Below are positions 1 to 64,000 of a stretch of DNA of 64,000 nucleotides, piece by piece; positions within the stretch are counted from its first letter, which is position 1; each line of letters begins with the position of its first letter. The notes below the pieces were generated by a model that saw only the letters and a list, made by a program, of their open reading frames with translations, was not told the origin of the DNA and did no database searches. Location: contig CM075104.1 of assembly GCA_037576195.1 (NCBI GenBank), forward strand, positions 19,236,211 to 19,300,210, read 5' to 3'. Both the position numbers and the translations under genes were made by a program. This DNA comes from Phytoseiulus persimilis (lineage: Eukaryota; Arthropoda; Arachnida; Mesostigmata; Phytoseiidae).

Positions 1-3000
1 GCTTTCGGGCACCTTTCAATGGAGCGATACATCATTCTATCAGATTTCATCCGCCCCCTCCCAGTGCACCCATCCCCCAGCACACCTCTCGGACGATGGT
101 ACGACTGCGCGAACGTGCCCAGCCGAACCATCAAGTTCCTGCACTGCATATTCAACGCGGTCAGCTTTATACACGATCTTGACATTGCTGGGTCGCTTGA
201 GACGAACGGACGGCTGGGCCCTCCGCTGCATCGAGAACCGTGCCCTCGCCGTTGAAATCTCCGAGAACTGAGCTTTGCCAACTCGATGAGTGAGCTAGGT
301 GTACGATCCAACAACGAGCCGATTTGGCTCTTGTTCGTTGTTGCTGTTGTTATCATGGAGCCTGGCGGCGCTAACCATTAGGACAAATGCGGACGCTGGA
401 AAGTCCCGAAGCCGAGCCGAACGTCACCGGGCTCGTTTGTGTCTGTCTCCCTCGGGTTTGCGAGCTCGTTTCTATTGGGAGTAAAATGGTTGCTAAATGA
501 GATACCATTAACTCGCTAACTCGGTTCCGACTCCTGACTTCGACCTGACGTCGCGCTGGGCGTGTCGTGATAGATGCTCCAGCGATGGGTAATGTGTTTT
601 AGGAAAAGAACTAGTTCGTCTGTTCGTTCGCCCGTCGTGCGTGAGACCCTCTGTCCAGACGGTCTCCGCCGAGTCCGTCGCCGGAACAGATGAATTCGGG
701 TGGTTTCTCGCGCCTCGAAACAGAACTCTGTATCGACAACGCGGTCCGATGGACGCCTCTCTCGATGTAGACCGAGATTCTCTGATGAGCTCGATGATTC
801 GAGGTCGAGAGTCATTTCATTCACGGATACATGCTGGCCATTAACGACTCGCCAACTAGTTCGCAGAGACAATCGAACCGAGTCGCGGCGCGGCAAGAGC
901 CTCCTCGGGAGGCTTCCAGCGTTTATTGGTCCGACGATCGGAGCAAATCAGGCGCTCCCTCGCTTCTTGACGCTAACGGGGCAGAGGCGAAATTCGAGGC
1001 ATTTTTATTGAGGAGTCTTTCACAGACAGCTCTCTTTCCCGACTGCTTGGCGAGCGGGTTATCTATTTGTGGCTGCTTCTGACACTTGTGCAGAAAAGAG
1101 GTTGCCGCCAAAGCTCGCCATAAACTCGAAAATGTCAGCGGGAGGAAGTGTCGCGATCCTCGCCCGCCGGAACGAACGGGGCTGCGTTCTGCGCTCGATT
1201 CGCGCTAATCGCGCGCGGGCGAAAGACTCGTCGAAAAAGCGTTGAGACGGAAAGAACGGAGCGAGAACTTCAAATGGTCAGACGCTAAGATCCACCAATG
1301 TTCCTGCTCAACGGAACGTCCTGGAAATTTCGAGGTGTTCGTCGATGTCGAGGAGAGAGCAGAAGGCGAGGAGATTCCGGAATAGATCATTGTGTCCCGC
1401 GAGGATCGACGGGAACAATTGCCTGGGAACGGAGCCCTTGGTTTTGAATGAGCACGGGGGAGTTTTTATTGAGTCCTCGGCTACAATATTGTATGCAAAT
1501 GGGCCTGTTGTCGACAGGAGCACGCTATTTCTCGCGCTTTAGACACTGTGTTGCCCCGATGCTGATGAGTTGTCTTTCTCCTTGAGCGAGAACGATACGC
1601 GTTCTCAGAAACCCTCAAAAAGGCTCGGGGAGAGCCACCGACCGGAAATTTATGCACCCGGCAATCTCGTACGGCAATCTATCCCGCGCGAAGTGTTTCT
1701 CGATACGAGCCGGATCCAGTTCTTAGTCGCCGAAACGCTATTTGCGGTCCTATCCTACTAGCACACACATCTTGTGGGAACCGTTCGTCGACTTCGTCAT
1801 CTTTCTCATCCTCAAAGTTCGGGTTGACCGGGACGACCAAAGTGGGCTTGTCGGCCGCGACAATCCCCCCTCCCTCCCCCCTGGAAGAACGTGTGACCGA
1901 CCGAATCGACGTCGAGTGGAGACCGTCTCGAGCGGCAGGTCGCAGCGAAACGGTTTTGCAGCGCGCGGAGAGAAGCTTCGGAATTGATTGTTGGGTCTGC
2001 ATGCACGCCGAGGAAACAGCATCGGATTCCAATTATTGCCCCGTTGTTGCGGCAGTGTGCACGCGCTGAGCTAAAACCGGTTCCGTAGTTGTGCTCCTGG
2101 TCGAGGAGTCGTAAAGCGCAACGGGAAGAGAAGAAAGCAAGCAATCCCCTTTAATCCGCTCATTAGTCCGATTGAAGTCAATGTTTTGCTCGGTCGCGAG
2201 TTGGTTGGAGCTCGGAGCGAGCGCGCGAGTCAGCCGTCTCCCGGCATCCGGCCGGCTTGTTGCAGCCAGACATTGTTTCGCATTCTGCCCGCGAATCTAT
2301 TCCGCTCCGCAGACGGAGAAGTTTTCATTCCGCTGCTCCGTTGAGCGCTCCGTGCAGTCCCCCCGAAGTGAACGTATGCGGTTAAAGGCGTCCGCGGGGC
2401 TCGTATGAGTCTACTGAGTGAGTGAGTGAGCGTGCTCGGAGACCGTGCACGGAAATATGGCGGATGTGGGCTACGTTTTGAACAGCGTACCCAGCTCCTG
2501 CACGGCGCAGCGTGCAGAGACTGCATAAGACGCGCACGGACCGGGCACGTAGCCGTCCGAGGAGGATGTTCCGAGTCAACGTGTCCTCTCTCGCCCTCCG
2601 CCGTTTGATAAGATTAAGTAATGACACGAAGCAGCCTCGAACTGAGTTTGCCTGGTGCCACAGGCGCTCGATTTGAGCGGGCCTGATTTTTTCCGCTTCC
2701 CCTGTTGTCTGTGAGCGTGCGTACGTTTCTTTTTTCTGTTGAGCAGTTCCACTCATTTTTTCTGTTCCGAAACGCTCGGTGTCCAGACCCGTGTTTTCGG
2801 GACTACTGGGACGAAGGAGAGTGCGGAGACGAAGGAAGGCAATTGGGTGGAACACGGTGGGAGCTCAGAGGCTCAAGACTGGAGACTATAGAGCTGAGTG
2901 CCGCCGCCGCACCTGCTCCTGGAAAACGTATTGTACTGAGCGAAACCTCGATAGGAAAAAAGGAAAAATGGTTTCGAGCTCCACAGGGATTTCAAATCGG

Positions 3001-3990
3001 GCGGGTACTTTTATCTGTTCCGTGGGAACGTTCGAACACTTTGGGCGAACTTCATTCCACGTCCCGACCGCAGATGACGTGGAGTCGACAGCATCTGTGG
3101 AATTGACTCAACATCGATCTGAGCCAGCACCGAACCCAGCGGAATTCCTCTCCCGTCGCGGGCCCGGATGCGTCAACGCGAGCTCTCCAATGATTAAAGG
3201 TCGACCGTGAGCCGGGACCCTGGAAGGGTTTTCTTTGAACGTAACGCTCCTTTCAGGATTCCGCAACCTGTTCCCTCTGTGTGCTCGGAGCCACTATCAG
3301 CTCTCCACGTCGGGTGTGTCTCCCCCGCGTGTGAGGGAAGGCTCGGGCCGTCGAAGGAGTAATCTTTCGGACAAGAAACATTGGGGACATTTACGAGCCG
3401 ATGGCGGCGTCACACCGGGCTCCGTAGATCAGCCCTGCCGAGTAATCAAGGGAAATCGGAGCAATTATCATCATGATCTATTCATTCGATCATTAAAGCA
3501 GATGCCTCCGGTGACCGCCGCGTCGTTCTCCCGCACCTGTCCCCCGCCTCCCGCTCGGCGACTCGTTTCCCAAGACTGACCCTAAGCGTCCGCGTCGGGA
3601 ACGTCTCGCTCGAGTTGGACGACAGTGAATGCTCGTCGAAGTCCATCCCAACCGCGCGTCCAACCCACGAAGCAGTCAACCAACCAGCCGTGCCACAAAC
3701 CTAACCTCCTTCCCTCCCTCGAAAAGGGGAGAGGGCGGTGCGGGGTGAGAGAGTTGTTTCCATCCGAAGAACCGCGTGGAGTCTTCTTCTCAGATCGGAC
3801 TGAAGCCTAGCGCCACTCAGTCGGAGCTTGTTTTTGTCCTCATCGACTGTCACTTCCGCCACTCTCGATTCTTCGATCAGCTGCCCGGTACCGCGGAACG
3901 ATAACAGCTGCTCCGACGGTGGACCGCGTTGGAACTCTTCGTTAAGTTAACACAGTTTCTCGATTAGGACTAGGATAGTGAGTGTCAGTG
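1..3990. other. Upstream flank and presumed 5' UTR/promoter region of the receptor gene
   Basis: No open reading frame here resembles a known protein, and long overlapping frames on both strands are what G+C-rich noncoding DNA gives. The last stretch before the ATG must hold the 5' UTR unless a further upstream noncoding exon exists. A TCAGT initiator-like word lies at 3817-3821, but no TATA box or convincing downstream element accompanies it, so no promoter is called. Pyrimidine-rich runs occur near 1866-1880 and 3700-3720. Confidence 0.5.
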
Positions 3991-4084
3991 ATGAGATTGT
4001 GCTGGATCTTCACTGTGGTGACCCTGGTGGGGTTACACCAAACGCTGGGCCACCAGGTGAAAGAAAAACTCCGGATACCGATCG
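3991..4084 (+). CDS. iGluR exon 1: start codon and signal peptide
   Basis: Encodes residues 1-31 plus the first base of codon 32. The ATG at 3991 is chosen because an in-frame TGA lies just upstream at 3979-3981 and no other in-frame ATG intervenes. Position -3 is a purine (G). Residues 1-20 are a typical secretory signal: short charged start, then the hydrophobic core WIFTVVTLVGL, with likely cleavage near Gly20/His21. The donor is ATCG|GTAAGT, phase 1. The mature chain begins near HQVKEKLRIPIG, as expected for the start of an iGluR ATD. Confidence 0.88.
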
Positions 4085-7000
4085 GTAAGTCTTTTGAAAA
4101 CGAGCGCGCTCGCGCGGATCAGACACGGATTCCGGCTGGAACGCGTTCAATGAAATCTCTGAATGGACCCGGTGAATGACGGAGACTGGACGGGGCGGCA
4201 TTCCGACGAGCGGAACAGCCCGAAGAGCTCATTGAATAAGCTGCCTCAGAGGATCTTCTGATGATGGAGGATGATCAGCCGCCCGCTGATAATTCATCAG
4301 TCGGGCGCGCGGCGCAAACAACGTTCCTCAATACTCTCGAGATCGCTCCGGGAAACCTGCGCTCTGCATTAACATATCTCCTCGAATAGGAAATGATCCT
4401 CGATAGAATAGCTCTGCTCTGCGGCTCCAGTGATGCTCTGACGTCGACGCAGACGACGTTAGTTCATCATCTGTCGGCGTGAAGCTGGCACCGCGAACGA
4501 ACTCTTTTCTGCTCTAGTTCGCGCCGAAGATGTTGCCGTCTCCTGATTCGAACCATGATTGTGAACTGCGCCGATCGAAGTTACGTCGCGCGCGCGGACA
4601 GGTTATCGCGAGCCCGGGATCGGAACAACCGCGCCGCTGCTCGAACATTGATACGAACACTCGCGAGGAGCGAATTTGCGCTGTAACAGTCATGGCCGTT
4701 GTCGAGGAGGAACGATTCGCGCGAATTTTCATCGGGAGGGGGGGGGGGGGGGGTGTGGAGGGATATCATTCTGTGTGAAGCTCACCGAGCAGCAGCCGAA
4801 GCGGCAGAGTACGCTGTGCGAGTCATTGGCGGCGGAATCGTTGTCCGTGAAACGCGGAAAGCTCCGCGATCGACGTCGGATTTAGCTTGCCATGAATCTT
4901 CATCTTGAGATCTCGCAAAAAGCTCTCCTCACGACGGCTGTTCTCTAAATGTCCCTGTCGGCTTCCCTTTTTAGGAGGCTCGGGAAAAAATTTACACGGG
5001 ATGCCTGTTTGCGCGACCTGGGTCTTCACCGGGACTGTGCGCGTCGCTCTGCGGGAGAGATTCCGAGCGGCTCGGGCCGGAGCGGGAGTGGGGGCGGGGA
5101 AAAGCGCAAAAGTTGTTATTTCGTGAGCGAGGCGGCTTTGAACAGCGTAAGGAACTTGCGCTTGAGTTTCCGGCGACAAGCCGGCTCCGAACGGGCAAAG
5201 CCATGTATGTACTCGACAAGAAGGCTCTCATGATACCACATTTGCGTTATCCTCCTCCGGCTTCTTTTCTATCTTCTTCGTCTGCGCAGAGAGGAACGAG
5301 CAAAGCACTGATAAGCCTTTGCTTATGGGAGTTCCAGGCCGGCCTCTTCTCATCCTGTTTATTCTTTTTGGCGTCGAGTTCCGGTTCGAACCGACGGGGC
5401 TGAGTTCGGTATTTCTTTGCAGTGCGCTCTTCCCTCTTTTTCTGTTTCTTCCTCTTTCAGAGGTCTTGGGGGAGTCTTTATGTAAATGCCGCCTGGCCGA
5501 CCGAACGGCGAGCCGGCTTGCTGCCCGACAAGCACGCTATGCGGCGAGCTTGCAACGCTCCAAAAACACCAGCCAGTTAGCTGGCCGGCTTTCGTTCAAA
5601 TGTTTTGCGTTCTCGAGCTGAGGACGAGTTTATCATTCGAGACGGATGGCTGACAATCTGTCCGTCGGCAGTGGAGCGGGCGCACAATAAAGCGAGGAAC
5701 TCCGGTGAGTAGATCTCTCAGACAAGGGTACGAGCGCTGACTGAGCGACGTGCGAGCCTCTCACGAGCGAATGAAGCTCTCCGGGAGTTCTGACGCTCAA
5801 CGGCTAACGCTTAACGGCTGACGCTCAACGTCTATCGGAGAAAACCTGTGGCGCGATCCTCGATTTTTATGGAATCCTGATTGCTCGACGGAGACGTCGG
5901 CGGGAGCGTGAGGAGTTTCACGAGGATCCGGACGAGCGCGATGATCTTCCCGGTACGATCCTCTCCGCCATCGGTGGTTAACCGGTTAAAATCACAATGG
6001 CCTCCACTCGGCCGAGCCGTAATCGAATTCCTCGTCAAAGTCCATCCTGTGCGTCAACACTTGGAACTTCAGAATGATCGCGCGTTCGCCCTCGACCAGA
6101 GCTCTCGTTAGCGGAGAGAAGCCGACGGTCAGTTGTTGCGCGCGGTCTCGGAGATAGTTTTGCAATGCAAAGTGCCGATCGGAAAATCCCGCGAATCCGG
6201 CTCTTCCTCCGAACGAGCGATCGAGGGACGCTCTGGAAACACTGGAAGGGAACCTTTCGAATCGTTTGCTGTCCGCAGAGTCCGTGTGTTTAACGATCTC
6301 CTCCTCCGATCGCTCTCGGCATCCAGCGTCCCTCTCTTCAAACCGTTCGATTTTTCCAATCATCTTCCCCCTCCGGCCGTTGAAAGAGAGCCCCGCTGCC
6401 GAAAGCCCTGGAAAACAATGAGCAGTTGCTTGTGCTCGGAATCCAATCAAAGCAGAGGGAGGAGAGGAGATCGCCAACCGGGTTCCTCCCGAGAGGAACG
6501 GCGATGGATGTACGCGTACGAACTGACAGGAGTTGCGATTGGCTGATACATCGCTCGACGCGACAACAGACGACTCCCTTTAGGAGGTGGCTGGTGTTCT
6601 GGCAGAAACCACAGGTTCCAGTCTCTCAAGCTGTGCGGCTTTCCTCAGCAGCGCTTAGTCAACACTCTTTAATGTACGTTTATGTAAATCGAGTCCTAAC
6701 TGCTCTCCGTGGAGCTTTCATACTTTTATGGTCCCTGCTCGGGATTGACGTGCTCGCCTCCTCTCCCCGGCGACTCGGTGTCCGGCCCTGTCTCGGGCTA
6801 AGCGAAGTCTCGACCCCGAAGCAACAAAGGCGGCGGCGTTCGAGATAGACGCGTTGTGTGGCTTATGTAGTGTCTTAGGTGTCTCGGGGGCGTCGCGGAC
6901 CCCACAGAGGTTTACAAGCGAGTAAACATGACTCTTAATGGCCGCTATTCCTTCCTCTCGCCGGACTCTTCCTCTCCGGCTGCGCGCGCCAAGAGTTGGG

Positions 7001-10000
7001 GAGCGCAACGTCGACAACACTGTAACTCCCCATGTCTGTTAGGAATTAATTTTCGGGAGGAGGAACATCAGCAGCGGCGATTGCCATCTAGCCGAACGAT
7101 TCGCGAAGGCCGCCATCTTGTGTCGAAAAGATTGCTGAACGATATCCACGCGGCCGTCGTGATGACTTACTCGATCGATTCCTTTTCCACCGGGACGGCG
7201 CTCTCTCTTCAGTAATACGTAGACAACGATGCCGAGTTGCCGGCGCTCGTTGATGTGACTCAATGATGGTGCGCCTGCTATCGGATTCGTCTGTGATGCG
7301 CGCGTCTGCGAGCTTCGGCTCGGCTACGTAATTGATTCATAAGCTCGCTTTCGTTCGCGTGTCCCTGGAGGTCGGAAGTGAGATGAGTTAGATAGAGGCC
7401 GAGTAAAAAGGAGAACGAAAAAAAAAAACGCCGCAGTTGCAAACAGATAAAACTGACAGCACTCAAAGCCCGTCCGCTCGTCTACCATCGCAATGTGTTC
7501 CAGGACGCGCTGATCCCTCTCGACTCGCTTTCCGCCTGTTGGGGGGAAGGGCGGAGGCTGCCGCACGGACCGACCGAATGGCGCGGGCTCGCGTTCCTAT
7601 CTGCGGAAAACGAGTTTCAGCCAGAGGCTCATTTTTCAAGCACGATTCTTGATCCGGGCAGCGAATCGTTCGCGCTCGCCAACATATTCTGCCTCACTAG
7701 CCGAATGCGTCGGGAAAAATCGTCCCCTCTGTTCATCCTCGCGATGAAACGAGGAGCGCATTCAGGGAGAGGGCATCCGTGGAGTCTCACTTGAACCTCA
7801 GGTTTTCCCTATCAGGGAAATAGTGCAGCCCGTGATTTCCACTCTTCGATTCCCCCAAGAAATGTCGTGACATCCGGCGCAAAAATCAATACTAACGCTC
7901 ATAATATTCGGTGGCGATAAGAGTGACTTCTCATGAGTTTCAATCGATGATGAATCCCCTTCCAGAAGACGCACAAGGAAAATTAGGTATTCATGATGCG
8001 TTTCAAGATTGATTGAGCGGTTTTGGCTGGGAATACGTGAAAACTGAGATTTTGACTCCCTGTTTTCGCGTCAGCATCGTTGTTTCAAGAACGAAGGAGT
8101 TGAATTATCGTGCGACCAGAATCGCCACTTCGACCGCCTTTGTTTTGACTGTGGAAAGCGAAGTGTTTTCTGGAAGTGTTCCATCTCTCCCACACGTACC
8201 GGCGCAAAATCAAACATGTTCGGACATGCAGCAGGGTACCCAAGCTTCGGATGAGCGCATCTGAAGGCTGGATGAAGTCCGCAGATTCCGGCGGTGGTTT
8301 CATCTGTTCCGCGTGACTTCCAGAAGCGGAAATCAAGCTCCCGGTACGACTGAAAAACGTCTAGTCGCCCCTGAACGCGGTTAAGGTTATCCGCATCCTC
8401 CCTGAGAAGGAGGTGTCGACGTCCCCCTCCCTCCTCCTGTCCAGACCTCCTCCGTGTGAAGAACCCAGAGCTCGACCCCGGTTGACCGAAAAACGGAACA
8501 GTGTTGCGTTGTGTTTCGTCCCCGCTTACCTCTCTCCGGCATCTCTCTCAAACGAGGGGATGAGCTATGAGAGCCTCACTGAGTTCGAAAAAGTACTTTC
8601 CAGACCGCAGTTTTCGGCCTCGGCAGCTCAGAGAAACTGAGCTGGCCATAAAGAATGTGAGTTCAAGTTCAGAGGAAGAAAGTGATTTTTTCTCGAAGTC
8701 GTCCCCGATGTTCGAACGCGGCGCCGCAAAGTATCCGCATCTCCAACTGGATGCGTTGGAGCTCAGACGTCTGGACGTCATTTCGAACAAAAACGACAGT
8801 GACTCAGCCCGCCTGGCAGATTTTGTCGAGTTCGAGCGAATTTCCCGAAGCGATTCACACAAATCCTCCGAAAGGATATAAACAAGACTCTGACTGACTG
8901 ACGGGAAACCGGAATATATGTTCGTTCTCACTCTGTGGGGTCCGCTCGGTCGGTCAATCGCGCGCTTGATCCGTGCGTCGTCTAGTCGGCCGGTGGGTCG
9001 GTCGGTCGGCTCACCAGATTCCTGAGGTTGGTCCTGACAGTTAGAGTCGCGGGCTGATTCGGCTCGTTCGTTCAGCGCGGCAAGTGACATCTGAATCACG
9101 TTTATGGCCGACCAGTGCGACGAATCGATGGAGGGCGTTAGCAGAACCAGAAAGCAGCAAACATTCCGAGAGGCGCTACAGCTGCCGACTCTAGCGTCCT
9201 CGGTTCTTCGAGATCGTCAACAACAGCACCACAAGATCATCGATTGGAATTCTTAGACCCTCGAGACGGTCGTTCCATTCGTTCATAGCTCAGTTCGAGC
9301 AGCTCCTCAGCTCTTCCAAGGGTTCACGCACTGTTCCATCTCGACAAAGAACTCTTCTTGTCTCGGAACGGCGGCGGCTACACTGTGCCGCGAGTATCCG
9401 CTCCCGCGAACGCGTCTTCTATCCAGAACTTGGGTCCTACGAGGCGCTCAGCTGTCGTTTCGTATGCCGTTCTCTCCGTCTGTCGTCCTGTCCATGCGAA
9501 GGCTATTAGCATCCAATGGGGACCGGTAGTCGTCGTAGAATGTCGTAGATGATCAAACTGATCAGATCAAACTCATCTGTCTCTCGTTCGAGTTGCCTGG
9601 GGCCTCGTCGGCCGCCGGTTCGGCGGATGCTGTCGTGCCCGCACCGCTCATTGCCCGCCGCGCAGCCGCCTATACGATCCGCGGTTTTTCCGCAGAAAAA
9701 ACATTGCTACGCGATGGTGAAACGGAGGGGACGCGCGCCTCGACACCTAATAATATTATTGATAATTATCATAAGCGCTAATTATTTCGGCCCGTCGGTA
9801 CTTAACGTAAATAGGTAGTTGCTCCGTCCCGTTTCGGACGAACGAGCATCGGAGCCACGATCTCACCTGAGGACGCGGCGATCGAAGAACGCGATGCCTT
9901 CGATGGGTTCTCGTCATGGTTCCGCGCGGTGCGATTCCAACGAATCGGATGATGTTCATCGTGCGGAGCAACTTTGCTTTTCTCCTCCGAGAGGCCGATG

Positions 10001-13000
10001 AGCCGTTATCAGAAGTGAAAAATAATTGTATCGCCGAAAGAGCCCGTTACGGCGAGACAAGATGCTCCTGTTTTCATAGCTCGGAGCGAAGAGTTTTTTC
10101 CCTTAAAAGTTTTATGAGCGACCAAAGACGAGGACACGATGAACCGCTGAGGGCAAGACCGAATGAGTTCAAGCAAAGATCTGATGATGGCGTGGAGGGA
10201 GGCGGGCGGGCGGGCGGTCGGTCGGTCGGCCATCCGAGCGAAGAGTGAGGCGAGGAGGCAAGCTCGGCGAACTCATTGAGACAACTTAAGCCTCTTGTCT
10301 TATCGCTCTTGCGCAGAACCGGCGCCGGATTACTTCGCCGAAAGGGGATTCGTCCTCATCGCCGCCGCCACTGTCAAGGGCTTGAAAAAGTCAGGGCTAG
10401 GAAAATTAAGTACATTATTAAGTGTTTAAATAATTAACAGTTGCGGCGGGAGTAGCTTCTGCCCTGTTCCTCATAGTCGTCGTCGTCGTCAAGCCTGCCC
10501 CCCCCCTCCCCCACCTCTCGCTATCGCGTCTGCCCCTCCGGTTCCCATCGCCGCTCTGTCGCGCTCGCTCTCCCGCCCTTCTTGGAAAAGCAGGAAAAAA
10601 CGTTCGCGTCAAGGAGTAACGAGCTGACGGGGACGAACTCTGGAATCGGGGCCTCCTCCTTCCGTTGTCGTCCTTCTGCCCATCTCCTGTTTAACGAGTG
10701 GCCCAAGGAGAGAAGATGTGACCGGAGAAGACTTCATAAGGACGAATGAAAGCGGAGAAAGCAGCTCTGATAACTCCCTCAGGCAGCAAAGCGCGCAGCT
10801 ATTCCTTCCACCATCCAGACTGGCAGCAGGCGCCGATCCACCTCATTCGTCGGCTCGCTCGTCGTTTTCTCTTTTCATTTAATTACTAAGACTCCTAGGC
10901 GAGCTGGCCTGAAACCCGTGGGGACGGGCAACGTTTGTCTAAGTGCGTCGGAGATCTGCTCTGGCAAAGCCGTTTCCAGCCGTCGATTCCTCGATGAATA
11001 AATCAATTGGTCGCATTATCAATTACTGGAAAACTCTCACCACGGTGGTGAGTTCGGCTTCCGGAGTGCTCTCCTTGAAACTGACAAGCTTGGGAGTATA
11101 AGAGACCGTGACCTTCCATGCAAGTAAAAACCTCAGCTCCCACGATGTCGACGTTGGCGTTAGCGAGCTGTACGTCAGGAGCCCGCTCCCAACGAAACTC
11201 TCGTTAACGGGTTCGCGGGAAAGTCATAGTTCGAGCGGAAATAATCATTATCAGGGAAGCAAGGCCTGTCTTCCACATCTCAAATAGATCCTGGGCTTCG
11301 ATCTTCTCGTCTCGAAGTTGAAAGCATCAGTCGTAATATCAAGCCTTAAGCGAGCTGCCCAAGGAGGCGAGAATCTTCTGAATTATTCCCGTCCACCCCC
11401 GCGTGGGGGGTTCTCCTAGCAGCCAGAGTAGCGCACCAGGATATCACTTCGTTTCTGACGCAGTTACGGTGTCGATGCGGATGGATTCGGTTATCCGACC
11501 GGTCCCAACGGTGTTCGCGAACACGCTGACTTCTCTGACGCTTACCGTCAAACATTCTGAGACGCTCAAAGTTATTCAATGGGCGAGTATTCGATTCGAT
11601 TGAATCCCGTTTCTCTGAACTAACAACAAATGTCAGAGTCGGTTTTCGCTGTCGGCTCGGAGCGTTGTCGTGAAGAAACCCGTGGACGTGTGCGGTCGGT
11701 ATCGGAACTGCAGCGGGGGAAAAACGATGATGAAACGAGCAAAGTGGGAAAAAGAAAAATTGGTTTCACAGGATGCTGCTGCTAACCAGGAAAAAGTCAT
11801 AAATCTGCATCAGAAGCCCTCTTTCAGACGTGGTTTCTCTCCGTTCTCTTCTGACACTCCTTGCTCATCTTTCTTCCCCTTTTCCCGGCTCCCCATATCA
11901 CCGAGTCGATCCTCGACTGCCATATGGAACAGATTGCTGTTTCAGCGCACCAACTGCCTGACTGGGAGATCCAGCACGCTCGGCTGTGCCGGCCGCTCGA
12001 TTATCTCACGCTATTCGCTCCTCTATCATTTTTTATTCGATGTGTGTTATTCTCTCAGGGGCTCTTTGACTTCTCTTGATCTCGCCCCATTAAGCCTTTG
12101 TCGATGCCCAGATATTAATTTCTGCTTCAACCGTCCCGCCTTCACTTGTGGAGCTTGGCGAGAAGAGCTCTGCTCAACGACACTTTCGCTACAGTGTTCA
12201 GAGAAGTGCACGTCGGCTGGCTCCGTTCGAACATGAGACCCGAGATAACCCGAGGCGCACATGCGGAGCGCAACTGCTAGCGGCATGCAATGTTTCCAGA
12301 AAAGCCCCTGGTCCGCCTCAACCCATTCGAGGGGGTTTCCGGCCTGGGTGGGCAAAGCGAAACAAATCAGCGCCGCCGCTCGGGTATTAGTTTCAGTTTC
12401 ACTGATTCGTTTCGGGGAGCGCGCCCTGATCGAAATCGAATACGGTCTAACTTGAGCGACGCTCAACTAGGTGGATCGATGAAAAGGAATAGACAGGGGC
12501 GAGCGAATTGAACAACGCGTCTAACATGCTCTCCGCCTAATGAGAATTCATTTGTGCGCGTCTGCAAGCGGGCGAGTAAGCGGGGACGAATATTTTCGGA
12601 GTCGACCGACGAGCCCACCATTCAACCTACCGAGCAACGGGCAAACGTACGAACGAACGAGCGGGCGGGCGGGCGGACGAACGAACAGAATCCGTTTCCA
12701 GGATCAGCTCCTCCTTAGATGATCACCTCTCTTTTTCGGCTTGCGGGCCTCCACAGGATTTTCTCTAACGACACTAGTCGTCAGGATTTGCAGCTCAGGA
12801 TCTTGGGATTCTTTCCTTCGGATCCAGGGACGGGACACGCGTGACTTGCCCGAAATACCGACGAATATAGATACGCACGCCCACGGACATAGGAATGGGG
12901 AATAACATGCTCCACACCGTATGTGAATCAGTGTTCTCCGGCAACGGAACAAACTCCAACTGTGCGCGGACCACGTCCACGTTTTTGCTTGAACTTCGAG

Positions 13001-16000
13001 GAGTCGAGTTGTCCTGACCGATTCGAGGGCTTCTTCCTACTCTGGAGTAGTCCGTCCAAGAGAATTCCTCAACGGGGAACCAATCGGGAGCACCAGGAAC
13101 GGTTGGTTGAGAGCGGGTTCACAAGCGCGCCTCGAATTCGTCACGAATCGCGAAATCTTCACAGGAACTCAGAGAGCCTGGAGCAATGCCGTATCAGGCC
13201 TGTATTTACCAAATGAGTTGAGGATGTCCGCGGGAATTCAGCCGACCCGGAACGGGTCTACCCATTAGCATGGACAAGAATTCGGTTGGCATTGAAACAA
13301 CATCTGCTCTCGCGCAGAACGGTTAGCGCGGGGCGGTTAGCGCGTAGCGTTTAGCGTCAAACGAGTTCGACAGACAGCAAGCCCACCAGCCACTGGGCTG
13401 GAAGGCGAGCGTTCCGGTTCGCATTGCCTATGCATGGTTTATTAGACAAGTTATTATTGCCGACTCTATTAAGCAGATTACACATAAAACACCCTCACAA
13501 ACGCGACGTCACGGCTCCCATGAGTACAGTTTAACAGACTGTCTTTTTCGAACGTTTCGATGCATGCTTCACGCTTCTGACGTCAACGTACTTGAACCGG
13601 AGCTCTGGTGATGCATCGCCGACATCAAAAACTTGTTGGATGGGCGAAACTTTCGGGACGAACTCTGAATGTTCAGTGACTAGATATACATGGTTCCGAG
13701 CGGGGCATCCCGGCAGAGATTCCTCCTTCCAGCTCCCGCTTCGCACCCGAGAAATTCCGAATGTACGGCGGGACGGACTCATGATACTTCCGATGTCTGG
13801 AACGGTATTTCTTTCCTCGGTGCTCATTCAGAGGGAGCTCGAGGGATCGATCAGGTTGAGTCGGAACCCCACGAGCGACGGGGTACGCGTTCGATCCTGG
13901 GAGGGGAATATCGGGGTAATATGAGCTGTAAAAATTTAGGCGTAACCCGCCAGAGAAAATTCAACCAATACTTCTGAGGCGGCCGCGTGTACACAGGCTT
14001 CGCCGAGCACACAAACGAACAGATTGCTCGTTCCATGCTCAGCCGGTTGTGTCTGTGGGGTTTCTAAGCGATTTACAAGGGCGCGCTCCTTACTCGGCCA
14101 GCAGGCTGTGGGCCAGCTGTAGTCTCGCATGCCAGATATAACAAGTAGTACCGCCGCGACCCGGCGTGATATCCCGCACTGATCGCGGATTCACACTAAG
14201 AGTCCTACATGTGTTGCCAGGCTCAAACACCTCAACGCCACGGCTTAGGGTCAATCGCCAAGCCGAGCAAGAAACAGCTTATTATCAGATCCGGTGAGGG
14301 GGCCCTGTCGGCGGGGACTGTTGGCCCTCAGGGCGATGGTGACAATGTACCCGATCGGCAATGACGATTGCGGCTGGGAACGTTGTTGAGACGCGGATCC
14401 GAGTGGAGTCCTTGTTCTGATCATCTCCTCGTTGCGCAACCTCAATCCACCGTGTTCGAAGTCACAGGCCGTGTTCTGTTCTCGTCGCGTGCGAGCAATA
14501 AGACCGAGCACAGGTGGCGGTGCTGCAGCACTGCCGCCGCCGTTTCGGATGTTTCCTTGGCTGCGTTCCCGTTCAAGCGACTAATCGATCTCGAATTTCA
14601 ATCGAAACTGACGAAGCAAGAACACTTGAACAGAGCTGCCTTCCAAGTATCCAGTCAGCAGACGAGCGAAAGGGACGAACAGCCGTGGAGGGAGAAGAAC
14701 GGAGATTAAGAAGAGACAACTCGGGGTTCTCTCCTCGTTCATTCATCCGGCCATTCTTGGAAAGGAGCCGCACCAGCTTCTTCTGGTTAGCAAATGATAC
14801 GCCTGTCGCGTTGACAACGATGACGGTGTCGGCGAGAATCACTCAAACACACAGGGAGTCGAACTCGCGGTCACGCGGCTGATCTCATCGGGGAAATACC
14901 TGAACGAGAAGCGATTTGCTGCGAGAGAAAAGCCCAGCCGGGAGATGTGTTCTGTGGGAGTGTCTAAATTGGGAATGCGCTTCCGAGTCCAGCCTTGCGG
15001 CCGCGACCCGACCGGGTTGGTCAGGTGCATGTGTGTGGTCCGTCGGCGCGCAGTGGAAACTTCGTCTTGTTCTTTCGATTCGGTCTCGTTTGGATTTTCG
15101 TCCCGGCACCCTCGGAACAATGAGCCGGTCGAACTCGAGCCATCATTATGGCCTAGTCGATTGACTTTCTCTGACAGAGATCGTCGACTTGAGCAACAGC
15201 CGCCGAGTGAGCGGCACGGCAGCCGGACGATGAAAGACACCGTGCCCGCCTCATCGCTTCGAGCCAACTGTCGAAAGCAATCAACAACACCGCCAAAGAC
15301 AATGCACCGAGCGGGTGCGTGGTGAGCTCGTCCGCGTACGAAAGTGCCGTTCCTTGGCTCTCTCTCCCGCTCGCGCTCTTAAACCATCGGAGGAGATGGC
15401 TCCTGGAGGAAGTCGCCAAAAGCCGCGCGGTGGTTAACAATGCGGCGTGTTGCCAACAGTGCCACGGCCTGGTCGTCCGAGTCCTGGTTTTTCACACCAC
15501 GCACCTGGGGAGGGGAAAAACTGATCGAGGCGCTGAACCTGAACTGCTGCGATAATGAACCAGACTCATCAGAGGGGAAACGGGGGGGGGGGGGACTCGC
15601 AGTACCCCGACGCAATGAAGAAAATGGAACCCTTACAGCAACCTTAGTGGCAACAAGAAGAAAAGACAGAAAGCGATCACAGTAGTTGGCACTGTAGCGT
15701 CGACCGACCGACGTTCGGGCTTTGTGTCTACGTGACGTTGCTGAAAGGCCGGATCAGCCGAAGAAGCCAAAAAACCTCAACTGTCCGACAGAGCAACCCG
15801 CGAACGGACACACGGTCTTCTTGCCAAGTGACAGACAAACAGACAGAGCCGACCGTGCTCTCATCTGTTGGAAATAACCTTCACACCCTCTTCCTTCATC
15901 GACAGCTTGTTATCTTCGCAACGCGGCAGTCTCACGAAGCGATATCATCCGATCCGAATTCGGAAGCCGTTTTTCTTCGACGAATTCGTGCTCGCCTCGC

Positions 16001-19000
16001 AGCCGTCCTCATTCGTGCCGTAGGGATCGTAGGTCCCGTAACACATCAGCGTAACCGTGCCCGCGATTCGGGCCCATCGACTTTGAAACATACGCAGTCA
16101 ACGCGCGGAAGAAACGTCGGATGTTTGAAAGGTGTGCGTGGGAAGTCTCTGTCGCGGTCCGTACGTAGATACGGATCTGATGAACGCACAGAGGACCGTT
16201 GACGGGAGATGGTACGCCTATTTCCTAAACGGCTGGCGAGGCGAAACGTCCGCGGAACCGACAACGCCTGAAAGCGGTTGACGCGAACTATAATTGAAAT
16301 TTCAGAGCACAAAGGGGAACGCCTCCAGAAAAAATTGCGCGGTGCCCCTCGATGATCACACTGAGCAACTCCCAATACCGAACAAGTCGCAGAACTTGGC
16401 TCGCGTCCGATCTCGCGAGATTCCTCGCGAGATTCCGAAGATGCCCGCCTACCGCGAGGTTCGTCCGTCTGCTGCCCGACATGTGTCGCGCTCTCTCGTG
16501 GTTCCCAGCCCTCGTTGTTGATGTATAAAATTCAATCTGCGGATTTGATGAATAGTGTTTGATTCGCGTTGTTGTCATAGAACTGCGTTGAACGTCCCGC
16601 CTCGCCCCTGTGAGCCAATGCACAGCTTACGTATTCTGAAATGCCCGATCGGAATTCCTTCAATAATTGACCAGTATCGAGTTCGGGTTGAATCAGTTGA
16701 CCGACGCCGGCTCGCAGAAAACGACGCACTGTCCTCTAATCGCCGACGGCCGCGCCAGACGTTAGCAATGCGATCCACGGTCGATTCAAGGTTACCATGC
16801 AGCTAGAGACGAACACTCCTAGATTGCTTCGTTTGGAGCACCTTCGGGCGGGCTGCGCCGCGATGGAAAGTTCAGCGGAAAACTTTCATCGATGAAGCAT
16901 GTCGATCGGCGAAAAGTCGTTCGTAAGGTTTCAGATTATGACATGCTCCGCAAAGTTGTATTTTCTCGTGGCCATATCGTATTACAAATTGTGATTCGCT
17001 TCGAAGCAGCAGCCCCGCGACGGTTGGCGGTCCATCCCGCGATGCAGCCAATCGTGCAACTCACTCCGGGCTTCGAACACGAACCCGAGAACATACTGCG
17101 AGGAGCAGTCGTACCGAATTGAACGCGAACGGAGGAGGAAATCAGAAAGGAGGACCGAAGACGAGCGGAATCGGAAAATGAAAAACGAGATACGAAAGCA
17201 TTCTCGTGAGGGACTTTGCTAAAGTCTCAGGTTTCTAGATTCAAGGAGCGCGCTGCCTCGCGGCAGGCAGAAGGTACGACCGGGGCCCAGCCGAGTGGCT
17301 TCGTTCGTTCCGCCCTGACTGACTTCCGCTTTTTCTTCTCGCTGCGCTCGGCCCTGTTTCTTTTTCCCATTTTCACTGGGTTGAAGGAAGAGCCGGTGCG
17401 ACACAGCCTGTCCTGCGGTTCCGCAGCTCGGTCGTGGATTTCTTTTAGCGGGTTTGCCTTCGGGTTAGTCCGACTGGGAGCCAAAGTGTGAGGTGTGCGC
17501 GCGCGCTTTCGAAGTCTGAGGGTTTCCATCTGAGCTATGTGCGAGGTTGCGGCAGGACGTTGAGGTTCTCCGACCCCGGGTCCGCGGCCCGTCGACCGCA
17601 GAGGAATGAATGAATTAGCGGCACACGAGTCGGCTGTCAAGCAGACGGCCTTCCCAGTGGGTAATTTGCTAAGCCTCTCTTTGTTCTTGTACACTCGGAG
17701 CTGTTCCTACCACGCTTACGGTGGACACGTTCCGGTGCTTGTTTCGTCCAGCGTTTTCGCCGAGAGCGATTCAAACCTCGTGGCCTGATTTGACTGGAGC
17801 TCCGCGCGTATAGTTCGATCGTCGACGAGAAGCATCTCTCGAGATGCTATTTAATTTTTTTTTTTTTTTTGTGACCCAGCGAGTACGATTTGGGCTCGTC
17901 GTCGGCTGGTCACTTCGTGAGCCTGGTACGCACTCAAATATGGCTTGTTAGGCCGTGTTGGCTTTGCGCATCGGAGGGAGCGAACCGGATCCGAGCCTCT
18001 TTGCGATGCGGTTTAGCAGTTCGACAATGCGAAAAAATCCATGCACGGAGAGAGAGAGAGAGAAGCAGAGAGAGAGAGAACAAGAGAGAGCCGCACTCAG
18101 GCATGCGTGCATGCGGAGGGAGTGATGGCTTTGTAGCTGCGCAGTTACACCTTGGGGTGACGGAGCTCAATGAAATCACGAAACCCGAACCAACGATCCT
18201 TCTGTCTGTGGGTCGAGTCTGTCGGCTTTCGAGCCTGTCCGCGGGGTTGACAGTCGGGCCCAATCATCCATCCGCACATCGGCTTAAGAATCCCAAGAGG
18301 ACAAGGGAGGCGCTGAGAGAAACAAGAGCTGAGCTGTTGTTGCCGCCGATTCCATTGAAAGTTCTGATGTTTTTTTGAATGTTTGAGCAGCGCGAGTTCC
18401 CCGGTGGGTGTTCGGTTGCTCGGGATGCCGGGGCTCGCTGTTGAGTTTCGATAGCCGGCCGCCAGGCAGCCTCAGATTGATTCCAAGCTGGGTGGGCGTC
18501 TGGAGGCGGCAGTTTGCATTGTTCGCTGTCGGATCGGGGGAAGTTAACACCAAGAGCGAGCGAGCGAGGGAAAAACAACAACAGCGAGGAGAAGACAGCC
18601 CTAAATGGAGAGAAAAGCAGCCTTGATGAAAATCCTGTGGGAGTGGGAGTGTACTGGCCAAGCCGGAGCGAAGACGGGCAAGGAACCCACTCTCGAAGTG
18701 GTAATTATCCTTCCATCCACGTAGTCAACGCAGCGAGAGGATTCTTAATGACCCTCAAGCAACGGGCCGAGCGACGGACGACCGGACGTAGGATCGAACG
18801 AGGTGCTGTACACAATATAAGAAGCAGAAGCCACGCCCAATATGTGCTGATCTCTTTTGAAAACGGAAAAATAATAAAGTGGCACACAAATGTAGGGAGG
18901 AGCCAGACGCTCTCGAACGTAGGCGATGCTGATGGAGCGTGCAGCTCCGAAATTTCCAGCCAGGATGACGCGGGACCAGGTGTAATGGGACGTCGATTCC

Positions 19001-22000
19001 ATGTCTCGCTCGCGCCCTCGACGATTCCGGCGTCCCTCTTTCTGTACAAGTAGCCTTTTGTTGCTCTGTCGGAGTTGTGTTGAGGGACCGCGCTGGGAGG
19101 GAGTCTGAAAGGCGTCGGGGAGAAGCTGTAAAGATTCCCTCGCAGGGATAACAAAGCCGGCCCGCTGGACATTGCTGGAAGTCGGGTCGAATCGGAATCA
19201 TGTCAGGAGTGGTTCTCGTTGCCCTTCGCCAACGCCCGGACGACCGAGTCCACATCAGAAATACTGTGTACGGAAAGGATCGGGAGCTGCACTTCAACTG
19301 TTCATACCCTCCGTCATCTCCGAGACGTCCCGATGTGGTGCTCCTCGATTCCGTCTTCCGCCCTCCCCTCCCCCCTCCCGTAAAGGCTCCGCGGAGTTCT
19401 GATTGCACACGCATTCTGAATTGCCTGTTTTTGACTTGGTCGTCAAGACTATGAGTTTTCCGGGGTCTAAGGAAGCCTTATCAGAATGGAACCGAGAACG
19501 TCGAGAAGAGTGAATTGTTTCACGAACCTCACGAGCATTCAAATGAGCAGTTACCGCCTCTTCTCCCGCCCGCTTTTTCATTCATTCACTCACACCCCAC
19601 CAAAGCAAACGGGTTTCGAAATGCCCGTCTGACTGGCAGCTCGCTGCGAGCACATGGGATCGAGGATTCAACCTCACTCCCGCGCCGACTCGCTTTCAAA
19701 GTGAAGGGGGTGGGGGGTTGAGTCGAGAGAAGGGGATGACCGGGTTAGACTTCAGGGGACAAGGCTTACGACTGCTATTACAATTTGACTGTGGGAAAAC
19801 AGAGAGAAAGGGAGAGAGGTGCAAGCTTGTCGAGACTTTAAGAGCGGTCTCAAATAGAGATGTTTCGAGAGATTGCCTCTAACGCAGAGAGAGAGGGAGA
19901 AACCGGGGAAAATCGTCTCGTGCGGAAGGTGAATGAAGTTCCCAGCAGCCTCGAATTCGAGGGGAGGAGCTGCCGAGCCCTCTCGATTGTGGGAAAAAAT
20001 CACGTCAAACATCGATCCGAAAAAGACACCTCGTGACTCGGACTCCTGCTGTCTTCATGCTATTCTGGAATTCTGTACGTTCCGTCGGGGAAAAAATCCC
20101 AACTGATCCCTCCGGCTCTCTATGAGTTTCTATTTTGAGGAACTCATCAATCCCCTGTCACTCGATTCATTCCTCGATCTCGGATGTTCCGTGTCGAGCT
20201 GTCGAGGAGGTCGCGGAGAAAGCCAAATGGAGTCGAAAACCTTTGAAGCCCCACACAACACCTACGGACGAATACTTCGGAGTCACCGGAGCGTTATTCA
20301 GGAATGAACCCGATTCCCATCTCAGATACAGATCCGGCTGGCGTCAAGCGCGCGAACGGGCGGGTGTCATGACATCATCATCTTCGCAGCTCACTGAGTT
20401 CTTTGGGGGGTCTCGAGAACGCTTCCCGTCCCGGGAAGCTTCGACGGGACCCGGCGGCGAGTGACGAACTCGCTGACAATATGCTTCCCGCCCGACCGCG
20501 CCACGGGATCTGAGAAAGTTCCGCTCGTGGAAGGCTTTCTCAATACTTGAGTGGAGAAAAACATAACACTTCCCACACACCGCGCGAAGCGGCGATCTCC
20601 CGTGGGATCGCTGTAGATTGAGGTCGCGATCGATGGAGAATATTCGAAAGTACGAAGACGGCGGGACGCTATCGAGCGAATGGGACGTTAAGCGAGATAT
20701 GTGCGGAGCTGTCCTTGAGGATCGGATTGGAAATCTCCCCTTCGGAAAGGAATGAGGTCCAGGGGGAGCATCGATCGCCCGGAAACCTCTTCGTCGGCGT
20801 CAAACGGCTCGGAGTCGCCATGAGTCATTTGATCTTAATTCTTCCTCGTGCTCACATTGCCGTTGCTTCTCCCCGTTGGTTCTGCCTTCGCCTGACATTC
20901 ATCCCGAGGCGGCGGGCCTTTAAAATTCAATTGTACACCCCTGGCGCTGCTCCGCCCGGGCTCACTCCCCTCCGCTTGACTATCGCTCCGTCCGTCTGTC
21001 TATCTGTCCCACCGTGCGCTCCCCAACAGCTCCGCTGGTCCCTCGGCCCCCACCCCCTCCCTCTCTCGGAGCTTTTGTTCCCACTCGTAGAGAACACAGC
21101 GGAGAACACTGGTTGACAAAATGAGCACCGAGAAATCCAGGCAGGGGAATGAGGGAGACCGAGTGAGAGCCCTCGCCCCTTGAACAGAATTCACCCCAAC
21201 CCCAATTGTTTGCAACTTGAGATCCCAGAGTCAGCTCGTAGTCATGGAGAATCATAGAATCTCGTACAATCGATTGACTTGACTTGGCTGTCTCCGAAGT
21301 CGTTTCAACTGTCTGCTGAGACCTCTGAACTACATGCTTTCGTTTCGAGCATCCGATTTTCTTCTTGTATGTGGGCTCGAGTAGCTCAGCGCCGTCCCAG
21401 CCTTCTCCGTTTCGTTGATCGAAGCGTTTACCACCTCATTGGATCAGATTCTGGGATTCAAGCCAGCCTTGTGCTACGAAAATGGTGTCTAAATGATCGA
21501 AACCACGTGATCGATGACATCACGAAGACGACGAAGTGATCCCCGAAAATGCAACCGGCTTCACACGGATCGCGACACCGCTACTCAGAACATGGTTCCG
21601 TTGCCAACATCGGTTCCTGTTGAATGCGCGTTGATGTTTTATGAACTCTCGTCGGACGTTAGCGGCCGAGATCGCAGCCCCGAGACACGAGGTTCTCGAT
21701 TCTTCCGCGGAAAACTCCTCTCAGATTCTCACTTCCAGCATCGAGCGGCACCGCAGCTTTTCTTTTCAAAATTGTCGAGAATCCCAAGTGATCATAGAAT
21801 CATCAAGTCTCATATGGAACGCTCAGATCTCCACTCGGGGGGTTTGGAGCCTGGAGAGTTGAATGGGAGAAGAGAGCTAAATCATTTCCGATCTCTTCCT
21901 CTCTACCTATACCGACGAATCGTATGATAATGTGATCCAAGCGCAGACCGCGATCCGGGCCGCGTGGCGGGCGGCTCGCCCAGCGTATGCAGATCGCTCG

Positions 22001-25000
22001 GAAACGTCCGATACGATGGTCCCGTTTCGGTAACAAAATTGCGATACCGTCGCGAGTTCTCCTCCCCCGGCTCGCACCGCCCAAGCGGGCTGTTCAAAAC
22101 CAGTTTGCAACTATAACTCATGGAGCCTCCGAAAGCATTCGATTCCTCTGCGATTCGAAAATTCTGTAAGAGTCACTGCTAATTATGGCCGGGGCGCGCA
22201 CTCCCAGCCACCAGTTGGGCTCGTTTCCTCGGTCTCCCGAGCCCGCTCGGGGTTGGCTCTAACGATACTCTCACGGAACGACTCGAAACACTTCACTACC
22301 TGCAAAGCATAACTGTTCGAGGGTATGGTTTCGTCTCCGTGGGGTCTGGGACTCGAGGAGCGTTCGCCGCCGCGGCGTGCCGTCTCCTCGAATCCTCCTG
22401 TGTCGCTCGAGAGGATGGGCGGCGGGGAGCGCGAACCGTGTTGGGGTTTGATTCGCCCGCGGAGGTTGTTGATTCCATCCCACAACAAACACAGTCCGTT
22501 CCTGCACCTCGAACGCCAACGCTAAATCCTCACCAAACAGTCGGACGGGCAGGCGCGCTCGAGCCGGCGAGCGAATCGGTCGACAGACTCGGGGGCAATG
22601 TGGGCGTGATCGGGATTTGTAGTGCAGAGATGACGATGGAAGAGATGGCGGCAACGTGTGCGGCCGGAGACATACGATGTTTGCGCGGCTGGTCAAGACG
22701 GCTGAGCTCCGATGAACCCAGCAAGAAAGCTCGGTCGGTCGGTCGGTCGGTCGGTCGGGCGGGCAACAAGTGAACGACGGATGAAAGTGGACTCGGGCGG
22801 TGGACTGGAGCAGAACGACGTCCGGATGATGTTGTCCAGTAACAGCCCCCGGATTGATGCATTCGGGAGGCGCGTCTGGACCGTTCCAAGTTTGAAGGGA
22901 ACCACCTGAACCGAGCTCATCCTGCTGTCATACTTCAGTCTTCTATTCGGGCCGCGCGCGCACTCGTCCGTCCGGCAGCTTCTGAAAGCAGCTGCAACGA
23001 CGGGGTCTGCTTGCCCCCCTCCCCCACCTGTCTGTCTCTCTTCCCATACAACCGTGCTTCCCTGCACGCTTGCCTGCTCGAGCACCCTTCAGTTTGAGAT
23101 CCATACTCATTGAGTCTCACCTGCTGCAGGTGCCGCCTCACGAAGCTGCTGCTTCATGTTTCCATGTCGCTGCTTTCTCCATCGCCGACACGATCGTCGC
23201 TGTCTGTTCGCTCGCTCCCTCTCAATTAAATAATAATCTCGCGCATATTCGAAACCGAGAAGACGCGCGTAGGCTGCGTTGCTTGACGCCGAACAGCAAA
23301 GTGAGCTCCTGCTCTCTCGCAGGAGACCATGGAGTTCGCCTCCTGCACAATGTCACACTATAGAGTGTGGGGAAGTCTGGGCGGCGGCGGCGGCGGCGTC
23401 GTCGTGATAAAGCGCTCAAGCAAGTTCTAAACTTTTCCGAGCGAGCGCGCGAACGGATGAGTGAGTGAGAGGCGGGCGAGTATCTGCGCCTGGTTTTTTT
23501 CACAAGTTCGTACATTAGTTGAGCATGGAAGGAAACGCAAGAGATGGCGGTGTCTGTGGCGGCGTTTCGCCGCCTTCCCCGCCGCCATCCGAGTCGACAA
23601 GTGAACGAATCCGAACACCAGCAGCAAGAGGAAAGTATTGTGCTCTTAACCAGCTGCGACTGCAGCCGCTTCTCCCCTCCGTCGCCGGCCCGTTCGACGG
23701 AGTAGCCGAACGTTTTTGCACCGTTGCGAGTCAATGACAAGGAGTGTTTTTACGTCGGAATGAGGCTCGCTCTTCTCAGCGAGACGTTCACACTCGCGGC
23801 GGCTGAGGCGTCAGATCCAATATTCGGAGAGCGTCGACCGGAGTTGGGCATTGATTGATCAAGATGCGTCGCGCTGTCTCAGCGACCTTGACGATGGCAT
23901 CGGAGGGCTCGCGAAGGCTCTCCGATGATGTCGAAACGAAGACGCAAGAAACGCGATCTCGACGCGATATTCCGCGGCCGAATAACACGGTTGCGTCGCT
24001 GCTGAACCACTCGTCCAAGCCCGAGCTCCTGGGAGTGAAGCGAGATGCTGCGGAAGAGCATCGCGAACCCTTGCCGCAAGTTGTTCCCGAGATGAGATCC
24101 CGTGTGATCGAGGTCGAACATTACTCGATGAGCTGCATCGTCCCACGCAGATCGATCTCATCTCGCGCCGAGACTGCCCAGCCGGCTCAGGAGAAGGTCG
24201 AAACGGAACGGAGTTGATTTCTTGATATCCACCGTCTGTGGGTGAGTGCGACATTCTTGTCGTCTTCGTGTCCCCTGAGCTCCCAGTTTCGCTCACCGAG
24301 ACTGAGGAGAGCTCCCTGGTTAGCGAGGAAGACGCCGTTCGTCGATGTCTGGCTGTGGCCATCTGTCTCTCGATGCTCTTCGGAAGTCATGTTTGTGTCC
24401 CGATGACGCGCCTCTTGATATGATTGACATTCTGTCACATGTCAGAGTAACCACTTTGTAGCCCCTCTGTCGGGTCGATCACGAGACACACGGACGAGTA
24501 TCGAGTCAGTCAGCCGCCAGTGTGTTGTTGGATCGGCACATTTTTATGAGCTCGAGTCAAAACGGGTGATTTTTTGTTCTGTCTCCTCCTGTGCGAGGCG
24601 GTCGACAACGGGCTCGTGAGTCGATTGGGTTTGTCAAACGTTTCATGCTCCGATTCCGGCTCCCGGGAACCGATCGTTCGGGTCTCGGGCTCTGGGCGAC
24701 TAGATAGAACTTCAATCAGGATTCTTTCAAGTGAATCACGTCGATTCCTCTCCGCCGACCCGTGTTAGCGTAAACTCAGGCGTCGCGAGAAATTCAGACA
24801 GGTTACCAAGTCAGAGAGCTGAGCAGGTAGCCAACCAACCAACCAACCAACCAGCCAGCCAGGCTCCTTCAAGGAACGCTGCGGTCTGTGGTCGCCTGAT
24901 TCCTTAACGTGATCCGACTCGAGCGGATGCCTTTAATGATGCAATAAAGGATGAGTGCACCAAATTCTCTTTGTGCTCAAGCTCGTTGACTGCCTACGCG

Positions 25001-28000
25001 GGGAGGCACAAAAAGACGAACGTGACTGTAACCACCTTAGGCAAAATTTAGACTCCCGCTCTGGAGGGCTGTAATCCTTTCTGCTTCTGTGCGTACTCCT
25101 CGTTTTCTCACTCCTGTTTTCGGCAGTACTCCATCTCCTTTCCACTCTCGATAGATTTTAACGAGCAGATATGCCGGCGCCGCGCCTATTCCCTCTCGGT
25201 AAGTGGGAGAGGAACCAAGAAGAAAAGAATAAATGTTGAAACCAAACCCTCGGGGAAACGGTGGCGGATTCCTTGAGGCAAGGCTCCCGCCCGCTCCTTT
25301 GCCCGTGCGCCAAAGCGCCGGAGGGAACTTCGATGCGAGGCTGCGGTCGAGCCGGTTCGCTACGACGGTTCCGACCGAAATTCGAGAGCACGAGAGAAGC
25401 GTTAAGGAAACGAATTCGAGGTGGATTCATCGGAACTTGGAATACGTACCTTTTGACGGATTCTTTCCCTTAGCTGCGAGAAACATCGCGAGAGCTCCGA
25501 GGTGAGGCTTCCGCCACCAAACGTTGCGACGGCGGCTACCCGCCGGGCTTTGGCGACTTGAGGCAACAATTGGATTCGGAACGCTCTCAACGACTGCTTG
25601 CCGCCCCAAAAACCCACCCTCTTGCCTGCCGGGTGGAAAGACGGGCAAAACGGGTGCGAATAAGTCACGCAACATTTCCGAAGCATCATTCATTTCGTTT
25701 TTAATGTCGGAGATTTGCTGCTACGTTGCCTGCGAAGACCTGAGCGAGCATGCCCGAGTGCCTGTCCGCGCTCGCGCGAGCGAAGAGCTCGATCCTTCAC
25801 GGAGGACGACGCCGGCAGCACCCGTAGTGGGAAGGCAGGGAAGATTCACATTTTTTTTTCTGTTTCCAAATGCTTTCTCTCTCTCTCTCTCTCTCTCTGT
25901 CGGTCGGTCGTTTATCCGTCGCTGAACGATGGAACAGATGTGAAACGAATCGGGATTTGCGACACAAGGATCCGCATCGAATCTTTTTCAAGTAGCTCCT
26001 ACTTAGCTCAGTTGCACGTGACCGCCTATATGGCGCGCTTCGTCAGAGGATTCTCAACGAGATGGATAAGGACCCGGAGATTATGCGCGGGATGATGCCG
26101 GGGCTGGAGATCGAGCTGCTGAGAAATTCAAAATTATACACTGAGACGAAATGCGAACAAACGTCGGCGAATATTTCGAAAGCCATGCAAAAAACAACGA
26201 CTTGCGGTGACAACGACCCGTGGGGACACCGATTCTCACGCGGATGCTCCGCGAGCGGAAATTGTGGACTGGATGTGGCGATGAGAGAGCCAATGTTCTG
26301 ACCCCGAATTTTTGTCACGTTCCTCATCGTTGCGCGTCTCGAGCCCGGGTCCAGTCATTCCGGCATTCGAGAACCAAACCTTCTCCGTTAACGTGATGCG
26401 CAACGTGTCGACGCTCTCGATCTCATCCGCGCATCTCATCTCTTTTCCGAAGCCTCGCTGAATCCGATGATTCGAAGTTCGCGAGAGGAGCGCTCCGGAA
26501 ATCCAGTCGCTCTAATTTCTCTGTTCATAGCAACAGCCGGACGACAAGTTCGTGCGCCGAGAGTCTTCGAAGTGGAAGCCGAACTTGAGGCACGCGGCAA
26601 CAAAGAGAACGCGGTCGATATGTTGATCGCTGATACTGAAAAGTGTTCCTCCTGTTCGAGCTGTTTATTGACTCAAATGTCGCGCGGAACACGGTATGTT
26701 CTCCGAGGTCTTGGGACGCAAGCGCCCCCCACTGGTGGAGTCGAGCCATGCCAATTTTGTTCGAAAACGAGGAAATGATTTCTGAGACGATTCCGCCACT
26801 TTTCGGAAATTGAGCTACGGCAGAAACTTGGTCTATATGGAAACCAGCCGAACTGATGACGTCAAGAACCGTGATTCGATTCAATTCTCGATTGACGAAA
26901 CACTAGGGGCCAGCGCAGGAGAACCGAATCGGAAACCTGCTTTTGTCGCAGCGGACGTTCGCTCCGGAGAGCAGGGAGTGTTTTTTCCCTCGGATTCCGT
27001 TTGATTTCTGAACGCCGCGGAGAGGGAACACAAGGTGACGGAAACGACGTGGAACAAGGAAACAATTGCTCTCAAATTCGCGAATCGAAAATCTCTGTCG
27101 CGGTGGGGCGCGCGAAGTTCCGTGCGGGAAACCCTCCCCATCCCCGGAGCTGGGAATTGCTCCGGAACTCGTTCGGTCCGCAGTCACGAAGCCAACATAG
27201 AACAGCTCCGAACTCACGGTCTCCTTCGATACGGAACAAAAATCGTCACGGGATCAGAATGCAACGAAGAAGCTGGGAGCGCCGAAGTGGTCTCAGATGA
27301 ACTCGAGCTAATCCCACGCTAAGAAGATTTTGGAGGCAACGACATCGGATCTCTCCGGCGAGCTCCCGCGGCAGAGGGTTATTGGGGAGATGTCGCATCG
27401 CATGAGAAGCCGTTTCCGCTGCGAGGGTCCAACTCGTGCCGCTGGAGTACGTACTGAACAATCATCCACCAAATAGATTAGTTCTCCCTCTGGCGACGCT
27501 ACGGAGCGACTATTAGATCGTGCAGCACGGTGGGTACATATGTGTTGAGTAAACGAACAAACATATCAGTATCCGAAGTCCAGAGAAAGGAATCCGAATT
27601 AATATCGGGCTGATTGTTATTGTTGTTATCGCCACTGGAGTTGGAAAACTCGCTCACTTAGCCGAACCGCTAACGGTATCGCCAGCGAATCGGAAATCTG
27701 AGCGACCGAGTGACGCGAGAACGGTTCAATGAGCGGCCCACTAAAGGCAGCTCCGCGAGAAGCTGTCGTCGACTCTGGCTCGAGCCGCGGTCGGTTCCAG
27801 CGCTACAGCCGAGTTAGATGAGATACCTCCCGTGGCATTCCGCGATACCGTTCGCGAACAGTAGCAGGCGATCTGTGGAGTCGTGGACATATGACGATGC
27901 GATATTCGAGTGCGAATGCCGTTGCGAGCGATGAGTGAACCTCTGATGCGACTCACTAAAGGCGAGCGAGCGAGCGAGCGAAGCCTGATTGCGCCATCGC

Positions 28001-31000
28001 CGCCGCTCGCTGTGCGTACCGAAAACGCCAACGCCGACGTTCTTCTGCTCGCTCACTCAGTCCGTCGCAATTTCTCTCTCATTTCATCTCGGTGTCGCGC
28101 GGCCCGTCGTCTCCCTCGCTCTGTTGCCGTAGTCGGAGAGAAGATATAACACCCTGCGGACTGGCGGCAATTACTCGGATTGGGGCCATGCAAGGAAAGC
28201 CATTTCGTCGGCTTGCGAGACGCAGTTACGCACTCGCCGTCGGAAGCAGCTCGGCCGCCGCTCGTATACCAACATATGGCCGGGTGGCTGACCGAGGCTG
28301 TGGCAACGACATGACGGATGCCTCTCGTTTACTGATGCCCTAACCTCCGTCCCGAGACAACCCTTCCGAGCCCGCATCGCACAACAGACCCGCCCGATCC
28401 TTCCATTCTTTTCGAGCGTTCTCGGGGAATTGGCTCGAGCACCGTGGGAAGCGGAGACTCTAGATGAAAGTCATGATCGCTCCATCGGGATGCGACGGAG
28501 CTGGAATGCTCGTGCAGGTCATGCTCGCTGTAGGAGTCTTTCTGCGGACGAAGGGGTTCGCGAGACTTCTGTTGATAGTATCCGGATTTGGTTCAAATCC
28601 GTCAATGTAATTAGCCCTCCGCTAGAAACAAATCCGCTTGCCATTATAATCCGGATCTCAGTGTTCACTAAATCTTTGTCTCCGCGCGTGCATCGAGCGC
28701 CGGGCTCAATCCGCTGACTCAGTCGCCACAAGGTGGAAGAGCGAACGCGGGCAGGAGGTATGGCCGGGGGCGGGGCGGGGAGGGGACTGGTAATGCGCCC
28801 GATGTGCGGCGGCTGCGTTTCGCGAAGCATCTCCCGCTCCTGATATGCATACAGTGAGCTCTTGCTGGTCTGCTAGTTCGCAGTTGCATACCGAATGTGT
28901 TGGCTCATATGTATATAGTAGTCGGTTGGTCGTTTCGATAGTTCCCGCGTGGAGTCAGTCCGCATGATTGACTCGCCCATGGTGAACTAGCGCTAATCGT
29001 CCACCGGTGTGGCACGGAACGATCGACCAACTTTCCTATTGGGTCGGGCAACAGCTTCGATGGACGCAATGCCTCAAGATGGATGGATAGATGACTCGTC
29101 CGCTGGAAAGCTCTCGGGGAGAGCGCGAGCACATGCGGAGCGGTACTAGGAGGATTAGCGGCTGAGGCTCAGCTGATCTCGTTCAGTTGTGTGCACATGT
29201 CCTTGTTAGTTGAAATGGATAACCGCCCGCCTGCCCGCCCGCCCGTCCGCCATCGAGCTTTCGAGGAGATAAGCCAAAGCCAACGATTTAATTGCACTGC
29301 CATGCTGACTCTTTCCGATCCCCACTCAGATCCCTCGAGTTGCTCTTCGTTGCGGCCGGAAAGCGAAAGCCCGATATGGTCATGGCTTCCGCGGGAGTCG
29401 GAGGGATGACCCTGACACGCAGAGGGGGAAGGGACTGCGTTGGATTGCGAGCTGAAACAGGAAGTTCCCTCGCTTGAAAGCGCTCCGAGAATCGAATTGG
29501 TCTTAGGAAACGAATATTAATAGGAGCTATTCCAAACGATGGTTAATCCTCGCCCCGTCGCACCCGTCTCTTGAGACCATCTTTGTCCAGCGGCAGTCAG
29601 CCAACGATTCATGGCTGCACTCAGAGTCCGAGTCGGAGGTTTTCGAATTGACATCCGATCAGCCCGGGAGCTGCGTCCTCGATTCTCCTCCGATCGCCCG
29701 TTTTGAGTCAGCCGTCCGTCGTCGACGAGTCAGCAACTTGTGCCACGAAATCGCTTTTTGATATCGAGGGTTATGCTGTCAAGGCTCCCATTCGGAAAAC
29801 TGTTTTCGGATGTCTCGGAGAAGTCGACTCCGGAGGAGTTTTCAGACTTCTCGCCAGATTAGCTCTGCCTCGAGGGTGGTAGTCTATTGGGAGGCTTGAA
29901 CCCGACGCAGTTCTGGGATTCGGGCTCTCGTTTCCCCTCGCAGGTTAGCCGGGAAATCCGCAAGTTCCGGAAGCAAATCCCTGCCGGCAACCGGACGGTC
30001 GGTTTCGAAATCCAGCTTTTGTGCTGCTCGTTCTCCGGGAATTCCAGAAGACACTCGCAGAGAGTTCGCGCGGCGACCGTTCAGTAGAAAACCACCGGCC
30101 GGGAGACCAGAGGGACATCCAGGCTGGTGGACCGGCAGCGTTTAGTGGCAAAGCGTTTCTCGATGGTGTTAGATTCTGTTCAGCACTCGAGTCTCCAGAG
30201 AAGAACACTCCGGTCCCTCCTTCGTAGCTATTGAGATTAGCAAGTCAAATATTCGCGGTCGGCTAGCGGCCGGGGACGAGCGAGTCTTCACCATCTGCCG
30301 CACTTCGAGGACAAGCTCTGGCGGTCACCTTGCCGACGAGACGTCTAGAGCCTCCTCATGCATTGATACAGGACAATTTCAGATTCCCGTTGCTTCCGGT
30401 CCGACAAGGCTTCCCTAAAAGGGGAGCTGCTGCTGCTTGCCAGGCAGCGGCGGCGGCCTTAGGATACGGGTCAGGACGGTGACCCCTGAGCGGCCGAGGA
30501 GAACCAGAGGGGAAAAGGAGGGCTCATCCGCGAATCCTATGGTTATCATTTGAAGGAACTGGCACTCCATAACCGGTGACCTTTCCTGTTCGCCGGTTCC
30601 GAAGGTTGCTCAAAGGCCGAATTAGAGGGTCTTGCTTCAGTCCCCCAACAGCGCAGAGAGGGGTCCAAGGATACAAGGGGGCGAGTAACCGAACCGGGCA
30701 GGGTGGAAGGGGCGGGGCGGCGGGCGGTTTGAGAAGCTTGGCCGATGCTTAGGATGGATCCGGTTCGGTGGACCAAACTTAATGAGACGGGTCGTTAAAA
30801 TTCTCGGATCTCCATCATGCGGGTTTGACGAGGCAAGCAGAACGATGAAAGCGACCGGATAAGAGAGTGGAACGGAGACGCGAGGCTCTCCTCTGAATTC
30901 CTCCTCGGTTAGCCTGGAGACGACGCGCAAAAAAACTCGAATGGCTTGTGAATTTACATGACTCCGGAGACGCCTCGCGGGCGATTTGCTTGACTCCCCG

Positions 31001-34000
31001 ACGCGTATCTCGCTCCCCTTTCAGTGGAGCAGCTTTCTTGGCTTCACTAACTAAACTGACCGTGGTCACGACACGACGCATGGCCTCGTTGAGCCTGTTC
31101 CGAGCCGAGATCAACGGGACGGCGCGGCGTCGGACGAGAACGTTGGAGGAGGGACGAGTGATTAAGAAGAAGAACGAGCCGGTAGACGTCGGTGCTGCGT
31201 AGTTCACCCGGCGTTCTGATTTTACTCGCACGGACTCGACCGTGGGTACCTGTATTCAGGCTCGAAAAGGATCGTTCCACCGTCCTCAGGGCTCCAATCG
31301 ATGTTCGGCGACGAGCCCGATTCCAGGAATAGGACACCGCATAAGCGGGACACCTTTCGGCAAGCGCTCGGACTGGACATTTCGCTGATAACGGACCAGC
31401 GGTCGCGGCCAGCTTGTTGAACCCCGAGTCTCACCCGATATTGAACGCCACGGAGTCGCTGATATGCCGCCGTGTAGGGTGGAGACTGGTTGCGGTGATG
31501 ATCGCAACCGGAGCCTAATCGCATCTTTCATTGGTTCCGCTCCGGTTGCGGCATTTGTCAGACGCTGCACCACTCTCGTCCCTGGGTCGTCGTTTCCACC
31601 TGATGCTGCAAACGGCGGCGTGAGGAGAGGGGGGGGGGGGGAAAATCCAGCGTGACATCGACTCCCGACGTTGAATACTGAAAATCATCCGATGAACATC
31701 ATTGAAACGCAATCGTTGTTTCCTCGCTCCCAACATGATTCGGTTCTTCCGCAGGGTTTGCGATTGTACCAACCAACCGTTTCGGGACAGGAACCGAAAA
31801 ATACGTTTGCAGTGTGCCTCGATGTCGGTGCAGCGGGGAGTCCATGTGGTGAGAAGTGGTCGCCATCGTGAGGGGACGTCGCGGATAACCGTCTGTTGGA
31901 CTAGTTTGCGCGCTTGTTGAATACGCTCATTACTTCTAACAAGATCGTTATAGCAATCTTTGTGCTGGGTATGCGACAAGCGGCCTGTCCCAGTATTAAT
32001 TACGCCAAGTGGCGCACATCTAACCGCCAGTCAGTCTCTGCTTACATTGCTTCCAATGCGATAGCGGTGAGTGACGGGACTGGGGATTACGTCAAACGCG
32101 GTGTCGTCCGGCTACAGAACGGCGGACACCGTCGGTGCGGACCGCGGTCGAGAACACAGCAGCAAAGGCCCCAGTCAGTCGGTCGCTGCCCGGGGGCGCA
32201 ATGAGAAGTGTCCGCTGCTTAGTTCCAGCCGTAGTTCATGTCGGGGCGGGCGTTCGATCGCGAAAACCGCGGGGCGTTCGGAACGCGGGAAAGATAAAGA
32301 GCGAAGGATGAGGCTTTGGGAGATGGGATGAAGCGAATGCCTTCATGTCAAGTGGGCGTTTCTCCCCAACGAAATAGGAGGACCAGGCCGACGAGGGCGT
32401 TTCACGGCCTCGGGGAGTCCGTCGCCGTGCGGCCTTCCGATCCGATGGCCGCCGGTCGAGTGCTTCACGGACGGTCTGATGGAGATGAGATTAAAGGACG
32501 ACCACGATGAGAACTTATTGACCGAGGGAGAAAAAACGAACTCCCGGAGAAGCTTCATCGGTGGGGCTTATGTGGAGACAGCGTAATCAAGGGTTTGCCG
32601 AGCTCGCCGGGTTTCGGGCACAGCCGTTTTCAGGTTGTTAATTTTGAACACGATTTTCAGGAGTCTCGTAAAATATCGGTGATTAGAGAAGCTTGTTCCT
32701 CCGTCGACGACAGGATCCCCTCTTCGTTGGCTGTGGGCTAACGCTGGTTTCGCTTTCCAGGTACGATTCTACTGCCGAACCAAGACGTCTACGAGAACAT
32801 CCTCCGATATGCCGTGAAGAATTTCGACAGTCCCCTGTTCGACGTCCGACTGGTGACCATGAAACTCAGCAGCGTCGACTTCGTTCAGATCAATATGAAA
32901 GGTTTGTGCTGCTGTCTTCCTACATCCTTCCAACCCTCGCTCGGGTCGGGCAGTAGCTCCGGGAGCCGTTTACACATGTGGAATCGGTCCTTGGATGACT
33001 CCCAATCAAAAATCTTTGATTCGATTTCCTTCCTCTGCGATTGGGTTTCGTCCGAGGTCGACCTCCTGAAAATTTTCTTGGCCACGGTCCTGTGTCTCCG
33101 ATCATCACTGCCTGGACTTGAAATCATGCAAGGACTGATCTCCTTCCTCAATTTCTCCCGTGTAGTTGAAATCCCGTGAAATGTCCAGACACAGACGGGC
33201 TGCCCGCCCGTTAGAGATGCTCGAGTTCCGAAACTCCGTTTTCCTTGAGTGTTCGACACCTGCCTGTTCAGGAGGGCTCATCCGTCGCTGTAGGAGCCTG
33301 CTCGACGAATTGAGATCTCACGCTAGCCTTCAGGCCCGCGGTAAAACTTCGACCAAGTCCAGTAGTCCGCGCGGAAAAATCATCTCGTGTTCGAAGAATC
33401 TCTCCCCGAGCTCAGACGAGCAAGATGGCAGAGCCTGCCGGAAAACCGGTGGACAGACATTCGAGAGTGATATTCCGACGATTACTGCCGACTCAGAGCA
33501 TCTCACCCCTGAACGAGCGAACGTGTCAGTGAGTGATGGATGGTTCAGCACCATTCATTCCAACAGGAGGGTGTCATTCGTTCCCACCTTTTCCATATGT
33601 CAACGGTCGTCTGTGGTCGCTACGCCTCTCTATCGCCAAAGAACAGGGAAGCGCAGAGTGTGTCTATCGAGCGATGGACGGTCGTCCGTTTGGGAGTTAG
33701 ATCCGCGGGCCGGCGGAGGTCGAAAACAAAATAATCGGGTGGAAGACCCATTCATCCAGAGGGACTCGGCGGGCTGAGAGGAGTGTCGAGCGATGAATTT
33801 CCGAAATGGGGCCCAGCTTCACGCTACTTTTTCATTTCCCCCTCCCGCGACCCCTTCTCCTGCGGCTACTTTTTTTTCCGTGCCCACCTACTTCCGGTAG
33901 AAGGGAATTCGTTTCCCTTCCCGGGCATCTGGAGGGCGGAACGGAGTTTGTTCCGTTTAGACTGTCAAGCAAAGCAACCGGGCGTGAAAGCATAAGGAGA

Positions 34001-37000
34001 TTCGAGTTGAGTTCTTTCCACTTTCCTCTTCCAACAACAGAACAACTCTCGTCAAAGCCGCGGCGCGCAGTTAACCGAAGTGGAGCTCCGAGCTCTCCGT
34101 GCGGAACGGTGTGGTCGATGTGGTTTTTGCGGAGCAGGCAGAAGCCCAGTCCGAACTTCCCCGCTCCGAGCTCTCATTTGGAGCGCGCTTCTTGCAGTTT
34201 GCGTCCGGGTTTGTTGGAGTGGGTGATACAGGGATGTTTGATTGCTGGATCCACACGCTGCGCCGCTCATGCCTCCCGTAGTTCTTCCCCACGGCAAATC
34301 GCGATTCAGAGGATTGTTTACTCTTCGTGAAGAAAATCATGGACATGAAAAGAATCCTGACATGGAGCTCTCTCGGAAATGAGCAACAACTGCAAACGTC
34401 CGGCTCGATTTGCATTGGTCGCCTGTTGAGTCTCCACGGTCGGGATTCGGAGCAATTTCATCGAGATCACCCGCAATGGCCGGGTTTCGTCCCTGAAGCT
34501 CGCGACTCCGCTTCTGGAAGTGGAGCAGCCAGGCGGAGAGCGATCGACAATGCCGGCTGATCTGTCGGTCGTCCGCGGGCCGGCCGGATCGGATCGACGG
34601 AGTCCCCTTGAGAGTCGGCGCAAAAGTCATTTCGGTCGGAGAGTGCTGTTTTATTGGCCAATAAAGCCCAATCTTTGAACAAGGTACATCGAGGGCGTAG
34701 CGAATCCCGATTGGGAAATCCACCTTTTCTTCCTCCTCTCCCCTTTCACCCGAAATATCGGAATTGCATCATCATCTTCTTCTTCCCTCCAATTCCGCCG
34801 ATGCCTCCTATCCTATCGAGCGGAGCGAAGGTGCAGGGTTCGAAGCGTTTCTGTACTGAGCCGTGTTCCGAAGTGTTTCAACCAAACTACTTAGTGACTC
34901 ACAGATGCACCCGGGCTCATCCAGGGGCTCCCGGAAATCAGCGGGATTAGCAGACGACACGAACGACTCGCAATTTTCGACACCCTTCAAGCTCAAGATC
35001 AGCGGATCGCTCGCGCTCGTGGTCGGGGGATCTGGACGCGAGACTCACTCACGGCTCGAAACTAAGAGAAGCTTTAATTGGGCACCGCCGTGTAATTAGC
35101 TGAGACCGCGTGGGGCAGATACTGTTCGCTGACCATCCTGATTGTCGGATAGAGCCCCAGACAGACCAACGCACCAACGGACGGACAGACCGACCGACTC
35201 CTGCAGGCTGAGAGCAGTCAGCGAAGTGAATATTAGTTGCAAGGTTGCACTAATTATACGGAGCTATCCGCCCCCACTTCGGGGTCCCGCCATGCAGACA
35301 CCGTTTGGATTTTCAGGCACGTAAGAGCACCACATGGCGACCACCCCGCCCCTCGTGCCGTCTAATCCGACAGCCATCGCATCGAGACAACGGTCGGTGG
35401 ATACGCCTGACGGTTGTGAGAACGGCGACTGGGTCACAGTTTCGGCAGGTCTCGCGATGTTGGTGTTGGACTAGGTGGCACAATTTTCACCTCTCATACT
35501 CATCCAATTAGACTTGGCCCGCCGCACGCTCTGCGGTTCACAGCGGTCGTTGTTCACAGCGATCGGGATCTCGACACTACGGTGGATATTCATCGTCCCG
35601 AGTTCATTCAAATTCGGCCCTAATAGAATGAATGCGAGGCTGAGCTGTCCTCGGTTCGGTAGCATGAGGCAGGGCCGAGACCGGGGCAGTCGGGCGCTTG
35701 GTCCAGAGTCCTGCCCGGCGAGAGCCCAGCTCCACGCTTGCGTGGCCCCGGGTCCTTGCAAGTGAGGCTATCGGTTAACGGGTTCGTTTCTCTATTCGTT
35801 GCAGTATGCCAGATGATGCGTGAAGGAGTTCTGGCCTTCTTGGTCGCACCCGACGCGGCGCCCGCGCTGAGGGAAATGCTCATCTCCTACTCTTCACACT
35901 TCCATATTCCCCTCGCAACTTCGCTTTCGCCGAGGAGCTTCACTCGGAGCGAGTACGCAATCTCTACGCAAGTTTCCGTCGCGGAAGCCACGGCATCCCT
36001 CCTTCGTCGCTACAGGTGGTCTCAAGTCGCCTACGTCTACGATGACTCAGCCTCCCCCGATATTCTAGGTGAGCAGCGTCCGTTTGATTTTTCCTTCCAG
36101 GGAACTAATTTTCCTGCACCGGGTTCGGGGGGACCTCCTATCGAGCGGGAGCCGATGGAGGAGGAAAAGTTGTCCTGGAAAGCTTGTTCAAGTATTTTGC
36201 TGGCACCGGCTGCGCACAACAACGATAAGTTGGACTCGTTCGCCCGCCGATAAGAGAGTATTGGTGAAGCGTCTGGATGTCGCCAGCCAGGCAGTAGGTC
36301 AGGAAGCTCCGGGACAAGCGAGGCGCTTCTCGATATCGGCTTCCCCGGGACGGCTTCTTTGTCGCTGGCCGGACACTGTGAGCCAACTTTGAGCAGGGTA
36401 CTTTCCACTGCGTCGCACCCACCACAAGCACCGAAACCCAAGCACTGGTGACAATGTTGACGGCCGTCTACGGCTGGAGACAATCGGTCGATCTAGACTC
36501 CCCGGGAATACCCCCGAATAATAACTGGATACCTCTTCCGATGCCATCCTGGAACTTGGTGTGACTTCCGTTGTGCCTGCATGAATGACTGAGCGGGAAA
36601 AAGCGAGCTCGGTCGCCGTGAAGTTGGTTCAGGCCAGGAAAAAAACGTGTCTCACAATTAGCGGAGACAAACGGGTCCCGTTGAAGTTCACGGGATCTCT
36701 CGAGCTGAACACTCAGGCGAGCTCGCGGGTGACCATTCGAAGCCCTCGATGGAGCAACCAGCGAGTTGGTCGGTCAGCCGCGGGCCAGCCGCGTCGAGTT
36801 TGCCGTCACGTCCTACGTAATGGAGATGCTCTTCGCTGTCGCCAACTGTCCTGAATACGAACTTTTGCAAACTCCACGGATCGCGCAGAGCGGCTAAGCG
36901 TGAGCTCAACTCGCCTCGCCTGCGTCGAATCCGCGTCGAGCGCAGACTTGATCATTACCGATGAAAATATGCAAATTCGTCTCTCACCAATTCCATCGTT

Positions 37001-40000
37001 TGTGTCATTAACCCAGTCAGCCTGACTGGCAGCCATTGTTGGGAATACCGCGGCGGGAAGCCGTTGAGTCGGCGGGGATGACGGCCGTTTCGACTCGGAA
37101 CGATCCGATGATTCAGGACTGAATCCCGGAGAGGATGCATGCAGTTTTTCCGCCGTCGAGGACGAGGAAGTTGTCTGGTGTTGCTCGCATTCAGCATTTT
37201 TTGCGTTCTGATTGCTACAGAGCAACATCATCTCGCGCGCGAGTAATTTGAACGTGGAATTGATTGCTCAGACATGAATAATTGAGCATCTGTCGAAGGA
37301 TGCGCCGTCGTCAGACTGAGCCATGGAGTCTCTGTCTTTGAAGGAGTGAGAATAGACAACAACCCGGCGAGCTCATGACGGACGAGTCTGCGTTTACTTC
37401 ATCGCCATGACAGCACGTAGAACACCTCGCGATCGCTGGCGCGTTCTAGCCTTGGATGCTTATCGGTCTCGGATGTGAAATCGCGAGACTTCAATGGGAA
37501 CAATCGCGGTCCGGAAACTTGAAATGGCACTTCAGTTCATTCCGATCATGTTCATGAAAACTGCATTGGAACCTAGTATTCAAAGCAGATCGCAGCTCTC
37601 AGGAAGATAGGGCTCCTTGCTATTCACTCCTCGCGATTCGCATCAAGAAAGCCTTCGGTCTCCGGACTCGTTTACTTCAGAGCACCAGCTCGTCGAGAAG
37701 TACCATAACTTCCCGCAGTCGAGCGTGCACGCATCCACTCCATGGGAAAATGGACTTCATCGGCCAGCAGAAATGCAGATACAACCTCCGCCGCGAGGAG
37801 GGTCTCTCCTATATCGTGAAGATCGATTGAGATTAGCTGTTGACTGCATGACCAGCGTGATAGAGACCGAGTTCGCCAATAACTGACGCTTCTATTAAAC
37901 GGGCTCCCTTGAGTTTCGCGGCTTGTGCAGAGCTGCTTCAGAACCTGATGGAAGACGGTCGGCCTGGTATGACGACGGCGATCGTCGCTCTGCACATCAT
38001 GAAGATACCCTGCTGTTCTGTCGGGAGACCGAGAAGAGAGAACCAGCTCATCAAGAAGCGGCTGGCTGATGCATGCGGCAGACGGTTTGTTTGTTTGTCC
38101 GTTCGTTCGTTGTTCGCCAGCTCGGTTGGTGTTGTATCACTTCTTTTGTGGCTCTCGTTTGCTCATCGTTCTTTCATATTGTATCGCCTCCTCATTCCTC
38201 TAGCTTTGTATTCATATTACGAGGAGGACAAAAATTAACGCATTGTTGATCCGCTCCCATCTGACCAAACGACTGACCGACTTGGCTGGCTGACCGCTCG
38301 AGTCTGAATGAGCAAACGTAACGCACCGGCCCGAGCAGATTAATGAATACATGAAATGATATACGAGACAGATTCATTAATGACCCAGATGGATGGCGTA
38401 GGAGAGGGGCGGACCGTCCCTTCTCGCTCTTCCCGAGGTTGTTGACATCAATCGACCTTCCGATTGCCATCATCAGAGGGCGACCACGTGCGCGGTTGCC
38501 CAAACACAGTGTCCCCTGATTCTGTATCGTGAGCGTCCAAGATTCTGATACATAGACCAGGACAGACTGGGCAGATAGAGTCCTCGCTGCTCGTAAATCT
38601 CGAACATATTACAAGCTTGGAGTGGTATGTTAATCCTCCGTTCTCCGTATCGAGGAGCCAGACGAAAATAGATCGGGGTCGGCCGTTGCAATTCCATGTG
38701 TGAAATCTCGAGCATGGATGATGCGATCGTTGTGAAACGAGAAGAATCACCAACTCAACCGAAGAATGGCGCCACGCAGATCATCAGGTCACCCGCTGCG
38801 GGTGACATGTCGCTACATTGGGCGACTTGAGGATCGGCGAGGGGCGTAACGCCTCCCAACCCTCCTAGACCTCAAGGTTTGCTTCCGTTTTTCAGAGGCA
38901 ATCCAGAACTCCGGAGTGAAGGTTTCCGTAACGAAGAAGGTCAACACCGAAGCAGAGGCTAGTGATGCGGTTCTGGAACTGTCGTCGCTGGGTCGGCTCA
39001 AGCCCGAAAAGATAGAGAAGATCGTCCTAAACGTCAATCGACCCAGTTTGGCCAAGACAGTGCTGTCTGGAATGATCAGGGAAGTCAAGAGCTTCAAGAA
39101 CCTCAACACGCAGTTCATATTCGCGAACCCGGTGAGTAAAGGCACCGCGCTCTCACTTTCGGAAACCTCTCCTCGACCCACCTCAACCTTGGCCTCGTTC
39201 CTTGCTGACAACAGTCCCATGTCCATTTCGTCGATTAGCTAACGCATGAAGTTGACGGTCAGATTACAATCAACTCAGTTCATGAACGTTGCCCTCTCGA
39301 ACCAAAAGTTTCACGCTCCCTCGATTTGCGCTCTGGGTCTGCTTCTAACGGTGAATATGCGAGTTCGGAGCGACATACGGAGACAGCTCACGAGTCCGGT
39401 ACGTTCCCGAGAGGTTTCGGACTACCACTGGTCCCACCGGCCAGGGACGAAGAGGAACTCTAAAATGTGTTTATAGGAGGAAACGGTGGTTGAACGACGA
39501 GACGAGGGAGGAGACGTTTTTGTTCAAACACCGAGCGACCCCTCGCTCGGCCGAGCGACCACTGGTTTCGCATTTTTTCGGTCCTTTTTATCTCGGGTCG
39601 AGCGGTCTCTCGCCGCAGCTCCAACTGCCGCCCCGGTCGCGGTCCTGGCCTGTTCCTTTCTTGCCCGCAACGAGAACAGATTCAAAGTTTTTACCGCGCG
39701 GACCAAAGGATGGCCGCACGAGCACCGCAAGAGGCGATCGACGGGATCGAGAAGGACGACTTCGACGATGAGAATGGTCGGGCTTTCGTTCTGACTCTTC
39801 CTTGTCGGGATCGCGAGAGAAAACCACGGAGGCGGCCCTCTCGTGAATGCGGCTGTTCTCCCGCGGAGCTCCCACTCTCACAACGAACCTCGCTTCCAGG
39901 TATCCGATGACTTCTGGCAATACATCCGTTTCCGTGACGCCGGAAGCAGTCTGAACGTGACCGCCTTCCGGCTCGTGGATTCCGAGTTGCCGCACGTCAC

Positions 40001-43000
40001 TCGCTTCCACAAACAGATGATGCAGTTATCGTCCCATAGGTAAGCGATCGGCGCAATAAAAATCCCAGGAAATCGAGAGTGGCTCGATCCCTACCCGAGG
40101 CTTCGATCGAGGACTGCGAGTGAGACCTGAACACCTCCCGAAGTCTGGCAAGTCCGAGGAGGTCGAGTTGCGTTGTTCAGTTGAGACCTCCTGGGGCGCA
40201 TCGAGTCCGATGCTCGACTGAGATATTGAGACCGCTGGCACCGAGACTTTTGAGACTCGCATGGACTCTGCTGGGCGCATCGCGCTAATCATCCATCTCT
40301 AGTGTTCTTCAATAAATAAGAACCGATTTCCAGATCCCTGTTTCACAACCAAGGCACGCAATCGTACCTGTTCCTGGACGCGGTGACAGCGCTGCTCACC
40401 GGCTTCGAACGCGTGCTGAGAGAGAACCCTCGGCTTCTTGATAAGAACCTGCGCCACCATCCCGGATCGGTGTACTTCAACGGAACGAAAGGACTCGATT
40501 GCATGGACCAGTCGCGCTACTTCGAGCATGGCAAATTCCTCGCCGGCTTCATGAAAGACGTCAAAATACCTCAGGGCCAATCGGGTCCCGTCGAGTTCCA
40601 CAACAACGGCGAGAGAACGCAGCCGACTATAACAGTCATCCAAGGCTCTCACAAAGGACATGTGCGTCTAGGTACCTGGACCCCGAAGAAAGGACTCATG
40701 CTCGCCGACAAACCGGAAGCCCTGCCGCAAATAAAAGCCCCTGGAGCTATCACACCCGCCAAGGAACTCAGCGTCGGAAGTGTCTTGGTGAGAAACGCCG
40801 TTATCGCGACTTTCTTTTCTGGTGGGATCATGCTCTTCGGCCGGACAAATTGTATCTGGCAGAGTGGTACCGTTCAAAAATTCCGGAAGAGGCTGCACGT
40901 CTAATGCGGAGGGTGGGGGGAGGGGGGGGGAGGAGAGCTCGGAAGGACTCTTCAAAACTCTGGATATTCGTGATGGGGCGGGGCATATCCGTTTTCACGG
41001 GGGCTCCGGACACATCCCGGCAGTTTCGACGAACGCTTGCAGGAAGGGTTGAACGGGGCTATAACGGCCGTATCGGCAGCGAAGGCCTCGATTGCAGTTT
41101 TTCTCGCCGTCGTCTGCTACGGGCGGTCGTTGTGAAAAGTGGCGAAATGAAGTGCAGGGAGAGGAAAAGCAGGCCGTTTTCGAAACGTAGCATGACGGAC
41201 GGGGGGGACGGCAGATCCTGTGACTGGTTCGTGTTTGCGTACAACTGAAGGAGTTTTTTCCTCACGCTGGCTGGGCTTGAGCCTCGGGTGTTGTCGGCTT
41301 CGAGCTCTTGTCATAGGGTCTTTTGTCGCAAGTTAATCAAGCGGGCACATTGTCGTCTGCGTCGACATCGGATATTTGGGGAGAGCGCCGGTCGACAGTC
41401 AGGGACCCGATGCTCGGCACTGGGACACCGACAGCAGGAAGGTTCGGCTAATTGTATTTCGCTTTAATTTCCAGAACGTTCCGTATCTGATGCAACGACA
41501 ACCTGAGGGGGAGTTTTCCGGTTTTGTGCCAGACTTCCTAGAAGCTCTTTCGAACGTGGTTCCGTTTGCCTACAAAATCCAGGCGATCCGACACCGCGAC
41601 TACGGACGTCGTTCTGAGAATGGAACTTGGAGCGGATTGATGGCGGAAGTCGTGAACAAGGTAAGCGAACGGGTTCGACTTTCCTTTCTGCTTCCTCCTC
41701 TCTCACCCTCTCCCCGCTGGTGATCTCCGACGAAGAAGGAAAAAACAGGTCGGCGCAGCAAGATATTGAGCCGAGAGGCGACACGCGAGAAGCGGCCAGA
41801 ATCCGGGAATTGACGCAACGAGGGTGGCAAGTGAAACGACTTGGCAGCTTGAAAACACGTTATGCGGGGAGAAATCTCACGCAAGGAGCGAGTCCCGTGA
41901 GATGTGTCTCACGTGACCTGTCAGAGCTTGTCGAGTTGAAAAAACGGCTCGTCTCCCTCAACTGCATGGAATCCATGGGTAAACGTCCACCGTCTTCGCC
42001 AAAACTTTGCGGCAGCGCTGCGCATAGCTCTACTCTGGTGTTGAAACTTGCGCTCCTCCCGGACCATTACGGAGTCTCTTGTTGGAATGTTGTCGATTCG
42101 ATCAATGTCGTTGAATACCGTTCACGTCACTCCGAGAACCCAAGTCGCAGAGTTCGCTGATTCGTGTTCCATGGTGAAGGGGTTCTCTGGGGGTGCGCGG
42201 ATCGGTTCCTGCGCCGCGAGTCATGTGGTTTGCTTGCTTGATTTCCATAGCTCGATCCGGAATCGTGACGGCAGCTCGTGGGGATTAGAATGAAATCCCC
42301 TGGAACTGACGTCGAGTGTATGCCGTTGGCATCTCTCTCTCTCTCTAATACGCGCACTGAGGCGGCGACTGTCTCGGTTGTTGTGTTTCCGAAGCGGCTT
42401 AATTCGGTCAAAGCCAGTTGTGCGGTTGATCTCGGTCGATAGTCGGTCGACATTCGTCGTCCGTCGCTCGGACTCTCGGTTTGACCGCGGATTTTGAGTT
42501 GCAGTAGCCTCAAGCCGACTTTGTTAGTGGGCTTACAGTGTGGCCCAACCTGCCCCTGCCTCCCGCCCTGGCTCGTCGTCTCCAGGAAACTGGGCTAGAC
42601 GTTTGTGGAAACGTTGCCGGTGGAGAGCATTTTTCAGAAAGAAACATCGCTCCGATTTGTTTGAAATGGCGGAATTCTCGTGCCGCCAGCAGACTCGCCG
42701 AGTGTCGAGGGCACTGGAAGCATGAGATGGCGAACGATACGCAGCGCAGCCCTCCGCTGCGCTCGTCCGCTGTCCTTCCGGCCTTCCGCCCGGAGTGAGT
42801 TGCGTCACGCAGTGCTTCCTCCGTTCTCTACCGAACGAAACCAACCATCCGGCAAAGCCAGACGCATGTACAAGTGAACGACTGGCCGAATAGCTACGAA
42901 TCGTTCCGCGTCTCCTGCTCACTTAGTGGGGCGAAGTAGGCGAGGAAAATTGTGGAGCCCGACGAGTGGCGTTGGGCGACCGCAACACTGCACCGTTCTC

Positions 43001-46000
43001 TCTCCTGCTCGGGGATCTGAGGTCCGTATATAAACATCATGTTCATCACCAGCAAGATGGCTCGCTTCATCAGAATCCTCCCTGACTTCTTCCTCAATAA
43101 TGACTCTCGAAGGTGGCATCGTCAAAGATGACGAGGCATACAAGAGAGCGGAGATCAAGGACGTGGTACTGTGTGGCTCGCTGGTTCGTCGTTTGCCTCG
43201 ACCGATGCTTCGCAGCGTAACGGTGAAACGTTCCACAAAACCGGTATCCCCGGGAACCGATTGAAAGACCGACGTTCCCGCCGGCCGTGGATAAAACCTC
43301 CATCGACTTCAATCCCCCATTCCCTGTCAGAGGCTGGTCGGCGGTGTATGACCAGCGTAAACCGGTTCGTTTCGGCGGGTAATTTTTCGTGATGGACTTC
43401 GCTAGGGGAAGAATACAGGGTACTTCCTGAGGAATCACTCCAGAGTTGACGAGCGCGGAAGTACTTCTCGGATAATTATCTGGCAGAGCCACTACCGAGC
43501 CCGACGCGTGGCTTACTTCAGCTACTTTCGCCACTCAATCGTCCCTGACTCGGCGTCCTTCCTTTCGTTCATTTGCTCGTCCGCCCCTTCCTCGATGCCG
43601 AGGGTGTTTTTGCTGCTGCCGTCGCCGCCGTCGCTGCAGTGTGTACTCTGCACTCAGCTTGCTCTGAAAGGCAGGCCCGAAAGCAAGCACTGGACGTCCG
43701 ACGCATGCAATAAACTACGAGCCAGCAACACGTATGCGCAGTGAGAGCCGGTAGTAAGCTTTCAGGCGTGGACACAGTCACTTTTGCAGATGACGTATTC
43801 GAGTGTGCCATTACAGTTCCCATTCCTCACGTGTAATACATCAATTCTCGTGTGAATGGCCTCTCTGTTTCCACACCGTATGTTCAACCATAAACGAAAT
43901 CAACACTTCAGGGCAGCGTCACCTGTATCCGACAAATTCAGAGCTCCGGAGATTACCGTTTACCCTCTAATTGAAAGGCATACCTGTTTTTTTCTCGCCC
44001 TCCGATAGCCCCCAAGTTTAAATCAGACAAAAAACGATGATTCCAGATGGAAAAGACCTTCGTCTCGAGTGGGATCGATAACAGAATCCTACCAGCATGA
44101 GAGAGAACATTCCTGAAACATAGAATAGAGAAGCTGAACGGAATTCGATTGAATTCCAGAAATTCGAAATCGCAGTCGCGGACATGGCGCTCACGGTGGA
44201 CCGACAGGAAGCCGTGGAATTCACTCAACCGTTCTTCGTCGATGATCTAGCCGCGGTGATGGCTCGCTCAACACCTGCAGGTGAGCAATCTGCGCTTCCT
44301 GTTTGCCTTTCCGCTGAGTCCCGGTCCCCAAGTCCTTCATTCTTGTCTTCGAGGCTTTTCACCTTAGATTTTCTGATTCCTCCAAGCCGGAATCGTTGCC
44401 GACCGCGAACGCCTCTTTTGGCTGCCATCTTTCTCCGCAGGCTGCATCCTGCCTGTCGGTCGGCAATCTCTCCTAGTTTCCGCGCTCCCGCGGCTGGAGC
44501 AGAATTTCGTTAGAGTAAAACCCCGCTGGAAGATTCTTTCTCTCAAGACGAAAATTGCAGGGCGTCCGTCGCTTTCGTTCTTCTTCGTGCGCGTGTTCTC
44601 CTGGCAGCTGTGGCTGTGTATCCTGGCCATCCTGCTGGTGTTCGTCACGTTCACCTACATCCTGAACTACATGTCGCAGACTCGTCTCCGCAACAGCGCT
44701 GAGAAAAATCGTCTCGCGGGTCTTATGTGGTACACGTTTGCGTCACTCTTCGGTCGTTCTCTCGGACCGCACGTCAAGTGAGTCGATTCCAGGAACTTTC
44801 CGGCACCGTTAATTATAGAGCTTCACAAAAATTACTCCCTTGCAATCCATGAATGTATTGCTCGGAGCGAGAGGGCAGTCTGAGCCAAAGAAGAGGGAAG
44901 ATCCTGGGTCTCTCGGCGAATATTTTCCTTCAATCCAGTACCCTGCCACTAACGAACGAAGCCTTGAGGTCGTGGGTCAATATTTTCATTTGTTTGACGT
45001 AGGCGGATTTAGATTCGGTTACGTCGGTTCGTCTTTCTCCTCGTTTCGTCAAAACTGGGGGGAGCTGTCTTTCTTGGAATGTTTCCCTCCGTATCGCCAC
45101 GTATTAATTTCGAGAAGGTGCTCCGTTGATCAAAGTGGCTAGCGAACCGCTCTAGCGGGCATGGCCCCTCTGAAAAGATCTTCTTTCTCGGAGTCTTAAC
45201 GGACCCCGGACCGGGCAATCTATTTGCAAGGAGTTTCTCGATATTCCTCCACCGACCTGGAGCTTTCCCGCCCCGAACTCGCGGGAGCTCTGCTTCCTCC
45301 CTCAAGATTTGAGACGGAGCATGTAATCAGTGCCTCCGATTCATGCAGTTCCGGCGAATCCAAAATTAACATTCCTGTTCTGGAGAGCACAGATGATTTT
45401 ATCGTGTTTAGTCCTCTCGATGAGCGGCCTTCACTCGGAGAACCTAACTTTCACACCAGCCATTGGAGAAAATGGAACGAGTCGGCGATTTCTTGACAAC
45501 TCTTCCGACTCGGTTATGACACCGTTGTTATTGAGTTGTCGGTCCCCTGCTGCGCTTGAACGCTGACAAAACGTTCCGCTCGGTGTTTGATTCAGTGAGT
45601 TACTGCGAGCGTGTAACAGAGAGTTTGAGTGACAGGGCGAGCATTCGAGCACGAGTGGTAACAAGAGAAACTCGATCGTGTTTGTTGTTCCTTCGGCCTC
45701 AGATTTTGGCTCCGGTCGAGTCTGCCAACGCAAACACCACATACAAATATTTGCCAACTTTTTCCGTTGTTTTGTTGGCCGGGGCGGCTCTACGCAGTTT
45801 GCCAACTGGCTTATTGAATTGGCCCCGATACAAATCTCTACGACCCTGCCGACGAATCCGTCGGAGCGGAGCGGCTTGGGAACGCGGCTCCGGTGCCGTT
45901 TCCTTCGCTATCTGGGCACCCCCTCCTTCTCGCCTGAGTTTTGGAGAATCGTTCCCGATGAGGCCTCCCCGGCGACGTTCTGGACGTCACTGACCGGTGG

Positions 46001-49000
46001 AACTCGATGTGGACGGTATTTGAGAGTTTTCAGCTAATTCCCCTCATTTCCGGAAGCAGTGTCGCCGAGAACGTGACTTTGGCTGCGGCAAATTGAAATC
46101 CTCCCTCCAGCCCTGTCGGTCATGCAGATGTATACAATCGCTCGTGTGGGGTCGCTCCGATACTTGTGAGCTCACTAACAAGGGGTTCGCTTACAATTGC
46201 AGCTCGAAAGCCTACAAGCTCCTTCTCTTGTCGTGGTGGCTGTTCCTGGCCGTAATTACGGTGACGTACCTATCGGCGTGCATTGCGTTGCTTCAGGCGG
46301 TTCTCTTCGGCAGTGGGCCAGACGTTTTCAACAGGAACAAATTTGCTCGGGTGAGTAGGTCGCTCCCTCCCTCCTTACCGCCCGACTGCCCAGCCGCCTC
46401 TGAGGAGCGGGTCTGGGTGACTGCGTAAGATGTCTGGCTCGGTCGCGAAATCGTTCGTTCGGTTGCCTGCACGACGATCGACGGTCAGAGTATAGCTCGC
46501 CAGATGATTATACAACAACAACAACAACGACGACGGCGGCGACAGCGACAACATTGAGAACGGCGATGGCGGCCCCAGCGTCGCCAGGACCCGTTGCAAT
46601 GAGCGCAGGCTCGAGTCTCGTGTCAATTCGGGGGTAATGGAGCCCGTAACGATATTATGTACGGGCCTCTCTTAGACCTTCTCAAGTCCTGGCTCTCGGT
46701 TTGTGTTGGTAGCTTGCGGCGGGCGATACGCAGCTGCAGTTAGTGTTTCGCCTTTTTTGCGCCAACAGCTTCGAAGGACTTCCGACTCCTAAAAACCAGG
46801 GGAATTTTATGTTAAATGGAGGGAAGTGGCGGATGGAGAAGACGCCTGCAATGACGCGTCGCATACGAGTGCATCGTTAGCTTTCTGGGGGGGTCGCGTA
46901 AGTGGCTCAGTAGGTGGGGAGCTCTTCCGAAGAACGAAACGCCCGAGAAATATGAGAAAAACAAAAGGAGTATAGCAGGCAAGACGAGGATATGACGAAG
47001 GATGGGGAATAAACAACGTGCTCCGAGGAGTTCGCTGAGCTCGAAGAGTTCCCGGAAGCGCATGACGGGGCGAGGAGAAGTTCCCCGTTTCTCTGAAATA
47101 GCTTCATCCCGAATGCGGGACGGAATGACCTCCTTCCGAGACTGACGTCGCGCTCGAGCCCCCATGCGACGGCAGTAGGGGCCCCCTCAAAAACGACGAC
47201 AGACCCCCAGGATCGGTTCCTGACGCTCGTTGTTATTCTGTCTGAACACAGCGTTCGTCTCGGAACAAACTGCGGCTGGGCTAACGTGTTTCTTATGTTT
47301 TTCGCTCTCTCTTTCTTGTTTCATGCGATTCTGCTGCTTTTCAACGGCCGTGCTCATGTATAATAACAGGATGCCGCAGACGGAGTTGTCGACGTCGGAT
47401 ACATGCGGTACGATGCTGTCGAGAAGATGATCAAGGTAAGCGAGCAGTCAGACATGCAGGAGAGGGGGAAGATCGTGGTGAAGAAGAGGCAACAGAGTGG
47501 CAACAAAGTGGGCAAACGGTCCGGAGAGTATGATAAGGAGGAACAGGAGCAGGAGGAGTCGTTGCTGCAACGAGATGAGATGAGCAGCCTGATGGGAATC
47601 AGACAAACGATGGATCCCCGTGAGAAAGCTCCATGTGCTCTTTGACGGCGCACAGCCTCAAACGGCGTAGGGGTGGGCGATGGAGGAGGGGAGAGGCTGG
47701 TCAACATCACAACTTCCCTCCGATGGCCGCATCCACATCTTACGTCCTGGTGATCCACGCATTTCTCCTCTCCTGATTCGCCGCACGTGGAACTGAAACG
47801 CTCTCATGGAGCGTCGCATGTCCACTCTGTCCTCCGGAACCCAGCGCAATCATCGTATAAATTGGAGGCTCCTCTGCTCTCGGGGAGAGTCCATCGAACT
47901 GCGGGCCCTTGATTGCTTCTCATCGAGTAACCGGTGTACGTTTATCTTTCCGCCTCATCAGAACCAGGGCGACAACCAGCTTTCCCAGTATTCACAGCTC
48001 TTGAACTCCTCGCGCGCTCGTGTGATGTCTTCAGTCGCTGAAGGCATTCGCAACGTGGGTCCGAACTTCGCTTTTCTCGGTAAGTAGTTGCGTAAATCGC
48101 GCATACTGCGGTCAGCTCGGAGCGAACGCGGTGCTGATGGCGTCAGTGGAGGTCGCCTTCAACCGCGACGACTTCATTTGGGGTGTATTAGATGGGCGAA
48201 GAATGAGTCGGGAGCTGACAAGCTAAGTGGCCCTCGGACGGGAAGTTTTTTGCTGGCTACTAAGCTTCCGTCGGGCGGCTCGGTAACCGACCCACCAACT
48301 GAGTGGGCCTGTGGGGTGGTAACGGAGGCAGGAGAAGACAGTTGCGAATAATGAACGAATAACATCATTGCGATGAAGTTCATTCCATCCTCTTTTTTCA
48401 GGGCTCAAGTCGCAAGTTGACTCGTATAATCAGAACGATTGCGCCGTTAGATCCTACACCCTCATCCCGCAGTTTGCCCAGTACGCTATCGTCATGCCAA
48501 AGATGTCACCCTATCGAGATATGTTCAACCAGGGTATCGAAAAACTGCGCGAATCAGGTGAGTTCCGACGCGATTTTTCGTTATCAGCACGATTCTCGCG
48601 AAATCAGCGCCTACGTGGAGTCATGCTTCTTCGCCTCTCATGTCGAGCCCTGTGACATCGCGGCAGTCGCGTGGAGTTCCGAATGCGGAGCCGAAGCTTG
48701 GGTCTTGCCACCGATTTGGCGTCGAAACCTGGGTCCGAGAACTCGGATAATAGTATTGCGTGTTGCTCTTATGCCCCGGGTTCTCTAACCGCCAGGAAGG
48801 TATTTTCATCTCGAATCTCTCGCTCTCCTCGCTGAACGAGCCCCACAAGCGACTGAAGCACCACTTGTAACCCCGAAGAAAGCGTGCTTGAGGGCTGAGA
48901 ACAGAAACCGGAGAACTCGGGGTGGAGGAATGCTACGCGCTCCACGAGTGAAACGTTTTTCCCTCCGAGATTCGATCATTGCCATTGTCTCATTTTTCCA

Positions 49001-50590
49001 CATGGGTGACTGGGAGTTCGCTGACTTGGTTGGATTGTTCGAAGCATTCCCAGGATCGGACTTTCGAAGGGAACAATACCGGGCGCTGCGGAGCATAATC
49101 CAAGTCCAGAACTGCTTCTAGCGTTCAGAGAGCTCACGGCAACAACCTATCAACCTGAGTCGTAAGACACGTCGTTGCCGGCCCTTCCATTGAAGGTTTT
49201 CCTCCTCCGCTTGCAGGTGTCCTCGCCGACCTCAAGGAAAAGTGGATAGACACTTTGGTACGTTGTCCTCGTGAAATTGAGGTTCTCGAGATTCCTGCAC
49301 CGATTAAGTACACCGCCCTGTGCGGGATGTTCATAGTCGTTCTCGCCGGTTTCATTCTGGCACTCGGTGCCGGTGTGGTCGAGTTTTGCTGGTGCACGAA
49401 GAGAGATTCGAAAAGTGAGGTGAGTTGGCTGTGAGTGTGGTATTTTGGAACTGCCCCGCAAGTGGCTCCTCTTTCGGTGATAATATCGCGAGCCAGCGGA
49501 TTCGAGATCGTTGCACGGCCAGAGCTAGACTCAGCTGCGCCGCATTTTTCCGTCTCCGTTGAACTTGTGGTATCTCTTCACTCTCGTCCGTTCCTTGGCT
49601 TCCCACGATGCTCCCTCTCCCAAACACTCCATATTCTTGTTCTCTTCTTTCTTCTCTCCGTCACCTGTTATATTCAGATCACTCATCTTGCTAGTTTCCT
49701 TTGATCATTACTGGAGTCGCCATTTCCCACCCCTCTTCAATCAAGCTAATTTCCGACTTCATCCATCAATATCCTGTTCTCTCATGCTGCTCCCCACACG
49801 TTCCCGTCTCGATCAACATTCCGCGGTTTTCCACGCTGCTCAATATTCCTCGTTTTGGACCCGGTTCTCGTTCTGCTCTTCCCAAGAGTTTCCTCGATTC
49901 CCGTTGTTTTCGCGACCTCTTCCAGCCCGGTCCCTCCCTTTGACTTCGACTCGTTTTTCCGATTCTTCCGAACGCTTCATAGCTGGATCGGCTCTCGACC
50001 GTGTAACAGTTGGGAACCGCGGATCGGAATCCGAAAATCTGTCTGGATCGGACCGATCCGGCAGAAGATGTTTCCCGATGTAGATTGCCAGCTGGGCCGA
50101 CTCCCCGACTAGCTTGCGTCGAGAGATAATGGTATGACAGTCACGATCATTGCACGGATTTCAGAAACCAATTCAGAAAGTGATGTGGGACAAGACACAC
50201 GATTCGCTTAAGCCGTTCACCCAAAAGGACCCCGCTTTGGTAAGTGAACTGCTGGCGACTAAAAACTTTTTCTCTTTTTCGAATTAGAATGACGTTCATT
50301 CGCTGCTCGGCTCGCTCTTCCGTCCGTCCCCCCGACCGACCACCGAATCGCACTCCGAGTCTCGGTCGTTCGGTTCTCGGCGAGGAAGAAAAAAAACGTT
50401 TTTGGATCTCTGGGGTCGGCTTGGGTTATCGAAAAGCGACGGCGCGCGGAACGGAACACTCTTCCAGACGTGCTCCCCAACATTAACTCCGTTCCTCTTG
50501 TTTTCCAATTCACAGGGAAATGACGAAGAAATGACTCTGAATTCGAGTCAAGCTAACGGAACTCCCAAACAAGTCCGGGTCATGGTTTAA
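3991..50590 (+). CDS. Divergent AMPA/kainate-type ionotropic glutamate receptor subunit, 16 exons, 897 aa (whole gene span)
   Basis: Joined exons are 3991-4084, 32761-32901, 35805-36068, 38896-39131, 39900-40039, 40334-40787, 41475-41660, 44160-44280, 44561-44777, 46203-46350, 47370-47435, 47962-48079, 48402-48557, 49217-49419, 50165-50239 and 50516-50590. Phases agree throughout and no internal stop occurs. Order: signal peptide (about 1-20), ATD (about 25-430), S1 (about 436-545), M1 (560-582), pore loop M2 (about 600-614), M3 (about 629-652), S2 (about 660-800), M4 (about 812-835), cytoplasmic tail (836-897). The length matches AMPA/kainate subunits (about 880-910 aa). Such subunits form tetrameric cation channels at the plasma membrane, usually in neurons. 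Disulfide pairs C80-C348 (ATD) and C742-C797 (S2) are preserved. Sequons lie at N264, N341, N492 and N704. Four of six standard glutamate contacts and the M3 gate motif are replaced, so glutamate gating is doubtful. It could instead be an ATD-bearing variant ionotropic receptor (IR). Family assignment is secure; subclass is not. Confidence 0.93.
4738..4753. repeat. Poly(G) run of 16
   Basis: Homopolymer in intron 1. Similar runs occur at 15582-15594 (13 G), 31629-31641 (13 G) and 57841-57853 (13 C). Confidence 0.9.
5792..5833. repeat. Three-copy 14-bp tandem repeat
   Basis: Three adjacent units, GACGCTCAACGGCT, AACGCTTAACGGCT and GACGCTCAACGTCT, with 1-3 differences between units. It lies in intron 1. 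A related array in the opposite orientation lies at 13321-13362. Confidence 0.8.
10201..10230. repeat. GGGC/GGTC tetranucleotide array
   Basis: Four GGGC-type units pass directly into GGTC units. A similar switch between units is seen in the other arrays of intron 1. Confidence 0.85.
12649..12687. repeat. GAAC/GGGC/GAAC tetranucleotide array
   Basis: GAAC units, then GGGC units, then GAAC units again, in intron 1. Confidence 0.85.
13321..13362. repeat. Three-copy 14-bp tandem repeat, inverted relative of the 5.8 kb array
   Basis: Units are GGTTAGCGCGGGGC, GGTTAGCGCGTAGC and GTTTAGCGTCAAAC. Reverse-complemented units of the 5792-5833 array read GTTAAGCGTTAGCC, matching the third unit at about 10 of 14 positions. 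It lies in intron 1. Confidence 0.65.
17855..17870. repeat. Poly(T) run of 16
   Basis: Homopolymer in intron 1, the only long A/T run in the window. It is not flanked by an obvious target-site duplication or a tRNA-like body, so it is not called a retroposon tail. Confidence 0.85.
18048..18090. repeat. Interrupted GA dinucleotide repeat
   Basis: Three blocks of AG repeats broken by AAGC and AACA, in intron 1. Confidence 0.9.
22731..22764. repeat. GGTC tetranucleotide array
   Basis: About seven perfect GGTC units followed by GGGC units, the longest uninterrupted tetranucleotide array in the window; in intron 1. Confidence 0.9.
24831..24862. repeat. AACC/AGCC tetranucleotide array
   Basis: Five AACC units followed by AGCC units, in intron 1. 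A near-identical composition recurs at 55354-55379. Confidence 0.9.
25876..25898. repeat. CT dinucleotide repeat
   Basis: Uninterrupted TC/CT repeat of about 11 units, followed directly by GGTC units; in intron 1. Confidence 0.9.
27962..27981. repeat. GAGC tetranucleotide array
   Basis: Five GCGA/GAGC units in intron 1. Confidence 0.85.
28766..28785 (+). other. G-quadruplex-type motif
   Basis: Four runs of four or more G separated by single bases (GGGGGCGGGGCGGGGAGGGG). It fits the standard four-run G4 pattern on the plus strand of intron 1. Folding or function is not shown by the sequence. Confidence 0.6.
32761..32901 (+). CDS. iGluR exon 2: start of the amino-terminal domain
   Basis: Residues 32-78, entered in phase 1 after the acceptor TTTCCAG and left in phase 1 at AAAG|GTTTGT. 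It contains LLPNQDVYENILRYAV, the counterpart of the first ATD strand and helix in AMPA/kainate receptors. It ends just before the conserved VCQ segment of exon 3. The donor is weaker than those of most other introns (GTTTGT rather than GTAAGT or GTGAGC), but the reading frame continues cleanly. Confidence 0.9.
32902..35804 (+). other. Intron 2 (2,903 bp)
   Basis: GTTTGT donor, TTGCAG acceptor. It contains a 203-codon open frame near 33.2-33.8 kb with no recognisable domain or splice context, taken as chance. A degenerate GGAC/GACC-type simple repeat lies at 35157-35202. Nothing else was recognised. Confidence 0.85.
35805..36068 (+). CDS. iGluR exon 3: ATD lobe 1
   Basis: Residues 79-166. 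It opens with VCQMMREGVLAFLVAP, matching the family pattern KVCQLLxxGVxAIFGP; C80 is the first cysteine of the conserved ATD disulfide. Further on are the HFHIPLAT and YRWSQVAYVYDD segments, equivalent to the conserved IPHI and W..(F/V)AYLYD stretches. Acceptor TTCGTTGCAG; donor CTAG|GTGAGC, phase 1. Overall similarity to kainate/AMPA ATDs is clear even though individual residues have drifted. Confidence 0.92.
36069..38895 (+). other. Intron 3 (2,827 bp)
   Basis: GTGAGC donor, TTTTTCAG acceptor. No coding segment, RNA gene or distinctive repeat was recognised in it. Confidence 0.85.
38896..39131 (+). CDS. iGluR exon 4: ATD lobe 2
   Basis: Residues 167-245. It begins EAIQNSGVKVSV, the ATD lobe-2 helix and strand, and ends FKNLNTQFIFANP, which matches the conserved hYIFTxxD segment at the ATD core. 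A Lys/Glu-rich helix occupies the middle. Acceptor GTTTTTCAG; donor CCG|GTGAGT, phase 0. There are no internal stops and the frame agrees with both neighbours. Confidence 0.9.
39132..39899 (+). other. Intron 4 (768 bp)
   Basis: GTGAGT donor, CTTCCAG acceptor. No separate feature was recognised. Confidence 0.85.
39900..40039 (+). CDS. iGluR exon 5: ATD lobe 2, NVTAFRLVD segment
   Basis: Residues 246-291 and two bases of codon 292. It contains NVTAFRLVDSE, closely matching the NxTGFRIxx strand of AMPA/kainate ATDs, and carries an N-glycosylation sequon at N264. An FW pair at 250-251 and a helix ending FHKQMMQ follow the family pattern. Acceptor CGCTTCCAG; donor AG|GTAAGC, phase 2. Confidence 0.9.
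40334..40787 (+). CDS. iGluR exon 6: end of ATD and linker to the ligand-binding domain
   Basis: Residues 292-443, the largest exon. YLFLDAVTAL corresponds to the conserved AALxYDAVxxx helix. C348 (in GLDC) is the partner of C80. Then come the GKFLAGFM helix, GPVEFHNNGERT, equivalent to the family pattern (L)TGxIxFNxxGxR, and VRLGTWTPKKGL, equivalent to xxIGTWNPxxGL, which closes the ATD. A Pro/Lys linker (416-435) leads to the first S1 strand, ELSVGSVL. A sequon lies at N341. Acceptor GATTTCCAG; donor TTG|GTGAGA, phase 0. Confidence 0.93.
40788..41474 (+). other. Intron 6 (687 bp)
   Basis: GTGAGA donor, ATTTCCAG acceptor. It contains a G-rich run at 40910-40932. The long open frames across its 5' half are extensions or shadows of exon 6. 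Confidence 0.85.
41475..41660 (+). CDS. iGluR exon 7: ligand-binding domain S1, first part
   Basis: Residues 444-505. NVPYLM corresponds to the EEPYVM strand. FSGFVPDFLEALSN corresponds to (Y/F)EGYCxDLLxELA, with the usual Cys replaced by Pro462. RDYGRR corresponds to GKYGAR, and Y486 is the conserved Tyr that stacks over the ligand. ENGTWSGLMAEVV corresponds to xNGxWNGMVxELI, with a sequon at N492. Acceptor TTAATTTCCAG; donor AAG|GTAAGC, phase 0. Confidence 0.94.
41661..44159 (+). other. Intron 7 (2,499 bp)
   Basis: GTAAGC donor, AATTCCAG acceptor. It splits S1 between the NGTWSG and FEIAVAD segments. A short CT tract lies at 42332-42346. No coding segment was recognised. Confidence 0.85.
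44160..44280 (+). CDS. iGluR exon 8: ligand-binding domain S1, glutamate-contact segment
   Basis: Residues 506-545 plus one base. FEIAVADMALTVDRQEAVEF lines up without gaps on the family segment ADIAIAPLTITxxREEVIDF. R520, which binds the ligand alpha-carboxylate in all glutamate-gated members, is kept. The Pro and Thr whose backbone and side chain hold the amino and carboxylate groups are replaced by D513 and A515. TQPFF then matches SKPFM. Acceptor GAATTCCAG; donor GCAG|GTGAGC, phase 1. Confidence 0.93.
44561..44777 (+). CDS. iGluR exon 9: M1 helix and pore loop M2
   Basis: Residues 546-617 and two bases of codon 618. WQLWLCILAILLVFVTFTYIL (560-580) is M1, matching the family pattern YExWLCIxxAxxxVS. 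An Arg/Lys loop leads to the re-entrant pore loop LMWYTFASLFGRSLGP (600-615). Counting from the conserved Trp (W602), the Q/R-site position is Gly610, followed by Arg611. The MQQG tip of AMPA/kainate channels is absent. Acceptor AAATTGCAG; donor AA|GTGAGT, phase 2. Reading one codon further would give AAG then TGA, which confirms the splice. Confidence 0.92.
44778..46202 (+). other. Intron 9 (1,425 bp)
   Basis: GTGAGT donor, ACAATTGCAG acceptor, lying between the pore loop and M3. No coding segment or repeat was recognised. Confidence 0.85.
46203..46350 (+). CDS. iGluR exon 10: M3 helix with degenerate gate motif
   Basis: Residues 618-667. KLLLLSWWLFLAVITVTYL is the M3 entry, with the invariant WW pair (629-630) in place. 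The following TYLSACIALLQAV (639-651) replaces the near-invariant SYTANLAAFLTV gate; only Tyr640, Ala646 and Leu648 are identical. A short linker then enters S2 (FNRNKFAR, counterpart of IxSxDDLA). Acceptor TTACAATTGCAG; donor CGG|GTGAGT, phase 0. Confidence 0.92.
46351..47369 (+). other. Intron 10 (1,019 bp)
   Basis: GTGAGT donor, AATAACAG acceptor. It contains a CAA/CGA trinucleotide-type tract at 46512-46552. Nothing else was recognised. Confidence 0.85.
46512..46552. repeat. CAA/CGA/CGG trinucleotide tract
   Basis: CAA units grading into GAC and GGC units within intron 10. Confidence 0.8.
47370..47435 (+). CDS. iGluR exon 11: 66-nt exon, start of S2
   Basis: Residues 668-689. GVVDVGYMRYDAVEKMIK aligns with the S2 stretch xIEYGxxxxGSTxxFF. 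The Ser-Thr pair that binds the ligand gamma-carboxylate in AMPA receptors falls at A683 and V684. Acceptor TAATAACAG; donor AAG|GTAAGC; both boundaries are phase 0, so skipping this exon would keep the frame. The acceptor lacks a strong pyrimidine tract, but the protein join DAADGVV is as expected for the family. Confidence 0.87.
47436..47961 (+). other. Intron 11 (526 bp)
   Basis: GTAAGC donor, CTCATCAG acceptor. An open frame reads through the donor for about 70 codons (Lys/Gln/Glu-rich). It is rejected as coding because S2 homology resumes only in exon 12. Confidence 0.8.
47962..48079 (+). CDS. iGluR exon 12: S2, middle part
   Basis: Residues 690-728 plus one base. QYSQLLNSSRARVMSSVAEG matches the xMWxxM....VxxxxxxEG helix-turn of S2, and FAFL matches YAFL, which immediately precedes the ligand-binding Glu in typical receptors. 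Here the next two residues are G729 and L730 (split into exon 13), so that Glu is missing. A sequon lies at N704. Acceptor GCCTCATCAG; donor CTCG|GTAAGT, phase 1. Confidence 0.88.
48080..48401 (+). other. Intron 12 (322 bp)
   Basis: GTAAGT donor, TCTTTTTTCAG acceptor. No separate feature was recognised. Confidence 0.85.
48402..48557 (+). CDS. iGluR exon 13: S2, SPYRD motif
   Basis: Residues 729-780 plus one base. LKSQVDSYNQNDC takes the place of EStxxxYxxxxxC; C742 is the first cysteine of the conserved S2 disulfide, while the ligand-contact Glu position is L730. AIVMPKMSPYRDMFNQGIEK matches the very conserved GIGxPxGSPYRDxxxxAILxL. Acceptor TCTTTTTTCAG; donor TCAG|GTGAGT, phase 1. Confidence 0.94.
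48558..49216 (+). other. Intron 13 (659 bp)
   Basis: GTGAGT donor, GCTTGCAG acceptor. Searched by eye for an alternative exon like AMPA flip/flop; none was found with matching phase and S2 similarity. Confidence 0.8.
49217..49419 (+). CDS. iGluR exon 14: end of S2 and M4 helix
   Basis: Residues 781-848. VLADLKEKW is the conserved GxLxxLxxKWW end of S2 with a single Trp, and C797 pairs with C742. YTALCGMFIVVLAGFILALG and following residues (812-835) form M4, then EFCWCTKRD. Cysteines C838 and C840 directly after M4 are typical palmitoylation sites. Acceptor CCGCTTGCAG; donor GAG|GTGAGT, phase 0. Confidence 0.94.
49420..50164 (+). other. Intron 14 (745 bp)
   Basis: GTGAGT donor, GATTTCAG acceptor. 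The middle is pyrimidine-rich (TTC/CTC runs at about 49600-49960). No coding segment was recognised. Confidence 0.8.
50165..50239 (+). CDS. iGluR exon 15: cytoplasmic tail
   Basis: Residues 849-873: a basic, proline-containing segment with no known domain. The acceptor is CGGATTTCAG and the donor TTG|GTAAGT; both ends are phase 0, so it could be skipped without a frame change. It is included because its splice signals are strong and it joins exons 14 and 16 in frame. Tail sequences of this family are poorly conserved, so similarity cannot confirm it. Confidence 0.72.
50516..50590 (+). CDS. iGluR exon 16: C-terminus and stop codon
   Basis: Residues 874-897 and TAA. The exon is hydrophilic (acidic start, then Ser/Asn/Gln-rich) and ends VRVMV. 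A hydrophobic residue at positions 0 and -2 fits a class II PDZ-binding tail, as at the end of GluA2. Acceptor TTCCAATTCACAG, phase 0. That the sum of all exons is a multiple of three supports this as the terminal exon. Confidence 0.75.
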   Translation, partial: GNDEEMTLNSSQANGTPKQVRVMV

Positions 50591-52955
50591 GTCTTGTGCG
50601 GCTCCGCCTGGTCCGAGCTCCGCTCGATCGACTCCTTCTACACCGCCCCTGACTTCCATCGAGTTCCCGTCGAATTCAATAGCCCCCAATTTCATGTCTA
50701 GATCGACTTCATCATCTGTCAAAAGCAAATGTTCATCTCATCAACTGAACCACTCATCGGCATGAATTTTCGGAAGCACTTATCGATGAGTACCCACGGT
50801 CACGTAGCAGCCGAGTGTTCCAGGATCGCCTCCCGGGACCTCTCCCGCCATGGTCGCCCGTTCCCATCTTTCTGTCTCGAAAGTATGCTCCTCGCGCAGA
50901 GCCCACCTATAGGATAAAACGAGCTCTGCATCGTTGAATCCACGAGAGTTAGTCGTTGATGACGTGTCGTTTTAGCCCACCTCTTCTGGATTTTTGAGAC
51001 AAGCAACCACGGAGAACGCGCCAAACAGATCAAGTTGCAGCGATCCCTGATTCCGCCAACATCGCGGTTGTGGAGGAAAAACGCGGTCGTCAGATGATAT
51101 TCCTTCTTGATGAACTCCGATTAGTTCTATTCGGCTTTCCTGCTGAGTTTGTGTCTCGAAGTGTCTCCGAAAATCGCTTGTCAGTGGTAGATTCAAAAGT
51201 CAGAGTGGAACTCTATCGACTCCGGGGTGTCCGCGCGATGGAAGTGCTGTTCTGATTATGAGGTCTTTCGTGATTCTCTTTCACATCGACGCTCAGGACA
51301 CTTTGGGCGTCAGGGCCGGAGCGTTGGGTCGCAGCGCGGACCAGCATAATTCAACTTCTTCGCTATGGACGCTTTGGAGGTTCCGCTGTAAATACATTGT
51401 GAGAAATATTTCAAGAGCGGGTTCGCGGAGAACGTCTCGGAGATCTTCGTGGAGGGAGAACCCATTCGAAAAATAATCGTTTCGCCGAAAGGAAAGAATG
51501 TGGCAGCGGAGAGCTCGGACCGCCTCAGACTCTCGGTGATTCCGGAGCGCGGATTCGACTCCAAAAGAATGGAGGAAACTCCGTTGGAAGATGATCTTTG
51601 AGGATTTCCACTCTGCTGGGAGCGGAACTTCGCTGCTCCCGTGTCAATGTCCACAGAAATTCGATTCGGGACCGACGTCGGCTTCAGAATCGGTTCCCTG
51701 CGTTCTAGTCTTGGCGTGCGTACGCGAGAGATGAATTCCGAAAAACGATTCATTCCCGTTTTCGAGCGTCCGATAAGAGCCGTTCATGGCAAAAAGCGGG
51801 AGAAAGTGGAGCGAATCTCCACATTCTCACGGCTCCAATCACCGGCCATATTTGCATTTCATCGGGCCGGCAGAAGGAAGAAATTTGTTGCCGCCCTCGG
51901 ACTGAGGCGCGTAGTGTGGTCCAGCGAAGCCCCGCCCCGACCGGCGCTCGCCGTACTGAAGGGCCCATAGGCTTTTACGATGCCCCGTCAGTGGAATTGC
52001 CATATTTTTCTAAAAATGAATAGTTGAACTCGTGTTGAGGGGCTCTCTAAAATGTGTATAAACGAATCCGGTGAGAGGCAAGGAACACGGAGCATTCAAT
52101 AGCGAATGTGAGCAACGTCGAACCACCACGTATCGAGAGAGGTTCTCGTCAGCCCCTATCTCCCTGATTAAAATGAGTCATTCGATCTCAGAATTTCCTG
52201 GAGGGTTCCGAGACCCAGTTCCGAAACGAAAAGCGTCCAAAATCTTTGCGACTTTATTCCTTGAAGCCCGTGGTATTTTCTGTTCGGATCCTGGTGGTGA
52301 GTCAGGGGCTAGCGGAAACTCCATCATCACAGTATCATTGTACAAAGTTTCGCCGTCTTACAGGCTCGATAAATCTCATATAAACTATGGTGAATAAGGT
52401 GATATTGACCCGGGCGAGACTTTCGTCCAAACTAACCATCTGAAAGAACGAGTGGAGGACTTAATCTGAACTATGTAAATATGAATATTTCTTAGCTGTC
52501 CCCAATGCGGAAAACAATGCGAGCGAAAAAAGAAAACTTGTTGAAACTGATTCGAGACGATGGAAAAGGAAAACTCGAGGGTATGTGTGGGTTCACGTTA
52601 TGGATACGTTCATCGGGGTGTGTCTGTGTACGTCGACGTGTGCCCACTTCTGTCAGCGTGTGTCTATAGGGTGTGCGTGAGTGCTGTGTGAAAACGATCA
52701 TTCGATCAATTTTCTCGATTTGATGGTGAGGATCGAACGGGATTCTCCCACATGATCTCCATCCTCCAGAATCGTCGTCGTTACGGGGGCCCGGACGTGT
52801 CTGTACGGCGTCTTTTTGTTGAACGATTGATCGCTTCAGTGAGTCGAAATCAATCACCCAAATTACAGATGAAGATAACGTAACATAACTAATAATATAA
52901 ATAACTTGACAACTTTGTGAATATGGTTCAATAAATGGAACTTTTGTCGTGCCAT
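50591..52955 (+). other. Presumed 3' UTR of the receptor mRNA
   Basis: It runs from the stop codon to just beyond the AATAAA at 52930. The last few hundred bases become A+T-rich compared with the surroundings, as 3' UTR ends commonly are. No reading frame in it resembles a known protein. Its extent is an inference; an earlier ATTAAA at 52167-52172 could give a shorter transcript. Confidence 0.4.
52930..52935 (+). terminator. Candidate polyadenylation signal AATAAA
   Basis: A canonical hexamer, preceded by an A+T-rich stretch (52878-52925) and followed within 20 bases by T/G-rich CTTTTGTCGTG, as expected of a cleavage region. It is the first exact AATAAA seen after the TAA at 50588-50590, giving a 3' UTR of about 2.4 kb. 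Confidence 0.45.
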
Positions 52956-55353
52956 GAAAAGCTGTTTGAACTCACTGTTTCCTGGTCGCTGTGAGCTGTC
53001 CGTGTTTACCACTACAGCAGGGGTCCCAAGTCTGTGCGCACGGTCGCTGGACCTATCGAGACGTCACAACCCATCTTGCAGGAGTCCAGCTGCGCAACCG
53101 GCTTCTTTGACACGGTCGGCTAGACGAAATGCATGGGGCATGTCAGTGTACAGGGTGCCTCATAAGAACTGTCCGGATGACGCCATTTCAACAAGAGAGG
53201 AATCCGTGACAGAAGATCGCTGATATAAGCGGGAGAGCCCGGGTCGGAACCGCTATTCGGGCTTGGGCTTCAAGATTGATTGCCATGCACATTTGCTCCA
53301 CAATCGAGACGAGGTACCTCGAATGCGTCGTAACGGCGAAATGTATCCGTTTTAGAGACAGGAGGAAACCCATATACGGGGTGACAAAGCTTTTTTCCGA
53401 AAGTCCCCCTGCAAGACTGTCGTGTCGCGGATAATGCTGTCGGCCATCTTCAAGCAAGTCGGGCATGCGACCATGTAGCGCCGCGATTGGAGTCCTGGAA
53501 TGGGAAGTCCAATCCCGTGACCGGTTGGGGAAGCACCTGCGGGAAGATATTTTCCTCTGCTATGATTTTTCGGAACGGTTCTGCAAGGTTATCGTGCTCA
53601 TGTTCGATACAATGCTCCTGCTTTCCTGACGTGAGGACTGTAATTTAGCTTTTTGCGTTCTCCGCCCTCACTTCTCTCTCCTTGACTCTGCTCGCTTGAT
53701 CGCTTTTTGTGTCTCTGATTCGCTCTCGTTGTGATGCTCCCCGCTTTTTCCTTCCCTCGCCCTCGATCAGAACCGGCGCTGCTGCCTCCACTGCACTCCC
53801 CGCATCTGGACGGATAATAGCAGCACTGGTCGAGTTGTGTTTTTTGTGCATAAGTGGCACTTGATCAGCCCTGTGGCGAGCCTTCCCGCCTTCGAAGCTT
53901 GATTCGAAAACCAGAGAGACGCGACAGAAAGAATCCCTCGATGATCGTAGCCGGAGAACATGCACGAAATGAGGACAGACGGAACATGGCCACCCTTGAG
54001 GAGCTTGGCGCAATAACGCACGAGCACGAGTCGTGTGCAAAGCTTTCCGACCAATGAGCCGCTCATATGATGAGTGGCGGGGGGCTTGTTCCTGACGAGT
54101 GAGCTGGGAATATATGGTGATTCGATTCGTTTCACAACATTTGACGTGGTAGAAGAACATCATGATATTTTCGAGCGATAAATATGGGGCTTGACACTCA
54201 GTCCGTTAGATTCAAACCATGATGTTTTAGGGGCTCATATAAATCAACTCTAATAGAATCCAGCGGCCACTAATTGCGCACGCGTGTGCATTAGAACTCC
54301 TCTCGGTTATCATATCTGTCAACTCCCTCTGCACTTGGTCACAGGCGATAGCCTCCACAAACGGTTGTCGACAACGGTGACTAAGTCCAGGAATCAAAGT
54401 CGTGTTCTGCGGAAAATCTCGGAACACCCCCTATTCAGAGCTGGGACAATTCATGACAAAAGCTATAACTTTGAAACATCTTCCATCCATCAATTCAACA
54501 ATCTGATGGGAGGAAATATTGATGAATATTGTTCCAGATTACCGGCACCCTTTTTGACGCGGAAACTCTGTTCAACAGCCTCTCTCCCGTTATTCCTCAA
54601 ACCTGCCCGTTGGCTGAGAGCGGGGTGTCCTTGACAGGCGTTGACTTTACTTTAGCGGGTCTGTCTCCCCCTCCCACGTCCTCTGTCTCGAGTCAGGCCA
54701 CAAGGAACGAGCCGGGACCTAGCTTAGAGAGAGTATCCCCAGGTGGTCCTGTCGGATTCCTGGTATTCAGTGGAGGAGGGCCGGGGAGAAGAATCCTCGA
54801 GGTCGATCAAGGGATTGATCGACGCAACGGTGGACAAAAGTGTTTTGAACGATAGGCAGAAACTCCCGAGTCCGAGAATATGAGATTCTGTCGGGTAGAT
54901 TAGTGCACGTCCGTCGAGTGCATTCTCACTGCTCGGAACGGGAGAGCGGGGGAAACAGTGGCGGTCATTTGTAGCTATTGTTCCCGTGTCTTCAGACGTG
55001 TCTTAGGCCATATTTGAATATTGCTCTGATATGGACGAGACCCCGTGGAGTAGCACATGGTTGGCTGTCAGTTTTTCCTGGTATCGGCATCGCAGCCGCT
55101 GCTGAAGCTGGAGAATAAGGGCCCGGGGGGAGGGCTCCAGTCGGGGAAGGAACGATGGGGTGCAAATCCATCAGAAACAGATCTGCACTTTTCGACTGGC
55201 CGGAGGATTTCGCGTGAACCAGCGGGAAGTGAAGAAATGGATTCGTCGGCTGGCGAACGGGCATATTGACTGCCCGGGTGACTGTCTGTTTATCTCGCTC
55301 CCTTTCCTCTTCCTGTCTGAGGTTTATGGAAAACACAATTGGAGGGATAGACA

Positions 55354-55379
55354 AGCCAGCCAGCCAGCCAACCAACCAG
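55354..55379. repeat. AGCC/AACC tetranucleotide array
   Basis: Four AGCC units followed by AACC units in the downstream flank, the same two units as the intron 1 array at 24831 in reverse order. Confidence 0.85.
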
Positions 55380-55787
55380 GGCGCTCCTGAGGGAAGGACC
55401 TGAGCGGGAGAAAGGAGCACTTGACATTCAGGAGGCATCCCTCGCAGAGCTGGCAGAAACACGGATCAACAATGGGCCCCGGAGCGGGTGAGAGTCTTCG
55501 ACGGCGATCCAGCGGTTGACGCCACGCCGTCGAAGATGGGTACCTGGCGGCAGCAGTCGATTCTGAAAGTCTCGAGGGTTCGAGGTCGTCTTTCTTCGTT
55601 CCGGGTTCGAATCAGGTTCGTTATCACAACCATCAACTACCAGACAACGCGGTTAGAGCTCTCGCAGAGCGACTCGCAATCAATCAGCGGGTCGCAATCA
55701 CCCAAGATGCGACTCCATCTCTTTCGCGGAACGAGCTCCACCGCCGACGCGGGACGACAGAGTAGAACTTGAAACACGATTGCCGTA

Positions 55788-56084
55788 ATGAGTCTCAGGG
55801 AAGCAACTCCGATGAATTGCCGTGAATTTCCGAAATCACCGGAAGCCGTTGACAACACGCCGTCGGAGTCTCAGGAGAACTCGGAAGCGAAGTTTTATAC
55901 TCGGGCCGATCGTTCCAGCGGTGCATTATCACCGAAGGGCTGCAAACTCCAATGCGGGGTTCATCTGTCGTGGAGAACGGCTCTCGATTACACCGATTTG
56001 AAGGGAGCGCCTCGTCAGGTCGTTCCGGACGCCATGAAGGGACAATGGCTCAATGATAAAATCAAGCTGACCAACAGCAGAAAG
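55788..56084 (+). CDS. Candidate first coding exon of an unknown gene (99 codons)
   Basis: An ATG with a purine at -3 opens 99 codons that end at a strong donor, AAAG|GTGAGC, of the kind used repeatedly in the receptor gene. The peptide is hydrophilic with mixed charge (Ser/Glu-rich start; WRTALDYTDLKG and GQWLNDKIKL near the end) and has no domain I recognise. No matching downstream exon in phase 0 was identified, so this may be a chance open frame. Confidence 0.25.
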
Positions 56085-59000
56085 GTGAGCCGTTCGCGGA
56101 GGTTTCCGTCTAATGACAGTTCTCGCTGGCGGCTGATGGAAAATTGCTCCGAGCGTAGACGATGGTGGCGACGTGGTCGATTCAGACTGTCTGAACCGAT
56201 CGAGAAACTAACTCCTCGGGAGAGCTGAGGCAGCAGCTCGTTAGAGAAGTGGTTTCGCGCCCCAGCTCAGGATACCGGGGAGCCGGGAAGAGGGCATAAT
56301 ATTGGACGCTGGTTGTCTGCTGAGCGGACGGTCGCGACTCGGAGCGAACGCTCACTCAGGAACAATAGGAGGGGGGAGGACTCGATTATTTGGCGCTCTG
56401 ATTGGCACCGGACCCTGCAGCAGGACCGATTCCTCACAGCGCAGACGACAGCGGTTGCGATTTCCCCAAGACGCTCTTGGAACTGCGTCGAACACCTCCT
56501 GGGACGGTCAGTCAGTCCTAGAGTTCGATCGCCAGCACGGCAGCCGGTCCTGTCGTCACTGTTCGTCTCGCTGTCAGCTCATCCGCCGGAAACGTTGAAT
56601 GAAGAGAGAGGAGAACGAGAATTGAAGCCGCTCCTGATCAATATGTTCCGATCCGCTGAATGACAAACAAGTTTGCGTGCTTGTCTGCGAGAGGGCACTT
56701 GAGCGTGCTCTGGTCGGATCCACGGGAAGCTGGAGTCCGATCGGGGTGAGATCGAGTCCGAACGTCGCCCTCATCCATGCTACTGCCATGGATTGTTTCC
56801 GTTCTCAATGCACGAGGTGATCGTGCACATGGAGTTTGTGTTTCTCGTTCTCCCCGTTGAACATTACGCTGAGCTCTCCGAACTTGTCTCCAGGAACCCG
56901 TTTGGAGGATCACCAGTCACGGTGAATGGGAGATTTCCCGGCTTCTGTGACGTCCGATCGAGCACCGGGTTTCTCCGCCGTCGAGCCCCTATACCAAAAC
57001 GGCGGTTTTGTTTCCGCCGAAGCCGAGGTTCACTGATCGGAGAAGAAGCTTGATTCAACGTGGACGACGAGGCCACCGACGGAGTTAGCTGGGCAACCTT
57101 GACAAAAGCTCATAGACGCATCATCGTCAATGAGCTTATCACTGATTTGCGAGAACCTGGTAGCCGTACAGCTTCATTGCGTATTCACGGTATGACTTCT
57201 GAATGTTTACAGAGTTAACATGATGCTGACGACGTTGACGGTGCTGATACCGATGACGGGCTCAACGCATTGGGATGAGCCCGCTAATAACAGGCTGGGA
57301 GAGTCATGAAGGCGCGATTAACATAACAGCTGTGATGGAAATCAAAATAATGGGTCAGTTGTGGCTTCTGGCATGCGAGCGTTCACTCCCCTCGTGATGT
57401 CGCTCCCTCTCGTACCGTCATCGTGTCCCATGTCGAGCGAGCTCAAATCATAGTCACGTATAGTTGCTATCATTCGGAGTTGATTCCGCTGCGTTAGGCC
57501 GACCATCGCCATGTACGCCTACCGCTCAGCTCACAGCCTTCCAGGTCGTAAGCGATGCCTAGAAGCCGCTCGATGTTCAAGGCCGTGGCGAACAAACGCC
57601 TGACACGCTCAGATGAAGCAACGACTCTGACTCCTCATCTCTGGATCGCTCCCTTGACGACATCGAGGTCCCCGCGCCCGTCCGGGGCTCCGTCATTCCT
57701 TCCTGACCACTTCCTCGAAGAGCTCGCTCGATCTCAGTGAAGTTTTCGGAGCATCATTCCTCAACAGTTAGCGCCGTCGGGAGGCATCGGAGCGCGGCAA
57801 TAGACCCGTCGCTATTATCACCTCTCCTCGATCCACAGCTCCCCCCCCCCCCCTCTACCTGGCACAGTGTGTTTCCTCCGCTAAGACCGTTATTTGAAAT
57901 CGAGACTCCAGGGGGCTATAGTAATCCTCGAGGCTCTTCTCGAGATCGCCTCGGGATATCTCGCCATCCCAAACTGACCCAAAGGCGCGCAGGTCCCAGT
58001 CAAGCAGCAAGCGAGCAGACCAGGTACACACAGAAATCTATAGGAGGGCTCTGCGAGGCAAGGAACATCATCGGCATCGAGATAGCCCTCATCATACTTG
58101 GAGGGGGCTTCCAGAGGCTGCTGTTTCGGAACGCCTGGACCCAGAGTATCTCGCGGCCAGGATCCCGCGCGCGGCGCGTCCCGCTGATCCCCCCTTCGGC
58201 CTTCAGCGTCACGCAAAACCTCGATCACATATGGCCACCGTCAAGAACAATGTGCGCCGATCGCTCCCATCGAGCAGACCGGCGAGCGAGAAAGCAAGCC
58301 AACGGTGCAACGCGGCGGACTAGCAGATATACATTTCAATTGTGGAGATCGGCCCTTCGGGACCGCACCGGAGCCATCACCATTAGCTTACTCGCCTGGG
58401 GCAGCAAGCCAGCCGCTCACTTCTTTGCCCACTCACCCAGCAGCCCCAGTCAGAGAGCCGGCAGGCAGGCAGGCTGACCAAGCGGCCAGTCCGCGACCGA
58501 GTCTGCCATGTGCTATCGTTACATTGACGGCCGTTTAATGATTCTTATGAAGCGAACTTCTTTCGCAGCCGAGCGACCTAGCGAGCGAACGAGCAAGCAA
58601 CCTATCGGTCGACAGGGTAGCAGACAGGAAGGGGGTGGGCGAGCCCTGGGTTCCGCCACTTATGGAGCGCGCTCTCCGGGTCATCACACCAAAACACATC
58701 GTTCGTGTAGAAACAAATACGCGGTCCTCGAAGCAGGGTCAACCCCATCAGTTCCCGGTTCCGACCCTTCACACTGAGCGGTTCGACACCAATGCTTCCA
58801 TTCGGCTCCTCTCGGCAGAGGCCCTGCGAGAATTCCATAGAATCCGACACACGCACTGTTTTTCGTGATCAAAAGAGCTTCGAAAAGTGACCGCCTGGAT
58901 AATTCGTACTCCGGGAGCTGGCTTGTTCCTCTTTGAGCGAGCAGCGGACTGGCTTTTCTCAGATGGGTGGGGAGAAGTCGATGTATACAATATCGATCCG

Positions 59001-59244
59001 GGGCATGTCTTTCCAGATTAGGGTGCACCGTACGCCTCGCGGGGTGCATAGCCGATACCTGATCTAGGAGTCGACCCGCTCCAGGGCCGATCAGATGGAT
59101 CGTAACTCTGATGAGAACGCTGCACAAAGTTGCTCCTCTCCTGCGCGGCCGGGAAGACACTACAAAGATCTTTACGTGATACTCTACTCTCGGCGAGCAG
59201 ATTCTCTCGAATCCCAATCGAATTTTGACTTCGCATGCTTGCAG

Positions 59245-59378
59245 CTCCGGATTACTCCAACCTCGCTCCGAATGATTTTGTTGATTCGTTCCGAGCTCGA
59301 GCTGCTTCACAGGGCGGACAGGATTCTGTGACTTTTTTCTTGAAGTTTGGCCGCTACCGACGCAAGCATCGAGATCAG
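59245..59378 (+). CDS. Candidate internal exon of an unknown gene
   Basis: It lies between the acceptor ATGCTTGCAG and a CAG|GTATCA donor. One frame reads PDYSNLAPNDFVDSF, then a basic end YRRKHRDQ, about 44 residues. Another frame is also open for 28 codons, so the coding frame is not certain and the donor is weak. It might belong with the candidate exon at 55788, but the phase only fits for the second frame, which soon stops. Confidence 0.15.
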
Positions 59379-62300
59379 GTATCACCGACAAATCTTGCGT
59401 TTCGGCGCTGTCGCCTCTACAAGTGATCATCACTAGCTCATGAACCGGTGGAGTGCCGGCCAGATTTGACGAGAAACGAAAACAGGATCGGAACGGGTTC
59501 TTGAAGCATCACTCATTTGCGACTATTTATTCAGGTGGTGCACGTAACCGCCGAGAGCCTAATGAACGCTTTCCAAGCGCTCTTCGGAGGGTGCTCAGGA
59601 GTTCTGACATATTAGGGGATACCGTGCACGGAGGCAAGTTCGGCTCGTGATTGGTTGGGAGTGACCTCGGAATTCCGTTCAAGTTTTCTCCCCGAAGAGA
59701 ATGGGAGGCACCGAAGCCGTCTCAGGGAGAGGCGCGTAGACGGTATGTTGCCAGGATCGAGCCCACCGCTCTCGATTCGACTCGCCGCCGAAGGCCGCGT
59801 CACCGTGACTCGTGCTAGCCTGCACATGAGATGAAAACTACGGGCCGCCTCGTCGGTGCGAGAATAGAAAGACCATGGGTGGCGTCGATACTCTAATGTT
59901 GATTTAAGTCGATATCCTTATGTTTCGCATCATCGTAGTTTCCGACTTGCCCCCGAACATTCCGTGTGGCTCAAAACTTCTCTCACCGAAGAAGCGGTCG
60001 AGCGGGAGACAGAATGAGATTTCCCTACCCAGCGTGGAGGCGGCCCGAACCGGTGATGCGATCGACGTCAGAGGAGAGGACGAGAGCAGCAGAACGGATC
60101 CACGAACGAGGGATTACCGGGGCGCCTCAGATTTTGAAATGATGCGAGTAATTTTTAGGTATGCTCATTGCGGTGTATGCAATTGCCGGAAGGAGTTCAT
60201 GTTTCTTCTCATTCTATCCCAACCGGCTCTTCCTGATTCCCTCAATGTCTAGCATATTGGGTGGATGCAGAAGTCCTGGGCTCCTAATTTCAATCGCTCG
60301 GAACCCCGCTCCAAGGAGGCGCAGGAGGATTCTAAATTATACGAGATGCGCGTGAATCAGTCGGCTTTCAGATGCAATGAAGCGCGACATGATTCGAACA
60401 CGGCGTGTTCCCACGAGCGATTTCACTGAAGTGGTCGAAAACCGCGATTTTACGATTCTGGCGAAACTAAGCGGAAACGATTATGACTCCCTGTTTTTCC
60501 TTCGCAATCGAGAGATTTGTCAAAAAAAATGCAGCTCAAGGAATATTTAGCATTTGGCCGCGGCAAAGCGAAGATATCGGCCGCGAGATATCAGTGTTTT
60601 CGATGATATTCCGATGATTTTGTTCGCCAATCGAATGGTCCCATCGATGAGATAAGCTGGAACTTCTCTGGAGACGCTCTGAAATGTCACTCGAACACAG
60701 GGTGAAAAGTATGTCTCCCCTCTGGGACAATGAGTTCGATTGCTCCGGCGGAGAAAACTCGCAGGAGCTCTCACAATACGTCACGTTCCCAAATGTTCAG
60801 CCTAAGAGAAGCGCGATAGAAGATGGAAATGATTCCGACAATTCGACTCCGGATCTAAGGGTCAATCCTTGAAAGGTGAACAACGATGGAACGCGAACTC
60901 CAGCCCATGAGAGCGTTCAAGTGGCAAGAAAAAAAAAATCATCAAAATCGTCATAATTTCATCGCATATGACAGTTAGCTGAATTACACGTGTTTTGTTT
61001 TTATTTGAATTTCATCTAGCCTCCTGGGAGCGGGATCATGAACGATCGATATCGGGGATCTAGGAATTCCGCATCCACACAAAACAAGATATTCCTCCGA
61101 CAACGAAAAATCACTATGTCTCTTTCGGAACGGGAGTACCCGAGCACCGAGTCTCGCGGTCAGCCATGAATGAAAGGTGCGCTTACCAAACTCACAGAGG
61201 AATTCTTGATGCCGCAGCAGGTACGAGGAGCGTAACTGACTCACAGGAGCTCAGTTGGCAGGATAACAGAGATTCTCTGGGTGAGGGACGAGGTGTAAGA
61301 GCGAGATTCAAGAGGTTCAGATGGAAAAGATGCCACTCGAGGTCCGCACTGACGCGAGTGAGATGGAACGGCAGAAGGAAGAGAGGAGCGCCGTGTGGGT
61401 AGGGGCGGGGGTGGAGAGTTTCGCATTCATACGAATCAGAGAACGACAGTTAGGGGAGGATATTGCCTCCAATTGGGAAGCTCGATCGCGACGTCGAATG
61501 CAAAGGCAGACCAGATCCTCGCAGAACATATTCATGAACTCAGCTTTTGAGAGCTGCGCAACACCGATCATCGTGAAATGACGAGAAAATCGGCCACGAA
61601 GTCGCAATCATACAGCGCCTCCTCCCCAAGCGCGAAGAATTTCCCAGATGAGAGCATCGTATGTGATTTAAAAAATCGCTGGGAAAGCGAAGAAACTAGC
61701 ACGGATGCGTGCAGTTACGCTCCCCAGGATATCTCGATCTGTTCGAGGATCTCAACGATTCCGAGGAACGAAATGGAAGTATCCCGGAGGTATTCTGCGC
61801 GGTCACGGCCGAATCTCCCTCGCTCGGCTCGATGACCTAGCTATTCAGGGGCCATGAACGCTCGTCAGGAGGGCAGCATTCATGCTCTGCGAGAATCCGA
61901 ACCCGACCCTCAGAGACCTCGAGCCTGCCTGACGAATCCGTCGGGGTTTCGTTTCCGAAGCGAAATCCCCGCTTTCGAGAGAGTCGGAGTTCTCTCCACC
62001 AATAAAGCTCCTCTGAGTGGGCCAGCGCTGGAGCGAGCTCACAATCTCAAACCGGTTTCTATTTCGGCATCATTTTTTGCTTCTGGTCGACGGTCTATTC
62101 GCTATCTAAGTGGCTTTCCCGATCATTATTGTGATTGTTGCCGATCGGCTACCAAAAGAGTGGAGACGGTCTTGGAAGGGAGTCAATAGGAACCACTTCC
62201 AGTAAACCAACGCAACGATTCAGTCAGCAGCATCAGCAAGACTCAGAGCGGGCGCTGGCCATGCTTCCTTTCACCAGCAGACCAGAAAGGAACGAGGGAG

Positions 62301-64000
62301 CAGCAAATGGTGTGGGACTCACTCTGTGATGTATTTCCCCACTTCCGTTTCTTTCCGCTCTCCACGTCACTTCGAGCAGGCTCGCAGGGCCCGAGCTGCT
62401 TTCGCCGAGCGTGGCTCGGTCTCGCAGCGATGTTCACTCAACGAGAGTTCTTGACTAATAACAGCGCCAAGAGGTTGAAGCACGATTGAATCACGAGGAA
62501 TGCGAGAAAAAGACACTCAATGCGAGTAAAGTTAGAGTTCATCCGGAAACGAGATAAATAGTGGGGGAATGTATTTATGCGGTTGAATCCACTTACGAGA
62601 GACTTGCTGACAAGAGAAACTCGCTCAAGAGGGGCAGACTCAAACTTCACGATGTCATTTCCAAAGAATTCCATACGTGAAATCATCCTCATGACGGACT
62701 GGTGCAGTAAAAACAAATGTCCAGAGCTTCACTCATTGGATCCTGCGAAACCCTGTCTCGTAAGAAACCCGGATATAAGATGAATCTCATCGAGATTCGC
62801 CTCTACGAAAGTCTAGTGTTCAAGAATTGGAGTACGGTGGTAATGCTTCGTCGGAGAGATCTGAAGTCACCGAACCATTGCGTCAGTTTGAGGATGAGAA
62901 ACTCGCCCGAACCCATGGTCTAATCGCACGCGAGGAGTAAACAATGGACGTCCGCAGAAGCTCAAAAGTTACGGGTCTTAGCGGGGCAACAGGCCAAGGG
63001 CGTTCATTCGGAACATTCTCCCCGACGGGGCTAGCTGCACGTTGCTCGATTTCAACTCATGTTGGACTGACTAAGAATAAGATATCAAGTGAGATGATAG
63101 CGAGTGGGATATCTCTGAAATCACCGTCAAGACCTCCGCAGAGCCTGAGCTACTTTCGGGGGATCGCATCCGGAAGATATTTTTTTTCGTTTCTTGGAAA
63201 CTTCCTTGTGCGTAGCTTCGACTCCGCTGTGAAAGAATTCATTCTGCACTTCAACTTGTGATGTTCCGAATTCTCATTTCTGGAGGCACACCTGCGCTCT
63301 GGGGAGGGTATTCTGCAGCTTGGAGACTAGTTCGCCAGCTCCGTCGAAGCGACATCATCTCGGAAAACTCTCGAGATTCCCTCGGAAACGCCGGGCTCGC
63401 CGCATTACATTATCGCACTCTTTCATATCAGATCGAGGTATTGAAAGAAGACCCGAACTCTTTTGAGTAAGCGAACGTGGTTCCGATCGCCGCCACAGTT
63501 GTTCCGCGTCTGCTTCGGGGAGTTGCTGGAAATGCGTGGTTGCGCACGGGAGCTTCGACACGGCGTGAAGGAGCGTGCATTGACATTGCTGAGCCGAGCA
63601 CCTCCACCACCATGAGAAAGGTCTGATATCAGTTGAACGCCGATGATGCATGTATGACACCGAATAGGCGAATTCCCGGTAAACTGGTGAGCAATGACAG
63701 GCGTACTACGGGAAGCCGCAACCTTCGAGATTTTCGCGAATGTACGCGGGAACTCTTCCGGTACCATCGGAACCGAGAGGTATAACTAACAATCGAAAAT
63801 TATAGAGGAAGAAACCCTTCGGAGAAGAGGGAACCCCACCGGGAATAACAGTATAGGGAAAGACAGAATCGACGCCGAATAGACCTCGACCGCCTCGCCT
63901 CCCTCACCCTGGCTCAGAGGAGTGTTTCCCTGGCGTCATGGAATCCCAATGTACAAACCTCGGAAATGATTCTGTTTCTTGATGAAAATCGCTCGGTGCG

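Follow-up and report, generated by a model that had tools for sequence, protein, structure and literature searches.

Where IR chemoreceptors originated, and whether a receptor of the synaptic type can part with its ligand stepwise and yet keep the ATD, are questions on which a gene of the mite Phytoseiulus persimilis, contained in the 64,000-nucleotide stretch of DNA analysed here (the window), bears as one of a tandem pair. With full-length chains, a gene structure of the non-NMDA kind, the acid of the ligand clamp gone and Arg485 kept, the pair may represent an intermediate stage, and it makes the order of losses testable. Should its LBD bind something other than an amino acid, or nothing, then the iGluR genes of mites, 34 of which are credited to one mite alone (PMC5467014), should not simply be tallied as glutamate receptors. 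Such losses are already known in other animal receptors and the novelty is thus modest.

Gene structure and the tandem paralogue

By hand splicing, an ATD-bearing iGluR gene with at least 13 exons was modelled at 32761-49419 on the + strand, all 13 exons having GT-AG borders and together giving 816 whole residues (the residue numbers of the original prediction are those of the present model plus 31):

Exon A, 32761-32901, + strand: first ATD exon found, from GT-AG borders and frame; the start codon and signal peptide belong to one or more upstream exons that were not found
Exon B, 35805-36068, + strand: ATD with its first cysteine (KVCQMM); splicing, aligner and PF01094 (six-frame match C4:19272011-19272259)
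Exon C, 38896-39131, + strand: ATD; splicing and aligner; 78% identity to the paralogue
Exon D, 39900-40039, + strand: ATD (SLNVTAFRLVDSE); splicing and aligner; 89% identity to the paralogue
Exon E, 40334-40787, + strand: ATD end with its second cysteine (GLDCMDQ), linker and first S1 strand; splicing, aligner and PF01094 (match C4:19276566-19276853)
Exon F, 41475-41660, + strand: S1, with Tyr at the Y450 position (RDYGRR); splicing, aligner and alignment; PF10613, 80.8 bits
Exon G, 44160-44280, + strand: S1 end, with Asp at P478, Ala at T480 and Arg at R485; splicing, aligner and alignment
Exon H, 44561-44777, + strand: M1 and pore loop, with Gly at the Q/R site followed by Arg (FGRS); splicing and aligner
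Exon I, 46203-46350, + strand: M3, TYLSACIAL in place of SYTANLAAF; splicing and alignment
Exon J, 47370-47435, + strand: S2 start, with Asp at 653, Ala at S654 and Val at T655; splicing and alignment
Exon K, 47962-48079, + strand: S2 as far as NFAFLG; splicing and alignment
Exon L, 48402-48557, + strand: S2, with Leu at E705, Tyr at Y732, the first S2 cysteine and SPYRD; splicing and alignment
Exon M, 49217-49419, + strand: S2 end with the second S2 cysteine, and M4; splicing and aligner

A spliced aligner fed with the model's own protein returned identical exon borders, exon A beginning two bases later at its first whole codon, which is a check of consistency and not independent. Independent backing is given by the paralogue, whose LBD has the same introns, and by four LBD introns that agree with other mite receptor genes. 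Support is weakest for exon A, which over 36 codons agrees with the paralogue model at 39% identity. A search of 8000-32700 for a first exon with start codon, hydrophobic stretch and phase-1 donor gave no convincing candidate: four rows arose from two start codons (one in a narrower search) and a lead of 29-31 residues was absent. As the model of exon M closes with a donor site, a further 3' exon is expected, for which none of five candidates (45-53 aa) was chosen. The interval 44160-48557, to which the original prediction had assigned the receptor, lies inside the gene and comprises exons 7-12 only; outside it fall the ATD and the S1 start with its Tyr on one side, and M4 and the last S2 Cys on the other; the predicted total of 897 residues found no confirmation, the first exon being unconvincing and the last unsettled.

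S1, pore and S2 were all recognised by Pfam within this single chain, as in the iGluR superfamily, with scores over the cut-off (PF10613, Lig_chan-Glu_bd, 80.8 bits; PF00060, Lig_chan, 43.9 bits; PF00497, 50.8 bits). Ahead of S1 lies an ATD (PF01094, ANF_receptor, 73.9 bits, residues 41-363, likewise over the cut-off), which by itself matches the GluA1 ATD (E 8.3e-11). The cysteine pairs KVCQMM/GLDCMDQ and NQNDC/VRCP, which we take to be the two disulfides, were found together with SPYRD in gene and paralogue, just as their retention had been predicted. No RNA families or tRNAs were detected in the window, and the 10 longest of its 17 other open frames of at least 170 aa matched no Pfam family. 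Five short tandem-repeat rows were recorded in the window.

The two copies are 59% identical over 794 codons, neither with a stop, and differ by a dN of 0.33 and a dS of about 2.5, which is saturated. Since both frames are open and dN is far under the saturated dS, the pair is not decaying, and the earlier view that the gene as a whole is intact stands. Recent gene conversion as a source of the similar exons C and D was ruled out, dS there being still 1.6 and 1.1.

Ligand pocket, gate and pore

Pocket positions are numbered as in the AMPA receptor GluA2 (Y450, P478, T480, R485, S654, T655, E705, Y732) and were read from a MAFFT alignment of 27 receptors. Thirty regions had been examined, of which the paralogue and 20 others entered this table and nine, short or very divergent, were left out; counts of other mite genes cover the 20 tabulated, some PF00060 places, e.g., C1:30253406, lying outside them. 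The gene has Tyr at Y450, Asp at P478, Ala at T480, Arg at R485, Ala at S654, Val at T655, Leu at E705 and Tyr at Y732, with Asp at 653; the residues called by eye for the glutamate contacts (Y, D, A, R, A/V, L) recurred in this alignment.

The original prediction had described an undecayed, ATD-bearing iGluR that had lost most of its glutamate contacts. Canonical contacts are indeed missing from an open gene, but 'most' is too strong and owed to the AMPA yardstick. Asp at P478 occurs in 8/20 other tabulated mite genes, seven of which retain Glu705, and GluK2 (chain 4uqq) has Ala at both T480 and S654; being found in Glu705-keeping mite genes or GluK2, D478, A480 and A654 are not losses. Of the other mite genes, 16 could be read at position 705 and 14 of these have an acidic residue. 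The marked changes of the pocket are Glu705 to Leu and Thr655 to Val, joined outside it by the rewritten SYTANLAAF gate and the Arg behind the pore Q/R site. The AMPA/kainate combination of Arg485 with an acidic residue at 705 is absent, Arg being present and Leu705 standing in gene and paralogue alike, and the LBD lacks glutamate-interacting residues in the manner that defines variant IRs in the broad sense (some or all of them missing; PMC2924276). With the acidic residue that holds the amino group lost, the pair probably lacks the customary way of sensing glutamate.

Neither a realignment through gaps nor alternative exons, the two routes by which the residues might have been regained, could be found. 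Counted by eye, the segment between 478 and R485 and the one that runs from the 'AF/AY' ahead of 705 to the S2 Cys have the same length as in the mite gene C2_42.62, and DVGYMRYDAVEKM is without Ser or Thr, so that no shift of gaps can bring the AMPA residues back. When both strands of the whole 64-kb window were scanned with profiles, no alternative S1/S2 exon restoring them rose above background: with a profile built without gene and paralogue, the highest-scoring segments in the neighbourhood of the gene that are not exons reached 34 (49562-49588) and 32 (43302-43349), and segments elsewhere in the window up to 35.

Arg485, Tyr732, Leu705, Asp at P478 and the pore Arg are common to both copies. 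The paralogue has Pro at T480 and Val/Pro at S654/T655, and the Tyr at Y450 is missing; hence the two copies do not share one conserved pocket. That D513, A515 and L730 persist in related genes had been proposed as a sign of a new specificity; judged by the paralogue only, the outcome is mixed, D513 and L730 being kept and A515 replaced by Pro. The M3 motif is altered in both copies, TYLSACIAL and LYVSAFVAI standing for SYTANLAAF, and in both an Arg directly follows the Q/R site. Asp478 looks inherited from other mite genes, whereas Leu705 and the altered gate, like the pore Arg, seem to have been acquired later.

Descent and function

Four of the eight LBD introns of the gene match the mite gene C2_43.22 in place and phase, which are all four of the latter's, and random placement does equally well in 2 of 100,000 draws. 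The kainate-type C2_37.05 has two introns in common with the gene, an IR93a-like gene 1/8, and the partial C2_49.54, a possibly wrong model with one stop in its spliced alignment set to X, none. Intron positions favour a tie of the pair to the non-NMDA lineage. Trees were computed from 24 sequences, three further rows having been removed from the table, and from 17 after removal of long-branch genes, and left the pair unplaced in both cases. The AU 95% set kept 12/12 trees of the first test (p 0.056 to 0.677) and 7/7 of the second; for union with well-behaved AMPA/kainate genes alone p was 0.108 and 0.509, respectively. By bp-RELL and c-ELW this union was excluded in the 12-tree test, as were those with IR25a and GluD2, but not in the 7-tree test. 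Kainate receptors are reported as expanded in arthropods (PMC6307864).

We regard it as somewhat probable that the gene encodes an IR-like subunit descended from non-NMDA receptors, probably those of the kainate type, by which an amino acid is not gripped canonically. What was observed is the structure of the gene, its residues, the low dN relative to dS against the paralogue, and intron positions of the non-NMDA kind; kainate descent in particular, heteromerisation, a failure to respond to glutamate and a role in sensing or modulation are what we infer. In this reading the gene is open, belongs with its tandem partner to the non-NMDA (AMPA/kainate) lineage and makes a four-domain receptor subunit. 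The clamshell of this subunit retains the Cys pair and the carboxylate-binding Arg485 and has no acid at 705 for the alpha-amino group, and its motifs at gate and pore are rewritten. Most likely it would join a heterotetramer through its ATD in an IR-like role, where it may be silent to amino acids and tune gating and ion flow, or may answer a carboxylic acid or another ligand that is not an alpha-amino acid.

It is possible, if doubtful, that the gene is instead an orphan chemoreceptor with a pocket of its own, in which Arg485 binds a carboxylate and opening is ligand-gated; Arg485 and Tyr732 are indeed found in both copies. That Asp653 or a hydrophobic wall of Leu705/Val655 selects a non-alpha-amino acid is a similarly tentative proposal, to which Asp653 and the hydrophobic residues at 655 and 705 would lend themselves. 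High expression of two IRs and two non-NMDA iGluRs is described for Tropilaelaps forelegs (PMC6520597), but no link leads from the present gene to those transcripts, the gate motif is altered, the two copies disagree at positions 480, 654 and 655, and one copy lacks the Tyr at Y450.

Rather unlikely is the wider proposal that a chelicerate class of full-length, ligand-silent subunits with an ATD begins with this pair, subunits whose Leu705 would prevent them from closing on an amino acid and which would assemble through the ATD with iGluRs or IRs and, with the filter Arg lowering calcium flow, would act as dominant modulators. An ordinary glutamate receptor with a variant pocket, resembling GluK2 with its Ala at T480 and S654, would agree with the occurrence of D478, A480 and A654, three of the five residues that have changed, in acidic-705 receptors, but is improbable given the non-acidic 705, Val655 and the rewritten gate.

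Orthology to a known IR co-receptor, IR25a or IR93a, is very improbable. With IR25a 3/8 introns are in common (random placement does as well in 162 of 100,000 draws) and union had an AU p of 0.056 in the 12-tree and 0.321 in the 7-tree test; p was 0.497 for union with the IR93a-like gene and 0.166 for both jointly (12-tree test). However, the same genome has separate genes that we take, from their motifs, to be IR25a-type (C1:30237854-30240118; AERETVVDFTVPYYD, SYTANLAAF, Asp705) and IR93a-like (C1:30245921-30247624), the IR25a union fails by bp-RELL and c-ELW in the 12-tree test, and the IR93a-like gene shares but one intron. Moreover, the ATD of the gene is Pfam-recognised, unlike that of TmIR93a from another mite, described as without a recognised ATD (PMC6520597).

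A delta-type receptor is just as hard to credit: GluD2 is the best PDB match (E 1.3e-47), shares Ala-Val at 654/655 and gave AU p values of 0.112 (12-tree test) and 0.518 (7-tree test), but GluK5 follows at E 2.3e-43, GluD2 has Asp705 and SYTANLAAF where the gene has Leu705, bp-RELL and c-ELW excluded the union in the 12-tree test, and the survey in PMC6307864 reports delta as not found in arthropods. A pseudogene, at which the long branch and the missing first and last exons might hint, is likewise very improbable with 13 GT-AG exons in an open frame and a paralogue likewise open, with identical LBD introns and dN far under dS.

Comparison with known receptors

The preferred IR-like subunit of non-NMDA descent is close to the mite kainate-type (non-NMDA) genes C2_42.62, C2_43.22 and C2_49.33, which have the same S1-pore-S2 order, four LBD introns in place and phase, ATD matches upstream, and Asp at P478, Arg485, Tyr732 and the S2 Cys. 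In contrast to these, it lacks Glu705, Ser/Thr at 654/655 and SYTANLAAF, and has the Arg after the Q/R site and a long branch. GluD2, reported to be selective for D-serine and glycine (PMC10861852), agrees with it in Ala-Val at 654/655 and Arg485 and departs from it in Asp705 and SYTANLAAF.

Protostome IRs (IR25a, IR93a, variant IRs) also lack some glutamate-interacting residues, a lack by which IRs have been separated from iGluRs (PMC2924276), and the IR93a-like gene has a divergent gate motif as well. In flies an ATD is described only for IR8a and IR25a (PMC2924276), whereas the present gene has a Pfam-recognisable one and more introns in common with AMPA/kainate genes. The original likening to arthropod IRs without an ATD misses a closer precedent, the metazoan iGluRs without the Arg485/acid705 pair, which was reported lost in 28 of 122 newly classified ones (PMC6307864); class Phi of amphioxus and NMDA-Cnidaria iGluRs are described there as without it. 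A weaker SYTANLAAF is given there for some Phi and all Lambda members, and class Phi as lost in protostomes (PMC6307864). Backbone-binding residues are lost in class Phi and NMDA-Cnidaria iGluRs as in the mite gene, yet these belong to other lineages, and the mite gene retains Arg485.

Gene model, tandem paralogue and related receptor genes

The eukaryote assembly holding the window comprises 181 Mb in 127 contigs; the four major ones, each between 28 and 55 Mb, account for 174 Mb. G+C of the window is about 54%. Splicing of the window DNA yielded a gene of 13 exons with GT-AG borders on the forward strand, 32761 to 49419, encoding 816 residues in frame; the span of the original prediction, 44160..48557, covers exons 7 to 12 only. 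A spliced aligner with the 816-residue protein as query returned identical exon borders, which is a consistency check only, and introns of the ligand-binding domain (LBD) are shared with the paralogue and other receptor genes, each modelled from its own DNA. Pfam recognised three regions above cut-off: an iGluR ATD, a glutamate-binding domain and the channel. The closest solved structures were GluD2 (E 1.3e-47), then GluK5 and GluK2, and the ATD alone matched that of GluA1 (E 8.3e-11). Outside the gene (window 1-32700 and 49500-64000) there are 17 long open frames, and the 10 longest gave no Pfam family.

Searching the entire genome in six frames with the LBD as query detected one close relative. 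Its LBD, C4:19384440-19393672, lies on the contig (C4) and strand of the window gene, about 100 kb further downstream. This paralogue has a recognised ATD (59.7 bits), no stop in frame and seven LBD introns, all coincident with those of the window gene, to which it is 59% identical over 794 codons (dN 0.33; dS about 2.5, saturated, so that the ratio is only rough). Since it is open and conserved with dN below dS, the protein sequence of the pair appears to be under selection. Between the two copies, identity is 78% in ATD exon C and 89% in ATD exon D (window 38896-40039, C4:19381018-19381487) despite diverged synonymous sites, against 38-63% in exons F to M, which encode the LBD and membrane segments; judged by these comparisons, this portion of the ATD is the most constrained.

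Identification of the window gene as IR25a or IR93a was rejected, as separate genes with those features lie on contig C1:

C1:30237854-30240118, same strand as the IR93a-like gene: IR25a-type gene (modelled LBD part; named from motifs)
C1:30245921-30247624, same strand as the IR25a-type gene: IR93a-like gene (modelled LBD part; named from motifs)

These parts are about 6 kb apart, and we take the names from motifs. In TmIR93a of another mite, an ATD was reportedly not recognised (PMC6520597).

Residues contacting the ligand

Alignment of 27 receptors, for which we adopted GluA2 numbering, agreed with the predicted residues (Y, D, A, R, A/V, L) and gave Y450, D478, A480, R485, A654, V655, L705 and Y732 in the window gene. 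Two ways of recovering AMPA residues envisaged in the original prediction were checked: when counted by eye, the contact positions lie as far from invariant neighbours as they do in the mite gene C2_42.62, so gap shifts cannot restore them, and a second S1 or S2 exon was not found within the window.

The claim that most contacts were lost was put too strongly: D478, A480 and A654 also occur in other receptors, and the marked changes are E705 to Leu and T655 to Val. Asp at P478 occurs in 8 of 20 other mite genes tabulated, seven of which keep Glu705. Mite non-NMDA genes thus often carry this Asp, and the window gene probably inherited it. Ala at T480 and S654 is found in chains 4uqq, 9c5y and 7f56 of GluK2, a glutamate receptor, unlike chain 5kuf, presumably an engineered variant, with Thr and Ser. 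Val at T655 also occurs in this alignment in GluD2 and in GluN1, whose ligands are D-serine or glycine; the same ligands are reported for GluD2 (PMC10861852). Of the 16 other mite genes that could be read at position 705, 14 have an acid (Asp or Glu); the IR93a-like gene has Ser and C2_8.92 (C2:8922.3-8924.1k) has Ala. Among the altered contacts, Leu705 is, on sequence comparison, the change that stands out; the amino-acid backbone is described as being fixed by Arg485 together with an acidic residue at 705 (PMC6307864). C2_8.92 grouped in the tree (85/89) with C3_4.53 (C3:4527.3-4529.8k), which has Leu at the Arg485 position; PF01094 was not seen near either among the matches listed.

The paralogue shares Asp478, Arg485, Leu705, Tyr732, the four cysteines and SPYRD, and differs in Pro480, Val654, Pro655 and the lack of Tyr at 450. 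By parsimony, loss of the acid would have preceded duplication; the remaining pocket is not conserved between copies. As Leu705 is common to both and the rest divergent, a silent or re-purposed ligand site is favoured over a single fixed new ligand.

Lineage of the pair

Trees grouped both copies (100/100) on a long branch, the position of which varied among accepted trees. With the larger set, AU p was 0.056 for placement with IR25a, 0.108 with well-behaved AMPA/kainate genes only, 0.112 with GluD2, 0.166 with IR25a plus IR93a-like, 0.171 with NMDA, 0.497 with IR93a-like, 0.528 with AMPA/kainate including divergent mite genes and 0.677, the highest, with C2_36.89, other placements tried lying between these extremes; bp-RELL and c-ELW rejected the first three. 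With a smaller set, from which long branches had been removed, every placement was kept (p 0.321 to 0.554).

Gene structure says more. Four of the eight LBD introns of the window gene match C2_43.22 in place and phase, a score reached by random placement in 2 of 100,000 draws, and four match in each of C2_42.62, C2_49.33, C2_31.65, C2_36.89 and C4_12.53. Three are in common with IR25a (162 of 100,000 draws), two with C2_37.05, one with the IR93a-like gene and none with the NMDA1-like gene or the partial C2_49.54. From these matches we conclude a non-NMDA origin, of which descent from the arthropod kainate expansion would be the likeliest form; kainate receptors are reported as expanded in arthropods, and delta receptors as not found there (PMC6307864). 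An AMPA/kainate-type gene at C2:49541-49549k showed one stop codon in S2 of the spliced alignment, either a pseudogene or an alignment error.

Gate, pore and comparison with known receptors

The gate motif SYTANLAAF is replaced by TYLSACIAL in the window gene and LYVSAFVAI in the paralogue. At the Q/R site and next position the AMPA and kainate references tabulated have Gln-Gln, whereas the pair has Gly (window gene, FGRS) or Cys (paralogue, LCRS) followed by Arg. Three more divergent iGluR genes (C2:36889-36892k, C2:44084-44092k, C2:51731-51735k) have an altered SYTANLAAF and keep Arg485 and Glu705; candidate ATDs (PF01094 matches, linked by position) lie upstream of each at distances of 2 to 27 kb. 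Their sequences suggest that the genome has a group of gate-altered iGluRs to which the pair also belongs.

Beyond the residues, gene structure and dN below dS observed in the pair, a mode of working can be proposed. Possession of an ATD suggests that the subunits assemble with others into tetramers. With no acid at 705 and Val or Pro at 655, canonical closure of the clamshell around an alpha-amino acid is not expected, though a carboxylate may still be bound by Arg485. A modulating subunit, more than a stand-alone channel, is suggested by the altered gate and pore Arg. Two non-NMDA iGluR transcripts were highly expressed in the sensory forelegs of another mite (PMC6520597), and in Dermanyssus forelegs no IR/iGluR transcript was reported as significantly enriched (PMC7578799); neither bears on the window gene.

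For each of two predatory mites, 65 IR genes have been reported, the N. cucumeris set being based on Pfam domains and similarity (PMC6902594), and orthologues may already lie uncommented within such published sets. ATD-bearing mite iGluRs without these residues were not met among the matches listed in titles and abstract openings of the open-licence literature. Clamp-less iGluRs are known in other animals: the backbone clamp is reported lost in 28 of 122 iGluRs of newly defined groups, particularly amphioxus Phi and cnidarian NMDA-type receptors (PMC6307864).
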